From Novosphingobium sp. (GTDB lineage: Bacteria > Pseudomonadota > Alphaproteobacteria > Sphingomonadales > Sphingomonadaceae): a DNA stretch of 64,000 nt. Shown here piece after piece: positions 1 through 64,000 of this stretch. The notes below the pieces were generated by a model. It made no database searches. It was not told the DNA's origin and saw only the letters and a list, made by a program, of their open reading frames with translations. The position numbers and the translations under genes are program-made. The stretch is from the NCBI RefSeq assembly GCF_020852455.1, contig NZ_JADZAT010000028.1, positions 280,325-344,324 of the forward strand, given 5' to 3'. Each line of letters starts with the position of its first letter. Position 1 is the first letter of the stretch.

Positions 1-808
1 GCCCCCAGGCAAAGGCCGACATCGAATTGCGGGTGGTATCATTGCCGCCAACGATCAGCAGGATCAGGTTGCCGATGAATTCTTCCTGGCTCATGTGGTT
101 CATCGCATCGGATTGCAGCATGACCGAGATCAGGTCCTTGCCCGGCTTGGCGATCTTCTGCTGCCACAGTTCGGCAAAGGCGGCGCCCATCTCGAACAGC
201 GCGGCATTGCGGGCAGCGATATCTTCGGGGCGCTTCATCGATTCGACATTGCCGCCCATGTCCGACCAGTAGGTCAGCTTGTGGCGTTCTTCCCAGGGGA
301 AGTCGAACAGCTTGGCGAGCATGCCGGTGGTCAGTTCGATCGAGACCCGATCGACCCAGTTGAACGCCTCGCCAATCGGCAGGCTGTCCAGCACTTCGGC
401 GGTGCGGGCCTGGACCTCGGCCTTCATCGCCGCCACTTCGCTGGGACCAAAGCTGGGTGCGACCGTGCGGCGCTGGGCGGTGTGGTGCGGCGGATCCATC
501 GCGATGAACATCGGCATGCGGATTTCGCCTTCGATCAGTTCATCGACCTTGCCGGGAATCGCGATCCCGCCGTATTCCCAGCTCGACGAAAAGATCTTGG
601 GCAGCGCCTCGATATGGACGATCGGCTTGTAGGTCGAAACCGACCAGTAGGGGCCGAAATCGCTGTCAGGCACGTACTGGATCGGCGCTGCGGCGCGCAA
701 CTGGCGGAACGGTTCCTGCCAGCCTTCGCCTTCATAAAGTTCGGCGCGGCTGACATCGAGCGGCGCGATCGGGCTTGCGGTGCGTTGCAGCGGTGCGGCA
801 GTGGCCAT
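1..808 (-). CDS. Cytochrome P450, CYP153-like alkane hydroxylase (partial, C-terminus off window)
   Basis: Heme monooxygenase of the CYP153 type, which hydroxylates terminal carbons of alkanes or fatty acids using ferredoxin and ferredoxin reductase. About 269 residues are visible from the ATG at 808 to the window edge. Family landmarks are FIAMDPPHH, NWVDRVSIELTT, LFDFPWEERHKLT and the I-helix oxygen-binding stretch GGNDTTRNSM next to the edge. The heme-cysteine region lies outside the window, so integrity cannot be judged. The ORF track omits it because no stop is present. The family call rests on motif recognition. Substrate is unknown, and no ferredoxin partner is visible. Confidence 0.9.
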   Translation of the reverse strand, partial: MATAAPLQRTASPIAPLDVSRAELYEGEGWQEPFRQLRAAAPIQYVPDSDFGPYWSVSTYKPIVHIEALPKIFSSSWEYGGIAIPGKVDELIEGEIRMPMFIAMDPPHHTAQRRTVAPSFGPSEVAAMKAEVQARTAEVLDSLPIGEAFNWVDRVSIELTTGMLAKLFDFPWEERHKLTYWSDMGGNVESMKRPEDIAARNAALFEMGAAFAELWQQKIAKPGKDLISVMLQSDAMNHMSQEEFIGNLILLIVGGNDTTRNSMSAFAWG

Positions 809-947
809 TTCTCTCTCCCGGGTTCCCAAGGGAATCATTTTAGGGTGATTACCCTAATTCCCCGCCCGGCCGAGTCAAGCCGCACATACGAAACCGCCGC
901 CCGGATCGCTCCGGGCGGCGTCTCGCTGTCTCGGGTAGCAGCGGGGA

Positions 948-1358
948 TCAGTCGGCCTTGGCCACCTTCGTGACGCGGCGATAGGGCACGAATTCGCCCA
1001 GGTTGACGAAGCCGGTGGTCATGTGGCTCATCCGGTCAACCGTGTGGACGATGTCGAGGCTGCACAGCTGGCTGCCGCTGGTGCGGGTGACCATGATATC
1101 ATCATCGTCGAGGTCCTCCACGTTACGGGGTACGTTGACCCAGATCGTGTTGCCCCAGCCGTAAACGATCGCGGTGCCATCCAGCACGCGCATGTCGCGG
1201 GTATCGTGCTGCGAAATACAGTGGACCGGCTTGCCGGCCTCACGGCCTTCCAGCAGCTTGGCCAATTGCTGTTCGGGGTTAAGCCTGGGCTTGGCCTGCA
1301 ATGCAGGGCCGCTGAGCAAGGCCGCGGCGGCGACCAGTGCAATGGCGATTGTGCGCAT
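948..1358 (-). CDS. Small exported protein of unknown function
   Basis: A 136-residue protein with a clear Sec signal peptide (MRTIAIALVAAAALLSG, cleavage after ALQA) and a small soluble domain. The domain has a Cys in KPVHCISQHD and another in SQLCSLD that could pair in the periplasm, plus an acidic DLDDDDIM stretch. The ORF track runs upstream to 1667, but that extension is low quality. The ATG at 1358 is preceded by AGGAG at good spacing and starts the signal peptide, so I chose it. It resembles hypothetical secreted proteins common in sphingomonads. I do not recognise a named family. Confidence 0.8.
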   Translation of the reverse strand: MRTIAIALVAAAALLSGPALQAKPRLNPEQQLAKLLEGREAGKPVHCISQHDTRDMRVLDGTAIVYGWGNTIWVNVPRNVEDLDDDDIMVTRTSGSQLCSLDIVHTVDRMSHMTTGFVNLGEFVPYRRVTKVAKAD

Positions 1359-1438
1359 TTTCCGACTCCTTGCCTCCGATTTCCTCAGACTAGCCCGCGA
1401 TCCTGAACCGAGGCTGAAGTAAGCCCCGAACCACCCAA

Positions 1439-2872
1439 TCAGCCCGTTCCCCCAACCGTCAGTCCTTCGATCAGCAGACTGGGCTGGCCGACCCCGGCTG
1501 GCACCGATTGCCCGCCCTTGCCGCAGATCCCGACCCCTTCGTCCAGTTCCAGATCGTTGCCGATCCCCTTGACCCGGGTCAGCACGGTCGGCCCATCGCC
1601 AATCAGGGTGGCACCCTTGATCGGTGCGCCCAGCTTGCCGTTTTCGATCAGGTAGGCTTCGGTGCACGAGAACACGAACTTGCCCGAAACGATATCGACC
1701 TGCCCGCCGCCAAAACTCTTGGCGAAGATCCCGTTCCTGACCCGTGACAGCAGCTCACCCGGATCGTCGTTGCCGGCCTTCATGAAGGTGTTGGTCATCC
1801 GCGGCATCGGCGCATGGGCATAGCTTTCGCGCCGGCCATTGCCGGTGGGAGCCACGCCCATCAGCCGGGCGTTGAGCCGGTCCTGCATATAGCCTTTCAG
1901 GATCCCGTCCTCGATCAGCACGGTTTCGCCGGTGGGCGTGCCTTCATCGTCGATCGACAGCGATCCGCGCCGACCCTGGCCGCCCTGCCCCAGCAGGGTT
2001 CCGTCATCGACCACGGTCACCCCGGGCGCACCGACCCGCTCGCCGATCCGGCCCGAAAAGGCGCTGGCGCCCTTGCGGTTGAAATCGCCTTCCAGCCCGT
2101 GGCCAACCGCTTCGTGCAGCAGCACGCCGGGCCAGCCGGGGCCGACCAGCACGGTCATCTCGCCCGCCGGGGCGGCCACGCTTTCCAGGTTGGTCAAGGC
2201 CTGGGCCAGCGCCCGGTCGATCGCGCGGTTCCAGGTCTGGGGTTCGAACAGATCGTCATAAAGCCGCCGCCCGCCCAGCCCGAAGCTGCCGGTTTCACGC
2301 CGGCCGTTGCTTTCCGCAACGATCGAGACGTTGAGCCGCACCAGCGGGCGGATGTCGCTTGCAGTAAAGCCATCGGCGCGCAGGATCTCGATCACCGACC
2401 AGCTGGCGGCAAGGCTGGCCGAAACCTGCACCACGCGCGGATCGCGCGCCCGCGCGGCGGCATCGATGGTTTCCAGCAGCCGGACCTTTTCGGCAAAGCC
2501 CAGCGTATCGAGCGGCGACTGATCGGTATAGAGGTGGCGGTTGTTGGCGCGCGGCGGCGGGGTGGGCTGGCCTTGGGCCGGATCGAGCAGGCGCAGCGTT
2601 TCGCCGGCACGGCGGATCGCGCTTTCGCTGATCTCGTTGGCATGGGCAAAGCCGGTCATCTCGCCCGAAACCCCGCGCAGCCCGAACCCGGCATCGCGCG
2701 AATAGTCGGCGGTCTTCAGCCGGCCATCATCGAACAGGAAGCTTTCGCTGGCAATGAATTGCAGGAACAGTTCGCCATCGTCACACGCGCTCAGCGCTTC
2801 AGCGGTCAGTGCCTGGGCGCGCGCGGGATCAAGCTGGGCAAACAGCAGGGCATGGGGATCGGGAACGGTCAT
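1439..2872 (-). CDS. tldD: Metalloprotease TldD
   Basis: TldD/PmbA family zinc metalloprotease of 477 residues, the usual length. With PmbA (TldE) it forms a cytoplasmic protease that degrades unfolded peptides and matures modified peptides such as microcins. The active-site motif HEAVGHGLEGD (HExxxH) is intact near residue 256, and the conserved C-terminal region GKGGQSVPAGVGQPSLLI is present. The ATG at 2872 gives a full N-terminus. No pmbA lies beside it, which is common because the partner is often encoded elsewhere. Identification is strong. Confidence 0.95.
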   Translation of the reverse strand: MTVPDPHALLFAQLDPARAQALTAEALSACDDGELFLQFIASESFLFDDGRLKTADYSRDAGFGLRGVSGEMTGFAHANEISESAIRRAGETLRLLDPAQGQPTPPPRANNRHLYTDQSPLDTLGFAEKVRLLETIDAAARARDPRVVQVSASLAASWSVIEILRADGFTASDIRPLVRLNVSIVAESNGRRETGSFGLGGRRLYDDLFEPQTWNRAIDRALAQALTNLESVAAPAGEMTVLVGPGWPGVLLHEAVGHGLEGDFNRKGASAFSGRIGERVGAPGVTVVDDGTLLGQGGQGRRGSLSIDDEGTPTGETVLIEDGILKGYMQDRLNARLMGVAPTGNGRRESYAHAPMPRMTNTFMKAGNDDPGELLSRVRNGIFAKSFGGGQVDIVSGKFVFSCTEAYLIENGKLGAPIKGATLIGDGPTVLTRVKGIGNDLELDEGVGICGKGGQSVPAGVGQPSLLIEGLTVGGTG

Positions 2873-2917
2873 GCCCCCGATATAAGGGCTCTCACGCGCT
2901 TGACCAGCTTGCAGTGG

Positions 2918-3127
2918 TCAGGCGGCGGCCTGATCCGCCGGTCCGCCCTTCAGCACGAAACGCTTGTCGCAATAGCCGCATTCGGCAAAGCCGCGCTCGT
3001 CCACTTCCAGCCAGACGCGCGGATGGCCCAGCGCGGCGCCGCCGGGAATACCGGCCGAACCGTCGCAGGAAACGCGGGTGGTGGTGACGATCTGGGTTTC
3101 GGGCGTGGTGGTCATGACAGGCGCCAT
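2918..3127 (-). CDS. CHCC-type zinc-finger domain protein
   Basis: A 69-residue protein with the zinc-finger CHCC pattern (Cys in RVSCDG, His in LGHPRV, then CGYC). This pattern is related to the C-terminal domain of the complex I accessory subunit NDUFS6 and is widespread in alphaproteobacteria as a stand-alone protein. A second ATG at 3115 (MTTTPETQ) is an equally possible start, since neither has a clear Shine-Dalgarno sequence. It follows tldD on the opposite end of a short gap and may be a separate transcript. Confidence 0.85.
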   Translation of the reverse strand: MAPVMTTTPETQIVTTTRVSCDGSAGIPGGAALGHPRVWLEVDERGFAECGYCDKRFVLKGGPADQAAA

Positions 3128-3154
3128 TAGCAGCGCCGCGCGGGCTTTTCCAGC

Positions 3155-3730
3155 CTACTGGTACTGCAATGTTATCGCAAAGTTGCCGGTATAGCTGCCT
3201 GGTGCCTGATTGGCCTTAACCCGCAGAGTTGCTCCGACCGGGAACAGGAACATGCCCGTCGATGATGCAATTCGGAAAGTTGTCGGTGCCGTCGTCAACT
3301 GGGCGGTTGGCGTGCTACCGATGATGAATGTGTTCACCGTCATGTTTGCGCCCCCACCAACGCGATTCAATGTCACTGAGTTGCTGCCAAGCCGTATGTT
3401 GACCGCCTGATTGCGGCTACCCATGCCAGCAAAGCGGGCTGGCTGGGGCGTAGCGCCTGAGGCAAGGATCACCCCGCCGGTCTTTGTTCTGGCGCCGCTT
3501 GGCGCGATCACGACGGTCCCTGCTGCACCGCTCGGAACAATGCTGCCGAACACCAGATCGTCAACTTTGAAAAAGCTGAGTGGCGTCACCACGACGGCTT
3601 CGGCCTGCACTGCCGTTCCAACAGTTTGAGCAGCCGACGGCCAAGCGAGCACGCAGCAAACCAACCCCGTCGAAACCGCCAGCCTTCGACAGATCAGATT
3701 CCCGATCTTGATTTGGAACGGCAACTGCAT
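3155..3730 (-). CDS. DUF4402 domain secreted protein (copy 1)
   Basis: A 191-residue exported protein with a signal peptide ending near SAAQT and one DUF4402 domain. Landmarks are AEAVVVTPLSFFKVDDLVFG, a central ARFAGMG, and the C-terminal SYTGNFAITLQYQ that ends the domain. The domain is a predicted all-beta fold found in surface or fimbria-like proteins; its function is not established. The ATG at 3730 is preferred over a TTG two codons upstream. A paralogue lies immediately upstream (3859-4437), so the pair is a tandem duplication. Confidence 0.87.
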   Translation of the reverse strand: MQLPFQIKIGNLICRRLAVSTGLVCCVLAWPSAAQTVGTAVQAEAVVVTPLSFFKVDDLVFGSIVPSGAAGTVVIAPSGARTKTGGVILASGATPQPARFAGMGSRNQAVNIRLGSNSVTLNRVGGGANMTVNTFIIGSTPTAQLTTAPTTFRIASSTGMFLFPVGATLRVKANQAPGSYTGNFAITLQYQ

Positions 3731-3858
3731 TGCCAAAGGTCTAGTTAAAGAGCGTGTCAGTTAGCCAAACTATTAAGGTTAACAGACCATTTGCCATTTG
3801 CTTAGCCTGAATGTCAGCATCACTGCTGCAAACAAGCATCAAGGCATCTGCTTCGGTC

Positions 3859-4437
3859 CTACTGGTATTGGACTGTAACCGGAAAAGTTCCGTTGTAGAC
3901 CCCCGGAGCCTGATTTGCTCCGACGTTCAAACGCCCCGCGACGCGAAACATAAACATTCCCGTCGGTGAATCGATCCGGTAACGACGATTGCCATTACCC
4001 AGTCCATTTCCATTCCCGCCAATGAAAGTGAGATCGGGTGCTGTTCCCAGCGTGATGTTGTTTATCAGCATGGTTGCGCCGCCGGGTCCGGTAACGGTTA
4101 TCGAATTTGGCACTTGGAATCGCACCGTCATGCGACGTGCGCCCATTCCGGCAAATTGGGCGTATTGGCAGGTCCCGGCATGAACGATTGCGCCGGTGAC
4201 GGTGCAAGCACCCGTATTGACGTCCATTGTGACCGTACCGGGAGTAGGCCGGGCGACGATCTGGCCAAAATTCAGATCATCGACCCTGACCAGCGACAAC
4301 GGCGACACGACGACCGCCTCTGCGCTGGCTTGCACCACATTCTGGGCCTGCGCAGGCGCCGCCAGCAGCGTGCCAAGGGCAAGCGCCAGCAACGCGCAGA
4401 AAGCGCGAATCGCGTGCCCGAACCGGCCGCGTTGCAT
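3859..4437 (-). CDS. DUF4402 domain secreted protein (copy 2)
   Basis: The paralogue of the gene at 3155, with matching order of AEAVVVSPLSLVRVDDLNFG, QFAGMGARRM and a terminal GVYNGTFPVTVQYQ. A signal peptide (LLALALGTLLAAPAQAQ) precedes the domain. Two extra cysteines (GACTVT and GTCQY) are absent from copy 1 and could form a disulfide, and a Gly/Asn-rich GGNGNGLGNGN insertion is present. The ATG at 4437 follows a G-rich stretch. The ORF track's earlier start at 4488 adds a poor leader. Confidence 0.85.
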   Translation of the reverse strand: MQRGRFGHAIRAFCALLALALGTLLAAPAQAQNVVQASAEAVVVSPLSLVRVDDLNFGQIVARPTPGTVTMDVNTGACTVTGAIVHAGTCQYAQFAGMGARRMTVRFQVPNSITVTGPGGATMLINNITLGTAPDLTFIGGNGNGLGNGNRRYRIDSPTGMFMFRVAGRLNVGANQAPGVYNGTFPVTVQYQ

Positions 4438-4584
4438 GGTAACCCCCCAATGCATACCGTGCAGACTAGGACCGCGGGCTGAAAGCACCCTGCACGGGTA
4501 TGGTTAACGGCGCGGTAGGATTTGACGGCAAAATCGCGCATTCCGGGGCTTTGCGCAGCCCGCTTCTATCGCTAAGCCAGAGGC

Positions 4585-5526
4585 ATGGAAACGCCCGCAG
4601 CCATCTCGATCCGGAACCTCGTCAAGCGCTATGCCCCGGCCGGCAACGCGCCCGCCAAACTGGCGCTCAACGATGTCAGTTTCGATGTCCCGCAAGGGCA
4701 GATTTTCGGCCTGCTGGGACCCAACGGGGCGGGCAAGTCAACGCTGATCAACATCCTGGCCGGACTGGTGATGAAAAGCAGCGGAACCGCGGAAATCTGG
4801 GGTTTCGACATCGACAAGGACGTCCGCAACGCCAAGCGTTCGATCGGGATCGTCCCGCAGGAAGTGGTGTTCGATCCGTTCTTCACGCCGTTCGAAGTGC
4901 TGGAAAACCAGGCCGGGCTTTATGGTGTCCCCAAGGCTGCGCGGCGCAGCCTGGAACTGCTGGGCCAGGTCCACCTGGCCGACAAGGCCAACGCCTATGC
5001 CCGGACGCTGTCAGGGGGCATGAAGCGGCGGCTGCTGATCGCCAAGGCGCTGGTGCACACCCCGCCGGTAATCGTGCTGGACGAGCCGACCGCCGGGGTT
5101 GACGTCGAACTGCGGCGGCAACTGTGGGAACTGGTCAGCGAACTCAACGCCGGGGGCGTCACCGTGGTGCTGACCACGCACTACCTTGAAGAAGCCGAAC
5201 AGCTGTGTGACCAGATCGCGATCATCAACCACGGCCAGCTGATCGCCAACAAGCCAACCCGTGAGCTGGTGGGCATGGCCCGTGAAAAGGTGGTGGTGCT
5301 TTCGCTGGACGGTGAAGTGGCCAGGCTGCCCAGCCATGCCGCCTTCCTCAAATGCGAAAAGACCGGCGAACGCACGATCGAGATCACCTATGACAAGGAC
5401 CGTACCAATGCCGGCGAAGTGCTGGCGCTGGTCCAGGGCCAGGGCCTGGGGATCATCGACGTTACCACCCGCGAGGCTGATCTTGAGGATGTCTTCGTCC
5501 ACCTGACGAGCCAGGCTGCGGCCTAG
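4585..5526 (+). CDS. ABC-2 type transporter ATP-binding protein
   Basis: A 313-residue ABC ATPase. Walker A is GPNGAGKST, the signature is LSGGMKRRL, Walker B is VIVLDEPTAGVD, and the switch His is in LTTHYLEEAEQLC. The length and the C-terminal extension (about residues 235-313) fit the drug/polysaccharide ABC-2 exporter family such as CcmA/NodI-like subunits. Such ATPases normally sit beside an ABC-2 permease gene. Here the next gene is a REP-bounded DUF559 gene and then nadB, so the permease is missing from this neighbourhood. Confidence 0.9.
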   Translation: METPAAISIRNLVKRYAPAGNAPAKLALNDVSFDVPQGQIFGLLGPNGAGKSTLINILAGLVMKSSGTAEIWGFDIDKDVRNAKRSIGIVPQEVVFDPFFTPFEVLENQAGLYGVPKAARRSLELLGQVHLADKANAYARTLSGGMKRRLLIAKALVHTPPVIVLDEPTAGVDVELRRQLWELVSELNAGGVTVVLTTHYLEEAEQLCDQIAIINHGQLIANKPTRELVGMAREKVVVLSLDGEVARLPSHAAFLKCEKTGERTIEITYDKDRTNAGEVLALVQGQGLGIIDVTTREADLEDVFVHLTSQAAA

Positions 5527-5555
5527 TTTGCGTTTGCTGACTGACCCACCCCTAA

Positions 5556-5577
5556 CCCCTCCCGCAAGCGGGAGGGG
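5556..5577. repeat. REP-like palindrome, copy 1
   Basis: A perfect inverted repeat with 10-bp arms CCCCTCCCGC around AA. The flank CTGACCCACCCCTAA places it in the same orientation as copy 3. Copy 2, about 85 bp downstream, is inverted, so copies 1 and 2 can pair as one long hairpin. Confidence 0.85.
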
Positions 5578-5640
5578 GATTGCCTCGCGCCTGCTTCGCC
5601 GGTTCCGCCTTTGGAATGGCGTTGCTCCGCCTCTTCTTCC

Positions 5641-5662
5641 CCCCTCCCGCTTGCGGGAGGGG
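5641..5662. repeat. REP-like palindrome, copy 2 (inverted)
   Basis: The same 10-bp arms with TT at the centre. The flanking GGTGGGTCAGTGAG is the reverse complement of the flank of copy 1, so the two copies form an inverted pair just upstream of, or inside, the start of the DUF559 gene. Confidence 0.85.
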
Positions 5663-5676
5663 GCGGGGGTGGGTCA

Positions 5677-6072
5677 GTGAGAGGCCAAGGCAAGTTCCGC
5701 GATCGCGACACCATCCGTGCCCGCGAACTGCGCAACGCCGCCACACCTGCGGAACGCTTGCTTTGGCAATATCTCGCTCGGTCACAGCTTGGTGTGAAAT
5801 TCAGTCGCCAAATGCCGGTTGGACCGTTCTTTGCCGACTTCCTGTGCCGGGAGCGCCTCTTGGTAATCGAACTCGATGGCCATTCGCACGACATCAATCC
5901 GGGGCGCGATGTCTTTCGTGATCGCTATCTTACCGAACAGGGATATCACGTCTGTCACTTCACAAATGCCGATGTACTCGGCAATGTCGAAGGCGTGGTT
6001 ACTGCGATCAAGCAAAAGCTGGCCGAATGGCCCACCCCCAACCCCTCCCGCAAGCGGGAGGGGGGTCAATGA
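5677..6072 (+). CDS. DUF559 domain endonuclease-like protein
   Basis: A 131-residue protein of the DUF559 family, related to the very-short-patch-repair/PD-(D/E)XK nuclease fold. Typical motifs are ARELRNAATPAERLLWQYL, FSRQMPVGPFFADFLC and LVIELDGHSH, with FRDRYLTEQGYHVCHFTNADVL toward the end. The GTG at 5677 is my preferred start. The ATG at 5611 would translate a REP palindrome into the N-terminus. The C-terminus (NPSRKREGG) is itself translated from REP copy 3, so the reading frame has grown into the repeat. It overlaps nadB by 4 bp (ATGA). Cellular role is unknown. Confidence 0.8.
   Translation: MRGQGKFRDRDTIRARELRNAATPAERLLWQYLARSQLGVKFSRQMPVGPFFADFLCRERLLVIELDGHSHDINPGRDVFRDRYLTEQGYHVCHFTNADVLGNVEGVVTAIKQKLAEWPTPNPSRKREGGQ
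6042..6063. repeat. REP-like palindrome, copy 3, overlapping nadB ribosome binding site
   Basis: The same palindrome as copies 1 and 2, in the orientation of copy 1. It encodes the C-terminus of the DUF559 protein, and its right arm supplies the GGGAGG that acts as the nadB Shine-Dalgarno sequence about 7 bases before the ATG at 6069. Confidence 0.85.
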
Positions 6073-7643
6073 ACGCCGACGTCATCGTGGTCGGATCGGG
6101 CGCGGCGGGGCTGACCGCGGCGCTGGCGCTGGCAGATCGGCTCAAGGTGCTGGTGCTGGCCAAGGGTGAGCTGACCGGCGGGTCGACCGCCTGGGCCCAG
6201 GGCGGGATCGCCGCGGTGCTTGATGCCGGGGACACGTTCGAAAACCACATCCGCGATACCATGGTCGCCGGGGGCGGGCTCAACCGGCTGGAGACGGTCG
6301 AATTCGTGATCGAACGCGCGCCGCATGCGATCGACCGGCTGGTCGAGCTGGGCGTGCCGTTCAACACCGAAGACGAGCATCTGCACCTGACCCGCGAGGG
6401 CGGGCATTCGCACCGCCGGATCGTCCACGTGGCCGATGCAACCGGCTGGGCGGTGCAATCGGCGCTGCTCAAGGCTGCGCAGGATCATCCCAACATCACG
6501 CTGCTGCCGCACCAGGCCTGTATCGACCTGATCACCGGCCGGCATGAGGAACGCTATTCGGGCTCGGGCCGGGTCTGGGGGGTCTATGCCCTCAATGAGG
6601 CCAGCGGCAAGGTCGAGGCGCATACCGCGCGGGCAACCGTGCTGGCGACCGGCGGGGCGGGCCGGGTTTACCAGTTCAGCACCGCGCCGCGCGGGGCGAC
6701 CGGTGACGGCATCGCGATGGCCTGGCGCGCCGGGGCACGGGTCGGCAACATGGAAATGATGCAGTTCCACCCGACCTGCCTCTACAACCTCGACGTCAAG
6801 AACTTCCTGATCACCGAGGCGGTGCGCGGCGAAGGCGGGCGGCTCTACAATCCCAGGACCGGGCACCGCTACATGCCCGATTACGACGAGCGCGCGGAAC
6901 TCGCCCCGCGCGACGTGGTGGCCCGCGCCAACGATGCCGAGATCAAGCGCGACGGGCTCGACTTCGTGCACCTCGATATCAGCCACCAGCCGCCGGAGTT
7001 CGTGCGCGAGCATTTCCCCAACATCTATGAAAAGCTGATCGGGCTGGGGATCGACATGACCAAGGGGCCGATTCCCGTCGTCCCGGCACAGCATTACACC
7101 TGCGGCGGGATTGTGATCGACCTCAATGGCCGCACCGACCTGCCCGGGCTCTATGCCGCGGGCGAATGCACCGAAAGCGGGCTGCATGGCGCCAATCGCC
7201 TGGCCTCCAACAGCCTGCTTGAATGCTTCGTTTTCGGTGAAGCGGCGGCCAGCGACATCCTGGCGCGCTGGGACAGTTTCGACGCCCCGCCTCCGGTCCG
7301 CGCCTGGGACGAAAGCCGCGTCACCGACAGCGACGAGGAAGTCGTCATCAAGCAGAACTGGACCGAGATCCGCCGCTTCATGTGGAACTATGTCGGGATC
7401 GTGCGCACCACCAAGCGGCTCGAGCGCGCCAAGCACCGGATCCAGATGCTGCAGGGCGAGATCGAGGAATACTATGCCCACTTCCGCGTCTCGACCGACC
7501 TGATCGAACTGCGCAACCTGCTGCAGTGCGCCGAACTGATCGTCCGCTCTGCGCTGGCCCGGCATGAAAGCCGCGGGCTGCACTATACGCTGGACTATCC
7601 CGAGACGCTGAAGGTGGCGAAGGATACGGTGCTGGTGCCCTAG
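6069..7643 (+). CDS. nadB: L-aspartate oxidase
   Basis: FAD enzyme that oxidises L-aspartate to iminoaspartate, the first step of de novo NAD synthesis; NadA then makes quinolinate. It has 524 residues from the ATG at 6069. The N-terminal dinucleotide motif is VGSGAAGLTAALAL, the fumarate-reductase/NadB family flavin region is GSTAWAQGGIAAV, and HGANRLASNSLLE follows near residue 375. The C-terminal helical domain is complete. The ORF track's start at 6027 adds repeat-derived residues (MAHPQPLPQAGGG) and is rejected. nadA and nadC are not in the window. Confidence 0.95.
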   Translation: MNADVIVVGSGAAGLTAALALADRLKVLVLAKGELTGGSTAWAQGGIAAVLDAGDTFENHIRDTMVAGGGLNRLETVEFVIERAPHAIDRLVELGVPFNTEDEHLHLTREGGHSHRRIVHVADATGWAVQSALLKAAQDHPNITLLPHQACIDLITGRHEERYSGSGRVWGVYALNEASGKVEAHTARATVLATGGAGRVYQFSTAPRGATGDGIAMAWRAGARVGNMEMMQFHPTCLYNLDVKNFLITEAVRGEGGRLYNPRTGHRYMPDYDERAELAPRDVVARANDAEIKRDGLDFVHLDISHQPPEFVREHFPNIYEKLIGLGIDMTKGPIPVVPAQHYTCGGIVIDLNGRTDLPGLYAAGECTESGLHGANRLASNSLLECFVFGEAAASDILARWDSFDAPPPVRAWDESRVTDSDEEVVIKQNWTEIRRFMWNYVGIVRTTKRLERAKHRIQMLQGEIEEYYAHFRVSTDLIELRNLLQCAELIVRSALARHESRGLHYTLDYPETLKVAKDTVLVP

Positions 7644-7774
7644 TTGCGCCAAATGCAACAGCCAGTGCAGCCTATCCGTTTGACTCTCCATGGTCCCAGC
7701 GGGACAATCCGGTCAACCAAACAGGAACTTTCGCCTGCTATGACCGGGCGGAATCGCATGAGGAGCCTGACACG

Positions 7775-8848
7775 ATGACTGCCCCGCGTACCCCCCGCCC
7801 CCGCAAGGCCGCCCTGCCCCAGGTGGTTGAGGAAGGCCTGGCTGCTGAGCGCGCCGAAGCCGCCCTCGAAGCCGAAGAGGCCGCGCTCAAGGAAATCGCC
7901 GGAACCAGCGGCGCCGACGGGGTCGAAGCAATCATCGCCGGCGCCTCGCCCGACGATGCCGCGCGGATGCGCGATTACCTGGGGCTGCCCAAGCCGGGCG
8001 GCAAGCCGCGCAAGACCAGTGACGAACTGGCCGACGACTGGCGCAGGGGCGGCTATCCCTACAAGTTCAAGATGCTGCGCAAGGATTACGAGCGCGAGAA
8101 GTTCATCCTCCAGACCGAATTGCTCAAGCTGCAGCAATGGGCCAAGGAAACCGGCCAGCGGGTGGTGATCCTGTTCGAAGGCCGCGATGCCGCCGGCAAG
8201 GGCGGCACAATCAAGCGGATGATGGAACACCTCAACCCGCGCGGCGCGCGCGTGGTCGCGCTGGAAAAGCCCAGCGAGGTTGAACGCGGCCAGTGGTACT
8301 TCCAGCGCTATGTCGAGCATCTGCCGACCAAGGGCGAAATCGTGCTGTTCGACCGTTCGTGGTACAACCGCTCCGGGGTTGAACGGGTGATGGGCTTCTG
8401 CACCGACGAGGAATACAAGGAATTCCTGCGCCAGGCGCCGGAGTTCGAACGCAATCTGGTGCGCAGCGGCATCCACCTGATCAAGTTCTGGTTCTCGGTC
8501 AGCCAGGCCGAGCAGCGCCGCCGGTTCAAGGAACGCAAGGTCCACCCGCTCAAGCAATGGAAGCTTTCGCCGGTCGATCTCGCCAGCCTCGACAAGTGGG
8601 ACGACTACACCCGCGCCAAGGAAGCGATGTTCTTCGCGACCGACACCGCCGACAGCCCCTGGACGGTGGTCAAGAGCGACGACAAGAAGCGCGCCCGGCT
8701 CAACGCCATGCGCTATGTCCTCCACTCGCTGCCCTACAAGGACAAGGACGTGAAGCGGATCGGCATGGTCGATGACCTGATCGTGGGCCGCGCCAACGTG
8801 ATCCACGAACGCGGCGAATACGGCTGGACTGGCGGCAAGGACGATTGA
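7775..8848 (+). CDS. ppk2: Polyphosphate kinase 2 family protein
   Basis: PPK2-type kinase of 357 residues that moves phosphate between polyphosphate and nucleotides. The N-terminal ~90 residues are Ala/Glu-rich. The catalytic core then has Walker A EGRDAAGKGGT, the lid region EKPSEVERGQWYFQRY and Walker B LFDRSWYNRSGVERVMGF. AGGAG lies 11 bases before the ATG. The single-domain length suggests a class I enzyme working mainly on nucleoside diphosphates, but the class cannot be fixed by eye. It stands alone between nadB and an alpha/beta hydrolase. Confidence 0.93.
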   Translation: MTAPRTPRPRKAALPQVVEEGLAAERAEAALEAEEAALKEIAGTSGADGVEAIIAGASPDDAARMRDYLGLPKPGGKPRKTSDELADDWRRGGYPYKFKMLRKDYEREKFILQTELLKLQQWAKETGQRVVILFEGRDAAGKGGTIKRMMEHLNPRGARVVALEKPSEVERGQWYFQRYVEHLPTKGEIVLFDRSWYNRSGVERVMGFCTDEEYKEFLRQAPEFERNLVRSGIHLIKFWFSVSQAEQRRRFKERKVHPLKQWKLSPVDLASLDKWDDYTRAKEAMFFATDTADSPWTVVKSDDKKRARLNAMRYVLHSLPYKDKDVKRIGMVDDLIVGRANVIHERGEYGWTGGKDD

Positions 8849-8913
8849 GGCGTTGAAATTCGTTCCGCCCCGGGTAGGTTTCGGCGCGAAACCATAATCC
8901 CCGGGGAGGAACC

Positions 8914-9795
8914 ATGCCGCAAGTCCAGGCCAACGGCATTTCGATCGAATACGAAGCCCATGGCGATCCCGCCAATCCGCCGCTGCTGCTGATCATGGGG
9001 CTGGGCGCGCAGCTGACGCTGTGGCCGATCGAGCTGGTCGAGGCGCTGGTCGATCGCGGCTATTACGTGATCCGCCATGACAACCGCGACATTGGCCTGT
9101 CGACCAAGTTCAGCGAGCACGGCATTCCCAATTTCAAGCGGGTCGCGCTGATGCGGATGCTCGGCCTGCGGGCCAGGCTGCCCTATCGGCTGACCGACAT
9201 GGCCCAGGACGCCGCCGCGCTGCTGGACGTGCTGGGGATCGAGCGCGCGCATATTGTCGGCGGGTCGATGGGCGGGATGATCGCCCAGCTGCTGGCGATC
9301 GACCATCCGCACAAGGTGCGGACGCTGACCTCGATCTTTTCGACCACCGGCAACCGCCGCCTGCCTCCGCCGCGCAAGGAAGCAATGGAGGCATTGCTGA
9401 GCAAGCCGCCGGCCAGCGCCACGCTGGAGGCGGTGATCCCGATCGGGATCAAGGTTTCGCGGGCGATCGGCAGCCCGGACTATCCCACCCCCGAAGAGCG
9501 CCTGCGCGAACGGATCACCCGCGATTTCCATCGCAGCTTCTTCCCCGAAGGCGCCGCGCGCCAGCTCGCCGCGATCGTTGACGATGGCGACCGGCGCAAG
9601 CGGCTGCGTTCGGTCACGGCACCGACGCTGGTGATCCACGGGGTGGACGATCCACTGGTTCCGGTCGAAGGCGGGCGCGATACTGCCAAGGCGATCCCCG
9701 GCGCCAAGCTGCACGAGATTGCCGGCATGGGCCATGATCTGCCACTGGAGCTGGTCGAGGAAATCGCCGGCGCGATCGCCGGGCACGCGCGTTAG
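8914..9795 (+). CDS. Alpha/beta hydrolase
   Basis: A 293-residue soluble alpha/beta-fold hydrolase. The oxyanion region is LLLIMGLGAQLTLW, the nucleophile elbow is GGSMGG with Ser, the acid is probably in HGVDDPLVP and the catalytic His in AGMGHDLP. A strong GGGGAGGA ribosome site precedes the ATG. Its stop overlaps the stop of the convergent HxlR gene by 4 bp. The sequence type is close to esterases or haloperoxidase-like hydrolases; substrate cannot be assigned. Confidence 0.9.
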   Translation: MPQVQANGISIEYEAHGDPANPPLLLIMGLGAQLTLWPIELVEALVDRGYYVIRHDNRDIGLSTKFSEHGIPNFKRVALMRMLGLRARLPYRLTDMAQDAAALLDVLGIERAHIVGGSMGGMIAQLLAIDHPHKVRTLTSIFSTTGNRRLPPPRKEAMEALLSKPPASATLEAVIPIGIKVSRAIGSPDYPTPEERLRERITRDFHRSFFPEGAARQLAAIVDDGDRRKRLRSVTAPTLVIHGVDDPLVPVEGGRDTAKAIPGAKLHEIAGMGHDLPLELVEEIAGAIAGHAR

Positions 9796-10142
9796 TCTGC
9801 CGGATTTTTCGGCAGCCCAACCTGCCCAACGCCCCAGGCCAGCAGGGCGTTGAGCACCGGGGCCAGGGTGCGCCCCTTGTCGGTCAGGCTGTATTCAACC
9901 CGCGGCGGCACTTCGGCGAACACTTCGCGGTGCACCAGCCCATCGTCTTCGAGTTCGCGCAATTGCTGGGTCAACGAACGCTGGGTGATCCGGCACAGCA
10001 AGCGCCGCAATTCGCCATAACGCCTGGTGCCTTCAAGCAGGCGATAGAGGATCGCCCCTTTCCATTTTCCGCCGATCAGATCGAGCGTGTATTCCATCGG
10101 GCAATCGATCCGGGCGTTGTCACCGTGGCGCTGCTTCCGCAT
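9792..10142 (-). CDS. HxlR family transcriptional regulator
   Basis: A 116-residue winged-helix regulator of the HxlR/MarR-like class, which often senses electrophiles or redox stress through cysteines. Landmarks are CPMEYTLDLIGGKWKG, RRYGELRRLLCRITQRSLTQQLREL and the wing RVEYSLTDKGRTL. The ATG at 10142 follows GGAG by six bases; the track's earlier start at 10181 would begin inside the operator. Two cysteines (Cys near residue 13 and LLCRIT) could be sensors. It is divergent from the MAPEG gene, and a perfect palindrome lies between them. Confidence 0.9.
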   Translation of the reverse strand: MRKQRHGDNARIDCPMEYTLDLIGGKWKGAILYRLLEGTRRYGELRRLLCRITQRSLTQQLRELEDDGLVHREVFAEVPPRVEYSLTDKGRTLAPVLNALLAWGVGQVGLPKNPAD

Positions 10143-10155
10143 GGTTCGCTCCATT

Positions 10156-10172
10156 GGTATACTATGTATACC
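10156..10172. promoter_or_regulatory. Candidate HxlR operator
   Basis: A perfect inverted repeat GGTATAC-TAT-GTATACC in the AT-rich gap between the divergent hxlR-like and MAPEG genes, 14 bp upstream of the regulator ATG. HxlR proteins bind as dimers to such palindromes. The position suggests autoregulation and control of the MAPEG gene. Confidence 0.65.
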
Positions 10173-10242
10173 TATATGCAATATTACTGCCTACTTTCCA
10201 ATATGCATCTATTGCGGGATGCTGGTTGCAGAGGAGAACACC

Positions 10243-10653
10243 ATGCAACTTGCCATGACCCCAACACTGCACTGGCTGACGCTGGCCATCGCCCTGACCG
10301 GGCTGCTGTGGATGCCCTACATTGGCTACCTGCTGAAGGCGCTGGGCCCGATCGAGGCGCTGATGGAGGGTGGCGGCGCCGAACCCGAACCGAACACCTG
10401 GGCGCGGCGTGCCAAGAAGGCGCATTACAATGCGGTTGAGAATCTGGCGATTTTCGCCCCGCTGACGCTGATCGTCTGTGCTCTGGGACGGGACAACGCG
10501 ACGACCGCCATGGCCGCCCTGGTCTATTTGCTGGTCCGCGCGGCGCACTATGTGATCTACACGCTGGGCTTGCCTGCCGCGCGCACCGTGCTGTTTCTGT
10601 CAGGTGTGGGCTGTCAGGGTGTAATGCTGGGCCGGATCCTGGGCTGGATCTGA
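10243..10653 (+). CDS. MAPEG family membrane protein
   Basis: A 136-residue protein of the MAPEG superfamily (membrane-associated proteins in eicosanoid and glutathione metabolism). It has four predicted transmembrane helices, the conserved ARRAKKAHYNAVENLAIFAPL segment after helix 1, and VYLLVRAAHYVIYTLGLPAARTVLF. GAGGAG precedes the ATG at 10243. The divergent HxlR regulator suggests induction by reactive electrophiles, which fits a glutathione-linked detoxification role, but this is inferred from context. Confidence 0.88.
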   Translation: MQLAMTPTLHWLTLAIALTGLLWMPYIGYLLKALGPIEALMEGGGAEPEPNTWARRAKKAHYNAVENLAIFAPLTLIVCALGRDNATTAMAALVYLLVRAAHYVIYTLGLPAARTVLFLSGVGCQGVMLGRILGWI

Positions 10654-10655
10654 AT

Positions 10656-10907
10656 TCAGAAATGCCAACCCAGCTGACGGCCGATGAAGATCAGCAGCAT
10701 CGCGCCCAGCACCGAGGCAAAGCAGCCGGCGCGCTGGAAGCCTTCGCCATAGGAACCGCGACCGGCGGCAAAGCTGGCGAGCAGCGAGCCGGAGATGCCG
10801 AGCAGGATCGTCATGCCCAGCCCCATATCGACATCGCCAAGGTAGAACCAGCGCGCCAAGGCACCGATGAACAGGCCGGAACAGATCGCGCCGATCAGAT
10901 TGAACAT
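10656..10907 (-). CDS. GlsB/YeaQ/YmgE family stress-response membrane protein
   Basis: An 83-residue protein with three hydrophobic segments rich in Gly. The pattern LIGAICSGLFIGALARW, GLGMTILLGISGSLLASF and GAMLLIFIGRQL is typical of the transglycosylase-associated (GlsB/YeaQ/YmgE) family. GGAGG lies 8 bases before the ATG at 10907; the track's longer start adds a leader without a better site. It converges with the MAPEG gene with only 2 bp between stops. Precise function is unknown. Confidence 0.87.
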   Translation of the reverse strand: MFNLIGAICSGLFIGALARWFYLGDVDMGLGMTILLGISGSLLASFAAGRGSYGEGFQRAGCFASVLGAMLLIFIGRQLGWHF

Positions 10908-10985
10908 GGGCAGGGCCTCCGCAAATGACGGAAGCAAGGTAGGCTGCGTGGCGGGGCAATCAAGCCCCGCGGTGCGGCGGCGCGG

Positions 10986-11516
10986 TTACTTGACGATCCC
11001 GGCCTTGCGCAGATCGCCCATCGCCTGGCCCTGGGCCTGCCGTTCGGCGGCCAGCGGATCGGCTTCGGGGGCGAAGGCACGGGCCACGTCTGCCAGGCTG
11101 GCCTCGCGATCGAAAACCAGCATTTCGCGCGCAGCGGCGAACCCGCCTTCAAGCTTCAGGTTTTGCGCCATGTGCATGGTCGCGACGCAGCGATAAAGCG
11201 TGACGAAACCCTGGCAGGCCGCGTCCAGCCCTTCGCCGGGCAGCGCCACTCCGCCCTGGGCCAGGGCCTGGCCCAGGGCAGCGGCGCTGCGACGATCGGG
11301 GAGCAGGGAAGCGGGCTTCGCGGAAGGCATGATCGCGGCCGGTGCAACCGAGGCAGGCAGCGCAGTCTGGATTGCTACCCCGCCACCGGCCGCAGCAAAG
11401 CCCGGGCTGTCGGCCTTGTTGGCTCCGGCATCGGCATCGGCGGCCCGCGCCGCAGCCGGCAGGGCAAGCGCCGGCAGCATGGCCAGCAGGGCAAGGGTGC
11501 GAATGGTCCGGCGCAT
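10986..11516 (-). CDS. Exported protein of unknown function
   Basis: A 176-residue protein with a signal peptide (IRTLALLAMLPALALPAAARA). An Ala/Gly-rich linker (to about residue 60) leads to a small helical domain with two cysteines (DAACQGFVTLYRCVATMHMAQNLKL) that could form a disulfide. No known domain is recognised. It faces away from nrdA, so the 600-bp gap beyond its start may carry promoters in both directions. Confidence 0.7.
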   Translation of the reverse strand: MRRTIRTLALLAMLPALALPAAARAADADAGANKADSPGFAAAGGGVAIQTALPASVAPAAIMPSAKPASLLPDRRSAAALGQALAQGGVALPGEGLDAACQGFVTLYRCVATMHMAQNLKLEGGFAAAREMLVFDREASLADVARAFAPEADPLAAERQAQGQAMGDLRKAGIVK

Positions 11517-12130
11517 CGAGCAACTCCAATCCGGTCAGGGCCTGCGATTCGTCGCGGGCGTTGGAGCGGATCTGTGCCCCGGGGGTGGTGAAGACGCCTT
11601 TCCCGATCATCCCTAATCAATCGGCAACCACAAAACGGTTGCGCGATCAGGGGCCGCCGACGCAACAAGATTGCCTGTCTCGATTCTTTCCGTGTCAACG
11701 CGGCGAAACGGTTTTGCCCGGACAAAAATTTTTTCGATTTTGATTTTGACTCTTGCGCACGGCGTCAGTGGCGCTTTTCCCGCGCGTCGCTGCGACGCGG
11801 CATGACTCCGCACCGAGTCCGGGGCGAGTCACGACGGTGAACAACGCATTTACCCTCTTGCGCGCGACTCACCATTTGGCACTATGGATAGTGGTCCGAC
11901 ATGCGGGGGGACCTACTAGACCTAGATTCAGGCACTTGAGCGCCACTTGCGCGCCGGGAGCGGATTCGGGCCTGGAAGGCACCGCGCAGGTCGCGGGCTG
12001 GGGATGGAATGGGGATAACTTTTTCTCGTTTCGTTCTTCCGGTCTGGTAGGATTGGCGCTTGCTCGCCGATTCGAACGAATGTGGAACATTGTGGCCGCC
12101 CGCGGGCGGCCTTGGATTGCGGGGGCGAAA
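11517..12130 (+). promoter_or_regulatory. Long GANTC-rich leader upstream of nrdA
   Basis: About 610 bp without a convincing gene. It holds nine GANTC sites between 11682 and 12073 (starts 11682, 11748, 11804, 11815, 11826, 11866, 11925, 11963 and 12069), where roughly one or two are expected by chance. It also holds an AT-rich run near 11728-11750, an NrdR-box-like palindrome at 11879-11894, and a sequence one base from a DnaA box (TTATCCCCA on the minus strand, 12011-12019). GANTC is the CcrM methylation target in alphaproteobacteria, so cell-cycle control of nrdA is a reasonable inference. The track's ORF starting at 11753 reads through this leader and is rejected here. Confidence 0.65.
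11879..11894. promoter_or_regulatory. Candidate NrdR box
   Basis: CACTAT-GG-ATAGTG inverted repeat, close to the NrdR consensus (acaCwAtATaTwgtgt). A weaker partner with core CTAGACCTAG lies at 11916-11925. The core-to-core distance is 34 bp rather than the usual 31-32, so the second box is uncertain. Confidence 0.55.
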
Positions 12131-14176
12131 GTGGAATTCAGGAACGGGGACGAGCCGAGCATGGCCGAAGTGGAAGCAGCGCTGGCGTCGGGTGACGTGG
12201 CCAGCCGAACCGGGGCCAAGGCGCGGACCAAGAAGGAGGCAGACGCCGCCGTGGCGATGACCGAGAAAAGCGATCTGGGCAGCGAAGTGCTGGTGGCCAA
12301 GCTGGGTGCGGAAGCCCTGGCCGGAGCGATGACGGCGGCCGCCAAGCCGGCCGACGATTCGAAGGCGATCCACGACCGCCGTTTCGAGATCGAGGTCGAT
12401 CACGCCCGCGATGCGCTGCTGACCGATTTCGGCAAGGAAACGCTCGACGACCGCTACCTGCTCCCGGGTGAGCGCTATCAGGACCTGTTCGCCCGCGTCG
12501 CCGCGGCCTATGCCGATGATGAGGGCCACGCCCAGCGGCTCTATGACTATATCAGCCGGCTGTGGTTCATGCCGGCCACGCCGGTGCTGTCGAACGGCGG
12601 CACCAACCGCGGGCTGCCGATCAGCTGCTACCTCAATTCGGTCAGCGATAGCCTGGAAGGGATCGTCGGCACCTGGAACGAGAACGTCTGGCTCGCCTCG
12701 CGCGGGGGCGGGATCGGGACCTATTGGGGCAATGTCCGCGGGATTGGCGAGCCGGTTGGCCTCAACGGCAAGACCAGCGGGATCATCCCCTTCGTGCGGG
12801 TGATGGACAGCCTGACGCTGGCCATTTCGCAGGGTTCGCTGCGGCGCGGTTCGGCCGCCTGCTACCTCGACGTCTCGCACCCCGAGATCGAGGAGTTCCT
12901 CGAAATCCGCAAGCCGTCGGGCGATTTCAACCGCAAGGCGCTCAACCTGCATCACGGCGTGCTGTTGACCGACGAATTCATGGAAGCGGTGCGCGATGGC
13001 ACCGAATTCAACCTGCGTTCGCCCAAGGACGGGTCGGTGCGCGGCACGGTCGATGCGCGCAGCCTGTTCCAGAAGCTGGTCGAAACCCGCCTCGCCACGG
13101 GTGAGCCCTATATCGTCTTCAACGATACCGTGAACCGGATGATGCCCAAGCATCACCGCGATCTGGGGCTCAAGGTCTCGACCTCGAACCTGTGCAGCGA
13201 AATCACCCTGCCGACCGGCAAGGACCATCTGGGCAACGATCGCACCGCGGTCTGCTGCCTGTCCTCGCTCAACCTGGAAACCTGGGACGAATGGCAGGCG
13301 GAAGACCGCTTCGTCGAAGACGTGCTGCGTTTCCTCGACAATGTCCTGCAGGACTATATCGACCGCGCGCCCGATGAAATGGCCCGGGCCAAGTATTCGG
13401 CGATGCGCGAACGCTCGGTCGGGATGGGGGTGATGGGCTTCCACTCGTTCCTGCAGAAGAAGGGCATCGGCTTCGAAACCGCGATGGCCAAGGCCTGGAA
13501 CCTCAAGATGTTCAAGCACGTCGCCGCCAAGGCCGACGAGGCCAGCCTGCTGCTGGCGCAAGAACGCGGGGCCTGCCCCGATGCCGCCGACATGGGCGTG
13601 ATGCAGCGCTTCAGCTGCAAGATGGCGATCGCGCCGACCGCGTCGATCAGCATCATCTGCGGCGGCACCAGCGCCTGCATCGAGCCGATCCCGGCCAACA
13701 TCTACACCCACAAGACGCTGTCGGGCAGCTTCGTGGTCAAGAACCCCTACCTTGAGGCGCTGCTGCAGACCAAGAGCAAGGATTCGACCGCGGTGTGGAA
13801 CTCGATCCTTGAGCATGGCGGCTCGGTCCAGCACCTCGACTTCCTCAGCCCCGAGGAAAAGGCGGTTTACAAGACCAGCTTCGAGATCGACCAGCGCTGG
13901 CTGCTCGAATTCGCGGCTGACCGCACGCCCTATATCGATCAGGCGCAGTCGCTGAACCTCTACATCCCGGCAGACGTGGACAAGTGGGACCTGGCGATGC
14001 TGCACTTCCAGGCCTGGGAAAAGGGGATCAAGAGCCTCTATTACCTGCGCTCGAAGTCGGTCCAGCGCGCGGGCTTTGCCGGCGGGGTCGAGGTGGACAA
14101 CACCGCCGAAGCCCCCAAGATCGAGCTCAGCGCGGGCGAGCAGACCGATTACGAGGAATGCCTGAGCTGCCAGTAA
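12131..14176 (+). CDS. nrdA: Class I ribonucleotide reductase, alpha subunit
   Basis: Catalytic subunit that reduces ribonucleoside diphosphates to deoxy forms together with NrdB. About 681 residues from a GTG at 12131 (VEFRNGDEPSMAEV); an ATG at 12161 is the alternative. Visible motifs are NGGTNRGLPISCYL, the catalytic NLCSEITLP, PTASISIICGG, and the C-terminal redox shuttle CLSCQ. The N-terminal ~110 residues are low complexity and show no ATP-cone domain, the usual dATP-sensing module. nrdB follows about 1.8 kb downstream with four small genes or repeats between, so the pair is not a simple operon. Confidence 0.94.
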   Translation: MEFRNGDEPSMAEVEAALASGDVASRTGAKARTKKEADAAVAMTEKSDLGSEVLVAKLGAEALAGAMTAAAKPADDSKAIHDRRFEIEVDHARDALLTDFGKETLDDRYLLPGERYQDLFARVAAAYADDEGHAQRLYDYISRLWFMPATPVLSNGGTNRGLPISCYLNSVSDSLEGIVGTWNENVWLASRGGGIGTYWGNVRGIGEPVGLNGKTSGIIPFVRVMDSLTLAISQGSLRRGSAACYLDVSHPEIEEFLEIRKPSGDFNRKALNLHHGVLLTDEFMEAVRDGTEFNLRSPKDGSVRGTVDARSLFQKLVETRLATGEPYIVFNDTVNRMMPKHHRDLGLKVSTSNLCSEITLPTGKDHLGNDRTAVCCLSSLNLETWDEWQAEDRFVEDVLRFLDNVLQDYIDRAPDEMARAKYSAMRERSVGMGVMGFHSFLQKKGIGFETAMAKAWNLKMFKHVAAKADEASLLLAQERGACPDAADMGVMQRFSCKMAIAPTASISIICGGTSACIEPIPANIYTHKTLSGSFVVKNPYLEALLQTKSKDSTAVWNSILEHGGSVQHLDFLSPEEKAVYKTSFEIDQRWLLEFAADRTPYIDQAQSLNLYIPADVDKWDLAMLHFQAWEKGIKSLYYLRSKSVQRAGFAGGVEVDNTAEAPKIELSAGEQTDYEECLSCQ

Positions 14177-14210
14177 GATGGACACGCTTCGGCCGCTGCT
14201 GGAGAAGGCA

Positions 14211-14600
14211 ATGAATCAGAAAGCCGGATGTTCGCTGGTCGGGCTGGTGATCGGTGCTGTGGTGCTGTTCGGCCTGCTGGTCGGCTGGCCGCAATACCGC
14301 GTCTACCAGCAACGCCTGGCGGGCGAGGCCGCGCTGGCCGAAGCGCAAAGCTCGCGCCAGGTCGCGATCCTTGAGGCGCGCGCCAAGAAGGAAAGCGCGA
14401 TCAGCCTGGCCGAAGCCGAAGTGATCCGCGCCGAAGGGGCCGCCAAGGCCAACAAGATCCTGCAGGATTCGCTCGGCGGCCCCGAAGGCTACCTGCGCTA
14501 CCTGCAGATCCAGGCGCTGGAAGACAGCAAGGCGCAGCTGATCTACGTGCCCACCGAAGGCGGGCTGCCGGTAACCGAAGCCCGGCGGCTGGGGCAATGA
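14211..14600 (+). CDS. Small membrane protein resembling the C-terminal half of band-7/SPFH proteins
   Basis: A 129-residue protein with one N-terminal transmembrane helix (LVGLVIGAVVLFGLLVGW). An Ala/Glu-rich helix follows (AEAQSSRQVAILEARAKKESAISLAEAEVIRAEGAA), then YLRYLQIQALEDSKAQLIYVP. That last stretch looks like the end of HflC/stomatin-type proteins, but the SPFH domain proper is missing. The ATG at 14211 has GGAG six bases upstream. It follows nrdA by 34 bp and overlaps the next gene by 4 bp, so co-transcription is likely. Role unknown. Confidence 0.75.
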   Translation: MNQKAGCSLVGLVIGAVVLFGLLVGWPQYRVYQQRLAGEAALAEAQSSRQVAILEARAKKESAISLAEAEVIRAEGAAKANKILQDSLGGPEGYLRYLQIQALEDSKAQLIYVPTEGGLPVTEARRLGQ

Positions 14601-15214
14601 GCTGGTTCGCCATCGCCGCCAGAGCGGGACGGCCGATTGTGGCGGCCAATGGCTATCGCCGCGCCCTGTTCTCCGGGGGGCGGGCCGCACTGCTTGGTCT
14701 GGGCGGGATCCTGGGGTTGGCAGCGCTGTTGGCGCTGACGCCTGCGCGGGCCGATACCCGTAGCGACTGGGAACTAGGTCCGCAGCCAGATGGTCTTGGC
14801 TGCGTGACCGGCCGCGTGCTGCCGAATGGCGTGCTGGTAAGCATCCGCCGCGCCCGGTCCGAGCTGACCTATTACATGGTCTTCTCCAGCCCGAACTGGA
14901 ATTCGTTGCGGCCTCAGGCCAACCAGACCATGCCGATCGAATTGCTGTTCGCAACTGCCGATGGCGATCGCAGGATCAGCGATGACAAGGCCGTGATCGT
15001 GGCAACGGCCAGCGGCGATGAAGCCGTGGTCGGCATCTGGAAGGGCAAGGACGCGGCCACTTTTCGCCGGATTGCCGAACGCGCCAGCAATGTTACGCTG
15101 ATCGGCCGAGGCCTGGAGATCGGCACCTATCCCCTGCCCGGCACACCGGCCTTTCTGGCCCAGCTGGATCAGTGCGTCGCCGGACTGAAGCCGCCGGCCG
15201 GGAACGGGCAGTGA
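14597..15214 (+). CDS. Exported protein of unknown function
   Basis: A 205-residue protein with an N-terminal hydrophobic segment (LLGLGGILGLAALLALTPARA) that could be a signal peptide or anchor. A soluble domain of about 150 residues contains GCVTGRVLPNGVLVSIRRARSELTYYMVF and ends near LDQCVAGLKPP; the two cysteines may form a disulfide. The start overlaps the preceding stop (ATGA). I do not recognise a family. It resembles invasion-associated-locus-B-like beta-rich domains only loosely. Confidence 0.7.
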   Translation: MSWFAIAARAGRPIVAANGYRRALFSGGRAALLGLGGILGLAALLALTPARADTRSDWELGPQPDGLGCVTGRVLPNGVLVSIRRARSELTYYMVFSSPNWNSLRPQANQTMPIELLFATADGDRRISDDKAVIVATASGDEAVVGIWKGKDAATFRRIAERASNVTLIGRGLEIGTYPLPGTPAFLAQLDQCVAGLKPPAGNGQ

Positions 15215-15382
15215 CCATCCCGCCGCGAACGATCGGCCAGCCTGGCCTGCACGCCGCACTTGGCGGGCGATCCCGGTCGCTTGCCGCCCTGGCACCGAGC
15301 TGCGCCCAATTGGCGCTTGCCCCGATGCCGAGAATGGGTTTATTGCAAATCGTTCGCAATATCAATTTGGAGTCTGTTTCGC

Positions 15383-15760
15383 ATGCGCAAGTGGCATCGC
15401 TGGCTGTCGGTGATCTTTGGAGCGGTGCTGCTGTGGATTGCGGTGACCGGCGTGATGAGCCAGTTTGCAGCCCTGGTGGCCGAGGGGCAGCCGGTGGCCG
15501 CCGCCGCGCCGCCGCCGGGCTTTACCTGCCCCGAAACGATGACCTGCCGGCCCAAGCCCGATCCCAACGGCGCGCGCGCCTGGGTGGGCTTCCTGCATCA
15601 CCTGCACGGCGGCGAGGAATTCGGCCCGGCGGGGATCGCCATTTCGATCGCGGCGGGACTGGCGCTGGTGTTCTTCAGCGTCTCGGGCCTGTGGCTGTAC
15701 ATCCAGATGTGGCGCAATCGCAAAGCGCGCGTCCAGAAGCCGGGCTGGTTCTGGGACTGA
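15383..15760 (+). CDS. PepSY-associated transmembrane helix protein
   Basis: A 125-residue membrane protein with the pattern MRKWHRWLSVIFGAVLLWIAVTGV, a periplasmic loop with two Cys (TCPETMTCRP) and FLHHLHGGEEFGPAGI, then a second helix AGLALVFFSVSGLWLYIQMW. This matches single-unit PepSY-associated TM proteins, which are linked to iron reduction or siderophore systems. The His residues in HRW and HHLHGG could be functional. The ATG at 15383 was chosen over a longer ORF start because the helix pattern begins there. Confidence 0.8.
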   Translation: MRKWHRWLSVIFGAVLLWIAVTGVMSQFAALVAEGQPVAAAAPPPGFTCPETMTCRPKPDPNGARAWVGFLHHLHGGEEFGPAGIAISIAAGLALVFFSVSGLWLYIQMWRNRKARVQKPGWFWD

Positions 15761-15774
15761 CCGCAGCGCAATTT

Positions 15775-15923
15775 GGTTCACACGAAGACACGAAGACACA
15801 AAGAGGCTTTTCCGCGCCGCAGGCCTTGGGCTTCACCTGGCCCGTAGCCGAACGATCCGAAGGATCAGGGCGGCTTTGCCGCACAGCGCGGCATCTTCGC
15901 GTCTTCGTGTCTTCGTGTGAACC
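15775..15923. repeat. Long inverted repeat with CACGAAGA motif, copy 1
   Basis: 29-bp arms at 15775-15803 and 15895-15923 (two mismatches), each built on CACGAAGACACGAAGAC, enclose about 90 bp that also contain shorter GC-rich palindromic bits. It lies between the PepSY gene and nrdB. A related element is at 18466-18644. Confidence 0.8.
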
Positions 15924-16024
15924 CGTTCTTCCCCACCCTATCCCCAGCCAATCGCCCCCGCCGCATTCGCGCCGCGGGGTGATCTCGGCTAGCAATTGCA
16001 ACCGTTCCAATCCGGAGTCGTAAG

Positions 16025-17092
16025 ATGCCCCTGCTCGAAGCCCGCAAGACCTATAAGCCCTTCGAATATCCGTGGGCCTACGATTACTGGAAGCGCCAGC
16101 AGCAGGTACACTGGATGCCCGAGGAAGTTCCGCTGGGCGAGGACTGCCGTGACTGGGCGCAGAAGATCAGCGAGACCGAGCGCAACCTGCTCACCCAGAT
16201 CTTCCGCTTCTTCACCCAGGCCGACGTCGAGGTGCAGGATTGCTACCACGAAAAGTACGGCCGGGTGTTCAAGCCGACCGAGGTCAAGATGATGCTGGCC
16301 GCCTTCTCCAACATGGAGACGGTCCACATCGCCGCCTATTCGCACCTACTCGACACGATCGGCATGCCCGAAACCGAATACAGCGCCTTCCTCGAATATA
16401 CCGAAATGGCCGACAAGTGCAGCTACATGCACACCTTCGGGGTTGATACCGACGAGGATATCGCCCGCACGCTGGCCATGTTCGGCGGCTTCACCGAAGG
16501 GATGCAGCTGTTCGCCAGCTTCGCCATGCTGATGAACTTCCCGCGCTTCAACAAGATGAAGGGCATGGGCCAGATCGTCTCATGGTCGGTGCGCGATGAA
16601 TCGCTCCACTGCGAAGGCATCACCCGCCTGTTCCACGCCTTCTGCGCCGAGCGTCAGTGCCTGACCAAGGCGGTCAAGGAAGACATCATCGACTGCTGCC
16701 AGAAGACCGTGCGGCTGGAAGACAACTTCATCGACCTGGCCTTCGAAATGGGCCCGGTGCCGGGGATGAGCCCCAAGGAAATCAAGCGCTACATCCGCTA
16801 CATCGCAGACTGGCGCCTCAGCCAGCTGGGCCTGCCGGCGATCTACATGATCGAAGACCACCCGCTCCCCTGGCTCGCCCCGCTGCTCAACGGCGTCGAA
16901 CACGCCAACTTCTTTGAAACCCGCGCGACCGAATATTCAAAGGCCGCGACCAAGGGCAACTGGAACGACGTCTGGTCAAGCTTCGACGCGCGCCGCAAGG
17001 CCAAGAGCGAAGTTGCCGGAGCGAACGACCTGGGCGTCGAAGCCGGGGCCGAGCCGGATATGTTCGCAGGCGGGGTGAACGCGGCGGAGTGA
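16025..17092 (+). CDS. nrdB: Class I ribonucleotide reductase, beta subunit
   Basis: Radical-generating subunit of 355 residues that pairs with NrdA. Dimetal ligands and the radical tyrosine are recognisable. QADVEVQDCYHEKYGR precedes METVHIAAYSHLL, in which Glu, His and Tyr match the E..H...Y arrangement of the classical tyrosyl-radical NrdB. A second ligand set lies in WSVRDESLHCEGI. There is no N-terminal ATP-cone. The start ATG lies only a few bases after an in-frame stop, with GGAG at 16014-16017. Confidence 0.95.
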   Translation: MPLLEARKTYKPFEYPWAYDYWKRQQQVHWMPEEVPLGEDCRDWAQKISETERNLLTQIFRFFTQADVEVQDCYHEKYGRVFKPTEVKMMLAAFSNMETVHIAAYSHLLDTIGMPETEYSAFLEYTEMADKCSYMHTFGVDTDEDIARTLAMFGGFTEGMQLFASFAMLMNFPRFNKMKGMGQIVSWSVRDESLHCEGITRLFHAFCAERQCLTKAVKEDIIDCCQKTVRLEDNFIDLAFEMGPVPGMSPKEIKRYIRYIADWRLSQLGLPAIYMIEDHPLPWLAPLLNGVEHANFFETRATEYSKAATKGNWNDVWSSFDARRKAKSEVAGANDLGVEAGAEPDMFAGGVNAAE

Positions 17093-17096
17093 GGGG

Positions 17097-17339
17097 ATGC
17101 CGAAGGTCTTCGACTGGAACGGCTATCGCTTTCACTTCTTCTCGAATGAGGGCAACCCGCTCGAGCCGGTACACATCCATGTCACCAAGGGCCGCGACAC
17201 GGCCAAGTTCTGGCTGCGCCCCGAGGTTTCGCTTGCCTATGACAGAGGCTTTCCGTCGCGCGTGCTTTCAGATCTGATCCATGTTATCGAGGAGCGCAGC
17301 GAGGAAATCGAAAGCGCGTGGAATGACTATTTCTCCTGA
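17097..17339 (+). CDS. DUF4160 domain protein
   Basis: An 80-residue protein of the DUF4160 family (PKVFDWNGYRFHFFSNEGNP, EPVHIHVTKGRDTAKFWL). Family members are usually paired with a DUF2442 gene and have been suggested to form toxin-antitoxin-like modules; biochemical function is not established. It starts 4 bp after nrdB and overlaps the following DUF2442 gene by 17 bp, the typical arrangement. Confidence 0.87.
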   Translation: MPKVFDWNGYRFHFFSNEGNPLEPVHIHVTKGRDTAKFWLRPEVSLAYDRGFPSRVLSDLIHVIEERSEEIESAWNDYFS

Positions 17340-17580
17340 ACCGCTGGCGGTCCGCTTTGATGACCATTCCATGTGGGTCGAACTCGACGATGGCCGTACA
17401 ATCGGCGTCCCGCTTGCCTGGTTTCCGCGCCTGCTCCACGCCAAGCCCGACGCTCGCAAGGCCTTCTTCCTAAGCCGCGACGGCATCCATTGGGATGAGC
17501 TCGACGAGGATGTGTCGATTGCGGGGTTGCTGGCTGGAAGAGGCGACATGACCAATTCGAGACTCGCTGCGGCGGAGTAA
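17323..17580 (+). CDS. DUF2442 domain protein
   Basis: An 85-residue partner of the DUF4160 gene. Landmarks are VRFDDHSMWVELDDGRTIGVPLAWFPRL and WDELDEDVSIAGLLAG. The start ATG at 17323 lies within the end of the preceding gene; the track's start at 17281 is deeper in that gene and unlikely. In such pairs this protein is the presumed antidote or partner, by analogy only. Confidence 0.87.
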   Translation: MTISPEPLAVRFDDHSMWVELDDGRTIGVPLAWFPRLLHAKPDARKAFFLSRDGIHWDELDEDVSIAGLLAGRGDMTNSRLAAAE

Positions 17581-17584
17581 GAAG

Positions 17585-17818
17585 ATGGCTACGCGCGAAG
17601 ACCTTAAGCGCTGGGTGTTCGAGGCACTAACTGATCTCGGTCCTTCTCCTGTGCCTCTCATTGCCAAGCACATTTGGGAAAATCATCGTGCAGAGTTGGA
17701 AGCCTCCGGCGATCTTTTCTACACATGGCAATACGCCATGCGTTGGGAAGCTCAAAAGCTCCAGCACGAAGGCAAGCTTCTCAAGAAGACAAAAGGTCGG
17801 ATTTGGGAACTTGTCTGA
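17585..17818 (+). CDS. Small winged-helix-like hypothetical protein
   Basis: A 77-residue basic protein (REDLKRWVFEALTDLGPSPVPLIAKHIWENH ... YTWQYAMRWEAQKLQHEGKLLKKTKGRIWEL). The helix-helix-wing arrangement and the closing GRIWEL are reminiscent of Mrr-N-type or similar winged-helix modules. GC content and third-position usage are visibly lower than in the neighbours, which suggests transfer. It begins 4 bp after the DUF2442 stop. Confidence 0.7.
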   Translation: MATREDLKRWVFEALTDLGPSPVPLIAKHIWENHRAELEASGDLFYTWQYAMRWEAQKLQHEGKLLKKTKGRIWELV

Positions 17819-17909
17819 GGCTCGCAGGCAGTGGCGCCTGATCCTGGCCCCGCCCCATTGCAGTCTTTCCGTGCCTTTGCACGAGCCATAAATCCGGCCT
17901 CACCCCGAA

Positions 17910-18437
17910 ATGATGGATCCCGCTCTCGGCGATCGCCTGCTCAAAGCGCTTGTTGGCAAACCTATGGTCAGCAATGCATTTCGCGGCACATTGGTGGAAG
18001 CCATGCTTGCCGGAGTGCTGGAGCCGGAATGGCGCTGGCAGGCCGATGGGTGGGGGTCTTTCGATTTCGAAGGACCAGGCGGTGTGGGGCTGGAGATCAA
18101 GCAATCAGCGGCGCGGCAGGATTGGCATGATAGCACGGCAAGACCGAATCGAGGCCGCTTCGACATCGCCGCACGAAGCGGGCGATGGGAAGGAGCAAGC
18201 TGGATCCAAGCTCCCGGCCGAGCCGCCGCAATTTATGTCTTTGCCTGGCACCCTATGTTTGACCCGGCCAAGGCCGATCACCGCAATCCGCGCCAGTGGC
18301 AGTTCCACATCGTTTCGGCAGCCGACCTCCCTGACCAGAAGAGCATTGCCTTGTCTGGTGTGCAGGCACTGGCTCAGCCATGCGACATTGATGGCTTGAA
18401 GACAGGTTTGAACAAGATGCTTGAGACGTTGAGGTAG
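17910..18437 (+). CDS. PD-(D/E)XK nuclease-like hypothetical protein
   Basis: A 175-residue protein with FRGTLVEAMLAGVL, then WGSFDFEGPGGVGLEIKQSA. The Asp and the ExK spacing fit the core of PD-(D/E)XK nucleases, and EIKQSAARQDW resembles the EVKSSAYLQSW motif seen in uncharacterised restriction-like proteins. A beta-rich second half (AAIYVFAWHPMF ... QWQFHIVSAADLP) follows. It closes the small accessory cassette after nrdB. Nuclease activity is predicted from motif shape only. Confidence 0.65.
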   Translation: MMDPALGDRLLKALVGKPMVSNAFRGTLVEAMLAGVLEPEWRWQADGWGSFDFEGPGGVGLEIKQSAARQDWHDSTARPNRGRFDIAARSGRWEGASWIQAPGRAAAIYVFAWHPMFDPAKADHRNPRQWQFHIVSAADLPDQKSIALSGVQALAQPCDIDGLKTGLNKMLETLR

Positions 18438-18465
18438 CTGCTATCCAACGCACCCTCCAAAAATC

Positions 18466-18644
18466 TCACCCAAAGACACGAAGATGTCCCGCCCAGGGCT
18501 ACGGCATCTCGTTAATCCAAAGTCTGGTCTATCGGGCGATCAAAGCGGCTGCGCCGCAGGGTTTTGGGTGCCGGTTAGCGGGCGCAGGCTATCCTGAGCA
18601 AAGACCCTCGCCGCCAAGCGCTACATCTTCGTGTCTTCGGGTGA
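18466..18644. repeat. Long inverted repeat with CACGAAGA motif, copy 2
   Basis: 22-bp arms at 18466-18487 and 18623-18644 (one mismatch) carry AAGACACGAAGATGT and enclose about 135 bp of diverged sequence. It is the same family as the element at 15775-15923. The gene-free stretch 18438-18716 holds nothing else I can support. Confidence 0.7.
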
Positions 18645-18716
18645 ACCCATTCAGCGCGGCATCCCGCCCCGCCACCACGCTTGCCCCCCGCGCCGCCTGC
18701 GCCTAGCCTTGCCGCC

Positions 18717-19283
18717 ATGACCCGCCGCATGATCTCCGCATGGCTGGCCCTGGCCGCCGGGCTGCTGGCCGCGGCCCCGGTCGCGGCGACTTCGGTCGTG
18801 GCTGCGCGGCCGCATGATCCGCAGTCGGCCTGCCCTGCCGTCCTGCAGCTGGTGGCGGATATCAACGCGGGCAAGCCCCGGGGTGACCACGCGGCCCGGT
18901 TCCATTTCTTCTACACCGACGCACTGGGCGAAGTGGACCTTGCCGAGGAGCCGGTGCTGGCGAAGGCGCTGCGCGAGGCCAATGGCAAGCCCGATCGCCT
19001 GCCGGCCGCGCTCGGCGGGATCTGGCCACTGGCGCAGGGCGCGGGCCATCGCAAGGATCAGGCGCTTTATGTGATCGTCCTGCGGCGCGAGACCTGGCAG
19101 CTGGTCCGCTATGAGACCGACGCCATGCTGATGCCCACCGAGATCCCCGACCCGCACTGGGACAGCGACAATTCGACCTGGCTGGTGGCCTTCGACGAGA
19201 ACCGCATCCGCGCGGTCCGCGAAGCGCGCGAGCTGTCGCTGCTGACCGACCCGAAGAAGGCGTTGAAATGCCCGCCGGTTTGA
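18717..19283 (+). CDS. Exported protein of unknown function
   Basis: A 188-residue protein with a signal peptide (MISAWLALAAGLLAAAPVAATS). A soluble domain follows with SACPAVLQLVADINAGKPRGDHAARFHFFYTDALGEVDLAEEP and a C-terminal ALKCPPV. Two cysteines are positioned for a disulfide. The ATG at 18717 begins the signal peptide. No known family is recognised. It is followed closely by the DUF1294 gene on the same strand. Confidence 0.75.
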   Translation: MTRRMISAWLALAAGLLAAAPVAATSVVAARPHDPQSACPAVLQLVADINAGKPRGDHAARFHFFYTDALGEVDLAEEPVLAKALREANGKPDRLPAALGGIWPLAQGAGHRKDQALYVIVLRRETWQLVRYETDAMLMPTEIPDPHWDSDNSTWLVAFDENRIRAVREARELSLLTDPKKALKCPPV

Positions 19284-19293
19284 TGCCGCACCA

Positions 19294-19599
19294 ATGATGC
19301 CCCTCACCCAGCACGTCACCCCGGCGAACCTTGCCACCGCGCTGATCGCGTTGAACTTCATCGCCTTTGCCGCGTTCGGGATCGACAAGGCCCGGGCCGA
19401 GGCCGGGCATTGGCGGATTGCGGAATCGACCCTGCTGGGGCTGGCGCTGCTGGGCGGCACCCTGGGCGCCTATGCCGGGCGGGCGCTGTTTCGCCACAAG
19501 ACCCGCAAGCAGCCCTTCTCGTTCCAGCTCCACGCGATCACCGTGCTGCAGGTGGCGGTGCTGGGCTGGTGGCTGGGGCGGCCGCTCTGGCAGGGTTGA
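19294..19599 (+). CDS. DUF1294 membrane protein
   Basis: A 101-residue protein of the DUF1294 family with three hydrophobic helices. Diagnostic segments are NFIAFAAFGIDKARAEAG, RIAESTLLGLALLGGTLGAYAGRALFRHKTRKQPF and FQLHAITVLQVAVLGWW. Some family members carry a cold-shock domain, but this one does not. Function is unknown. Either of two adjacent ATG codons may be used. Confidence 0.88.
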   Translation: MMPLTQHVTPANLATALIALNFIAFAAFGIDKARAEAGHWRIAESTLLGLALLGGTLGAYAGRALFRHKTRKQPFSFQLHAITVLQVAVLGWWLGRPLWQG

Positions 19600-19950
19600 C
19601 CCGGGTTCAGGCAGGATATCGCCGCTGTCGGGAAAGCTGTCGAGCGGCTGCACAGCGGCAGGATCGAGCTGCCCGGCGTCGATCGCGGCACCGGGCAACC
19701 GGATCCGGAAGCTCGCCACTCCGATCGCGCCAAGCGCAAAGACCAGCATAACCGCACCCAGCACCATGGCCAGCCCTTCGCGCCCTGCCGGCGCGAAAAC
19801 CACTAGCAGCGCGGCCACGCCGAACAGCAGGCAGGAGGCCGCGATCAGCAACCGGCGGGTCTTTTGCCGTTCCAGCACCAGCCGGCCAAGCTGATCGACC
19901 GCCATGGCCCCCAACGCGCGGCCGCCGAAATCGCCATCACGCACTTCCAT
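19600..19950 (-). pseudogene. Possible two-helix membrane protein gene with no stop of its own
   Basis: The minus-strand frame from the ATG at 19950 encodes a plausible small membrane protein with two helices (LLIAASCLLFGVAALLVVFAP and LAMVLGAVMLVFALGAIGV) and then a linker. It has no stop before the convergent DUF1294 gene and stays open antisense through that gene and most of the gene before it, to 18862. The antisense part is not protein-like. Either the 3' end has been lost or a frameshift is present. It starts 3 bp after the upstream gene's stop, so the two form a unit. Confidence 0.35.
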
Positions 19951-19953
19951 CGG

Positions 19954-20535
19954 TCACCCCTTCCCTGGTTGCTTTGGCTTTGCCGGATGTACGGTCCTGG
20001 CCGGCTTCGCCGGCTTTCCCGCTCTATCCGTGGCAACCGGCGCATTGCGGAATTCAGCGATGGTGGCAGCCGAAAAGAAGCCGAAAAATCCGCCCGCCTG
20101 AGCGCGTTCGGCAGCCTGGGCCCGCTTGTGCAAATCAAGATGGATACTATTGCAATCGGCCTCGTCCCTGGCTCCGGCGAGCCGGCAACGTCCTTCGCTG
20201 ACCAGTTCCTGGAATGCAAGCCGACCATCTTCGCGCAGCCGCCACATGTCATAGAGTTTGAACTGCGAGATCACACCGGCGGCCAGCCCGCCAATCATTG
20301 GCAGACAGATCAGGACGGCCTTGCCCCAGCCATCGAACATCTCCTTTGAGATCGTTGCCGAGATGACCGCAGTGACGAAGCTGGACAGCAGAACAAGAAC
20401 TTGCAGACCGGCATACCACTTGTAGGTCCGCCGTGTCGCTTTGACATACCAGCCTTCGTACTCGCCCTTCAGTTCGGTGATGAAATCGGTCAGGGCAAGC
20501 CTCGCCGGTTGCCGTTGTGCGATGGTTTCGGACAT
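19954..20535 (-). CDS. Two-transmembrane protein, SLATT-like
   Basis: A 193-residue protein with an N-terminal FITELKGEYEGWYVKATRRTYKWY segment, then helices LQVLVLLSSFVTAVISATI and AVLICLPMIGGLAAGVISQF. A cytoplasmic helical part (MWRLREDGRLAFQELVSEGRC) and a Pro/Lys-rich tail follow. The layout recalls SLATT/DUF4231 proteins, some of which act as membrane effectors in nucleotide-signal conflict systems; no sensor or nucleotidyltransferase gene lies nearby. The ATG at 20535 has GGGAGG eight bases upstream. Confidence 0.65.
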   Translation of the reverse strand: MSETIAQRQPARLALTDFITELKGEYEGWYVKATRRTYKWYAGLQVLVLLSSFVTAVISATISKEMFDGWGKAVLICLPMIGGLAAGVISQFKLYDMWRLREDGRLAFQELVSEGRCRLAGARDEADCNSIHLDLHKRAQAAERAQAGGFFGFFSAATIAEFRNAPVATDRAGKPAKPARTVHPAKPKQPGKG

Positions 20536-20815
20536 GGTCACAGCCTCCCTGCGACAAATCCTGTCTGAACCGAGCGGGCCGTGCCGTGATCTGGCTCACG
20601 CCAAATGGCGCGGCAAATGCAGGACCTCTTTCCTACTTCGCCGCAATCTGGCTTGCCCTTGGCGATGTGCAGCCCCGATCCCGTCCGCTTTCAGACCCCT
20701 GCCGGGGCCGCGGCGGAAAAATGGTTTTGGACTGTGTCCACTGTGTCCATTCGGCTTGCCTTGGCCGCGCGGTGCGGCATGATCGCGGTTGGATTTGGAG
20801 AGCGGAGAGACCGGA

Positions 20816-21103
20816 ATGAGCGCCTACATCGTCTTCATCAAGGAACGCGAGCACGATGCCGCAGCCATGGCCGACTATGCGGCCAAGGCCGGGCCGTCGC
20901 TGGGCGGGCATCCAGGCAAGCCGCTGGCCTATTACGGCCCGATCGAGACGCTGGAAGGGCCCGAGGCGGCGGGCTGCGTGATGATCGAATTTCCCGATAT
21001 GGACGCCGCGCGGGCCTGGTATGCCTCGCCCGCCTATCAGGAGGCGCGCAAGCTGCGCTTTCAGGGGGCGGATTACCGGGTGTTCATCACCCAGGGGCTC
21101 TAG
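20816..21103 (+). CDS. DUF1330 domain protein
   Basis: A 95-residue dimeric ferredoxin-like-fold protein of the DUF1330 family. Landmarks are SAYIVFIKEREHDAAAMADYAAKAGPSL, YYGPIETLEGPEAAGCVMIEFPDMDAARAWYASPAYQEA and YRVFITQGL. GGAGAG precedes the ATG at 20816. Function is not established. It appears monocistronic, with about 250 bp of featureless DNA after it. Confidence 0.9.
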   Translation: MSAYIVFIKEREHDAAAMADYAAKAGPSLGGHPGKPLAYYGPIETLEGPEAAGCVMIEFPDMDAARAWYASPAYQEARKLRFQGADYRVFITQGL

Positions 21104-21360
21104 GCGCCGGAGGAGTCAGCCGTTGCGGGGTCCGCTGCGCCGGTCCTGCCCGCTGCGGCGCTCGCCCTGACGGCGATCGGGGAACGGCAAGGGTGATACC
21201 TGCGCCTTACGTCGATCTTCACCGCGGCGATCAGCGCCGCGCGGCGGGTCTGCTTCGGTCTGCATCGGCAGGACCTTTCGCTTGGCCCCGGCGGCACTAT
21301 AGCCTCCGGTCCGGCCAGGGCGGGATTCTGGCGTGAATTGGTTAGCGGATGGTTAAACGC

Positions 21361-21756
21361 TCAACCCCGCGGCCGGGCCAGCAGCGGCATCAGCGCGAAC
21401 AGCGCCTGCCCGGCCAGCCCCAGCGCGCCCGGCGGAGTGGTAAGGCTGCGCGCCCAGGCCAGCGGGGCCTGCGCCGAAAGCCCCCAGGCCAGTGCCAGCT
21501 CGGCCAGCAGCACCAGCACGAACGCGGCGGCGCCCATCACCAGCGCCTCTGGCGCAGCGCGGATGCCATACAGCAGCGTGATCCGCCGCGCCGCCAGCCA
21601 GCTCGCCGCCAGCATCACCGGCAGTTCGAGCGCGACCGCCGCCACTTCTCCCACGCGCGGGACCAGCCACAGCACGCGCAGCGTGCCCAGCACCAGCCCC
21701 AGCGCCATGACCAGCGCCCAGTATGGCAAGGCGGCACGGAGCGGGTGGAGCGTCAC
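21361..21756 (-). CDS. Hypothetical membrane protein
   Basis: A 131-residue protein with four predicted helices (YWALVMALGLVLGTLRVLW, VAAVALELPVMLAASWLAA, ALVMGAAAFVLVLLAELALAWGL, GLAGQALFALMPLL). Its start overlaps the stop of the upstream gene (ATGA), so the two are translationally coupled. No family is assigned. A competing plus-strand ORF over the same DNA is Gln/Arg-rich and rejected. Confidence 0.7.
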   Translation of the reverse strand: MTLHPLRAALPYWALVMALGLVLGTLRVLWLVPRVGEVAAVALELPVMLAASWLAARRITLLYGIRAAPEALVMGAAAFVLVLLAELALAWGLSAQAPLAWARSLTTPPGALGLAGQALFALMPLLARPRG

Positions 21757-22064
21757 AATCGCTCGGCAATGTAGAAATCGGGCGCCTCGGCAAAGCCCAT
21801 GAACTGGCCCATGACCGCCTGAACCGTTTCGCTGGCCATGTCTTCGCTGGCAAAACCGGCCAGATCGGGGACATCGAACAGTTCGACATAGTGGACGCCG
21901 GGCGCACCTTCGCCGATCAGGCGGCCGGTCACCCGGTAGGTATCAAAAGACCGGACCCGTGCCAGCCCGCGCATCGCCGGGTGATCGATGGTCTGGACCC
22001 AGGTTTCGAAATCGGCCGGGCTAACCCCGTCCTTGAGCTGGTAAGTGAGGATAAGTGCGGACAT
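21753..22064 (-). CDS. Dimeric alpha/beta-barrel-type small protein
   Basis: A 103-residue protein resembling EthD/ABM ferredoxin-like proteins (SALILTYQLKDGVSPADFETWVQTIDHPAMRGLARVRSFDTYRV, GVHYVELFDVPDLAGFASEDMASETVQAVMGQF). Such proteins often act in small-molecule metabolism or heme and quinone handling, but no specific role can be read here. Coupled with the downstream membrane protein. Confidence 0.75.
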   Translation of the reverse strand: MSALILTYQLKDGVSPADFETWVQTIDHPAMRGLARVRSFDTYRVTGRLIGEGAPGVHYVELFDVPDLAGFASEDMASETVQAVMGQFMGFAEAPDFYIAERL

Positions 22065-22151
22065 GCGGAAACCTCCGATGAACGCGCGACCGGGATCCGG
22101 TGTGATCGCTTACCTGGCGAAGGTCAACCGCTCTTGCGCGGGGTCCTGACC

Positions 22152-23453
22152 CTAGCTGGCGAGCTTGAGCCGGTCGGCCGGAGCCACATCGGCGCGGGGC
22201 TGGTCAAGCCAGATCCCGCGGGTGTCATAGACCAGATGGCGGGCGCGTTCGGCCAGCGGCACGGCCTTGAACTGGTCGTGATCGACCAGCACGATCAGGA
22301 TCTCGCTCTGCTCAAGCGCGGTATCGATGTCGATCAGTTCGGCCTCGGTCCCGGCGAATTCCTTGGGCAGCTCGGCGGCATAGGGTTCAACCACCTTGAT
22401 CCGGCTGCCGAACTTGCGCGCCAGGGTGACCGCGACCAGCCGGGCGGGGCTTTCGCGGAAGTCATCGATGTTGGCCTTGAAAGCCAGGCCCAGGCAGGCG
22501 ACCTGCTTGCCGGGGTTGGCTGCAATCAGCGCTTCGGCGCGCTGGATCACGTGGTGGATCTTGCCATCGTTGACCCCGCGCGCGGTGCGGATCAGCGGGG
22601 TCTGTTCGGGCGCGCCGTGGACGATGAACCACGGATCGACCGCGATGCAGTGCCCGCCCACGCCCGGGCCGGGGGTGAGGATGTTGACGCGCGGATGGCG
22701 GTTGGCCAGCCGGATCACTTCCCACACGTCGAGCCCCATCGTGTCGGCGACGATGCTGAGTTCGTTGGCGAAGGCGATGTTGACGTCGCGGTAGGCATTC
22801 TCGACCAGCTTGGTCATCTCGGCGCTGCGGCTGTCGGTAACCACGCAGGTCCCGCGCACGAACAGCTTGTAGAAGGTCAACGCCTTGCGGGCACAGCGCG
22901 GCGTGATCCCGCCGATCGAGCGATCGTTGTTGGTCAGCTCTTCCAGGATCTTGCCGGGCAGCACGCGCTCCGGGCAATAGGCGATCGAGAGGTCCGGGGT
23001 CTCGCTGGTCAGGCCGGGGCACTTGAGATCGGGGCGCAGCTTCGCGATCAGGTCGCGCAGTGCTTCGGTGGTGCCGACCGGGCTGGTCGATTCGAGGATC
23101 ACCGTGTCGCCGCTCTTGAGCACCCTGGCCACCGCTTCACCAGCGGCGAGGACATAGGAAATGTCGGGCGCGTGATTGGCATCGAACGGGGTCGGCACCG
23201 CGATCACGAAGACGTCGGCCGGCGCCATTTCGATCGAGGCCTTCAGAAGCCCGCGCGCGACCACGCCGTGCACCAGCCCGTCGAGATCGACTTCCTCGAT
23301 GTGGATTTCGCCGCGATTGATCGTATCGACCACATGCTGTGAGACATCGATCCCCAGCACCTGGCAGCCCGAGCGCGCGACGACCGCTGCGGTCGGCAGC
23401 CCGATATAGCCCAGCCCTACAACACAAACCGAAGGCTTAACGTCCGATTTCAT
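22152..23453 (-). CDS. wecC: UDP-N-acetyl-D-mannosamine dehydrogenase
   Basis: A 433-residue nucleotide-sugar dehydrogenase that oxidises UDP-ManNAc to UDP-ManNAcA with NAD. The N-terminal Rossmann motif is VVGLGYIGLPTAAVVA. The central region has LVENAYRDVNIAFANELS and GPGVGGHCIAVDPWFIV with the catalytic Cys, and the C-terminal UDP-binding domain begins near VACLGLAFKANIDDFRESPA. It overlaps wecB by 17 bp and is the second gene of the pair. The product feeds surface polysaccharide synthesis. Confidence 0.93.
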   Translation of the reverse strand: MKSDVKPSVCVVGLGYIGLPTAAVVARSGCQVLGIDVSQHVVDTINRGEIHIEEVDLDGLVHGVVARGLLKASIEMAPADVFVIAVPTPFDANHAPDISYVLAAGEAVARVLKSGDTVILESTSPVGTTEALRDLIAKLRPDLKCPGLTSETPDLSIAYCPERVLPGKILEELTNNDRSIGGITPRCARKALTFYKLFVRGTCVVTDSRSAEMTKLVENAYRDVNIAFANELSIVADTMGLDVWEVIRLANRHPRVNILTPGPGVGGHCIAVDPWFIVHGAPEQTPLIRTARGVNDGKIHHVIQRAEALIAANPGKQVACLGLAFKANIDDFRESPARLVAVTLARKFGSRIKVVEPYAAELPKEFAGTEAELIDIDTALEQSEILIVLVDHDQFKAVPLAERARHLVYDTRGIWLDQPRADVAPADRLKLAS

Positions 23454-24570
23454 TCCCGATCAGCTCCACGATGCGCTGCGCGGAGTGGCCATCCCCGAAG
23501 GGATTGTGCGCCCGCGCCATCTGTTCGTAGGCAGCCTTATCGTCGAGAAGCTTAAACAATTCGGTAACGATAACCGATGTTTCGGTGCCAACCAGCCGGG
23601 CGGTGCCGGCGGTGACGCCTTCGGGCCGTTCGGTGGTTTCGCGCATCACCAGCACCGGCTTGCCCAGCGCCGGCGCTTCTTCCTGCACCCCGCCGCTGTC
23701 GGTCAGCATGATCTCGGCCAGCGAGAGCAGCCGGGCGAAGTGCGGATAGTCGAGCGGCTCGATCAGGGCGACATTGTCCAGCCCGGCCAGCGCGGCGTTC
23801 ATCACCGCGCGAACATTGGGGTTGAGGTGGACCGGAAAGATCACCGCCACGTCGCTCCGCGCGGCAACCTGGCGGATCGCTTCGGCGATGTTCTCCATCC
23901 CCCCGCCAAAGTTCTCGCGGCGGTGGCTGGTCACCCCGACGATCCGCTTGCCGGCAAACTTCGCTTCCAGATCGGCCAGCCCGGCGGCGAGCGAGGGATC
24001 GGCCGCGATCCTGGCCGTCACCCAGTGCAGCGCATCGATCACCGTGTTGCCGGTGACATGCACCCGCGCCGGATCGACCTGTTCGTCGGTCAGCGCCTTG
24101 GCCGAAACATCGGTCGGCGCGAAGTGCATGTCTGCGATCGTGCCGATGATCTTGCGGTTCACCTCTTCGGGCCAGGGATGATAGATATTGCCGCTGCGCA
24201 GACCCGCTTCGACATGATCGACCGGGATCTTGCGGTAATAGGCCGCCAGCGCCCCGGCCATCGCGGTGGCGGTATCGCCCTGGACGATCACGCGGGCCGG
24301 CTGGACTTCATCCATCACCTTGCCCAGTTCGGTCAGCAGCGCGGCGGTCAGCCCGTCCAGCGTCTGGTCGGGCTTCATCAGGTCAAGATCGTAATCGGGA
24401 ACGATTCCGGCGATCTGCAGCACCTGATCGAGCATCTGACGATGCTGGGCAGAGACGCAGACCACCGGGGTCACGCGCGGATCGGCCTGCAGCGCGGCCA
24501 CCACGGGAAACAGCTTGATCGCTTCGGGGCGGGTCCCGAAGACCACCATTATCTTTGCCGGTTCAGTCAT
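23437..24570 (-). CDS. wecB: UDP-N-acetylglucosamine 2-epimerase (non-hydrolysing)
   Basis: A 377-residue epimerase that interconverts UDP-GlcNAc and UDP-ManNAc, the substrate for WecC. Landmarks are KIMVVFGTRPEAIKLFPVVAAL, VIVQGDTATAMAGALAAYY, HVEAGLRSGN, TSHRRENFGGGMENI and LTDSGGVQEEAPALGKPVLVMRETTERPEGV. Size and motifs are canonical. It is the first gene of the wecBC pair and is transcribed away from the sugar epimerase gene at 24691. Confidence 0.95.
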   Translation of the reverse strand: MTEPAKIMVVFGTRPEAIKLFPVVAALQADPRVTPVVCVSAQHRQMLDQVLQIAGIVPDYDLDLMKPDQTLDGLTAALLTELGKVMDEVQPARVIVQGDTATAMAGALAAYYRKIPVDHVEAGLRSGNIYHPWPEEVNRKIIGTIADMHFAPTDVSAKALTDEQVDPARVHVTGNTVIDALHWVTARIAADPSLAAGLADLEAKFAGKRIVGVTSHRRENFGGGMENIAEAIRQVAARSDVAVIFPVHLNPNVRAVMNAALAGLDNVALIEPLDYPHFARLLSLAEIMLTDSGGVQEEAPALGKPVLVMRETTERPEGVTAGTARLVGTETSVIVTELFKLLDDKAAYEQMARAHNPFGDGHSAQRIVELIGNEIGR

Positions 24571-24642
24571 TTCTTCGCCCTACCATCCAGGGGTTAACCA
24601 TGAAATAAGAGCCTGCTGTCAATGCTGTCTGCCATCCCAACC

Positions 24643-24674
24643 CCGTTCGTGCTGAGGAGCCGCAGGACGAACGG
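24643..24674. repeat. Short intergenic hairpin
   Basis: Arms CCGTTCGT and ACGAACGG, extended imperfectly inward through GCTGAGG and CCGCAGG, form a stem of about 15 bp in the gap upstream of the epimerase. It resembles the interspersed palindromes common in sphingomonad genomes. Confidence 0.55.
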
Positions 24675-24690
24675 ACCTGAAGGAACCAGA

Positions 24691-25689
24691 ATGCAAATTC
24701 TTGTTACCGGCGCGGCCGGGTTCATCGGATATGCCCTTGCCCAGCGCTTGCTGGCGCGCGGCGACGTGGTGGTCGGCATCGACAGCGTCAATGACTACTA
24801 TCAGACCTCGCTGAAGCGTGACCGGCTGGCGGCACTGGCGGCAGCGGGCGGCAACCGCTTCACCTTCCACGAACTCGACTTCGCGGACATGGCCGCGCTG
24901 ACCAAGGCGCTGGATGGCCAGCAGATCGACCGGATCGTCCACCTGGGCGCCCAGGCCGGGGTGCGCTATTCGATCGAGAACCCGCAGGCCTATGTCAGCT
25001 CGAACCTCGCGGGTCACGTCAACCTGCTCGAACTCGCGCGGCACCGCCAGGTTGAACATATGGTCTATGCCAGCTCCAGCTCGGTCTATGGCGGCAATGC
25101 CAAGCTGCCCTTCGCGGTCGAGGACCGCACCGACCACCCGGTCTCGCTCTACGCCGCGACCAAGCGCGCCGACGAACTGATGAGCGAAACCTACGCCCAC
25201 CTGTTCCGCCTGCCGCTGACCGGGCTGCGCTTCTTCACCGTCTATGGCCCCTGGGGCCGGCCGGACATGATGATGTGGAACTTCACCCGGCGGATCCTGG
25301 CGGGCGAGCCGATCCCGGTGTTCAACCACGGCGACATGTACCGCGACTTCACCTACATCGACGATATCGTGGCCGGGGTGATCGCCTGCCTCGATCATGC
25401 CCCCGCCGACGATGGCGCGGAAAAGGCCGGAGGTTCGGTCAAGCCGCACGCGCTCTACAACATTGGCAACAGCCAGTCGGAACCCTTGATGAAGGTGATC
25501 GGCCTGCTGGAAGAGGCCTGCGGCCGGAAGGCCGAAATGCAGCTGCTGCCGATGCAGCCCGGCGATGTGCACAAAACCTACGCCGATATCAGCGCGATCA
25601 GCCGCGACCTGGGCTATGCCCCGACGACCTCGATCGAGGTGGGTGTCCCCAACTTTGTGCGCTGGTATCGGGACTATCACGGGGCCTGA
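24691..25689 (+). CDS. NAD-dependent epimerase, UDP-glucuronate 4-epimerase-like
   Basis: A 332-residue extended SDR. The NAD motif is [17 protein letters not shown], then [18 protein letters not shown], a Ser/Tyr/Lys triad in YASSSSVYG and YAATKRADE, and [31 protein letters not shown]. These fit enzymes that make UDP-galacturonate from UDP-glucuronate. AAGGA precedes the ATG at 24691. It is divergent from wecBC and suggests a uronic-acid-containing surface polysaccharide. Confidence 0.88.
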
Positions 25690-25727
25690 CCCTTGATGCA
25701 GGGCGCGCCATGGGCAATCACCCATCC

Positions 25728-26282
25728 ATGGCGATTCTCTCAGACAAATGGATCCGCAACGAAGCCCGTCACGCGGGCATGATCGAACCCTTCGTTGAGC
25801 GGCAGCAGCGCGACGGGTGCATCAGCTATGGCCTGTCGAGCTATGGCTATGACGCGCGGGTGGCGGATGAGTTCAAGGTCTTCACCAACGTCCATTCGGC
25901 GGTGGTCGATCCGAAGAACTTTTCGGACAACAGCTTCGTCGATATGAAGACCGACTGCTGCATCATCCCGCCCAATTCGTTCGCGCTGGCCCGGACGGTC
26001 GAATACTTCCGCATTCCGCGCGACGTGCTGGTGATCTGCCTGGGCAAGAGCACCTATGCCCGCTGCGGGATCATCGTCAACGTCACCCCGCTGGAACCCG
26101 AATGGGAAGGGCATGTGACGCTGGAGTTTTCGAACACCACGCCGCTCCCCGCCAAGATCTATGCCAACGAAGGGGCCTGCCAGTTCCTGTTCCTGCAGGG
26201 CAATGAACCCTGCGAGGTCAGCTATGGCGACCGCGCCGGCAAATACATGGGCCAGCGCGGGGTAACGCTGCCGAAGTTGTAG
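25728..26282 (+). CDS. dcd: dCTP deaminase
   Basis: Converts dCTP to dUTP in pyrimidine deoxynucleotide synthesis. It has 184 residues from the ATG at 25728. Motifs are [53 protein letters not shown] and the terminal [13 protein letters not shown]. The track shows a longer ORF that begins inside the upstream epimerase gene; that part is a shadow. The real start gives the family length exactly. Confidence 0.95.
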
Positions 26283-26298
26283 GTTCCCCTTGCAGCTT

Positions 26299-26403
26299 CG
26301 TCGCCCCGGGCTTGACCCGGGGCCCGGCTGCCTTTTCCGACCTTGCATCCTTCCACAGCGTAGCCGAAGAAAAGCCGAACCCCGGGTCAAGCCCGGGGTG
26401 ACG
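26299..26403. repeat. Inverted repeat of the CCCCGGGCTTGACCCGGGG type
   Basis: 24-bp arms at 26299-26322 and 26380-26403 differ at one base and are separated by 57 bp. The core CCCGGGCTTGACCCGGG is itself palindromic, and similar elements are widespread between genes in alphaproteobacteria. It fills most of the gap between dcd and the acyl-CoA dehydrogenase. Confidence 0.8.
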
Positions 26404-26448
26404 AGATATGCTAGCGTGGTGATGCGCTAACTTGCGGAGGGACAATCC

Positions 26449-27621
26449 ATGGAAACGCCCTTGTTCGACCAGTGGCGTTCGCGCTCCCCCTTTTACGATG
26501 AAAGCCACGAGGCGGTCTGCGATACCGTCCGCAAGTTCGTCGCGCAGGAAATCACCCCCCATGTCGATATGTGGGAAGCCGCCGGCGAATTGCCGCGCGA
26601 GTTGCACCGCAAGGCGGCGCAGGCCGGCGTCCTGGGCCTCAACTACCCCGAGGAATTCGGCGGCACCGGCACCGCCTTCAACCTGTTTCACGGTCTGGTC
26701 CAGACCGAGGAACTGGCCCGCCCCGGCGCGGGCGGGGTCTGTGCTTCGCTGATGACCCACGGGATCGGGCTGCCGCCGATCCTGGCAATGGGCAGCCCCG
26801 AATTGCAACGCCGGATCGCGCCAGACGTGCTGGCGGGAGAGAAGATCATCTGCCTGGGCATTACCGAGCCCGGCGGCGGATCGGATGTTGCCCAGCTGCG
26901 CACCAAGGCGGAGCGCAAGGGTGCAAGCTACGTGGTCAATGGCGAGAAGACCTACATCACCTCGGGCATGCGGGCGGACTATATCACGCTAGCGGTCCGC
27001 ACCGGCGGGCCGGGTTTCGGCGGGGTCTCGCTGCTGCTGGTCGAGCTGGACCGGCCGGGGGTGACCCGCACCGCGCTGGCCAAGATGGGCTGGCATTCGA
27101 GCGACACCGCAACGATCCACTTCGACAATGTCGAGGTTCCGGCCGAAAACCTGATCGGGCCCGAGAATGGCGGCTTTGCCGGGATCATGCGCAATTTCAA
27201 CGGCGAGCGGCTGGGGATGAGCCAGCAGGCCGCCGCCTTTGCCCGGATCTGTTATGAGGACGCGCTCGATTGGGCCCGGCAACGCGAAACCTTTGGCAAG
27301 CCGCTGGTCACCAATCAGGCGATCCGCCACAAGCTGGCCGACATGCTGCGCCGGATCCAGGCGACCCAGGCCTGGATCGACCAGTGCGCCTGGCAGGTGC
27401 TGAACGGCCAGGCCTTCCCCGGCGATTTCGCACTACTCAAGGTCCAGGCGACCCAGACCATGGAATTCTGCGCGCGCGAGGCTTGCCAGATCCTGGGCGG
27501 AGCCAGCTTCATGCGCGGCAGCCGGGTCGAGCGGATCTACCGCGAGGTGCGGGTCATGGCGATCGGCGGCGGCAGCGAAGAGATCATGTTCGATCTGGCC
27601 AGCCGGCAATACCGGTTCTGA
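26449..27621 (+). CDS. Acyl-CoA dehydrogenase
   Basis: A 390-residue FAD enzyme that introduces the alpha-beta double bond into acyl-CoA and passes electrons to ETF. Domains in order are the N-terminal helical part, the FAD-contact ICLGITEPGGGSDVAQLRTKAER, YVVNGEKTYITSGMRADYI, and the C-terminal FMRGSRVERIYREVRVMAIGGGSEEIM, where the Glu after GGS is the likely catalytic base region. GGAGGG precedes the ATG. Acyl chain specificity cannot be assigned. Confidence 0.93.
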   Translation: METPLFDQWRSRSPFYDESHEAVCDTVRKFVAQEITPHVDMWEAAGELPRELHRKAAQAGVLGLNYPEEFGGTGTAFNLFHGLVQTEELARPGAGGVCASLMTHGIGLPPILAMGSPELQRRIAPDVLAGEKIICLGITEPGGGSDVAQLRTKAERKGASYVVNGEKTYITSGMRADYITLAVRTGGPGFGGVSLLLVELDRPGVTRTALAKMGWHSSDTATIHFDNVEVPAENLIGPENGGFAGIMRNFNGERLGMSQQAAAFARICYEDALDWARQRETFGKPLVTNQAIRHKLADMLRRIQATQAWIDQCAWQVLNGQAFPGDFALLKVQATQTMEFCAREACQILGGASFMRGSRVERIYREVRVMAIGGGSEEIMFDLASRQYRF

Positions 27622-27655
27622 TCAGGTTTGGCTGTTTTGGCGGGGCCGAAACAGG

Positions 27656-27739
27656 GCAACACCGGCCCGCTCCCCCGGCCCGACCACCCATAGGGTACAA
27701 TCAGCGGGTGGTCGGGCCGGGGGAGCGGGCCGGTGTTGC
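27656..27739. repeat. Long perfect hairpin element, copy A
   Basis: Perfect 34-bp arms (27656-27689 and 27706-27739) around a 16-base loop. A smaller hairpin (CTGTTTTGGC/GCCGAAACAG) precedes it at about 27632-27653. Copy B at 31881-31962 is the same element in reverse orientation, including the loop apart from two changes. It lies between the acyl-CoA dehydrogenase and the reductase gene. Confidence 0.9.
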
Positions 27740-27867
27740 TTCCGCGCCAGCGGAATTGAAGCCTCCTTACCGTAACGGCAGGCGAAATCAGTTCGACATT
27801 GCCACCGATCTCATGCAGGTCTCACGCATGATCCCGGCACCAGATTCGGGCGCAATGGAGAGCACGC

Positions 27868-29043
27868 ATGACCGCCAAGGCCGACCGTCCCTATGATATC
27901 GTCGTCTATGGCGCGACCGGGTACACTGGCCGCCTGGTCGCCGAATACCTGGCGCACCACTATCAGGGGAAGGGCCCGAAGTGGGCCATGGCCGGGCGCA
28001 GTGCGGACAAGCTGGCCGAAGTGCGCGACCTGATCGGCGCGCCCGCCGATGTGCCGCTGCTGGTCGCCAATTCGGACGATCCGGCAAGCATGCAGGCACT
28101 GGCCGAAAGCACCCGGGTGGTAGTGACCACGGTCGGCCCCTATCAGCTCTATGGCGAGCCGCTGCTGGCGGCCTGCGTTGCGGCCGGCACCGACTATGCC
28201 GACCTGTGCGGCGAACCGGCCTGGATGCGCCAGATGATCGACAAGTATCATGCCGCCGCGCAAGGCTCTGGCGCGCGGATCGCCTTTTCCAGCGGGTTCG
28301 ATTCAATCCCGTTCGATCTTGGCGTGCTGATGCTGCAGCAGGAGGCGGTGAAGCGCCACGGCAGCGCCGCGCCGCGCGTCAAGGGCCGGGTCCGGGCGAT
28401 GCAGGGCGGCTTTTCGGGCGGGACGGCTGCCAGCCTCAAGGCCACCATGGCGGCGCTGGGCCAGGATCATTCGCTGGTCGCCTATATGGTCAGCCCCTTT
28501 GGCCTGACCCCGGGTTTCGAAGGCCCGCCCCAGCCCAACGGCGATGCGCCGAACTATGACGAGGCGCTGGGCAGCTGGTGCGCACCGTTCATCATGGCAA
28601 CGATCAACACCAAGAACGTCCACCGCACCAACCAGCTGCTGGGCCATCCCTATGGCGCCGATTTCCAGTATGACGAGATGGTCCTGACCGGCCCCGGCGA
28701 TCAGGGCGAGGCAATTGCCAAGCACATGGCCTCCACCCCGATGATGGGCGGTGAGAATGGTCCCAAGCCCGGCGAAGGCCCCACGCCCGAAGAGCGCCAG
28801 AACGGGCACTATGACGTGCTGTTCCTGGGCGAATGGCCCGATGGGCGGACGATCCGCTACGGCGTCAAGGGGCGCTATGATCCGGGCTATGGTTCTACCA
28901 GCCGGATGATCGCCGAAACCGGGATCGCACTGCTGTCGTGCCAGGCCGCGGGCGCGGTGGCGACCCCCGGCGCATTGCTGGGCGAGGCCCTGGTCGAACG
29001 GCTGCGCAAACACGCCGAAATCAGCTTTGCGGTAGAGGACTAG
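27868..29043 (+). CDS. Saccharopine dehydrogenase-like / trans-acting enoyl reductase family protein
   Basis: A 391-residue Rossmann protein. The N-terminal nucleotide motif is IVVYGATGYTGRLVAEYL, followed by MAGRSADKLAEV and VVVTTVGPYQLYGEPLLAAC, then AYSS-like SSGFDSIPFDLGVLML. This combination is typical of the saccharopine-dehydrogenase-like family that includes mycobacterial trans-acting enoyl reductases of lipid synthesis. It is the first gene of a four-gene same-strand block. Substrate is not known. Confidence 0.88.
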   Translation: MTAKADRPYDIVVYGATGYTGRLVAEYLAHHYQGKGPKWAMAGRSADKLAEVRDLIGAPADVPLLVANSDDPASMQALAESTRVVVTTVGPYQLYGEPLLAACVAAGTDYADLCGEPAWMRQMIDKYHAAAQGSGARIAFSSGFDSIPFDLGVLMLQQEAVKRHGSAAPRVKGRVRAMQGGFSGGTAASLKATMAALGQDHSLVAYMVSPFGLTPGFEGPPQPNGDAPNYDEALGSWCAPFIMATINTKNVHRTNQLLGHPYGADFQYDEMVLTGPGDQGEAIAKHMASTPMMGGENGPKPGEGPTPEERQNGHYDVLFLGEWPDGRTIRYGVKGRYDPGYGSTSRMIAETGIALLSCQAAGAVATPGALLGEALVERLRKHAEISFAVED

Positions 29044-29045
29044 CC

Positions 29046-29420
29046 ATGGCCACCAACGCCGAGGTTGTGCGTGCGTTCATCGCCGCCTGGTCGCGCCTCG
29101 ATGTCGAGGAGCTGGTGGGCTATTTCACGCCCGATGGCACCTATTACAACATGCCGATCGCTCCGGTCAGCGGGCACGACGCGCTGCGCCCCTTCATCAC
29201 CGGGTTCATTTCCGGCTGGGCCAGCACCGAGTGGGAAGTGCTCAACCTGGTCGAATCCGGCGATCTGGTGATCGCCGAGCGGGTCGATCGGACCGTCACG
29301 CCCGATGGCAAGCAGATCGAGCTGCCGTGCTGCGGGGTGTTCGAAATGGAGCAGGGCAAGATCAGGGTCTGGCGCGACTATTTCGATATGGGCACCTACA
29401 TGAAGGCGCTGGCAGGCTAG
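29046..29420 (+). CDS. SnoaL-like / limonene-1,2-epoxide hydrolase family protein
   Basis: A 124-residue NTF2-fold protein. VRAFIAAWSRLDVEELVGYFTPDGTYYNMPIAP, the buried VIAERVDRTVT and GKIRVWRDYFDMGTYMKAL match the limonene epoxide hydrolase branch, including the Arg/Asp pairs used for epoxide opening. It starts 2 bp after the reductase stop, so it is certainly co-transcribed. It may hydrolyse an epoxide in the same pathway; this is inference. Confidence 0.85.
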   Translation: MATNAEVVRAFIAAWSRLDVEELVGYFTPDGTYYNMPIAPVSGHDALRPFITGFISGWASTEWEVLNLVESGDLVIAERVDRTVTPDGKQIELPCCGVFEMEQGKIRVWRDYFDMGTYMKALAG

Positions 29421-29431
29421 GCACGGAATCG

Positions 29432-30655
29432 ATGACATTCGCATGGCCCGGACTGACGGGCGAATTCCGCCAGGGCTGGAAGATCATCCTGGGCTGCTCG
29501 ATCGGGATCGCCGCTGGCGTTTCCCTGCTGTTCCTGAGCTTTTCGATCTTCATCCTGCCGCTGACCAGCGAACTGAAGGTGAGCCGCGGGGATCTGGGCT
29601 CGGTCCAGGCGCTGATCATCACCGCCGCGATCGGATCACCACTGATCGGACGCATGACCGACATGTTCGGCGTGAAGCGGATCTATGCCGCCTGCGCTCT
29701 GGCAGTGGCAGCAATCCACCTGTGGGCTTCGCTGTTCGCCAACAGCCTGTTCGACATGGGGCTGACGATCGCCCTGGTCGGGCTGCTGGGTGCAGGCACC
29801 GGCACCGTGGTGCTCAGCCGCCCGATCAACGCCCATTTCAAGGAGCATCGCGGACTGGCGCTGGGCCTGATGGCAGTGGGGGTTTCGGTGCTGGCGATCA
29901 TGGCCCCGCCGTTGATCAACCTGGTGCTGGAACTGTGGGGCTGGCGCGGTGCCTTTTTCGGCATGGCGATGGTTTCGATCTTCGCCGGGATTCCTGCGGT
30001 GCTGCTGCTGGTGCCAGATGGCGGGCGGGCCGGCAGCGGGATCGGCAAGCCCGCGGCCGCTTCCACGCCAACCGACCGCCGGTTCCTGCGCGAGCGCGAT
30101 TTCTGGCTGCTGGCGCTGGCCTTGATCACGATGAGCCTGGCCACTGCCGGCGCGGCAAGCCAGCTGGCCCCGATGGTGCAGGACGCCGGGCTTGATGCGG
30201 CCACCGCCGCGCTGGCGCTGTCGTTCTTTTCGGCCGGGACTTTCATCGGCCGGCTGGGCGGCGGCTGGCTGCTCGACCGGATCGATCCGCGCTACGCCGC
30301 CTTCCTGCTCACCCTGCTGCCCGCAATAGGCTTCGTGGTCCTGCTGACCGCGGCGAATATGGCCCCGGCGATCATGCTGGCGGTGACGATCATTGGCATC
30401 CAGCAAGGTGCCGAGATCGACATTTTCGCCTATTTCGTCGCCCGCCGGTTCGAACTGGCCCATTACAGCGCGATCTATGGCGCGCTGGTCGGGCTGGGCT
30501 GGATCGGCAATGTCGGCGGGCTGCTGGGCATGGGCAAGACCTATGACCACTTCGGCAGCTATGCCCCGGCCCAGGGTGTGGCGATCGGCTGCCTGGTGCT
30601 GTCATCGCTGCTGCTGCTGGCGATTTCGCTGCCAAAAAAGGTTGATCCGGCATGA
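29432..30655 (+). CDS. MFS transporter (tandem copy 1)
   Basis: A 407-residue major facilitator with about 12 helices. It carries VQALIITAAIGSPLIGRMTDMFGVKR (the motif A region), LGAGTGTVVLSRPINAHF and GIQQGAEIDIFAYFVARRF. The sequence type is close to monocarboxylate or oxalate-formate-like MFS proteins of degradative clusters. It shares many segments with the next gene, so the two are tandem paralogues. The stop overlaps the next start (ATGA). Confidence 0.9.
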   Translation: MTFAWPGLTGEFRQGWKIILGCSIGIAAGVSLLFLSFSIFILPLTSELKVSRGDLGSVQALIITAAIGSPLIGRMTDMFGVKRIYAACALAVAAIHLWASLFANSLFDMGLTIALVGLLGAGTGTVVLSRPINAHFKEHRGLALGLMAVGVSVLAIMAPPLINLVLELWGWRGAFFGMAMVSIFAGIPAVLLLVPDGGRAGSGIGKPAAASTPTDRRFLRERDFWLLALALITMSLATAGAASQLAPMVQDAGLDAATAALALSFFSAGTFIGRLGGGWLLDRIDPRYAAFLLTLLPAIGFVVLLTAANMAPAIMLAVTIIGIQQGAEIDIFAYFVARRFELAHYSAIYGALVGLGWIGNVGGLLGMGKTYDHFGSYAPAQGVAIGCLVLSSLLLLAISLPKKVDPA

Positions 30656-31857
30656 GCCTGTTTCCGCGCGACAGCGAATGGCACGTCGGCTGGCGGATCG
30701 TTGCGGCCATGGCCACGGCGAATGGCACCGGCATTTCGCTGATGTTCTTCACCTTCTCGATGTTCCTGATCCCGATCGCACAGGAGTTCAAGCTCAGCCG
30801 GGGTGAGATCGGCGTGGTCCAGGCGCTGATCATCACCGCCGCGATCGGTGCGCCGGTGATCGGCCGGATCGTTGACCGGATCGGCTTTCACCTGACCTTT
30901 GTCGCCGGCAGCCTGGGCCTGGCGGTGATCGAGCTTTCGCTGGCCAAGGCGGTGACCGGACTGGCCAGCCTGGCCACGGCCGTCGCGCTGGCCGGATTCA
31001 TCGGCGGGGGGACTTCGTCGGTCCTGATCACCCGGCCGGTCAGTGCCCATTTTCGCAAGTATCGCGGCATGGCGCTGGGGCTGGTGGCGGTCGGCGTGTC
31101 GATCTCGACCATGCTGGTCCCGCCCTTCCTGCAAGAGGTGATTGGCCAGCAGGGCTGGCGCACCGGCTTTGCCACGCTGGCGCTGATCGCCTGTGCGATC
31201 GGACTGCCGCTGGTGCTGGTGCTGATGCCGCGCAAAGCGGTGCTGGCACGGACAGCGCCATTGAAATCGGGATCGGATCCAAACCGCAACGCCTTCCTGA
31301 AAGAACGGGATTTCTGGCTGCTGGTCGGCGCCAGCATGCTCGCCTCGATCAGCGTTTCGGGCACGATCAGCCAGCTCTCGCCAATGGTCCAGGACGAACA
31401 GATCTCGGCCCGGACGGCGGCTTTCGGGCTTTCGCTGTTCGCTGCCGGGCAATTCGGCGGCAAGCTGTTCGGCGGGATCGCGCTCGACCGGTTCGATCCG
31501 CGGCGCGTCGCGGTGATCATGACCCTGCTGCCCGCCACCGGGTTCCTGATCTTCCTTGGCGACAGCGGGCTGACCTGGCCGATCCTGCTGGCCTGCGTGA
31601 TGATCGGAGTGCTGCAAGGAGCGGAGGTCGATATCTTCGCCTACTTCATCGCCCACCGGTTCGACGTGAACAATTATGGCACGGTGTTCGGGACACTGGT
31701 CGGCTTCGGCTGGATCGGCACTGCGATCGGCATCACGCTGTTCGGCTTCACTTACGACTACCTGGGCAGCTATGCCCCGATCCAGCTGGGCGCGGTTTGC
31801 CTGCTGGCTCTGTCAACCATGCTGTTCCTGCCGGTCAACCTGCGCCGCGAGGCCTAG
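30652..31857 (+). CDS. MFS transporter (tandem copy 2)
   Basis: A 401-residue paralogue of the preceding transporter. Parallel segments are VQALIITAAIGAPVIGRIVDRIGF, TSSVLITRPVSAHFRKYRGMALGL and GVLQGAEVDIFAYFIAHRFDVNNYG. It has about 12 helices and is translationally coupled to copy 1. The two may have split substrates (for example import of different aromatic or carboxylic acids), or they may act as a pair. The neighbouring aromatic catabolic operon supports an uptake role. Confidence 0.9.
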   Translation: MSLFPRDSEWHVGWRIVAAMATANGTGISLMFFTFSMFLIPIAQEFKLSRGEIGVVQALIITAAIGAPVIGRIVDRIGFHLTFVAGSLGLAVIELSLAKAVTGLASLATAVALAGFIGGGTSSVLITRPVSAHFRKYRGMALGLVAVGVSISTMLVPPFLQEVIGQQGWRTGFATLALIACAIGLPLVLVLMPRKAVLARTAPLKSGSDPNRNAFLKERDFWLLVGASMLASISVSGTISQLSPMVQDEQISARTAAFGLSLFAAGQFGGKLFGGIALDRFDPRRVAVIMTLLPATGFLIFLGDSGLTWPILLACVMIGVLQGAEVDIFAYFIAHRFDVNNYGTVFGTLVGFGWIGTAIGITLFGFTYDYLGSYAPIQLGAVCLLALSTMLFLPVNLRREA

Positions 31858-31880
31858 AGCAAGTTCCACTTGTATGCAGT

Positions 31881-31962
31881 CAACACCGGCCTACTCCCCC
31901 GGCCCGACCACCCGTTGATCGTACCCTATGGGTGGTCGGGCCGGGGGAGTGGGCCGGTGTTG
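31881..31962. repeat. Long hairpin element, copy B (inverted relative to copy A)
   Basis: 33-bp arms (31881-31913 and 31930-31962) with a single mismatch and a 16-base loop that is the reverse complement of the copy A loop apart from two changes. A smaller adjoining hairpin, CTGTTTCAGCC/GGCTGAAACAG, follows at about 31965-31988. It lies between the convergent MFS and TetR genes and could terminate both. Confidence 0.9.
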
Positions 31963-31990
31963 CACTGTTTCAGCCTGGCTGAAACAGAGA

Positions 31991-32614
31991 CTAAAGCCCT
32001 CCCGCAATTTCATGTGCGGCGGCGCTGGCGCGATCCTCCGGAACGCCCAGCCCGGTCAGCCCCAGCACCAGCATTTCGCACAGCCGCAGCGCTGCTTCGG
32101 CGCGGTTATGGCGGCGCTCGATCACGTTGAGCATCGCCACCTGGCACAGCCCCAGCCAGAACCGGACCCCGCTGGTCTCCGCCTCGCGCCGGGCCAGGCC
32201 GGCGGCGACCAGCGCTTCGATATCGGCGCGGATCCCGCGGTTGAGTTCGTGATCGATCGCGGTCGAAGCATCGAGCCCGCGCAGCATGACAATCGCATGG
32301 GTCCGCTCGCTCAGTGCAAAGCGCACGCCTTCGCGCATCCCGCCAGCCAGCCGCAGCACCGGATCCTCGACCCCGGCATTGCTGGCCTCGACCCGCCCTT
32401 CGAGTTCGGCCCGGACCGCTTCGGCCACTGCATGGCCAAAACCGGGCTTGTCGGTGAAGTGGTTGAAGAAGCTGCCCTTGGCCACCCCGGCGCGGGCCAC
32501 CACCTCATCAATCGCGATCGCGTCGATCGGGCGTTCGGCCAGCAGTTCGAACCCGGCGGCCAGCAAGGCCTGGCGGGTTCGCGCGGCACGGGGATGAAGG
32601 GCAGCGGAAGCCAC
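31991..32614 (-). CDS. TetR/AcrR family transcriptional regulator
   Basis: A 207-residue repressor. The N-terminal helix-turn-helix is TRQALLAAGFELLAERPIDAIAIDEVVARAGVAKGSFFNHF, followed by an all-helical ligand domain. I place the start at a GTG (32614) with AGAGGAG eight bases upstream. The track's TTG at 32644 lies within the operator and has no ribosome site. It is divergent from the aromatic ring-cleavage operon and probably represses both units until the substrate binds. Confidence 0.9.
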   Translation of the reverse strand: MASAALHPRAARTRQALLAAGFELLAERPIDAIAIDEVVARAGVAKGSFFNHFTDKPGFGHAVAEAVRAELEGRVEASNAGVEDPVLRLAGGMREGVRFALSERTHAIVMLRGLDASTAIDHELNRGIRADIEALVAAGLARREAETSGVRFWLGLCQVAMLNVIERRHNRAEAALRLCEMLVLGLTGLGVPEDRASAAAHEIAGGL

Positions 32615-32628
32615 GAACGAAACTCCTC

Positions 32629-32670
32629 TTGACTGTTTGGTCAACTACACATAATTGACCAAACAGTCAA
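32629..32670. promoter_or_regulatory. Paired TetR operators
   Basis: TTGACTGTTTGGTCAA (32629-32644) and its exact reverse complement (32655-32670) are separated by 10 bp. Each 16-mer is itself an imperfect palindrome TTGAC-N6-GTCAA, so two repressor dimers could bind. The arrangement sits between the tetR-like start and the dioxygenase gene. Confidence 0.8.
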
Positions 32671-32710
32671 CTGCGAATCACAGCATATTCGCATGCCAGG
32701 GAGAACTGCC

Positions 32711-33730
32711 GTGAGCACGATCCGAGTCGAGGACATTGCCCATGTCCGCTATGCCGCGCCCGATCTGGGCACAATGCGGGCCTTCCTGGAAGACTTCGGG
32801 ATGCACTGCTTCGAAGCCGGCGGCAGGCTCTATGCCAAGGGCAGCGATGGCCGCGCCTTCATCCACGTGACCGAACCGGGCGAAGCCAGGTTCCTGGCGA
32901 TCGGCTTCCGCGCCGAAACGGTCGAGGACCTTGAAAGACTGGCCGCTGCCGAAGGCCTGGCGGTTGAGGACAGCGGCGAACCGGGCGGCGGCAAGCTGGT
33001 GCGCCTGACCGATCCCGATGGCTACACGGTCGAGATTGTCGCCGGCCAGGCCAAGGGCGTTGCAGCCGCCCTGCCCGCCGACCAGCCGTTCAACACCGCC
33101 GCAGCCAAGCCGCGCTTCCGCAAGACCGTGCGGCTCGATCCCAGCCCGGCCCACGTCAAGCGGATCGGCCATGCCGTGCTCAAGGTGCGTGACTTCCGCA
33201 GGAGCGAAAAGTGGTACAAGGACCGCTTCGGCTTCCTGACTTCGGACGAGGTCGAGGCAGCCAGGGACGTGCCGGTGGGCGCCTTCATGCGCTGCGACCG
33301 GGGCGACAAGCCGGCCGATCACCACACCCTGTTTCTGGCGCAATTGCCGGGTGACCTTGGCATCCTGCATGCCGCTTTCGAAGTGTCGAACCTTGACGAC
33401 CTGATGCTGGGCCACCAGCACCTCAAGGCGAAGAAGCGCGAAGCGGCCTGGGGCGTGGGCCGCCACATCATGGGCAGCCAGGTGTTCGACTACTGGAAGG
33501 ACCCTTTCGGCAACGAGCTGGAACACTGGACAGATGGCGACCTGTTCACCGCCAAGGATCCGCCCAACGTGATGCCGATGAGCGCGCTGCTGGCGGTGCA
33601 GTGGGGCAGCCCGCACCCGATGTTCGCCGGCAAGATGCCGCCGCCCGCCGGACTCGTCTCGTTCTTCATGGCGCTGCGGCTTCGCGTGCTGCGCCTGTTC
33701 TCCCGCCAGTCAAAGGAAGCTGCCGCATGA
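32711..33730 (+). CDS. VOC-family extradiol ring-cleavage dioxygenase
   Basis: A 339-residue two-module vicinal-oxygen-chelate protein like type I extradiol dioxygenases, which split catechol rings next to the hydroxyls using Fe(II). Metal ligands are recognisable as His in GHAVLKV, His in LHAAFEV and Glu in NELEHW. The GTG at 32711 has GGGAG seven bases before it and is preferred to the ATG at 32693. It is first in the operon, followed by the hydrolase (ATGA overlap) and the ring hydroxylase, giving a compact meta-cleavage route. Confidence 0.87.
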   Translation: MSTIRVEDIAHVRYAAPDLGTMRAFLEDFGMHCFEAGGRLYAKGSDGRAFIHVTEPGEARFLAIGFRAETVEDLERLAAAEGLAVEDSGEPGGGKLVRLTDPDGYTVEIVAGQAKGVAAALPADQPFNTAAAKPRFRKTVRLDPSPAHVKRIGHAVLKVRDFRRSEKWYKDRFGFLTSDEVEAARDVPVGAFMRCDRGDKPADHHTLFLAQLPGDLGILHAAFEVSNLDDLMLGHQHLKAKKREAAWGVGRHIMGSQVFDYWKDPFGNELEHWTDGDLFTAKDPPNVMPMSALLAVQWGSPHPMFAGKMPPPAGLVSFFMALRLRVLRLFSRQSKEAAA

Positions 33731-34566
33731 AACTCTGCACCTATACCGCCCAGGGCCAGACCCGCACCGGGATCGTCGTTGATGGCACCGTGATCGATAC
33801 CGGCGTGCCCGGCAGCATGATCGACCTAATCAAGGACTGGGATGCGCTGAAGCCCCAGCTTGAGGCCAAGGCGGCGGCGGGCGGCGGCGTGCCGCTCAGC
33901 TCGGTCAAGCTCGAGGCCCCGGTCCAGCGCCCGGGCAAGATCTTTGCGATCGGGCTCAACTATGCCGACCATATCGAGGAATCGAAGATGGGCACGCCCG
34001 AAAAGCAGGTCTGGTTCACCAAGGCCCAGACCAGCGTCAACGCCCCCTACGACCCGATCCTGATCGCCCGCGGTGCCTTCACCAACGATTACGAGGCCGA
34101 ACTGGTCGCAGTGATCGGCAAGGGCGGCAAGCACATCGGCGGTGCTGACGCCCCGGCTGCGGTCTTCGGCTATTGCGTCGGCAACGACGTGACCGAGCGC
34201 ATGGCCCAGCATGCCACCCCGCAGTGGTCGTTCGGCAAGAGCTTTGACACCCACGCGCCGATGGGCCCGTGGATCGTTACCGCCGATGAACTGGGCGATC
34301 CGCACACCCTGGGCATTCGCTGCTTCGTGAACGGCGAAAAGCGCCAGGATTCGAACACCCGGCACCTGGTCTTCAACGTCTGGCAGCAGGTCGAGCACCT
34401 TTCGATGGGGATGACGCTAGAGCCGGGCGATTGCCTGTTCACCGGCACCCCCGGCGGGATCGGCGCAGCGATGGATCCGCGCCAGTTCCTGAAGGCCGGT
34501 GATGTGGTGCGCACCGAAATCGACGGGCTGGGCCACATCGAAGGCACAATGGTGGCGGAGGGCTGA
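33727..34566 (+). CDS. Fumarylacetoacetate hydrolase family protein
   Basis: A 279-residue FAH-superfamily enzyme that cleaves C-C bonds of the ring-fission product or acts as isomerase/decarboxylase. Landmarks are IFAIGLNYADHIEE, a metal-binding DYEAELVAVIGKGGKH, YCVGNDVTERMAQ, and FTGTPGGIGAAMDP near the end. The position directly after the extradiol dioxygenase supports action on the cleaved ring. Confidence 0.92.
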   Translation: MKLCTYTAQGQTRTGIVVDGTVIDTGVPGSMIDLIKDWDALKPQLEAKAAAGGGVPLSSVKLEAPVQRPGKIFAIGLNYADHIEESKMGTPEKQVWFTKAQTSVNAPYDPILIARGAFTNDYEAELVAVIGKGGKHIGGADAPAAVFGYCVGNDVTERMAQHATPQWSFGKSFDTHAPMGPWIVTADELGDPHTLGIRCFVNGEKRQDSNTRHLVFNVWQQVEHLSMGMTLEPGDCLFTGTPGGIGAAMDPRQFLKAGDVVRTEIDGLGHIEGTMVAEG

Positions 34567-34571
34567 AGGCG

Positions 34572-36008
34572 ATGGCTTACGATTGCGATGTCCTGATTGT
34601 CGGCGGTGGACCCGCCGGGGTGACCTTGGCGGTGCTGCTGGCGCAGCAGGGCACGTCGGTGCTGGTCGCCGAAAAGGAAGCCGCGATCTATCCGCTGCCG
34701 CGCGCCGCGCATCTCGATCATGAAGTGATGCGGATCCTGCAGGAAGCGGGCGTCGCGGATGAGGTTGCGCGGACCAGCCGGACCACCGCCCGCTATGACT
34801 TTCTCACCGCCGACCGCCAGGTGCTGCTGCGGTTCGAAGGGTCGGACCAGATCGGCCCCGGCGGCTGGCCGGGGGCGAACATGATCCATCAGCCTTCGGT
34901 TGAGCAGGCGCTGCGTGCGCAGCTGGCCGCCCTGCCCAAGGCGCGGCTGGAATGCCGCTGGGAAATGACCGGCTTCGTCGAGGACGCCGACGGCGTGACG
35001 GCAACTCTGGCCACGCCCGCAGGCGAACGGCAGCTCCGCGCCCGCTATCTGGTCGGCGCCGATGGTGCGCGCAGCCCGGTGCGCACCGCCAGCCAGATTG
35101 CATTCGAGGACCTGGGCTTTGAAGAGCCCTGGCTGGTGGTTGACGCGCTGGTCGATGACTATTCGAAGCTGCCCGATATCAACCTGCAGATCTGCGATCC
35201 GGCCCGGCCAACCACCTGCGTCTTGATGGGCGAAGGGCGGCACCGCTGGGAATTCATGATCCTGCCGGGAGAGAGCGCCGAACAGGTCAGCCAGGATGTC
35301 TTCGTCGAAAAGCTGCTTGAGCCCTGGGGGGTCAAGGATGCGGTGCGGCTGGAGCGCAAGGCGGTCTATACCTTCCAGGCGCGGATCGCGCAGCAATGGC
35401 GCAAGGGCCGGGTGCTGCTGGCCGGCGATGCCGCGCACCAGACCCCGCCGTTTGCCGGGCAGGGCATGTGTTCGGGCCTGCGTGACGTCCACAACCTGGC
35501 CTGGAAGCTGACCGCGGTGCTGCGCGGCGCCGATGACACCCTGCTCGACACCTACCAGACCGAGCGCGGCCCCAACCTGCGCGCGACGATCGACATGGCG
35601 GTGATGATGGGCCGCACGGTCTGCATCACCGATCCCGCCGCCGCCGCCATGCGCAACGAACAGATGCTGGCCGCGCGCGCCGCCGGACATTCGCCTGATG
35701 GCAATGTGTCCTATCCGCCGATCGGCGAAGGCGCGGTGCTGCCGGGCACGCCCGCTGCGGGCAGCTATTTCCCGCAGCCGGTCGCAGCCGATGGCACCCG
35801 GCTCGACACGGTGCTGGGCTCTGGTCACTGGCTGCTGGCCCGCAGTGATCTCGACCGGGCGGACCTGGCCCCGTTCCGGGACCAGCTGGAAGGCTGGTTC
35901 GCCAAGACCGGAGTCGAGGCGGTGCTGGTCCGGCCCGACCGGCAAGTCTTCGGCAGCGGCGATCCGGACAGTCTGAAGGCAGCCTGGGCGGCCCTGGTCG
36001 GCGCCTGA
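34572..36008 (+). CDS. FAD-dependent aromatic hydroxylase, MhpA-like
   Basis: A 478-residue class A flavin monooxygenase. The N-terminal dinucleotide motif is VLIVGGGPAGVTLAVLLAQQG, the DG motif is YLVGADGARSPVRT, and the second FAD contact is VLLAGDAAHQTPPFAGQGMCSGLRDVHNLAWKL. It resembles 3-(3-hydroxyphenyl)propionate hydroxylase. It would make the catechol used by the dioxygenase at 32711, so the operon converts a monohydroxylated aromatic acid to open-chain products. The exact substrate is not fixed. Confidence 0.9.
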   Translation: MAYDCDVLIVGGGPAGVTLAVLLAQQGTSVLVAEKEAAIYPLPRAAHLDHEVMRILQEAGVADEVARTSRTTARYDFLTADRQVLLRFEGSDQIGPGGWPGANMIHQPSVEQALRAQLAALPKARLECRWEMTGFVEDADGVTATLATPAGERQLRARYLVGADGARSPVRTASQIAFEDLGFEEPWLVVDALVDDYSKLPDINLQICDPARPTTCVLMGEGRHRWEFMILPGESAEQVSQDVFVEKLLEPWGVKDAVRLERKAVYTFQARIAQQWRKGRVLLAGDAAHQTPPFAGQGMCSGLRDVHNLAWKLTAVLRGADDTLLDTYQTERGPNLRATIDMAVMMGRTVCITDPAAAAMRNEQMLAARAAGHSPDGNVSYPPIGEGAVLPGTPAAGSYFPQPVAADGTRLDTVLGSGHWLLARSDLDRADLAPFRDQLEGWFAKTGVEAVLVRPDRQVFGSGDPDSLKAAWAALVGA

Positions 36009-36136
36009 GCCGCAAGCAGGCTTTCCTACTGGCGGGCAAGCTGCCATCATTGCCGCACGGCAAAGCAGGCCGGTTTTTGATTTCGTGAACCCTGTGAACT
36101 TTGTCAGGTTCCAGCGTCCAGCAACAACGGCGTGCC

Positions 36137-37270
36137 ATGACCCAGCAACCCAAGACCACGGTGTTCGAATACATGTCGGGCCTGGCGCGCGAACTGGGCG
36201 CGATCAACCTGGGACAGGGTTTCCCCGAGATGGAGGAGCCCCCCGAACTGATCGCCGCTGCCCAGCGCGCGCTGGCGCAGCGATCGAACCAGTACCCGCC
36301 GATGCGCGGCCTGCCCGATCTGCGCGCGGCGATCCGGGGCTATTACGCGCGGACGCAAGGGCTGGATCTGGCCGATGAAAGCGTGGTGGTCACCTCAGGC
36401 GGGACCGAGGCGCTGGCCGCCAGCCTGTTCGCGCTGGTTCGCCCGGGCGACGAGGTGGTGCTGGTCCAGCCGCTTTACGATGCCTACCTGCCGCTGGTCG
36501 AATGGGCCGGCGGCACCGCCAGGTTCGTCAGCCTGACCCCGCCCGACTGGACTTTCCCGCTGGACGCGCTGGCCGCGGCGATCGGGCCCAGGACCCGGGG
36601 CATCGTGCTCAACACCCCGAACAACCCGGTCGGCACCATGCTCGATCGCGCCACGCTCGAAGCGATCGGCGCGCTGTGCGAGACGCATGACCTGTGGGTG
36701 CTGTGCGACGAGGTCTGGGAGGGCATGGTGTTCGACGGCACGCCGCACGTTTCGCCGCTGGCGATCCCGGCGCTGGCCGGGCGTTCGGTCAAGGTCGGTT
36801 CGGCCGGCAAGATCTTTTCGATGACCGGCTGGAAGGTCGGCTGGGCAGTCGCCGCACCCGAACTGGCTGCGCAGATCGCCGCGCGCCACCAGTTCCTGAC
36901 CTTCACCACCGCAACGCCGCTGCAATGGGCGGTGGCCGAAGCCTTCGCGCTCCCTGCGGCCTGGCACCGGGACCACCGTGCGCGTTATGCCAAGGCCAAG
37001 GCGCGGCTGGTCGCGGGGCTGGAGGCGGCGGGCTTTGCCGTGCTGCCCGCCAGCGGCACCTGGTTCGTGACGATCGACCTCGCCGCATCAGGCCTGCCGG
37101 CCGATGACCTGGCGGTGTCCGAGCGGCTGGTGCGCGAGGCCGGGGTCGCCTCGATCCCGGTATCGGCCTTCTATGCCGAGGCGCCCGAGCGCGGCTATCT
37201 GCGGCTGTGTTTTACCAAGCCCGATGCTGTTCTGGATGAAGCGATCGCGCGGCTGGCAAGGTTCAGATAG
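36137..37270 (+). CDS. Pyridoxal-phosphate aminotransferase class I/II
   Basis: A 377-residue fold-type I aminotransferase. INLGQGFPEMEEPPEL, YPPMRGLPDLRAAIRGYY, VTSGGTEALAA and LNTPNNPVG are present, and the PLP lysine lies in SAGKIFSMTGWKVGW. The type matches methionine- or kynurenine-aminotransferase-like enzymes (YbdL-like). The ATG at 36137 was preferred to a longer start within upstream non-coding DNA. No pathway partner is beside it. Confidence 0.9.
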   Translation: MTQQPKTTVFEYMSGLARELGAINLGQGFPEMEEPPELIAAAQRALAQRSNQYPPMRGLPDLRAAIRGYYARTQGLDLADESVVVTSGGTEALAASLFALVRPGDEVVLVQPLYDAYLPLVEWAGGTARFVSLTPPDWTFPLDALAAAIGPRTRGIVLNTPNNPVGTMLDRATLEAIGALCETHDLWVLCDEVWEGMVFDGTPHVSPLAIPALAGRSVKVGSAGKIFSMTGWKVGWAVAAPELAAQIAARHQFLTFTTATPLQWAVAEAFALPAAWHRDHRARYAKAKARLVAGLEAAGFAVLPASGTWFVTIDLAASGLPADDLAVSERLVREAGVASIPVSAFYAEAPERGYLRLCFTKPDAVLDEAIARLARFR

Positions 37271-37351
37271 GCTGTGTCAGCAGGTCTGGCACTTGCCGCC
37301 GCCGCCCTTGCGGCATGGGTCGCGTTCGATCCCGTAGTCACAATCGCGGCC

Positions 37352-38011
37352 CTAGGGCACTTCGAGCCGGTAGCCCACACCGCGGATCGTCTTGATCCGG
37401 TCATTGCCGACCTTGCGGCGCAGCCGCGCAACCTGCACTTCGACCGCATTGTCGGTCAATCCCGCGCCGTCAGCGCCCAGCGCAGCGCGAATCGCATCGC
37501 GGGTCACCACATGGTGCTGGCCCAGCATCAGCGCCTGGACCAGCCGGAATTCATTGCGGGTCAGATAAAGGCAGCGCCCATCAAGCCAGGCACAGCGCGC
37601 CTTCAAATCAAGATCGAGCCCGCCCTTGGTGATCCGGTTCGACGGCTGGCCGGAACTGCGCCGGATGATCGCCCGCAGCCGCGCGGCGACCTCTTCAGAG
37701 CGGACCGGCTTGAACACATAGTCATCGGCCCCGGCATCGAGCGCATCGACCTTGTCGCGCCAGGCGCCGCGCGGCGAGAGCACCAACAGCGGCTGGCCAA
37801 TCCCGGCATCGCGCAGCGGCTGGACCATGCTGGCCGGCGATGCATTGCCCAGTGTCTGATCGACCACCAGCGCGGCCGCACGCCCGGCGTTGACGTGCGC
37901 CAGCGCGGCTTCGAACGAGCCGACCTGTGTGATCTGGAATCCCGAACCGCCCAGCCGCTGGGCCAGCAGATCGGAAGCACCAGCCTGGTCTTCGATCAGC
38001 ATCAGATGCAT
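37352..38011 (-). CDS. OmpR-type response regulator (orphan)
   Basis: A 219-residue two-domain regulator. The receiver has LMLIEDQAG, a candidate phospho-Asp in LVVDQTLG and Lys in VFKPVRSEE. The winged-helix output domain has LTRNEFRLVQALMLGQHHVVTRDAIRAAL and VEVQVARLRRKVGNDRIKTIRGVGYRL. GGGGAG precedes the ATG at 38011; the track's start adds 54 non-homologous residues. No histidine kinase is in the window. Its place at the edge of the multiheme locus suggests it may control that locus, which is inference. Confidence 0.88.
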   Translation of the reverse strand: MHLMLIEDQAGASDLLAQRLGGSGFQITQVGSFEAALAHVNAGRAAALVVDQTLGNASPASMVQPLRDAGIGQPLLVLSPRGAWRDKVDALDAGADDYVFKPVRSEEVAARLRAIIRRSSGQPSNRITKGGLDLDLKARCAWLDGRCLYLTRNEFRLVQALMLGQHHVVTRDAIRAALGADGAGLTDNAVEVQVARLRRKVGNDRIKTIRGVGYRLEVP

Positions 38012-38090
38012 TGCGTCTCCCCAAGTGCGGCACATCAATGCCTGTACCGCCCTGTCAATCCCGCAGTAATGCCGGGAATCCGCGTAGTAG

Positions 38091-39401
38091 TCAAACGGTC
38101 CCGAACTTCGTTTCAACCTCGATCCCGATTTGGTGCAGAAATTGCGTGGGCAGCAGGCCGCCAGCGCAGACAATTACGCTGTCATTGGGCAGGCTTAGCA
38201 GGCCCTGCTCGGTTTCCAGCTCAATCGCCTCGGTCCCGATCGAGCGAACCTGGCTGCCCATCAGCGCAGTCATCGTTCCGTCAGCGATCAGCGCCGCCAC
38301 CCGGTCGCGGTTCTTGGCGCGGGCTCGCTGGAAGGCCTGGCCGCGATAGGACAGGGTTACCTGCGTACCGGGCTGATCGGCCAGCTGCGCGGCGGCTTCC
38401 AGCGCGCTGTCGCCTCCGCCCACCACCAGCACGCGCTGGCCGGCGTACTGTTCGGGATCGATCAGGCGATAGAGCACCTTGGACTGCTCTTCACCCGGCA
38501 CCCCCAGCGGGCGCGGCGTACCGCGCCGGCCGATCGCCAGCAGCACCGTCCGGGTGCGATAGCGCCCGCGCGAGGTGACCACCTCGAACAGGTCGCCGGT
38601 CCGCTCGACCTGGGTGACCTGTTCCTCGAACTGCGGCTTGAGCCCGGTCCGCGCCAGCACATCTTCCCAGAAGGCCAGCAATCGTTCCTTGCTGATCTCG
38701 CCAAACCGCACCTCGCCGATCAGTGGCAGCTTGGCCGGGGCGGTCATCACCACCTTGCCGCGCGGGAAGTGCGCGACAGTACCGCCCAGGCTCGACTGGT
38801 CGATCGTCACGAAGCGCAGGCCGGCTTCCATCGCGCCAAGGCTGGCGGCGATGCCGGCCGGACCGCAGCCGACGATCACCACGTCGAGCGCGGGATCGCC
38901 CACGGCAATCCGCCTGGCCTGCGCCGCCGCAGCGGCAATCGCCTGGCGGCCCTGCTCGATCGCGTTCTTGATCAGGCCCATCCCGCCCAGTTCGCCAGCG
39001 ATGTAAACGCCCGGCACGCTGGTTTCGAATTCGGGGCTGAGCAGCGGGATATCGACCCCCCGGGTGGCCGTGCCGAAGACCAGGGTGATGGCCTGGGTCG
39101 GACAGGCCGTAGCACAGGCCCCGTGACCCACGCACATGGTCGGTTCGATCAGCGCGGCCTTGCCGTCGATCACGCCCAGGATCTTCTTCTCGGGGCAGGC
39201 CCGAACACACGAGGCGCAGCCCAGGCACTTGGCCGGATCGATCACCGGGTGCAGCGAGTTGGGCTCCATCAAGCCGGCCTGGCGGTTGTCCTCCAGCACC
39301 TCGCGCGCCTTGGCCGAACGCCGCCTTGCCGCGAACGTCCAGACCGCCCAGATCCCGGCCAGGGGCAGGGCATAGACCAGCAGTAGCGGATCGAAAGCCA
39401 T
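38091..39401 (-). CDS. Membrane-anchored 4Fe-4S / FAD / NAD(P) oxidoreductase
   Basis: A 436-residue redox protein. One N-terminal transmembrane helix (LLLVYALPLAGIWAVWTF) comes first. A ferredoxin module follows with CLGCASCVRACP and CVGHGACATACP, the second having His in place of one Cys. A thioredoxin-reductase-like domain comes last, with FAD motif VIVGCGPAGIAASLGAMEAG and NAD(P) motif VLVVGGGDSALEAAAQLA. It could pass electrons between NAD(P)H, the quinone pool and the cytochromes encoded next door. It lies 2 bp from the CcmI-like gene, in the same operon. Confidence 0.88.
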   Translation of the reverse strand: MAFDPLLLVYALPLAGIWAVWTFAARRRSAKAREVLEDNRQAGLMEPNSLHPVIDPAKCLGCASCVRACPEKKILGVIDGKAALIEPTMCVGHGACATACPTQAITLVFGTATRGVDIPLLSPEFETSVPGVYIAGELGGMGLIKNAIEQGRQAIAAAAAQARRIAVGDPALDVVIVGCGPAGIAASLGAMEAGLRFVTIDQSSLGGTVAHFPRGKVVMTAPAKLPLIGEVRFGEISKERLLAFWEDVLARTGLKPQFEEQVTQVERTGDLFEVVTSRGRYRTRTVLLAIGRRGTPRPLGVPGEEQSKVLYRLIDPEQYAGQRVLVVGGGDSALEAAAQLADQPGTQVTLSYRGQAFQRARAKNRDRVAALIADGTMTALMGSQVRSIGTEAIELETEQGLLSLPNDSVIVCAGGLLPTQFLHQIGIEVETKFGTV

Positions 39402-39403
39402 GG

Positions 39404-40471
39404 TCAGGCGCCCGGCACTCCAACCGCCTTGGCTGCGGCATCGACCGTTGCCAGCCCGGCGGCATCCCCGGCCAGCGCCTTGCGCGCGGTGGCCAGATCC
39501 TTTGCGGCCTGGTCCTGCTGCTTCAGCACCATCCGCGAGCGCAGCAGCATGGCCCAGCCTTCGGGGTTCTTGGGGTTGGCAGCCAGCTTGCTCGCCAGCC
39601 CCGAAACCATCGAATCGACCGAAGCCTGACGCTGGTCAGCGGGCATCGCACTGGCGGCCGCCATCTGTTCAGGCGTTGGCCCGGCAACCCCGCCAGCCGG
39701 CGCGGCGGCGGCAGCAGAAGGCCCGGCAGCCTTGACCTTGAGCCGCCCGGACACGTCGATCCCCAGCTTCGCGGCCGTATCCTTGATCTGCTTTTGCACG
39801 TCAGGCTGCCACGGCGCATCGGCCGAACCGGAGTTGGCCAGCGCGATCCACTTGTCGAGCGCCTCCTTGGCCTTGCCGTTCTGGGCCAGCCACAGGCCAT
39901 CGAAATAGCGTGCCCGCGGCTCAGCCGGATCAAGCTGCAGCGCCTTGTCGAATTCCGCCTTGGCTTCGGGCGTCACCTTGCCCCCCGCAACCCCGACCAG
40001 CGCTTCGCCATAGCCGGCGCGCACGGTGGCATTGTTCGGCAGCAGCTGCAGCGCCCGCTTGTAGGGTGCCAGCGCCTGCTGCGGGCGCTGGGTCATGACA
40101 TAGGACCAGCCGAGCATCCGCCAGCCTTCGCCGTCATTGGGTTCCTTTTCAAGCCGCTGGGCCAGCCGCTGGATCATTGAATCGACATCATCGAGCTTCT
40201 GGTCGGCCCCGGCCACCGGTACGGCGGGAACGGATGATGTTTCATCCTCACCGGGCCGGAACAGCAGGATCGCTATGGCCGCAGCAACCAGTCCGCCCGC
40301 ACCAAGCAGCAACTTGCGGTTGGTTCCGGCGGCACCCGGCTCTGCCGCTGCGACAGAACTCTCGTCCGACGGCGCCGATCCACCCGGATCGCCATCGCGC
40401 GATTGCCAGACCCGCATGCCGACGATGCCAAGCGCGATTCCCGCCAAAGCGGTGAGGACATACTGCAACAT
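39404..40471 (-). CDS. CcmI/CycH-like TPR protein for cytochrome c maturation
   Basis: A 355-residue protein with a short N-terminal membrane segment (YVLTALAGIALGIVGMRVW) and a second helix (LLLGAGGLVAAAIAILLF). Two TPR-containing regions follow (QRLEKEPNDGEGWRMLGWSYVMTQRPQQAL and LDPAEPRARYFDGLWLAQNGKAKEALDKW). This is the layout of CcmI/CycH, which presents apocytochrome c to the CcmFH heme lyase. It is divergent from the cytochrome operon, whose 3' end carries ccmFGH, so the maturation set is split across the divergon. Confidence 0.8.
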   Translation of the reverse strand: MLQYVLTALAGIALGIVGMRVWQSRDGDPGGSAPSDESSVAAAEPGAAGTNRKLLLGAGGLVAAAIAILLFRPGEDETSSVPAVPVAGADQKLDDVDSMIQRLAQRLEKEPNDGEGWRMLGWSYVMTQRPQQALAPYKRALQLLPNNATVRAGYGEALVGVAGGKVTPEAKAEFDKALQLDPAEPRARYFDGLWLAQNGKAKEALDKWIALANSGSADAPWQPDVQKQIKDTAAKLGIDVSGRLKVKAAGPSAAAAAPAGGVAGPTPEQMAAASAMPADQRQASVDSMVSGLASKLAANPKNPEGWAMLLRSRMVLKQQDQAAKDLATARKALAGDAAGLATVDAAAKAVGVPGA

Positions 40472-40708
40472 TCGCGAACCGATCCCTTTCCCAGCGGCAC
40501 GCCTGCGCGCACCGCCTTGCCTTTCCCTTCCCTGACGCCGATCGGACAGGTCAAAGCTTACGCCAACCTGTCAAATCGGCCGATCAGCGCTGTCTTGCCC
40601 GCAGGCAGCGATGAAACGAGTCGGCAAAATGCCCCCCTTCGAAACCAAACGCTAAGCATGATCTGGCAATTGGCCCTGAACGCCAATCTGCAGGAATACA
40701 GACTGACA
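40472..40708. promoter_or_regulatory. Divergent intergenic region of the multiheme cytochrome locus
   Basis: 237 bp between the CcmI-like gene (minus) and the cytochrome-b-like gene (plus). It must carry promoters for both arms. Its right half is visibly less GC-rich than the coding DNA around it. I see no convincing palindrome. The response regulator at 37352 is a candidate ligand for this DNA. Confidence 0.5.
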
Positions 40709-41569
40709 ATGGCTACTAGGGCGCAAACATTCCAAGTTTCGGGTCAACGGACAGGGTTAACCGCCAGTTCGATCGAACGCATCGTATCCATGCTGGTGCT
40801 GGCCGGCGTGGTGGTGGCGATCGTTTACGGCTGGCTGCACCGTGACGAAGACTGGATCAACCCCGAACAGGGAATCGGCTACTGGCTGGGGATCCTGGGC
40901 GGCTCGATGATGCTGCTGTTGCTGGGCTATCCGCTGCGCAAGCGGGCGAAGCCGGCCAGCAAGAGCGTTGGCACGGTCGGCTTCTGGTTCCGCTTTCACA
41001 TGCTGCTGGGGCTGCTGGGGCCGCTGGCGATCCTGTACCATTCGCGGTTTTCCTGGGGCGCGCTCAACAGCGCAATGGCGCTGGGGGCGATGATTGTGGT
41101 GGCCAGCAGCGGCCTGATCGGCCGGTTCTTCTACTCACGCGTCCACCGCGGCTATTCCGGCCGCAAGCTTGAGCTGCGCGCGCTGAAGCAGGAAATGGAC
41201 GAAATGCTGGCCAAGATGGAAGCGGCCGGGATCTCGCATGAAGCAGTGCTGGCCGGGATCCAGCCGTTCGAGGATCGCGCGGTCAAGGCCGGCGGTGCCT
41301 TCTGGTCAAGCGCGGGTGCAGTGCTGACGCTGGGGGTCGAAACCCGCTTTGCCAAGCGCCGGATGCTGGCCGACCTGCCGCGCGGTGCCGACCGCCGCCT
41401 GCTGACCCTGCGCGCCTTGCTGGACGACTATTTCGAAGCGGTCCGCCGCGCTGCCGAGTTCGCATTCTATGACAGGCTGCTGCGGCTGTGGCACCTGCTG
41501 CACCTGCCGCTGTTCATCCTGCTGGTTGCCGCCGCCGTGCTGCATATCGTTGCGGTGCACATGTACTGA
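40709..41569 (+). CDS. Membrane cytochrome-b-like protein
   Basis: About 286 residues. Helices are near IVSMLVLAGVVVAIVYGW, GYWLGILGGSMMLLLLGY, FRFHMLLGLLGPLAILYHSRF, AMALGAMIVVASSGLIGRF and the C-terminal LWHLLHLPLFILLVAAAVLHIVAVHMY. Histidines in paired helices (FRFHMLLG, YHSRF, LWHLLH, LHIVAVH) are placed like b-heme ligands. A soluble helical segment separates helices 4 and 5. It is the first gene of the cytochrome operon and overlaps the next start (TGATG). An upstream ATG at 40658 is an alternative start. I infer it oxidises or reduces quinol and exchanges electrons with the periplasmic cytochromes. Confidence 0.75.
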   Translation: MATRAQTFQVSGQRTGLTASSIERIVSMLVLAGVVVAIVYGWLHRDEDWINPEQGIGYWLGILGGSMMLLLLGYPLRKRAKPASKSVGTVGFWFRFHMLLGLLGPLAILYHSRFSWGALNSAMALGAMIVVASSGLIGRFFYSRVHRGYSGRKLELRALKQEMDEMLAKMEAAGISHEAVLAGIQPFEDRAVKAGGAFWSSAGAVLTLGVETRFAKRRMLADLPRGADRRLLTLRALLDDYFEAVRRAAEFAFYDRLLRLWHLLHLPLFILLVAAAVLHIVAVHMY

Positions 41570-43338
41570 TGCGCAACTGGCGGGCGATCGTCTGGCTGCT
41601 GGTGCTATGCCTGGCGGCGCCCGTCATGGGGCAATCGATCATGGAAAAGCTGGTCACGCCAGGCCCGCTTTCCGGCGCCCATGCCAGGCTTGAGGCCAAG
41701 TGCGACAGCTGCCATTCCTCGTTCCGCAAGGAGGCGCAGAACGGGCGCTGCCTGGCCTGTCACAAGGGCGTGGCGACCGATGTTGCCACCGGGACCAAGT
41801 TCCATGGCAAGTTCAACCCGGCCCGCACCGGGGCCTGCAAGAGCTGCCATAGCGAGCACAAGGGCCGGGGCGGCCTCATTGTGCTGAACCAGCGCACCTT
41901 CAACCATGCCTTCACCGATTTCGCGCTGACCGGCGCGCATGCCCGGGCCAAGTGCACCAGCTGCCACCGCGGCAACGACTATCGCGGGCGTCCGCGCGAT
42001 TGCGCCGGGTGCCACGGGCCGTTCGATCCGCACAAGGGCCAGCTGGGCCGCAATTGCCAGAACTGCCACACCACCAGTGCCTGGAAGCCGGTTCAGGGCT
42101 TCAACCACGCCTCGACCGGGTTCGCGCTGACTGGTGCGCACCGCGCGGTGGCGTGCATGACCTGCCACGCCGGCCAGAAGTGGAAACTGCCCGAAACCTG
42201 CGTTTCGTGTCACGCCCGCGACGATGCGCATCGCGGCTCACGCGGGACCAATTGCGCCAGTTGCCACACCACGGCGAACTGGAATTCGGCCACCTTCGAT
42301 CACAGCACCACCGGGTTTCCGCTGGTCGGCCAGCATGCCACGGCGGCTTGCGCCGGCTGCCATGGTCCCGGCAATGCCAACAAGCACCCGGCGCGTGACT
42401 GCAATTCGTGCCATGCCAAGGACGATACCCACAAGGGCCAGAACGGCCCCAATTGCGCCAGTTGCCACAATCCGCGCAGCTGGACCCAGACCAGCTTCGA
42501 TCATGACACGATGACCCGCTTTGCGCTGAAGGGCGCGCACCGCCAGGCTCAGTGTCAGGCCTGCCACAAGCAGCCAGCCAAGCTGGTCAAGCCGCCGGTC
42601 ACCTGCATTGGCTGCCACACCCAGGACGATGCCCACAAGGGCGGCAACGGGCCGGACTGCGAACGCTGCCACACCGTCACCAGCTGGAAGGTGGTCAGCT
42701 TCAACCACAACACGATGACCCGTTTCCCGCTGGCCGGGAAACACGCCCAGGCCAAATGCGAAAGCTGCCACACCAAGCCGCCCAAGGAGCTGAAGCTGCA
42801 GACGCAGTGCGCCGCCTGTCATGCCAAGGACGACAAGCACCTTGGCAAGCTGGGACCGGATTGCGGCAAGTGCCACACGGCCGACGGCTGGGCGATCGGG
42901 GTCCGCTTCACCCATGACCTCACGCGCTTCCCGCTGCTGGGCAAGCATGCCCAGCTGGCCTGCACCGCCTGCCATGCCGACAAGACCTTCAGCGCCAAGG
43001 GCACCACCTGCGCCGCCTGCCATGCTGACGATCACCACAAGGGCACCCTGGGCACGCCGGCACCGTGCCAGACCTGCCACAATTCGACCGACTGGAAGGC
43101 CTGGCGCTTCAACCACGACACACAGACAAAATTCAGTCTGACCGGCAAGCACCAGGGGCTGATCTGTTCGGCCTGCCATGTCCGCGCCGGCGATCCGGCC
43201 CGGACCGGCAACCAGTGCATCGACTGCCACCGCCGCAACGATCCGCACCGCGGCGGCTTTGGCGAAGACTGCGCGCGGTGCCACACCACCAACAATTTCA
43301 GCGAGATCATCATTCGCAACGGGCGGCCCGGCGGTTGA
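41569..43338 (+). CDS. Periplasmic multiheme cytochrome c, 24 CxxCH motifs
   Basis: A 589-residue exported cytochrome with signal peptide MRNWRAIVWLLVLCLAAPVMG and 24 CxxCH motifs by manual count. Sites recur in groups of three per ~62-66 residues, with connecting segments such as FDHDTMTRFALKGAH that supply extra His for bis-His ligation. The repeated HKGQNGPNC and HKGGNGPDC segments show internal duplication. It resembles cytochrome c3/c7-like chains (class III). The start at 41569 overlaps the cytochrome-b stop. It probably carries electrons across the periplasm between the membrane cytochrome and the larger cytochrome downstream. Confidence 0.9.
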   Translation: MRNWRAIVWLLVLCLAAPVMGQSIMEKLVTPGPLSGAHARLEAKCDSCHSSFRKEAQNGRCLACHKGVATDVATGTKFHGKFNPARTGACKSCHSEHKGRGGLIVLNQRTFNHAFTDFALTGAHARAKCTSCHRGNDYRGRPRDCAGCHGPFDPHKGQLGRNCQNCHTTSAWKPVQGFNHASTGFALTGAHRAVACMTCHAGQKWKLPETCVSCHARDDAHRGSRGTNCASCHTTANWNSATFDHSTTGFPLVGQHATAACAGCHGPGNANKHPARDCNSCHAKDDTHKGQNGPNCASCHNPRSWTQTSFDHDTMTRFALKGAHRQAQCQACHKQPAKLVKPPVTCIGCHTQDDAHKGGNGPDCERCHTVTSWKVVSFNHNTMTRFPLAGKHAQAKCESCHTKPPKELKLQTQCAACHAKDDKHLGKLGPDCGKCHTADGWAIGVRFTHDLTRFPLLGKHAQLACTACHADKTFSAKGTTCAACHADDHHKGTLGTPAPCQTCHNSTDWKAWRFNHDTQTKFSLTGKHQGLICSACHVRAGDPARTGNQCIDCHRRNDPHRGGFGEDCARCHTTNNFSEIIIRNGRPGG

Positions 43339-43514
43339 TCGAAACCTGACATTAACTTTACAATCCGCAGTCCATTCCGGTGAAGCGATGGTCCAAGGCG
43401 GTCAAGGGAGCACCCCGGTATACCATTCCCTTTCCGCAGCCGTTTAGGGTTTGCGGGCAATGAGCCGACTATCGGCCACCCGGAACCGGTCCGGGAGGTG
43501 GGTTCGCAAAGTGG

Positions 43515-46500
43515 ATGGGTGCCTTGCCGCGCAGAACGATCACGGCAATGCTGGGGTTCCTGATGGCGCTGCTGTTCGCAGTGCTAAGCCCTTCCGTGTC
43601 TGCAGCACCGCCAACCAAATTCGACCATTTCAAGACCGGCTTCCCGCTGACCGGCGCCCATGCCACGGTGAAGTGCGAAAGCTGCCACGCCAATGGCCAG
43701 TTCGACGGCACGCCCAGGGACTGCAAGGCTTGCCACAATTCGGTCCGCGCCACCGGCCTGCCGGCCAACCACCTGCGCACCGAGGACAATTGCGACAGCT
43801 GCCACACCACCAAACAGTGGCAGGTCAGCAAGTTCGATCACTCCAAGTATTCGGGCACCTGCGCCGGCTGCCACAACGGGGTGCAGGCGGTGGGCAAGCC
43901 ATCAAGCCACATCCAGACCGCGCAGGAATGCAGCGCCTGCCATACGACCAACAACTGGAACGCAGCCCGGTTTGACCATACCGGCGTTACCGGCAACTGC
44001 GCCAGTTGCCATGATGGCCGCAAGGCCACCGGCAAGGGCAGCACCCACCTGCCGACCACCAAGGATTGCAGCACCTGCCATGGCACCAACGGCTGGGCCG
44101 GTGCCAGATTCGATCACGCCGGGGTGACCGGCGATTGCGCCAGCTGTCACAACGGCACCACCGCCAAGGGCAAGCCGGCCAGCCACTTGCCGACCAACAA
44201 TGCCTGCGCCGATTGTCACAAGGTTGCAGCCTGGACTCCGGCGACTTTCAACCACGCCGATACCAGCGCGACCTGCTCGACCTGCCACAACGGGACCAGG
44301 GCCAAGGGCAAGGGCGCCACCCACATCGCCACCACCGCCGAATGCAGCCAGTGTCATACCAGCACGGCCTGGACCCCGGCCAGCTTCAGCCACAGCGGCG
44401 TAACCGGCAACTGCGCCAGTTGCCACAACGGCACCAGCGCCACCGGCAAATCGTCGAGCCACATCAGCACCAATACCAATTGCCAGGATTGCCACACCAC
44501 CACCGCCTGGGCCCCGGCCAAGGCGGTCAACCATGCCGACGTGATCGGCACCTGCTCGAGCTGCCACAACGGGACCAAGGCCAAGGGCAAGCCAAGTACC
44601 CACGTGCCCACCAGCCAGGAATGCTCCAGCTGCCACAGCACCGCCGCCTGGACCCCCGCAAGCTTCAACCACAGCGGGGTAACCGCAGCCTGTTCGACCT
44701 GTCACAACGGCACCCAGGCCACCGGCAAGTCGAGCGCGCATATCGCCACCAACAACAATTGCCAGGATTGCCACACCACTTCGGTCTGGACACCCGCCAA
44801 GGCGGTCAACCACGCCGACGTGATCGGCACCTGTTCGAGCTGTCACAACGGCACCAAGGCCAAGGGCAAGAGCGCGACCCATATTGCCACCACGGCAGAA
44901 TGCAGCCAGTGTCACTCCACCAATGGCTGGACCCCGGCGAACTTCAACCACGCCAATGCCACCGGCACCTGCTATTCCTGCCACAATGGCACCAATGCCA
45001 CCGGCAAATCATCGACCCATATCAACACCAACACCAATTGTGCTGATTGCCACACCACCACGGCCTGGGCTCCGGCCAAGACGGTCAATCATGCTGATGT
45101 GATCGGCACCTGTTCCAGCTGCCACAACGGCACCAAGGCCAAGGGCAAATCGGCCACGCACATCCCGACCACGCAGGAATGTTCAACCTGCCACAGCACC
45201 ACAGCCTGGACCCCGGCAACCTTCAGCCACAGCGGCGTGACCGCAGCCTGCTCGACCTGCCACAACGGCACCAATGCGACGGGCAAAAGCGCCAGCCACA
45301 TCACCACCAACAACAACTGCCAGGACTGCCACACCACTTCGGTCTGGACACCCGCCAAGGCGGTCAACCATGCCGATGTGATCGGCACCTGTTCCAGCTG
45401 TCACAATGGCACCAAGGCCAGTGGCAAGAGCGCGACCCATATCGCCACCACCGCCGAATGTTCGACCTGCCACAGCACGACCGCCTGGACCCCGGCGAAC
45501 TTCAGCCACGCCAACGCCACGGGCTCTTGTGCGTCGTGCCACAACGGCACCAACGCGACGGGTAAATCCGCAACGCACATCAACACCAACAGCAACTGCC
45601 AGGATTGCCACACCACCGTGGCCTGGGCCCCGGCCAAGGCGGTCAACCATGCCGACGTGATCGGCACCTGCTCCAGCTGCCACAACGGCACCAAGGCCAG
45701 CGGCAAGAGCGCGACCCACATCGCCACCACCGCCGAATGTTCGACCTGCCACAGCACCACCGCCTGGACCCCGGCGAACTTCAGCCACAGCAATGTGACC
45801 GGCACCTGCGCTTCGTGCCACAACGGCACCAATGCCACCGGCAAGAGTGCAACGCACATCAACACCAACAGCAATTGCCAGGATTGCCACACCACCACCG
45901 CCTGGGCTCCGGCCAAGACGGTCAACCACGCCGACGTTATCGGCACCTGTTCGAGCTGCCACAACGGCAGCACTGCGATGGGCAAGCCGGCCACCCACAT
46001 CGCCACAACCGCGCAGTGCAGCGATTGCCATTCCACCACCGCGTGGACCCCGGCGAACTTCAGTCACAGCAATGTGACCGGCAGCTGCTATTCGTGCCAC
46101 AACGGCACCAATGCCACCGGCAAATCGGCCACCCATATCGCCACCAACAATGTCTGCGAAGACTGCCACACCAGCGCCGCCTGGGCTCCGGCCAAGACGG
46201 TCAACCACAACGATGTGATCGGCACCTGCTCAAGCTGCCACAACGGCAGCGTGGCCCTGGGCAAGCCCGCGACCCATATCGCCACCACCGCGCAGTGCAG
46301 CGATTGCCATTCCACCACCGCGTGGACCCCAGCCAATTTCAGCCACGCCAACGTGACCAGCAGTTGTTCGACCTGCCACAACGGCACCCAGGCGACCGGC
46401 AAGAACGCGACCCACGTCAACACCACCAACACCTGCGGCGATTGCCACACCACCGTCGCCTGGGTCCCGATCAAGACGTTCAATCACGCAGACGCGATCG

Positions 46501-47204
46501 GCACCTGCGCCAGCTGCCACAACGGCACCGCCGCGCCGGGCAAATCGCCCACGCACATCAATTCGACCAGCAATTGCGATTATTGCCACGTGACCACCGC
46601 CTGGACTGCGGCGACGATGGATCACACCCAGGCGCTTGGCACCTGCGCCAGCTGTCACAACGGCACCACCGCCATGGGCAAGCCGGCCACGCACATTGCC
46701 ACCACTGCCGATTGCAGCACCTGCCACCGCACCACTGCCTGGCTGCCCGCCTCGGTCGATCACACCACTGTCGGGACCAATTGTTCGAGCTGCCACAACG
46801 GCACCAATGCCACCGGCAAATCGGCCACCCATTTCATCACCACGCTGCAATGCGGAACCTGCCACCGCACCAGCGCCTGGGTGCCGACGCTGACCTTCAC
46901 CCACAGCTCGCCAAACTATCCGGGTACCCACTCCCGCGCGCTGCTGTGCAGCGATTGTCACACCACCAATTCGCAGACTGTGCCCTATCGCTCCCCCAGC
47001 TACACGGGCACCTGCGCGGCGTGCCACTCCAATGACTACAAGCAGAGCGAGCACAAGAAATATGAAAGCCCGACAACGGCTTACTACACTGTGTCCGAGC
47101 TGCGCGACTGCACCGGCGCCTGCCACCTCTATACCAACAGCTCGATGACCACGATCAAGGAACGGCGATCGGGAGAGCATCGGGTTAGTTCTTCCGACTT
47201 CTGA
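43515..47204 (+). CDS. Giant multiheme cytochrome c, about 49 CxxCH motifs
   Basis: A 1229-residue exported protein (signal peptide MLGFLMALLFAVLSPSVSA). I count 49 CxxCH motifs plus one CTGACH near the C-terminus, about one heme per 25 residues. The N-terminal module (KFDHFKTGFPLTGAH) resembles the 24-heme neighbour. The rest is built of alternating 46- and 47-residue units. Each unit holds two CxxCH and two further His (GKxxTH and NH/SH), the number needed for bis-His coordination. The final ~100 residues break the pattern. The ribosome site is weak, and a GC-rich hairpin lies just upstream. An extended heme wire is the natural reading, but no structure supports it yet. Confidence 0.9.
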   Translation: MGALPRRTITAMLGFLMALLFAVLSPSVSAAPPTKFDHFKTGFPLTGAHATVKCESCHANGQFDGTPRDCKACHNSVRATGLPANHLRTEDNCDSCHTTKQWQVSKFDHSKYSGTCAGCHNGVQAVGKPSSHIQTAQECSACHTTNNWNAARFDHTGVTGNCASCHDGRKATGKGSTHLPTTKDCSTCHGTNGWAGARFDHAGVTGDCASCHNGTTAKGKPASHLPTNNACADCHKVAAWTPATFNHADTSATCSTCHNGTRAKGKGATHIATTAECSQCHTSTAWTPASFSHSGVTGNCASCHNGTSATGKSSSHISTNTNCQDCHTTTAWAPAKAVNHADVIGTCSSCHNGTKAKGKPSTHVPTSQECSSCHSTAAWTPASFNHSGVTAACSTCHNGTQATGKSSAHIATNNNCQDCHTTSVWTPAKAVNHADVIGTCSSCHNGTKAKGKSATHIATTAECSQCHSTNGWTPANFNHANATGTCYSCHNGTNATGKSSTHINTNTNCADCHTTTAWAPAKTVNHADVIGTCSSCHNGTKAKGKSATHIPTTQECSTCHSTTAWTPATFSHSGVTAACSTCHNGTNATGKSASHITTNNNCQDCHTTSVWTPAKAVNHADVIGTCSSCHNGTKASGKSATHIATTAECSTCHSTTAWTPANFSHANATGSCASCHNGTNATGKSATHINTNSNCQDCHTTVAWAPAKAVNHADVIGTCSSCHNGTKASGKSATHIATTAECSTCHSTTAWTPANFSHSNVTGTCASCHNGTNATGKSATHINTNSNCQDCHTTTAWAPAKTVNHADVIGTCSSCHNGSTAMGKPATHIATTAQCSDCHSTTAWTPANFSHSNVTGSCYSCHNGTNATGKSATHIATNNVCEDCHTSAAWAPAKTVNHNDVIGTCSSCHNGSVALGKPATHIATTAQCSDCHSTTAWTPANFSHANVTSSCSTCHNGTQATGKNATHVNTTNTCGDCHTTVAWVPIKTFNHADAIGTCASCHNGTAAPGKSPTHINSTSNCDYCHVTTAWTAATMDHTQALGTCASCHNGTTAMGKPATHIATTADCSTCHRTTAWLPASVDHTTVGTNCSSCHNGTNATGKSATHFITTLQCGTCHRTSAWVPTLTFTHSSPNYPGTHSRALLCSDCHTTNSQTVPYRSPSYTGTCAACHSNDYKQSEHKKYESPTTAYYTVSELRDCTGACHLYTNSSMTTIKERRSGEHRVSSSDF
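44411..46520 (+). repeat. 279-bp tandem coding repeat inside the giant cytochrome
   Basis: The same lysine codon before the (Ala/Thr)-Val-Asn-His segment ends at 44522, 44801, 45080, 45359, 45638, 45917, 46196 and 46475 (Phe for Val in the last). These are eight anchors spaced exactly 279 bp (93 residues, four CxxCH per unit). The half-unit is 138-141 bp. Outer limits are approximate. Exact spacing with high DNA similarity points to recent amplification or gene conversion. Confidence 0.9.
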
Positions 47205-47220
47205 TCCACGGGGAAAAATC

Positions 47221-49890
47221 TTGAGCCTTCGTCGCGACTTCTGCAGCCCTACCGCGTTAACTATCGCATCGGCGATGGCCGCTACCGCGGGCGTGGTGCT
47301 GCCCAGCCCCGCTTTCGCCCAGTCGGTTTCGGACGATGCCCTGGCCGACCTGCAGGTCCAGAAGGTTGGCGATTGCACCAACCTGACGATCACCTTCAAC
47401 ACCCGGGTCCAGTTGCAGGGTTACTTTCCGGATCTGGCCGGGCGCGAACTGCATGTGCGCGTCCAGCCGCTCGATTCCACCGCGATCGGGCTTGGTTCGG
47501 ATTCGCTGCGCACGCCGGCCAGCGTGCCCGAACTGCGCTCGGTTTCCTATGAAGGCAGCAGCGCCGGCGGGCCGATCCTGTCGCTGTTCTTCACCCGCGA
47601 CACTGCCTTCAAGGTTGAGGCTGGCGCACTGCCCACCCAGCTGGTGATCAGCCTGAGCGCCCCGGAAAAAGCCGGGACCTGCGCTGTTTCGAACCAGGCC
47701 TTGCCCGCCGGCGTCGGTGCTGGCGCCGGCCCGGGCCAGGGCGGCGCGGCCATGGCCCAGGCGCCCAGCGGGTCCTATGTCATCAACCTCAGCTCAACCC
47801 CGGGCGCAGTCCCGCCGGTTTCAGAAACACAGGCCCAGGCGCTGACCGGGCGGGTGCTCTACGAAACCCAGTTCGAACGCGATTCGCAGACCTGGCATCG
47901 GTTGCGGCTGGGCTTTTTCGACAGCCGCGAACAGGCGGATGCCGCGCGCAAGCAATTGCTGGGTGCCTATCCCGAAGCCTGGGTGGTGAAAATCACCCCG
48001 GCCGAACGCGAACAGGCGATCACCGCGCCGCTGGCACTGGCCGGACCGGCCACGGCCGCGCCGACCGCATCCGCCCCTCCGGTCGCCATGGTCGGCAGCG
48101 AAGCCGATGCCGCGGAAACCGCGCGGCTGATCGGTGAGGCCGAAGGTGCGATCAAGGACAACAATTCGGACCGGGCGATCCAGCTGCTGACCAACGCAGC
48201 GCAAAAGCCCGAGAATGCCAACACCGCGCGCGCGATCGAGCTGCTGGGGCTGGCGCGCGAAAAGAAGGGGCAGAACGCCCATGCCCGCGCTCAGTACGAA
48301 GAATACCTGCGCCGCTATCCCAGCGGCGAGGGGACTGACCGGGTACGCCAACGGTTGGCCGCGCTGGACGGCAGCGGCTCCGGCGGCGGCCCGCTGCGCC
48401 AGGCCAGCGGGATCGCTGCGGGCGGGGCCGGCAAGTGGAAGTGGGGCCTGCGCGGCAGTGTCTCGCAATTCTATTTCCGCGACCAGGGCCGCACCAGCAC
48501 GCTGACCACTTCGTCCACCTTGGGTGACGAAGTTGACAATTCGGTCAACGTCAACCAGCTGCTGACCACCGGCGATGTGACCATTTCGGGCGGCAACGAT
48601 CGCCGGATGTTCCAGATCCGCGCCGCCGGGTCCTATACCAAGAACTTCGGAACCAGCACCTCGATCACCACGATCGACAACGGCACCGAAACGCAGACCT
48701 TCCGGTCGAAGCCGGGCGGCGGGATCGGTTCGATCAGCGCGCTCTATTTCGATTACAGCGACAACGATCTCAACACCCAGCTGCGGATCGGGCGCCAGAC
48801 CCGCAATTCGCAGGGCGTGCTGGGCCGGTTCGATGGCGCTCTGCTGGGCTTCCAGGCCAACCCGCACCTGCGCCTGAACGCCGTGGCCGGTTTCCCGGTG
48901 CTGTCATCGCGCCAGACCTATGTGAACACCGATCGCGCCTTTTACGGCGCCAGCGTCGATTTCGGGGCCAAGCGCAGCCCGGTGCAGTTCACGCTCTACT
49001 GGTTCGACCAGCATGCCAGGGGCGGGTTTATCGATCGCCGCTCGGTCGGGATCGAAAGCCGGCTGCTGAAGAAGAACTTCAACGCCTATGCGATGCTCGA
49101 CTATGATGTGAAGTTCGGCCAGCTCAACCTGGGGCTGCTGACGCTGAACTACAATTTCCCCGATACCTCCAGCCTCAGCCTGACTGCGGACTATCGCCGT
49201 TCGCCATTGCTGACGACCACCAATGCCCTGATCGGCCAGTTCGATACGATCAACAGCGTGCCCTTCACCAGCCTGGCCGGACTGAAGCCGTTCTTCACCG
49301 ATGACCAGATCTACCGCATGGCGCAGGATCGCACGCTGATCGCCAAGTCGCTGACCCTCACCTATTCGCGGCCGATCACCAGAAAGCTGCAGCTCAGCAC
49401 CGACTTTACCCTGACCGATACCGGCGGCACGCCCGGTACTGCGGCAACGGCCGGCACGCCCGAGATTCAGGCCATGCCGGCGATCGGCAAGGAGTATTAC
49501 TATGGGGTCCAGCTGATCGGGTCCGATCTGCTGATGGGCAGCGATATCTACATTCTGTCCGGCCGCTATGCCGATACCGCCACCGCGCGGATCTATACCG
49601 CTGATTTCAATGCCCGCCTGCCGATCACCAAATCGTTCCGCCTCAGCCCGCGCCTGCGCTATGGCTTTCGCGACAACAAGCCGGCAGGAGCGGTGGCCAA
49701 TCCCGGCACCTTCAAACAGTTCCAGCCAACCGTGCGGCTTAACTATTATCCGATCAAGAACAGCGAGATCGAGATCGAATTCGGTGGTAACTTCACCCGG
49801 CAGACGATGTGGAATTCGACGACTTCGGCCTATGACCGGGTCAATGAAAAGGGCTGGGTGCTCAGCGCCGGCTATCGTCTGGACTTCTGA
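47221..49890 (+). CDS. Outer-membrane beta-barrel with AMIN-like, SPOR and TPR regions
   Basis: An 889-residue exported protein from a TTG at 47221, 16 bp after the giant cytochrome. After a signal peptide (ending SPAFAQ), residues ~36-160 form a beta-rich AMIN-like domain. Residues ~210-265 match a SPOR domain (peptidoglycan-binding type), and ~300-385 hold TPR-like helices (RAIQLLTNAAQKPENANTARAIELLGLAREKKGQ). From ~405 to the end, long amphipathic beta-strands finish with YRLDF, a terminal Phe typical of outer-membrane barrels. In context it is the likely porin or surface partner of the multiheme cytochromes. No MtrB-type CxxC was found. Confidence 0.8.
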   Translation: MSLRRDFCSPTALTIASAMAATAGVVLPSPAFAQSVSDDALADLQVQKVGDCTNLTITFNTRVQLQGYFPDLAGRELHVRVQPLDSTAIGLGSDSLRTPASVPELRSVSYEGSSAGGPILSLFFTRDTAFKVEAGALPTQLVISLSAPEKAGTCAVSNQALPAGVGAGAGPGQGGAAMAQAPSGSYVINLSSTPGAVPPVSETQAQALTGRVLYETQFERDSQTWHRLRLGFFDSREQADAARKQLLGAYPEAWVVKITPAEREQAITAPLALAGPATAAPTASAPPVAMVGSEADAAETARLIGEAEGAIKDNNSDRAIQLLTNAAQKPENANTARAIELLGLAREKKGQNAHARAQYEEYLRRYPSGEGTDRVRQRLAALDGSGSGGGPLRQASGIAAGGAGKWKWGLRGSVSQFYFRDQGRTSTLTTSSTLGDEVDNSVNVNQLLTTGDVTISGGNDRRMFQIRAAGSYTKNFGTSTSITTIDNGTETQTFRSKPGGGIGSISALYFDYSDNDLNTQLRIGRQTRNSQGVLGRFDGALLGFQANPHLRLNAVAGFPVLSSRQTYVNTDRAFYGASVDFGAKRSPVQFTLYWFDQHARGGFIDRRSVGIESRLLKKNFNAYAMLDYDVKFGQLNLGLLTLNYNFPDTSSLSLTADYRRSPLLTTTNALIGQFDTINSVPFTSLAGLKPFFTDDQIYRMAQDRTLIAKSLTLTYSRPITRKLQLSTDFTLTDTGGTPGTAATAGTPEIQAMPAIGKEYYYGVQLIGSDLLMGSDIYILSGRYADTATARIYTADFNARLPITKSFRLSPRLRYGFRDNKPAGAVANPGTFKQFQPTVRLNYYPIKNSEIEIEFGGNFTRQTMWNSTTSAYDRVNEKGWVLSAGYRLDF

Positions 49891-49919
49891 GCGTTCGGAC
49901 CTGGGAATGGAGTTGACGT

Positions 49920-51869
49920 TTGATTGCTGAAGCCGGGCTGGCCGCCCTCTGGCTCGCCGCCGTAATGGCCTTGCTGCAACTGGTGCTGGGCGCCCTGGCG
50001 GTGGGCCGCAAGCAGTTGTCGCTGGCCGGGGCCATGGTTCCGGTCACGCTGGTCCAGGCCGGGCTGGTCAGCTTTGCCTTTGCCTGTCTGATCGCGGTCT
50101 TTGCCCGTTCGGACATGACCGTGCTGCTGGTCGCCGCCAACAGCCATTCGGCCAAGCCGATGATCTACAAGATTGCCGGCACCTGGGGGAACCACGAAGG
50201 CTCGATGCTGCTGTGGGTGACGATCCTGGGGCTGTCGGGCGCCACGATCGCGCTGTTTGAACGCAAGCTGCGGATCGATACCAAGCTGGCGACCCTGGCC
50301 GCGCAGGCGGCGATCGCGCTGGGCTTTTACGCCTTCCTGCTGTTCGCTTCGAACCCCTTCGCGCGGATCTCGGGCGTGATCGAGGGGGCCGGGCTCAATC
50401 CGCTGCTGCAGGATCCCGGTCTCGCCTTTCATCCGCCCACGCTTTACGCCGGTTATGTCGGCATGTCGGCGGCCTTCTCGTTCGCGGTGGGGGCATTGCT
50501 GACCCGCAATGTCAGTCCCGATTTTGCCCGCGCGATGCGGCCCTGGATTCTGGGTGCGTGGATCTTCCTGACCGTGGGGATCACCGCCGGCTCCTATTGG
50601 GCCTATTACACGCTGGGCTGGGGCGGCTGGTGGTTCTGGGACCCGGTCGAAAACGCCAGCCTGATGCCCTGGCTGGCGGCCACCGCGCTGCTCCATTCGG
50701 TCACCGTGCTGGCCACCCGCGACGGCCTGCGCGCCTGGACGATCATGCTTTCGGTGCTGGCCTTCTCGATGTCGATGGTCGGGACCTTCCTGGTCCGCTC
50801 GGGGATCCTCACCTCGGTCCATTCCTTCGCGGTCGATCCCGATCGCGGGCTGTTCATCCTGGCGCTGCTGGCGATCTACATCGCCGGGGCGCTGGCGTTG
50901 TTCGCGGCACGGGTCGGCACTGTGCTGGAAGGCAACCGGTTCGACCTGTTCAGCCGCGAGGCCGCGCTGGTGGTCAACAACCTGATCCTGACCGTGATCC
51001 TGGTGATCGTCATGGCCGGGACGCTCTATCCGCTGATCCTCGAAGCGGCGACCGGGGCAAAGATTTCGGTCGGGGCGCCCTATTTCAATGCGGCGGCGGG
51101 TCCGCTGGCGCTGATCCTGATGCTGCTGATCGGTGCCGGGCCGCTGCTGCGCTGGCGCAAGGACCTGCCGAAGGCGCTGCTTGACCGGATGGCGCCCGCG
51201 CTGCTGGCCGGGGCCGCCGCGCTGCTGCTGCTCGCGGCCTTTGCCGGGCGGATCGGCGTGCTGCCGCTGCTGGGGCTGGTCGCCGCTGCGGTGGTGGGCG
51301 TCGCCAGCCTTGCGCCGCTGTGGAAGCGCGATCTCAAGCGCGCGCCGCTGTTCACCTGGGGCATGGTGATCGCCCACCTGGGCTGCGCGGTCAGCATGGC
51401 GGGGATGGCCTGCGATGCCGCCTTCATCAAGGAAAGCATGGTCGCGATGGCCACAAATGAAACGCGCCCGATCGGCCCGTTCGAGGTGACCCTGCTGGGG
51501 GTGCGCGAAAAGCCGGGGCCAAATTACCAGGCGCTGGAGGCCGTACTTTCGGTGCGCCGCGCCGGTGGGGGCGAACCGTTCGAAATGCTGCCCCAGCTCC
51601 ATGCCTTCAGCGATCCACAGATGACCACCAACCAGGCCGCGATCAAGACCTTCTGGAACGGCCAGCTCTATCTGGTCCTGGGTGAAAATTCGGACGGGCA
51701 GAACTTCCTGATGCGGCTGTGGTGGAAACCCTTCGTGACCCTGATCTGGCTGGGCGGGATCCTGATCGCGCTGGGCGGCGTGCTGGCGCTGCTGGGCCGG
51801 GTCAAGCGCGATGTCTGGAACAATCGCTGGCCCTGGCAGGCCGCGATTGGCGCGGAGGTTCGGTCATGA
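49920..51869 (+). CDS. ccmF: Heme lyase subunit CcmF
   Basis: A 649-residue polytopic protein of the CcmF/NrfE family that ligates heme to apocytochrome c. The heme-handling WGGWWFWDPVENASLMPW motif is present, with many helices and the conserved early motif TWGNHEGSMLLWV. The TTG at 49920 has GGAG seven bases upstream. It follows the barrel gene by 29 bp, so it is part of the same operon, and it overlaps ccmG by 4 bp. This looks like a dedicated set for the neighbouring cytochromes rather than the housekeeping one. Confidence 0.95.
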   Translation: MIAEAGLAALWLAAVMALLQLVLGALAVGRKQLSLAGAMVPVTLVQAGLVSFAFACLIAVFARSDMTVLLVAANSHSAKPMIYKIAGTWGNHEGSMLLWVTILGLSGATIALFERKLRIDTKLATLAAQAAIALGFYAFLLFASNPFARISGVIEGAGLNPLLQDPGLAFHPPTLYAGYVGMSAAFSFAVGALLTRNVSPDFARAMRPWILGAWIFLTVGITAGSYWAYYTLGWGGWWFWDPVENASLMPWLAATALLHSVTVLATRDGLRAWTIMLSVLAFSMSMVGTFLVRSGILTSVHSFAVDPDRGLFILALLAIYIAGALALFAARVGTVLEGNRFDLFSREAALVVNNLILTVILVIVMAGTLYPLILEAATGAKISVGAPYFNAAAGPLALILMLLIGAGPLLRWRKDLPKALLDRMAPALLAGAAALLLLAAFAGRIGVLPLLGLVAAAVVGVASLAPLWKRDLKRAPLFTWGMVIAHLGCAVSMAGMACDAAFIKESMVAMATNETRPIGPFEVTLLGVREKPGPNYQALEAVLSVRRAGGGEPFEMLPQLHAFSDPQMTTNQAAIKTFWNGQLYLVLGENSDGQNFLMRLWWKPFVTLIWLGGILIALGGVLALLGRVKRDVWNNRWPWQAAIGAEVRS

Positions 51870-52396
51870 ACCGCAAGGTGCTGTTGTGGGCCCCCTTCGT
51901 GCTGGTGGTGGCACTGTTTGGTGCCTTCTTTGTGGGGCTCAGGAACCCTGATGATCGCGTGATCGCCTCGCAGATGGTCGGCAAGCCGCTGCCCGAATTC
52001 AGTGCTGCGGCGGTGATGCCTGGCCAGCCGGGAACCGCCAGCAGCGACTACCGCGACGGCAAGCCGCGGATGATCAACATCTTCGCGTCATGGTGCGTGC
52101 CCTGCGCCGCCGAGGCCCCGATGCTGGCCCAGCTCAAGGCCGCCGGCGCCCAGATCGATGGCATCGCCGTCCACGATGCGCCCGAACCGCTGGCCAAGTT
52201 CCTGGCCCAGAACGGAAATCCGTTCAGCCGGATCGGCCTTGACCCCGAAGGCCGCGCACAGATCGCGTTCGGATCGGCCGGGGTGCCGGAAACCTTCGTG
52301 GTCGATGGCCAGGGCAAGATCATCTATCAGCACATTGGGATCGTCGAACCCAAGGACGTGCCGATGCTGCTCAACCTGCTGGGGATCAAGCCATGA
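51866..52396 (+). CDS. ccmG: Thiol:disulfide interchange protein CcmG/DsbE
   Basis: A 176-residue periplasmic thioredoxin-like protein with an N-terminal anchor (LLWAPFVLVVALFGAFFVGL) and the active site WCVPC. It has the family's GVPETFVVDGQGKIIYQHIG segment with the cis-Pro. It reduces the apocytochrome CxxCH cysteines before heme attachment. It overlaps ccmF and ccmH by 4 bp each, indicating coupled translation. Each large cytochrome here needs many such reductions, which fits the location. Confidence 0.95.
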   Translation: MNRKVLLWAPFVLVVALFGAFFVGLRNPDDRVIASQMVGKPLPEFSAAAVMPGQPGTASSDYRDGKPRMINIFASWCVPCAAEAPMLAQLKAAGAQIDGIAVHDAPEPLAKFLAQNGNPFSRIGLDPEGRAQIAFGSAGVPETFVVDGQGKIIYQHIGIVEPKDVPMLLNLLGIKP

Positions 52397-52788
52397 AGCC
52401 TTCAGCCCTGCTCGCCGCTGTCGCTCTGGCCCTTGCCGCGCCCGCGTTCGCCCAGGATCTCGCCGAAATCTCGCTGGCCGATCCCAGGCAGGAAGCCCAG
52501 GCCGTGGCCCTGATGGATTCGATTCGCTGCGTGGTCTGCCAGGGCCAGCCGGTTTCGGGCAGCAATGCCAGCCTGGCGGGCGACATGCGCCGCCTGATCC
52601 GCGAGCGGATCGCCGCCGGCGACAAGCCCGAGGATGTCCGCGCGATGCTGGTTTCGAAATACGGTGACTGGGTCAGCTTCAAGCCGGTGGTCAAACCCGC
52701 CACCCTGCCGCTGTGGATCGTGCCGCTGCTGGCGCTGCTGGGCGGCGTCTGGCTGGTGTCGCGCCGGGTCAGGCTGGGGCGCGGCTGA
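52393..52788 (+). CDS. ccmH: Cytochrome c maturation protein CcmH
   Basis: A 131-residue protein with signal peptide (LLAAVALALAAPAFA), the redox motif RCVVCQGQPVSGSNASLAGDMR and a C-terminal anchor (LWIVPLLALLGGVWLV). This is the short CcmH form, which together with CcmF and CcmI forms the heme lyase. Its stop overlaps the next ATG (TGATG). Confidence 0.94.
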   Translation: MKPSALLAAVALALAAPAFAQDLAEISLADPRQEAQAVALMDSIRCVVCQGQPVSGSNASLAGDMRRLIRERIAAGDKPEDVRAMLVSKYGDWVSFKPVVKPATLPLWIVPLLALLGGVWLVSRRVRLGRG

Positions 52789-52985
52789 TGGGCTGGGCGA
52801 TAACCCTGGCGCTGGCCCTGCTCAGCTGGCTTGCGCTCTACCTGTCGCGCCGCTGTTCGCGTCAGGCGCTCGAACTCGCCGCTGCGGCGATCCTGATCGC
52901 GCTGGCCGGCTATGCCTGGCAAGGCCACCCTGACATGGCCGGTCGCCCCGTCACCAACGCGCGCGCAATCCCGCAGGCGCAGTGA
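52788..52985 (+). CDS. Small two-helix protein resembling the N-terminus of CcmI
   Basis: A 65-residue membrane protein (WAITLALALLSWLALYL and LELAAAAILIALAGYAWQGHPDMAGRPV). The GYAWQGHPDMAG segment resembles the membrane part of CcmI/CycH proteins, but no TPR domain follows. It may be the transmembrane portion of a split CcmI, with the TPR part at 39404. It is the last gene before a 120-bp gap ending the cytochrome operon. Confidence 0.65.
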   Translation: MGWAITLALALLSWLALYLSRRCSRQALELAAAAILIALAGYAWQGHPDMAGRPVTNARAIPQAQ

Positions 52986-53105
52986 AGTCTGGGGTGCCGA
53001 GCCCAGGCAGGCACGGCCTGCACAGCTGAAATTCACCAGCCATTGCCGGGCAAAGGCAAGGTCACACTTGGCGGTGGACAAGGCGGCTCGGGCGTGACTA
53101 AGCTG

Positions 53106-53855
53106 ATGGCAATGCCCGTCACCTTAGCTCCAACACAGGCACTGCGATCTAAGGTTGTCGACGCAGCGGGTTGTGATGAACTGCTGTTGCAGGACTTGTT
53201 CGCACTCTTTTCGCGATACTATGCCGACGTCGATCTGGCCCGTTTTTCAGCCGATCTTCGTGCGAAGGACTTCATCCTGCTGCTCGAGCATTCGGGCCGC
53301 GTGGTCGGTTTCACTACCGCCAGGCTGTTCCCGTTCGATTGGCGCGGCGAGACGATCTCGGTGCTGTTCTCGGGCGATACGATCGTCGACCATGCGTTTT
53401 GGGGAGAGCAGGAGCTGGCCCAGGCCTGGCTTACCCAGGTGGGCCGGCTGGCGCGATCGGCGCCGGGCCGGCGGATGGTCTGGCTGCTGATTGCCAAAGG
53501 TCACCGAACCTACCGCTACCTGCCGGTCTTCGCCCGGCACTATGTTCCCCGGCCGGGCCAGCCCGAAGCAAGTGAACTGACCAGGTTGCGGGATGCGATT
53601 GCCACGGCGATGTTTGGTGAACAGTTTGACCGAAACAGCGGCGTGATCCGCTTTGCCGAACCGCAAGGCCGGCTGGCAGGCCCGTGGGTAGAGCCCACCG
53701 CGCGTGAGCTCAGGATTCCCGCAGTGGCCGAATTCATGGCTGCCAATCCCGGCTTCCGCCGCGGCGACGAACTGGCTTGCCTGTGCGAGCTTGGGCCGGA
53801 AAACATGCGCGAACGGGCCCGCCGCTGGTATCAGGACGGCCATGACGGGGGCTGA
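53106..53855 (+). CDS. GNAT-like acyltransferase homologue
   Basis: About 249 residues from an ATG at 53106 (another ATG at 53112 is possible). The pattern FILLLEHSGRVVGFTTARLFPF, then FSGDTIVDHAFWGEQELAQAWL and VWLLIAKGHRTYRYLPVF fits a degenerate GNAT fold. The CoA-binding loop is not clear. It overlaps the GH3-type gene by 14 bp and begins the long overlapping operon to 62347. A role in building or transferring the acyl or amino part of the product is inferred. Confidence 0.65.
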   Translation: MAMPVTLAPTQALRSKVVDAAGCDELLLQDLFALFSRYYADVDLARFSADLRAKDFILLLEHSGRVVGFTTARLFPFDWRGETISVLFSGDTIVDHAFWGEQELAQAWLTQVGRLARSAPGRRMVWLLIAKGHRTYRYLPVFARHYVPRPGQPEASELTRLRDAIATAMFGEQFDRNSGVIRFAEPQGRLAGPWVEPTARELRIPAVAEFMAANPGFRRGDELACLCELGPENMRERARRWYQDGHDGG

Positions 53856-55350
53856 CTGGGCGCCCTTCACAGCCGCCTGCTCGCGCGCGGCGGCGCGCTT
53901 TGCGCTGGCGCTGACGAATGCCGTGCAGCACCAGCGCGAGCTGCTTGCCAGCATCGTTTCGACCAACGCCGATTGTGCCTTCGGGCGGGAACACGACTTT
54001 GCCGCGATCACCGATTTCGAAGCCTATTGCCGGCAGGTTCCGGTGCGCGGCCATTCCGGCTTTGCCCCGCGGATTGCGCGCATGGCAGGCGGCGAAGCCG
54101 ATTGCCTGACGTCCGAGCTGGTGATCGCGTTCGAGGAGACCGGGGGCACTGGCGGGGCCAAGCTGGTGCCCTATACCGCAGCGGGGCTCGACGGGTTCCG
54201 GCGGGCCGTGCTGCCGTGGCTGGGTGACCTGATCGCGCGCCGGCCCGCGCTGGCCAGGGGCCGCGCCTATCTTACGATCAGTCCGGCGACCCGGGCCCGG
54301 CAAGTCACCCCGGGCGGGCTGGCGATCGGGCTCGATTCAGACGCCGCCTATCTTGGTGCTGACCTGGCCCCGGCGCTGGCCGCGCTGCTGGCTGTGCCAC
54401 CGACGCTGGGCCAGTTGCGCGATCCGGGGCAATGGCAGGTAGAGACCCTTGCCGCGCTGATCGCTGCGCCTGATCTGTCGTTCGTTTCACTGTGGAGCCC
54501 GACCTTCCTGCTCGCGCTGCTCGGCTCGCTCGAAGGCCATGCCGAGGCGGTGCTCGCGCGGCTTTCCCCGGCAGAGCGCCGCCGTCTGCAAGCGGCGATG
54601 GCCGGGGCCGATCTCGACACCGAACGGCTGTGGCCCGCGCTCGATTGCATCTCGTGCTGGTGCGACGGAATCTCGGCCGGCTATGCCCGGCGGCTGCAGG
54701 CCCAGTTCCCGCACGCCGCGATCGAGCCCAAAGGCCTGCTGGCAACCGAAGCCGCCGTAACCGTACCCTGGGGACCGGGCGGCGCCTGCGTTCCCGCAGT
54801 CGATAGCTGCCTGATCGAATTCCACGATGCCGCCGGCACTCCGCATCTGTGCGACACCTTGCAGCAAGGCGAAGCCTATCGGATCGTCGTCAGCACCCGG
54901 AGCGGGCTCTACCGCTACGATCTGGGTGACCTGGTCGAATGTGTCGGCCACCGGGGGACAGTGCCGCTGCTGCGGTTCATTGGACGCGCCGGGGTCAACA
55001 GCGATCTGGTCGGCGAGAAGCTTGACGATGGCTTTGTCGGCGAGGCGCTGGCCGCGCTGGCCGGACCGGCGGTGCTGGCCGCACGAGCCGATCCGGCCGG
55101 CTATGTGCTGGTGATGGAGACGCCCGAACCCGGGGCGCTGAATCGCGTCGAAGCCGCGCTGGCACGCAACCCGCACTATGCCCATGCCCGGCGGATGGGC
55201 CAGCTGGCACCGCTCGGGCTGGTCCGGCGCGCGGATCTTTCTGTGCAATTGACGCACCGCGGGATTGCACAGGGCCGCCGGCTGGGCGATCTGAAGCCCC
55301 TGGCCCTGCTGCCCCTGGGCAGCGGCTCTGAGGAGTGGCTGTTGCCGTGA
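53842..55350 (+). CDS. GH3-family acyl-adenylate/amidosynthetase-like enzyme
   Basis: A 502-residue protein of the GH3 fold, related to plant auxin-amido synthetases and their bacterial homologues. The P-loop-like ATP motif is EETGGTGGAKLVPYT, the core is YRYDLGDLVECVG and the conserved hinge is LRFIGRAGVNSDLVGEKL. Such enzymes activate a carboxylate as AMP ester and join it to an amine. Substrates here are unknown. The start overlaps the upstream gene. Confidence 0.87.
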   Translation: MTGADWAPFTAACSRAAARFALALTNAVQHQRELLASIVSTNADCAFGREHDFAAITDFEAYCRQVPVRGHSGFAPRIARMAGGEADCLTSELVIAFEETGGTGGAKLVPYTAAGLDGFRRAVLPWLGDLIARRPALARGRAYLTISPATRARQVTPGGLAIGLDSDAAYLGADLAPALAALLAVPPTLGQLRDPGQWQVETLAALIAAPDLSFVSLWSPTFLLALLGSLEGHAEAVLARLSPAERRRLQAAMAGADLDTERLWPALDCISCWCDGISAGYARRLQAQFPHAAIEPKGLLATEAAVTVPWGPGGACVPAVDSCLIEFHDAAGTPHLCDTLQQGEAYRIVVSTRSGLYRYDLGDLVECVGHRGTVPLLRFIGRAGVNSDLVGEKLDDGFVGEALAALAGPAVLAARADPAGYVLVMETPEPGALNRVEAALARNPHYAHARRMGQLAPLGLVRRADLSVQLTHRGIAQGRRLGDLKPLALLPLGSGSEEWLLP

Positions 55351-56690
55351 AGATTGCGCTGCTTTCGCCCAAAGGGCCGCTTTACCGCAATCGGGGCGGC
55401 ATTTTCCGCAAGTCCTTGCGGTATCAGCCGCTGACCCTGACCACGCTTGCCGCGCTGGTCCCCTCCGAACTCGATCCCGAATTCGTCCTTTACGATGAAG
55501 GCACCGGCGATATCCCGCTTGATCTTGAAGCGGACATTGTCGGCATCACGGTGATTACCGGCAGTTCCACGCGGGCCTATGAAATTGCCGACGAACTGCG
55601 CCGCCGCGGGCGCACTGTCGTGCTTGGCGGGCCGCACGTCACCCTGATGCCCGACGAGGCCCAGCAGCATGCCGATGCGATCTGCGTCGGCTATGCCGAG
55701 GAAAGCTGGCCGCAGCTGCTGCGCGATTTCGCGCGGGGGCAGATGCAGCCGCGTTACCAGCAGGCCGCCAATTTCCAGCTGACCAACCTGCCATTCGCGC
55801 GGCGCGAGCTGCTCGATGGCCGCAACTACCTGACCCAGGCGGTGTTCGAAGCGACGCGGGCCTGTGCGCACAATTGCGAATTCTGCGTTGCGCCCAGCGC
55901 CTGGGGGCGCAAGCAATTCCAGAAACCGGTAGCGCATGTGGTGGAGGACATTCGCCGGGTCGGCAGCCGCAAGATCCTGTTCATCGACCTCAACCTGGTA
56001 TCCGATCCGGCCTATGCCCGCGAATTGTTTACCGCGCTGATCCCGCTGAAAGTGCGCTGGTTCGGTCTTTCCACCAGCCTGATCGGGCGCGATCCGGCGC
56101 TGATGGACCTGATGGCGCAAAGCGGCTGCACCGGCCTGCTGATCGGGTTTGAATCGATTTCACGCGCCGGGCTGGGTTCGATCGACAAGCGCTTCAACGA
56201 TCCGAACCTTTATGCCGAACTGGTCCGCGATCTGCACAAGCGCGGGATCACGATTCAGGGCTGCTTCGTGTTCGGCAACGATGCCGATACCGAGGACACC
56301 TTCGATGCCACTGCCGATTTCGTGATCCGCAGCCAGATCGACCTGCCCCGCTTCGCGATCCTGACGCCCTTTCCCGGCACGCCGATCCACACACGGTTTG
56401 AACGCGAAGGCCGGATCCTGACCCGCGACTGGGAGCTTTACGATGGCCAGCACGTGGTGTTCCGCCCGCTTGGCATGACACCGGCAGCGCTGCTTGCCGG
56501 ACACGAGCGCGCGTGGAAAGCGGTCTATGGTTGGAAGCCGATCCTGTCGCGGCTGCGCCATGCCCGCGGGCAGATCCCGCTCTCGCTGGCGGCCAACCTT
56601 GGCTACCGGTTCTACGCCCACCACCTTCACACCCATTACACCTGCGATTGGCCGCATGCCGCCGACGAAGGTGAGCCGCTGCCGGCATGA
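55347..56690 (+). CDS. B12-binding-domain radical SAM protein (1)
   Basis: About 447 residues from a GTG at 55347 that overlaps the GH3 stop (GTGA); a GTG at 55335 is possible. The N-terminal half is a cobalamin-binding-like Rossmann domain (VVLGGPHVTLMPDEAQQHADAICVGYAEESWPQLL). The radical SAM cluster motif is CAHNCEFC at about residue 175, followed by LLIGFESISRAGL and TPFPGTPIH. No DxHxxG base-on motif is seen, which is common in this class. Members methylate or rearrange unactivated carbons, often in lipids. Confidence 0.9.
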   Translation: MKIALLSPKGPLYRNRGGIFRKSLRYQPLTLTTLAALVPSELDPEFVLYDEGTGDIPLDLEADIVGITVITGSSTRAYEIADELRRRGRTVVLGGPHVTLMPDEAQQHADAICVGYAEESWPQLLRDFARGQMQPRYQQAANFQLTNLPFARRELLDGRNYLTQAVFEATRACAHNCEFCVAPSAWGRKQFQKPVAHVVEDIRRVGSRKILFIDLNLVSDPAYARELFTALIPLKVRWFGLSTSLIGRDPALMDLMAQSGCTGLLIGFESISRAGLGSIDKRFNDPNLYAELVRDLHKRGITIQGCFVFGNDADTEDTFDATADFVIRSQIDLPRFAILTPFPGTPIHTRFEREGRILTRDWELYDGQHVVFRPLGMTPAALLAGHERAWKAVYGWKPILSRLRHARGQIPLSLAANLGYRFYAHHLHTHYTCDWPHAADEGEPLPA

Positions 56691-58048
56691 CCATGCGCCT
56701 GACCCTTGTCCATCCGGCGATCGGACGACGCCCGGGGCAAAGCTATATCCGCTCATGGCAGATGGAGAGCCTGCCGATCGCCGCACTGGCCGGGCTGACC
56801 CCGCCCGATGTCGAGATCGCCTTTTACGACGACCGGATGGAGCCGATCGATTTCGACCGCCCGGCCGATCTGGTCGCGATTCCGGTTGAAACCTACACCG
56901 CCCGGCGCGCCTACCAGATTGCCAGCGAGTTTCGCCGCCGCAAGGTGCCGGTGGTGATGGGCGGGTTCCACGCCACGCTGGCACCCGACGAGGTGGCACG
57001 ATACGCCGAGGCGGTGGTGATCGGCGAGGCCGAAGGGGTCTGGCCGCAAGTGATCGAGGACGCCCGGTCCGGGCGGCTCAAACCGCGCTACCGGGCGGAT
57101 GCCCAGCCCTGTCTGTCGGAAATCCGCTATGACCGCCGGGTCTTCGCCGGCAAGCGCTACCTGCCGATCCGCCTGGTCGAAACCGGTCGCGGCTGCCGCT
57201 TCCCGTGCGAATTCTGCGCGATCCAGAGCTTCTTTGACCGGACCAGCCGGCGGCGGCCGATCGGCGCGCTGATCGAGGAGCTCAAGGCGCTGAAGGACGG
57301 CACCAAGATGTTCTTCTTCGTCGATGACAACTTCGCCGCCGACATTGGCTCAACCGGAGAATTCGCCGACGCAATCGCCCCCCTGGGGATCCGCTGGATC
57401 ACCCAGATGAGCATCAACGCCGCGCACGACGAGGCCTTGCTGGCGCGGCTCAGCAGGGCCGGCTGCGCAGGTGTGCTGATCGGGTTCGAAAGCCTGGATG
57501 AAGCCGTGCTGCGGCAGATGCGCAAGAATTTCAACCGGATGAAGGGCGGATATGGCGATGCCCTGGCCAACCTTCGCCGCGCCAATATCCGGGTCTATGG
57601 CACGTTCGTGTTCGGCTATGGCGAGACCCGGCCCGAAGCCTATCTGGAGGCGGCCGAATTCGCGATCGATCAGGGGTTCTATATCGCCGCCTTCAATCAT
57701 CTGACCCCGTTCCCCGGCACGCCGCTCTATCGCCGGCTGGAGCAGGAAGGGCGGCTGCTGTACGATGCCTGGTGGCTGGATCCGCGCTATCGCTACAACG
57801 ACCTGCCGTTCCGCCCGGACGATGGCGATGCCGCAGCGGTTCGCGAAGGATGCCTGGCGGCCCGGCGGCGGTTCTATGGCCTGCGCAGCATTGTCAAACG
57901 CTTCGCCGACCCGCTCAACCGCGGCGAGCGCGTGCTGGCCCGCAATTTTCTGCCGATCAACTGGATGCACCACGCCGAACTGTCGGTTCGCGACGGATTC
58001 CCGCTGGGCGATCCGGCGTGGCAGGGTGAGTTGCTGGAGGTCGGTTAG
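56687..58048 (+). CDS. B12-binding-domain radical SAM protein (2)
   Basis: A 453-residue paralogue of the preceding protein. It has the same domain order: cobalamin-binding-like domain VPVVMGGFHATLAPDEVARYAEAVVIGEAEGVWPQ, cluster motif CRFPCEFC, then VLIGFESLDEAVLRQM and LTPFPGTPLYRRLEQEG. The start overlaps the first copy (ATGA). Two such enzymes in a row suggest two successive radical modifications of one molecule. Confidence 0.9.
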   Translation: MTMRLTLVHPAIGRRPGQSYIRSWQMESLPIAALAGLTPPDVEIAFYDDRMEPIDFDRPADLVAIPVETYTARRAYQIASEFRRRKVPVVMGGFHATLAPDEVARYAEAVVIGEAEGVWPQVIEDARSGRLKPRYRADAQPCLSEIRYDRRVFAGKRYLPIRLVETGRGCRFPCEFCAIQSFFDRTSRRRPIGALIEELKALKDGTKMFFFVDDNFAADIGSTGEFADAIAPLGIRWITQMSINAAHDEALLARLSRAGCAGVLIGFESLDEAVLRQMRKNFNRMKGGYGDALANLRRANIRVYGTFVFGYGETRPEAYLEAAEFAIDQGFYIAAFNHLTPFPGTPLYRRLEQEGRLLYDAWWLDPRYRYNDLPFRPDDGDAAAVREGCLAARRRFYGLRSIVKRFADPLNRGERVLARNFLPINWMHHAELSVRDGFPLGDPAWQGELLEVG

Positions 58049-58051
58049 ACC

Positions 58052-59134
58052 GTGGCGATAACTTTCGCCGTAGCTGGCCCTGCCGACGAAGCCGATATCC
58101 GGCGCCTGCTGCGCGAAAATCCGCTGGGTGGCGGCTGGGAGATCTCGCTTGAGCGCGAGCCGGACGGGCTTGGCGGACCACATCTGCCCGGCGAGCGGTG
58201 TACGGTGGTGATCGCCCGAGACAGCGCCGATGGCACGGCAGTGGGCCTGTGCGAACGGCTGGTGCGGCCGGCCTGGATCGCAGGCCAGAAGCGCCTGCTG
58301 CCCTATCTTGGCGCCTTGCGGATCGCGCGCAGCCACCGCCACCGGATCGCGATCCTGCGTGGCGGTTTCCAGACGCTGCGCGACCATGCCGAGCGCGCGG
58401 ATGAATGCCCCTTCGCGCTGACTTCGATCGCGGCCGACAATGGCCCGGCCCAACGCCTGCTGACTGCGGGTCTCAAGGGATTTCCGCGCTATCGCCCGAT
58501 CGGCTCGCTGGCGACACTGATGTTCCGCGCAAGGGCATGCCCGGCCGACCCTGACATCTTCGAAGCCGGTCCCGAGGACCTGCCGGAGATCAGCGCCTTT
58601 CTGGCCCGGGAAGGCGCCCGGCGCCAGTTCGCCCCGACCTGGGACGAGATCGCGGGCGAAGGCCTGCCCGGGCTGTCGTTCCTGGCACTGCGCCGCGCCG
58701 GCGCGGTGGTCGGCACGATCGGGGTCTGGGACCAGAGCCAGTGGCGCCAGGTGGTGGTTCGCGGCCTGCCGCCGCTCGCACGCGGGTTGCGCGGCGGTTT
58801 CAATCTGGTCGCCCCGCTGCTGGCCATGCCGGCAATACCGGGGGTGGGCGAACGGATCGAGCAGGCCTTCATGCCCGCACTGGCAGCCAGCGGCGACGAT
58901 CCCGCGCTGGCCCTGCGGCTGGTCCGCGCAGCGCTTTCACAGGCAGCCAGTCGCGGATTGCGGGTCGGCACCCTGGGCCTGCCGGTCGAGCATCCCTGGC
59001 GGGCGGTTCTAAAACGCCGGGTCCGGGCAATCGAATACCTGACCGATCTTTATGCGGTTCATTGGCCCGAAGTCGATCCGCAGTTTGAGCCACGCGAAAT
59101 ACGTCCGGTCTTTCCAGACGTTTCCTTGCTTTAG
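58052..59134 (+). CDS. Tandem GNAT-like N-acyltransferase
   Basis: A 360-residue protein with two GNAT-like halves (1-170 and 175-360). The first begins FAVAGPADEADIRRLLRENPLGGGWEISLERE and the second begins FEAGPEDLPEISAFLAREGARRQF, with LSFLALRRAGAVVGTIGVWDQSQWRQVVV. The GTG at 58052 follows the preceding stop by 3 bp with CTGGAGG ahead. Such double-GNAT proteins occur with lipid or amide pathways, but acceptor and donor are unknown. Confidence 0.7.
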   Translation: MAITFAVAGPADEADIRRLLRENPLGGGWEISLEREPDGLGGPHLPGERCTVVIARDSADGTAVGLCERLVRPAWIAGQKRLLPYLGALRIARSHRHRIAILRGGFQTLRDHAERADECPFALTSIAADNGPAQRLLTAGLKGFPRYRPIGSLATLMFRARACPADPDIFEAGPEDLPEISAFLAREGARRQFAPTWDEIAGEGLPGLSFLALRRAGAVVGTIGVWDQSQWRQVVVRGLPPLARGLRGGFNLVAPLLAMPAIPGVGERIEQAFMPALAASGDDPALALRLVRAALSQAASRGLRVGTLGLPVEHPWRAVLKRRVRAIEYLTDLYAVHWPEVDPQFEPREIRPVFPDVSLL

Positions 59135-59194
59135 ATTTGACAGATCGGTGTGGACGATGACTTATTCGATGGGATCATCAAGTTGGAGGGTGGA

Positions 59195-59812
59195 ATGAAA
59201 CGGATCTTGGCTACGGTCGCACTTGTCATGGCCCAACCCCTGCTGGCCCAGGCGCCGGCCGCACCTGTTGCGGCACCAGCGGCGGCGGCTGCACAGGATC
59301 AGGCCCATCAGGAATTGCGCGCAACGAAGGACCGGCTGGTCGCTGCGCTCAATGCCAAGAATGTTGACGCCCTGTTGGCCGAACTTGATGGAGACGTGCG
59401 CCTGACCACGATGGATTCGGTCCTGTCCAGGGGACCCGACGGGGTGAAGGGCTATTACCAGAAGATGATGGTCGGTTCGGCCAAGCTGGTTGAGGACATG
59501 TCGATCAAGGCCGATCCCGATGAACTCTCGATCCTCTATGCCGACAACCGGCTCGCGCTGACCACCGGCACCGCGCTGGTCCACTTCCGTCTCGCCACCG
59601 GCAAGGAAATGGACGTTCCGCTGCGCTGGACCGCAACCAGCGTCAATCGCGACGGCAAGTGGAAGATCGCCTCGGCCCAGTTCGGTGCCGACATGTTCGA
59701 CAACCCGGTGCTCAATGCATCGCAAGGCCTGACCAAGTACCTTGCCGGCGGCGCGGGACTGCTGGGTCTGCTCGCGGGTTGGCTGCTGGGACGGCGCAAG
59801 CGCACCGCATGA
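59195..59812 (+). CDS. Exported NTF2-like protein with C-terminal membrane anchor
   Basis: A 205-residue protein with a signal peptide (MKRILATVALVMAQPLLAQA), an Ala/Pro-rich linker and an NTF2/SnoaL-like domain (LVAALNAKNVDALLAELDGDVRLTTMDSVLSRGPDGVKGYYQKMM). A C-terminal helix (AGGAGLLGLLAGWLLG) is followed by RRKR. The tail has the look of a sorting or anchoring signal (Gly-Gly, helix, basic end). The track's start at 59150 adds a leader; the ATG at 59195 has GGAGGG. Its role in the cluster is unclear. Confidence 0.75.
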   Translation: MKRILATVALVMAQPLLAQAPAAPVAAPAAAAAQDQAHQELRATKDRLVAALNAKNVDALLAELDGDVRLTTMDSVLSRGPDGVKGYYQKMMVGSAKLVEDMSIKADPDELSILYADNRLALTTGTALVHFRLATGKEMDVPLRWTATSVNRDGKWKIASAQFGADMFDNPVLNASQGLTKYLAGGAGLLGLLAGWLLGRRKRTA

Positions 59813-60744
59813 ACGATCTTGGGCCAGTCCTGCCGGCAAACTGGTACCTGCTTGGGCTGGCGCGTGACCTTGCGGCGGGAGCCATCATATCCGGCACTAT
59901 CGGCGATCGTGACCTGGTGCTCTATCGCGGGCGCCAGGGCGGCGCTCCGGTCGCCCTGGCGGCGCATTGTGCGCACATGGGGTGCCATCTTGGTGGCGGT
60001 GTGGTGCAGGGCGAGGCACTGCGCTGTCCGCTGCACTATCGCCTGATCGGGCCGGACGGACGCTTTGCCGGCGGCAAGGACAGGCCGCTGCAGCAGCCCA
60101 GCTATCCGCTCCGTGAATTCATGGGCGGGCTGTTCGTCTATCTTGGCGACCCCGCAACCGCGCCCGATCTCGACCAGTTCGGCATCGCCGGCAATGCGGT
60201 GTGTTATGCCGGCGAACACGACTTTCCGATCCCCTGGCAATGGCTGGTCGCCAACGGGCTCGACATCGAGCACCTCGCCGCTGTCCACGATCGCCAGCTG
60301 CTTGATCCGCCAAGCCTGGAAATCCAGGGCAGCGATCAGCTGACGGTCCGCTATCGCACCCGCCCGCAAAAGGCTGGAATCAGCGACCTGATCATGGCCC
60401 GCCTGGCGAAAGACGGGGTGCACGGGACGATCAGGACCCTGCGCGGCAGCATGATCCTGGTCGAAACCCGGGTCGGCCAGCGCCAGACCTTCATCCTGAT
60501 GTCGTTCTGCCCGCAGGGATCGGGCGGCACCCGGATCAGGGGGCTGGTCGGGGTGCGCGGGCCCGATACCGTGCTGAACCGCATCTACGCCAGAATCGCG
60601 CGGACCTTGTTCAAATCGTTTCTCTACAAGGATCTTGGCGTGCTCGAACGGATCGCATGGCATGGTCCGACGCAGGTTGATGGTCTGGGCGATGAATTCA
60701 TGCAGCAGATCTGCGCCTTCTTCCGCAGCCTTCCACATGCCTGA
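59809..60744 (+). CDS. Rieske 2Fe-2S oxygenase, alpha-subunit-like
   Basis: A 311-residue Rieske non-heme iron oxygenase. The cluster motif is CAHMGCHLGG ... RCPLHY (CxH then CxxH), and the mononuclear-iron motif is NGLDIEHLAAVHD. The short C-terminal domain resembles KshA-, VanA- or chlorophyllide-oxygenase-type enzymes acting on hydrophobic substrates. It needs a reductase that is not in the cluster. Overlaps: 4 bp with the preceding gene, 8 bp with the following one. Confidence 0.9.
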   Translation: MNDLGPVLPANWYLLGLARDLAAGAIISGTIGDRDLVLYRGRQGGAPVALAAHCAHMGCHLGGGVVQGEALRCPLHYRLIGPDGRFAGGKDRPLQQPSYPLREFMGGLFVYLGDPATAPDLDQFGIAGNAVCYAGEHDFPIPWQWLVANGLDIEHLAAVHDRQLLDPPSLEIQGSDQLTVRYRTRPQKAGISDLIMARLAKDGVHGTIRTLRGSMILVETRVGQRQTFILMSFCPQGSGGTRIRGLVGVRGPDTVLNRIYARIARTLFKSFLYKDLGVLERIAWHGPTQVDGLGDEFMQQICAFFRSLPHA

Positions 60745-62347
60745 GCTGGCCGCAGCCGGTCACCAGGCGGACGCGGGCGCCAAGGCCCGCGCGCACCAGA
60801 ACTGGGCGATCCTGGCCGGTGCAGCCACGCTCAACGCTGCGCTGTTGTGGCTTGCCTCGCACGCGTCCTCGGCGCTTGGTCTGATTGCAGCTGCAACGCT
60901 GTTCGCCTTTACAAACAACACGCTGTTTGCGCTGATGCACGAGGCGGTGCACGGCAATTTCGATCCGCGCCAAAGCCGCAACGATCTGGGCGGATCAATC
61001 GCCGCGGCGTTTTTTCCGACCGCATTCACGCTTCAACGCTCCGCCCACTTGACCCATCACCGCAACAATCGCAGCGAGCTGGAGCGGTTCGACTATATCG
61101 GCCCGGATGAGGCAATCCCGCTGAAGACCGCGCAATGGTTCTCGATCCTGACCGGACTCTATTGGGCCGGCATCCCGCTGTTCCTGGTGTTCTACACGCT
61201 GTTTGCCGAGCTGGTCCCGTGGCGCCGGCTGAACGCGGAGCATGGCGGCTTCTCGAAGCAGACCAGCGCGGGTGAATTCCTCGAAAGCCTGATGCGCCTG
61301 CCGCTGCGGCGCGTGCGCGCCGAATTTCTTGCGAGCGTTGCCTTGCAAGCCGCCCTGTTCATCGCTCTCGATCTCAGTCTGGCCGGCTGGGCCGCCTGCT
61401 ATGCAGCTTTCGCACTGGCGTGGAGCTCGCTGCAATATGCCGATCACGCGTTTTCGCGGCTCGACCGGGTCGAGGGCGCGTGGAATCTGGTGGTCGGCGG
61501 GTTCACCCGCCGGATGTTCCTCAACTATCACTGCCACCTTGAACACCACCGCGACCAGGACTGTCCGTGGCAGGCCCTGCCTTCACGCATGCAATCCACC
61601 CGCAACCCTCCGCGCCGGTTCCTTTCGATATTGCTGCTGATGTGGCAGGGGCCACGCCTGCTGCCCGGATCACACCAGGGCGCACCACGCGAACGGCTGC
61701 TGGCACGCTGCGTGATTGCGGCGCACGTGGCAATTTTCGGCGTGGTGTTCAGCCTGGTCTACGGACTCTCGAGCATCGACTTCGTCTCGCGCCAGGTTCG
61801 CTATGATCTTTCCTTGCCGATCGATGCCCTGGCACCGTTCGTGCCCGCCAGTGCCGCCATCTACCTGACGATCACGCCACTGTTGCTGATTGCCGCGCTT
61901 GTGCAGCAGGAACCGAGGCGCACCCTGCCGCTGCTGGGTGCGCTGGTCTTTCAGGTGGTGATTGCCGGCCTGTGCTTCATCCTGTTTCCGGTTGTGCCGC
62001 CAAGCCCGCCGCCGGTGCCAGCGGGCACGATCACCGCACAGCTCTATGCGCTGGCGGATTCGGTCAACCTGATCGGCAACTGCATGCCCTCGCTGCATGT
62101 CGCGCTTGCGCTGTCCTGCGCCTGGGCGGCCGGAAGCATGGTGCGCCCGCTGTGGTCGGCAGTGATCTGGATCTGGGCACTGGCAATCTGTCTTTCGACC
62201 TGGTTGACCTGGCAGCACTGGCTGCTTGATATTGCCGGCGGAGCGCTGCTCGCATGGATCGGCATGGGACTGGTCGGGCCGTGGCTGACCCGTGCGCGTG
62301 ATCGGATCGAGGCCGAGCTTATCGGCCCGGCTGAAGTGTCCGGGTAA
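60737..62347 (+). CDS. Fatty-acid-desaturase / PAP2-phosphatase fusion protein
   Basis: A 536-residue membrane protein with two domains. Residues ~1-310 are a desaturase-type di-iron domain with boxes HEAVHGNF, HLTHHRNNR and HCHLEHHRD. Residues ~340-536 are a PAP2-family domain with PSLHVALAL and a later QHWLLDIAGG containing the catalytic His/Asp, similar to inositolphosphorylceramide-synthase-like PAP2 proteins. I know of no standard enzyme with this fusion. It may oxidise a lipid and transfer or hydrolyse a phospho-headgroup. It is convergent with the hydrolase gene, with a 29-bp overlap of 3' ends. Confidence 0.85.
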   Translation: MPELAAAGHQADAGAKARAHQNWAILAGAATLNAALLWLASHASSALGLIAAATLFAFTNNTLFALMHEAVHGNFDPRQSRNDLGGSIAAAFFPTAFTLQRSAHLTHHRNNRSELERFDYIGPDEAIPLKTAQWFSILTGLYWAGIPLFLVFYTLFAELVPWRRLNAEHGGFSKQTSAGEFLESLMRLPLRRVRAEFLASVALQAALFIALDLSLAGWAACYAAFALAWSSLQYADHAFSRLDRVEGAWNLVVGGFTRRMFLNYHCHLEHHRDQDCPWQALPSRMQSTRNPPRRFLSILLLMWQGPRLLPGSHQGAPRERLLARCVIAAHVAIFGVVFSLVYGLSSIDFVSRQVRYDLSLPIDALAPFVPASAAIYLTITPLLLIAALVQQEPRRTLPLLGALVFQVVIAGLCFILFPVVPPSPPPVPAGTITAQLYALADSVNLIGNCMPSLHVALALSCAWAAGSMVRPLWSAVIWIWALAICLSTWLTWQHWLLDIAGGALLAWIGMGLVGPWLTRARDRIEAELIGPAEVSG

Positions 62348-63479
62348 AGAAGTCCACCGCATCGTCACGTACCGTATCGAAATGGCCGGTACAGCAGTGA
62401 TCGCCCCCGGGGATGATCCTCAGGCTGGCTTCGCGCGGGTGGCCAGCCTCCAGCAGCCGTTCCAGCAGCCACTGCTTGTCGGCGGTATCGACAACGCGGT
62501 CACGTTCGCCGTGGAGGATCCGGACATGCGCTGTCATCCGGCCCAGCAGTGCCGGGTCCTCGATGTTGTTCTGGCCCAGCACCGCCGCGACATCGGCATC
62601 GGTTCGCGCCCCGGTGACCTGGCACAGGCGGGTCTTGATCAGGAACGGCAGCTTGGGGAACTTGCGGGTGTGGAGCGGCGCGCCGAGATCAAAGATCGCC
62701 CGCACCCGGGGATCGCCGGACGCCGCGTCGATACACCACATCCCCCCGATGCTGATGCCCAGGAAGCCAACCCGCGATCCGTCAACTCCATCCTCGTTCG
62801 CAGCCGCATCAATCGCGGCATTAAGAAAACGGGGGAAGTCCGCAGTCCAGGCAATCCCATCCAGCATCAGTGCTTCGCCCTGACCCGGGCCATCGCAAAC
62901 CAGCGTTGAAAATCCTGCCGCGTGCAGCGCCAGTTCGGTCGCCAGGTGCTCTTCCTTGCAGCCGTCAATACCGTGGACCAGGATGACCAGCGGGGCCTTG
63001 TGCGACTGGCGGTGCAGATTGGCGTAGGTCACCTGTCCGGCCCATGCGATCCCGATCCGTTTGAACGCGGCGCCGAACGCCAGCGTCTCGGCTTCGAAAT
63101 AATAGTCACGGGCCTTGCGGTAGAGACCGCGACGCTGATCGTTGAGCGGCAGGCACCCCCACTGCGCCATGTGGAACAGGTAGGACAGCTGCCGCAGCTC
63201 CGCCACCAGCGCCGCGGGTTCCAGCTGATCGCGCCGGGCGAGGAATTGCTGTTCCTTGCGTCCGACCACTGCCTGGGCCGTCCCGGCCCAGTTGTCGATC
63301 GTCCCCACTTCGTCGAGGAATTCGAAAATGACCTCCGGTTCAACGCCGGAAGCCAGCCAGCGGTTCCAGAACGGCTGCGTGATCCGCTTGAGCCCGACCA
63401 CCGCCGACAACGACCGGACCGTCTTGCTGAACACATGGTCGAAAAGCGTGTAGGCTTCGGTATCCGAAATATTCTTCAT
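62319..63479 (-). CDS. FrsA-like alpha/beta hydrolase
   Basis: A 386-residue hydrolase from the ATG at 63479. The N-terminal helical cap is about residues 1-150. The alpha/beta core has VILVHGIDGCKEEHLATELALHAAGFSTLVCDGPGQG, the nucleophile elbow GISIGG, and a His in GGDHCCTGHF. This layout fits the FrsA/DUF1100 type. It faces the biosynthetic operon and could release or recycle its product; this is only context. The track's start at 63662 would extend into the tRNA-like fragment and is rejected. Confidence 0.87.
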   Translation of the reverse strand: MKNISDTEAYTLFDHVFSKTVRSLSAVVGLKRITQPFWNRWLASGVEPEVIFEFLDEVGTIDNWAGTAQAVVGRKEQQFLARRDQLEPAALVAELRQLSYLFHMAQWGCLPLNDQRRGLYRKARDYYFEAETLAFGAAFKRIGIAWAGQVTYANLHRQSHKAPLVILVHGIDGCKEEHLATELALHAAGFSTLVCDGPGQGEALMLDGIAWTADFPRFLNAAIDAAANEDGVDGSRVGFLGISIGGMWCIDAASGDPRVRAIFDLGAPLHTRKFPKLPFLIKTRLCQVTGARTDADVAAVLGQNNIEDPALLGRMTAHVRILHGERDRVVDTADKQWLLERLLEAGHPREASLRIIPGGDHCCTGHFDTVRDDAVDFFTRTLQPGR

Positions 63480-63562
63480 GACCGGATCATTGCAGCAAAT
63501 CCGGCCCGGTTCAAACGAAGCGCGGCCGGACCTGCACAGGTCCAGGGGTTTTCGGGATGTCG

Positions 63563-63612
63563 TGGGAGGGTGAAGGGAATCGAACCCTCGTCGTAAGCTT
63601 GGGAAGCTTACA
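63563..63612 (-). other. 3'-half fragment of a tRNA-Gly (candidate attachment-site remnant)
   Basis: On the minus strand this reads an anticodon-arm-like stem around TTCCCAA, a T-arm GGGTTCGATTCCC and an acceptor-like end ...CACCCTCCCA. The 5' half of a tRNA is absent and AT-rich sequence replaces it. It resembles, but is not identical to, the intact tRNA-Gly at 63730. Such 3' halves are typical scars of integrative elements. Confidence 0.6.
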
Positions 63613-63729
63613 GGTCTAAATCGGTAACCGTTGTAAATCCTGCGAAAACTCGGTTCGAACAACGCGATTTTACAATTCGTTTTTGCACTTGCTTGGCGAA
63701 ACGCCGTCGGTCTGGCCAGGGGTAAAGAA

Positions 63730-63803
63730 TGGAGCGGGTAAGGGGAATCGAACCCCTCTAGCCAGCTTGGGAAGCTGGTGCATTACCACTATGCTATACC
63801 CGC
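63730..63803 (-). tRNA. tRNA-Gly (anticodon CCC)
   Basis: A complete 74-nt tRNA including an encoded CCA. Acceptor arms are GCGGGTA/TACCCGC, the D-arm contains AGTGGTAATGC, the anticodon loop is TTCCCAA and the T-arm is GGGGTTCGATTCCCC. It reads GGG codons. Confidence 0.93.
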
Positions 63804-63874
63804 TTAGGCAGCCGTGGCTTGGGGCGCCCTTCACAACATTGCGCGAGATTCGTCAATCGATTTGGCAGGATGAT

Positions 63875-64000
63875 TGACGTGCTCCCCTGAAATGTGACCG
63901 CTTTTTGGTAGAGTCTGACGCAAGGAGTCGGACGATATGAAGCGAAGCAGGTTCAACGAAGAGCAGATCATTGCGATTTTGAAGGAGCAGGAAGCGGGCA
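63875..64000 (+). mobile_element. Left end of an IS3-family insertion sequence (truncated by window)
   Basis: A candidate terminal repeat begins near 63875 (TGACGTGCTCCCCTGA), followed by a short leader and the start of an IS3-type orfA. The element continues past the window, so the right end and target duplication cannot be seen. It lies about 70 bp beyond the tRNA-Gly gene. Confidence 0.75.
63937..64000 (+). CDS. IS3-family transposase OrfA, N-terminus only
   Basis: An ATG at 63937 preceded by AAGGAG opens MKRSRFNEEQIIAILKEQE, the standard start of IS3-family (IS407-like subgroup) OrfA helix-turn-helix proteins. Only 21 residues are in the window. OrfB, normally made by programmed frameshifting, is beyond it. 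Confidence 0.85.
   Translation, partial: MKRSRFNEEQIIAILKEQEAG

Follow-up and report, generated by a model that had tools for sequence, protein, structure and literature searches.

A PCC3 porin with AMIN-like, SPOR and TPR regions beside multiheme cytochromes in Novosphingobium sp.

The analysed DNA of Novosphingobium sp. (64,000 nucleotides; the whole stretch is referred to as the window) contains a porin gene directly downstream of two multiheme cytochrome genes. The genes of this region are listed below with their positions in the window.

37352..38008, minus strand, OmpR-type response regulator
38091..39401, minus strand, flavoprotein (Pyr_redox_3 and Fer4) with two 4Fe-4S motifs
39404..40471, minus strand, CcmI/CycH-like TPR protein
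40709..41569, plus strand, PCC3 inner-membrane protein, likely di-haem b, with two WX3HX13H motifs and SGXXG
41569..43338, plus strand, 24-heme cytochrome c of the PCC3 periplasmic type (24 CXXCH)
43515..47204, plus strand, 49-heme cytochrome c of the PCC3 extracellular type (49 CXXCH)
47221..49890, plus strand, PCC3 porin of 889 aa (signal peptide, AMIN-like domain, SPOR, TPR, barrel)
49920..51869, plus strand, CcmF, second copy in the genome
51863..52396, plus strand, CcmG/DsbE-like thioredoxin
52393..52788, plus strand, CcmH

PCC3 was defined in 2017 by He et al., including the motifs of the inner-membrane protein (PMC5566968). In the searched text of He et al. (PMC5566968) and Hoover et al. 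(PMC10734462), its components are a porin, two cytochromes and an inner-membrane protein. All of these are found here. The inner-membrane protein carries two WX3HX13H motifs and SGXXG (read as WFRFH...H, SGLIG and WHLLH...H), the cytochromes are very heme-rich, the cluster includes a β-barrel porin and the gene order agrees. Counting of the CXXCH motifs gave the expected 24 and 49 for the two neighbouring cytochromes. Homologous porins occur in 28 other loci, all with the PCC3 inner-membrane protein and cytochromes. Judged from the genes here and from these related loci, the porin-cytochrome cluster is a complete PCC3, with the 889-aa protein as its porin. Since the locus has every defining feature of PCC3 that was tested, and PCC3 was described in 2017 (PMC5566968), the original reading as a new type of conduit is not upheld. 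The placing of the 24-heme cytochrome in the periplasm and of the 49-heme cytochrome outside the cell follows the published PCC3 model and is putative.

The porin reading frame is intact. Its start codon is TTG, GGGG lies seven bases ahead of it, and the gene is separated by 16 bases from the gene of the 49-heme cytochrome and by 29 bases from ccmF. The signal peptide spans approximately residues 1–33. The periplasmic part (residues 34–403) comprises about 370 residues, close to the ~400 predicted. In an AlphaFold2 model derived from an alignment of 29 sequences (pLDDT 81, pTM 0.54), an eight-strand domain (41–146) is followed by a SPOR fold (186–257), helices (294–383) and 22 strands (407–889). 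The linkers between the domains are of low confidence and the relative placement of the domains is thus unreliable. The domains of the porin are as follows.

47341..47658, plus strand, AMIN-like β domain, residues 41–146 (AlphaFold2 and Foldseek)
47776..47991, plus strand, SPOR domain, residues 186–257 (PF05036; strand-helix-strand-strand-helix-strand in the model)
48100..48369, plus strand, TPR-type helical block, BamD/CpoB-like, residues 294–383 (five helices in the model)
48439..49887, plus strand, outer-membrane β-barrel, residues 407–889 (22 predicted strands, mostly of high confidence)

Modelled alone, the AMIN-like domain has a pLDDT of 92. Its top three PDB matches in Foldseek are PilQ B2 (4aqz), AmiC (4bin) and PilQ (4av2), all with a probability of 1.00, though with E-values of only 3e-3 to 1e-2 and a TM of about 0.5. 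AmiC and PilQ are AMIN-containing proteins. Matches to small heat-shock proteins are weak and rank below these three. The Pfam HMM search of the porin yielded no AMIN match and a PDB sequence search with the profile of the domain returned chance matches only. The AMIN-like segment that had been proposed therefore stands as a tentative resemblance of fold, not as an HMM match. PilQ is an AMIN-containing protein and its AMIN domains bind peptidoglycan (PMC5285504).

The SPOR domain is identified by Pfam. PF05036 matches residues 206–257 with E = 7.7e-8 and 33 bits, above the curated cut-off of 21 bits. The SPOR profile of the porin family matches the NMR structure of the DamX SPOR domain (E 2.5e-8), and DamX is the closest in sequence. 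The glycan contacts of RlpA include R302, R309 and R311, and the ligand of SPOR domains is denuded septal glycan (PMC6895207). Residues R302, L307, R309 and R311 of RlpA align on R220, W225, R227 and R229 of the porin. The stretch through which the family profile aligns to RlpA is VRNQQILHRVRLG. This alignment alone is below significance (E about 0.08), yet it agrees with the significant alignment to DamX. The near-universal, glycan-contacting Gln of SPOR domains is replaced by Asn189 in the porin, and the basic patch is retained. A match to the PF05036 profile does not depend on this Gln. An amide residue (Asn or Gln) occupies this position in 13 of the 16 SPOR-bearing PCC3 porins, with Asn in place of the usual Gln in most copies. 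Degenerate SPOR copies exist as well, e.g. in locus L045.

Pfam matches to TPR are sub-threshold in the porin itself; NCBIfam detects a BamD/YfiO-type TPR in 28/29 members of the family alignment. The barrel part has no Pfam match and ends with an aromatic residue (GYRLDF). A Foldseek search with the whole porin retrieved only generic porins with a TM below 0.3 by query, AlgE among them, so that the family of the barrel is not assigned by Foldseek. The predicted combination of a barrel with SPOR and TPR regions in one protein beside multiheme cytochromes is borne out by Pfam, NCBIfam, AlphaFold2 and the CXXCH counts.

Searches with the single porin sequence detected two relatives, one in G129 and one in Sandarakinorhabdus oryzae, both about 50% identical. 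A match in locus L003 was discarded as an unrelated TonB-receptor-like barrel. With the inner-membrane protein as query, PCC3-type matches came from further families of the order to which the window belongs, and 33 out of 274 genomes from a different class of the phylum, presumably Gammaproteobacteria, had one as well. In total, 46 PCC3 stretches were examined and 29 distinct, nearly complete porins were aligned. The architecture is conserved in these 29 porins and is thus not due to chance. The TPR region and the barrel are filled in all of them. The SPOR segment is filled in 16/29 porins by alignment and in 14/29 by Pfam HMM; it is absent in 13/29 and changes state five times or more on the tree. 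The SPOR domain is therefore not essential. At first, SPOR looked like an insertion specific to the lineage of the window, as loci from its own order and class suggested. This was rejected because distant PCC3 porins carry it. The AMIN-like domain is fused to 24 or 25 of the 29 porins and forms a separate ORF beside the porin in L102 and L111. In the porins of L093, L100 and L104, SPOR is present and an AMIN-like domain was not found. The L111 porin, inspected by eye, appears to have two tandem SPOR-like segments without a fused AMIN-like domain. Every one of the 29 loci has at least one AMIN-like or SPOR module, fused or adjacent.

Small separate AMIN-like ORFs (about 150–200 aa, secreted-looking) directly adjoin PCC3 porins of the other class, and some come in addition to a fused copy. 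They are located at L096:5866-6330, L097:2507-2953, L098:12631-13212, L102:13815-14402, L107:4556-5158, L111:5232-5816 and L112:14447-15028.

The locus shares with published PCC3 the four genes, the motifs of the inner-membrane protein, the very heme-rich cytochromes and the low number of residues per heme. In the searched parts of the literature, the PCC3 porin is described as plain and large with up to 42 predicted transmembrane regions (PMC5566968; PMC10734462). The searched text of these two papers does not mention an AMIN/SPOR/TPR arm, peptidoglycan or a flavoprotein; "spor" occurs only in references. Among the main texts of open-access papers, none was found that joins a porin-cytochrome system with a SPOR domain. 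PCC3 is thus known, and the AMIN/SPOR/TPR architecture of its porin is, provisionally, undescribed.

MtrCAB, MtoAB and PioAB likewise combine an outer-membrane barrel with a periplasmic multiheme cytochrome. Homology of the PCC3 porin to MtrB or PioB was not detectable; the PF11854 profile is unmatched and hhalign against an MtrB-type porin gives a probability of 2%. In seven MtrB/PioB porins the barrel family match starts at residues 47–78 and no SPOR/AMIN/TPR arm is present (7/7), in line with their prior description as simple barrels. The secretin PilQ is likewise an outer-membrane channel, and its N-terminal AMIN fold, which binds peptidoglycan, is tentatively resembled by the AMIN-like domain of the PCC3 porin. 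However, PilQ is oligomeric whereas the PCC3 porin is a single-chain barrel, and the sequences are unrelated. DamX, FtsN and RlpA have the SPOR fold in common with the porin, but are cell-division or lytic proteins and none is a barrel.

Electron transfer, binding of peptidoglycan and contact between TPR and cytochrome are putative functions, assigned from the families to which the components belong. Most probably (about 60%), the arm serves to fasten the conduit to peptidoglycan and to place a periplasmic heme wire of fixed size. The barrel would let the two cytochromes meet in the outer membrane, the 24-heme protein at the periplasmic side and the 49-heme protein outside. The arm of ~370 residues would anchor the barrel to peptidoglycan via its SPOR and AMIN-type domains. 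A heme wire that spans the periplasm would in this way have its distance and its path across the wall fixed, and would end at the b-type inner-membrane protein. The BamD/CpoB-type TPR block, at the periplasmic mouth of the barrel, could dock the periplasmic cytochrome and hold or guide it. The conserved glycan-binding patch strengthens the predicted scaffold role in wall docking and cytochrome holding, which is plausible. Periplasmic cytochromes hardly vary in size (21 or 24 hemes), whereas the outer ones range from 11 hemes to 84 or more, which fits a periplasmic cytochrome spanning a fixed gap. The AMIN-like or SPOR module in all 29 loci and the missing arm of the MtrB/PioB porins also speak for the anchored conduit. 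Weighing against it are the 13 porins that lack SPOR, the Asn at the Gln position, the weak E-values of the AMIN fold matches, the degenerate SPOR copies and the behaviour of PCC3 on Fe(II) in S. lithotrophicus ES-1 (see below). Published PCC3 medians, from the searched text, are 21 hemes (periplasmic) and 34 hemes (extracellular), and the cytochrome sizes were already known (PMC10734462). Very heme-rich reading frames lie at L110:12177-19904 (84 CXXCH or more in 2575 codons, the frame running past the edge of the stretch), L106:957-6122 (69 hemes) and L108:16409-19903 (47 hemes, after the porin).

The SPOR and AMIN domains may alternatively bring the porin to denuded peptidoglycan at the septum or the poles for insertion at division, i.e. 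target rather than anchor it. The affinity of SPOR domains for denuded septal glycan (PMC6895207) and the midcell recruitment directed by the PilQ AMIN domains, there for type IV pili (PMC5285504), agree with this, but SPOR-less PCC3 loci are common. Targeting is compatible with anchoring and, as the sole role, unlikely. Quite unlikely is a mere docking platform, with the cytochromes or the stand-alone AMIN-like partner as ligands of the SPOR and AMIN-type folds and no contact to peptidoglycan. The conserved Gln-to-Asn change, an AMIN-like sequence that has diverged beyond the reach of the Pfam model and the protein-binding type of the BamD/CpoB-like TPR would suit such a platform. The retained basic patch together with Trp225 argues for glycan binding instead, and the best-known carriers of both folds are wall-binding proteins.

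The polysaccharide exporters BcsC, PgaA and PelB have TPR fused to a barrel. With the same layout, the porin could be a secretion channel that exports or displays the 49-heme cytochrome and houses no wire. The listed ORFs next to the cytochromes include no other exporter gene, and AlgE is among the Foldseek matches. This match is weak, however, and shared with many porins, the BcsC, PgaA and PelB families are unmatched among the families listed for the 29 porins, and the operon is of the porin-cytochrome type. A secretion channel is thus very unlikely. The question of how porin-cytochrome wires cross the wall and are positioned in it becomes testable with a porin that has wall-binding domain types of its own. 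With the arm as a marker, PCC3 porins can be recognised and their strand counts revisited.

In 27/29 porin loci (L004, L005, L043, L045, L047–L055, L093–L111 and others), a flavoprotein with two 4Fe-4S motifs adjoins the PCC3 genes. It could be the cytoplasmic electron partner of PCC3. As a tentative extension, somewhat doubtful as a whole, PCC3 may be a class of conduits tied to peptidoglycan by their own porin, with a wire of fixed length threaded at a set place and the flavoprotein as fifth component. No biochemical test of PCC3 and no extracellular electron transfer by it was found in the searched PCC3 literature; in S. lithotrophicus ES-1, PCC3 is down-regulated on Fe(II) (PMC8788666). 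RuBisCO was not found in the genome, and autotrophic growth by this route is thus unsupported.

The cytochrome c maturation genes (ccmF, ccmG, ccmH and the ccmI-like gene) are interlocked with the PCC3 genes. The other ccmF of the genome is located elsewhere (G000:C25), so that ccmF, ccmG and ccmH of the window look like a dedicated maturation set, and Sandarakinorhabdus oryzae has these genes in the same arrangement.

Many genomes of the same family (L057–L062) contain a distant relative of the inner-membrane protein beside a protein with 10 CXXCH (e.g. L057:9265-10236 with L057:7444-9264); a PCC3-type porin was not noticed beside it. In other loci the genes of the flavoprotein and the inner-membrane protein flank one for a secreted-looking Sel1/ankyrin-repeat protein (L048:10595-12460 and L053:7529-9499; equivalents occur in L049–L055). 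Positions 55335-58048 of the window encode two adjacent B12-binding/radical-SAM-like proteins with CX3CX2C, as read by eye only.
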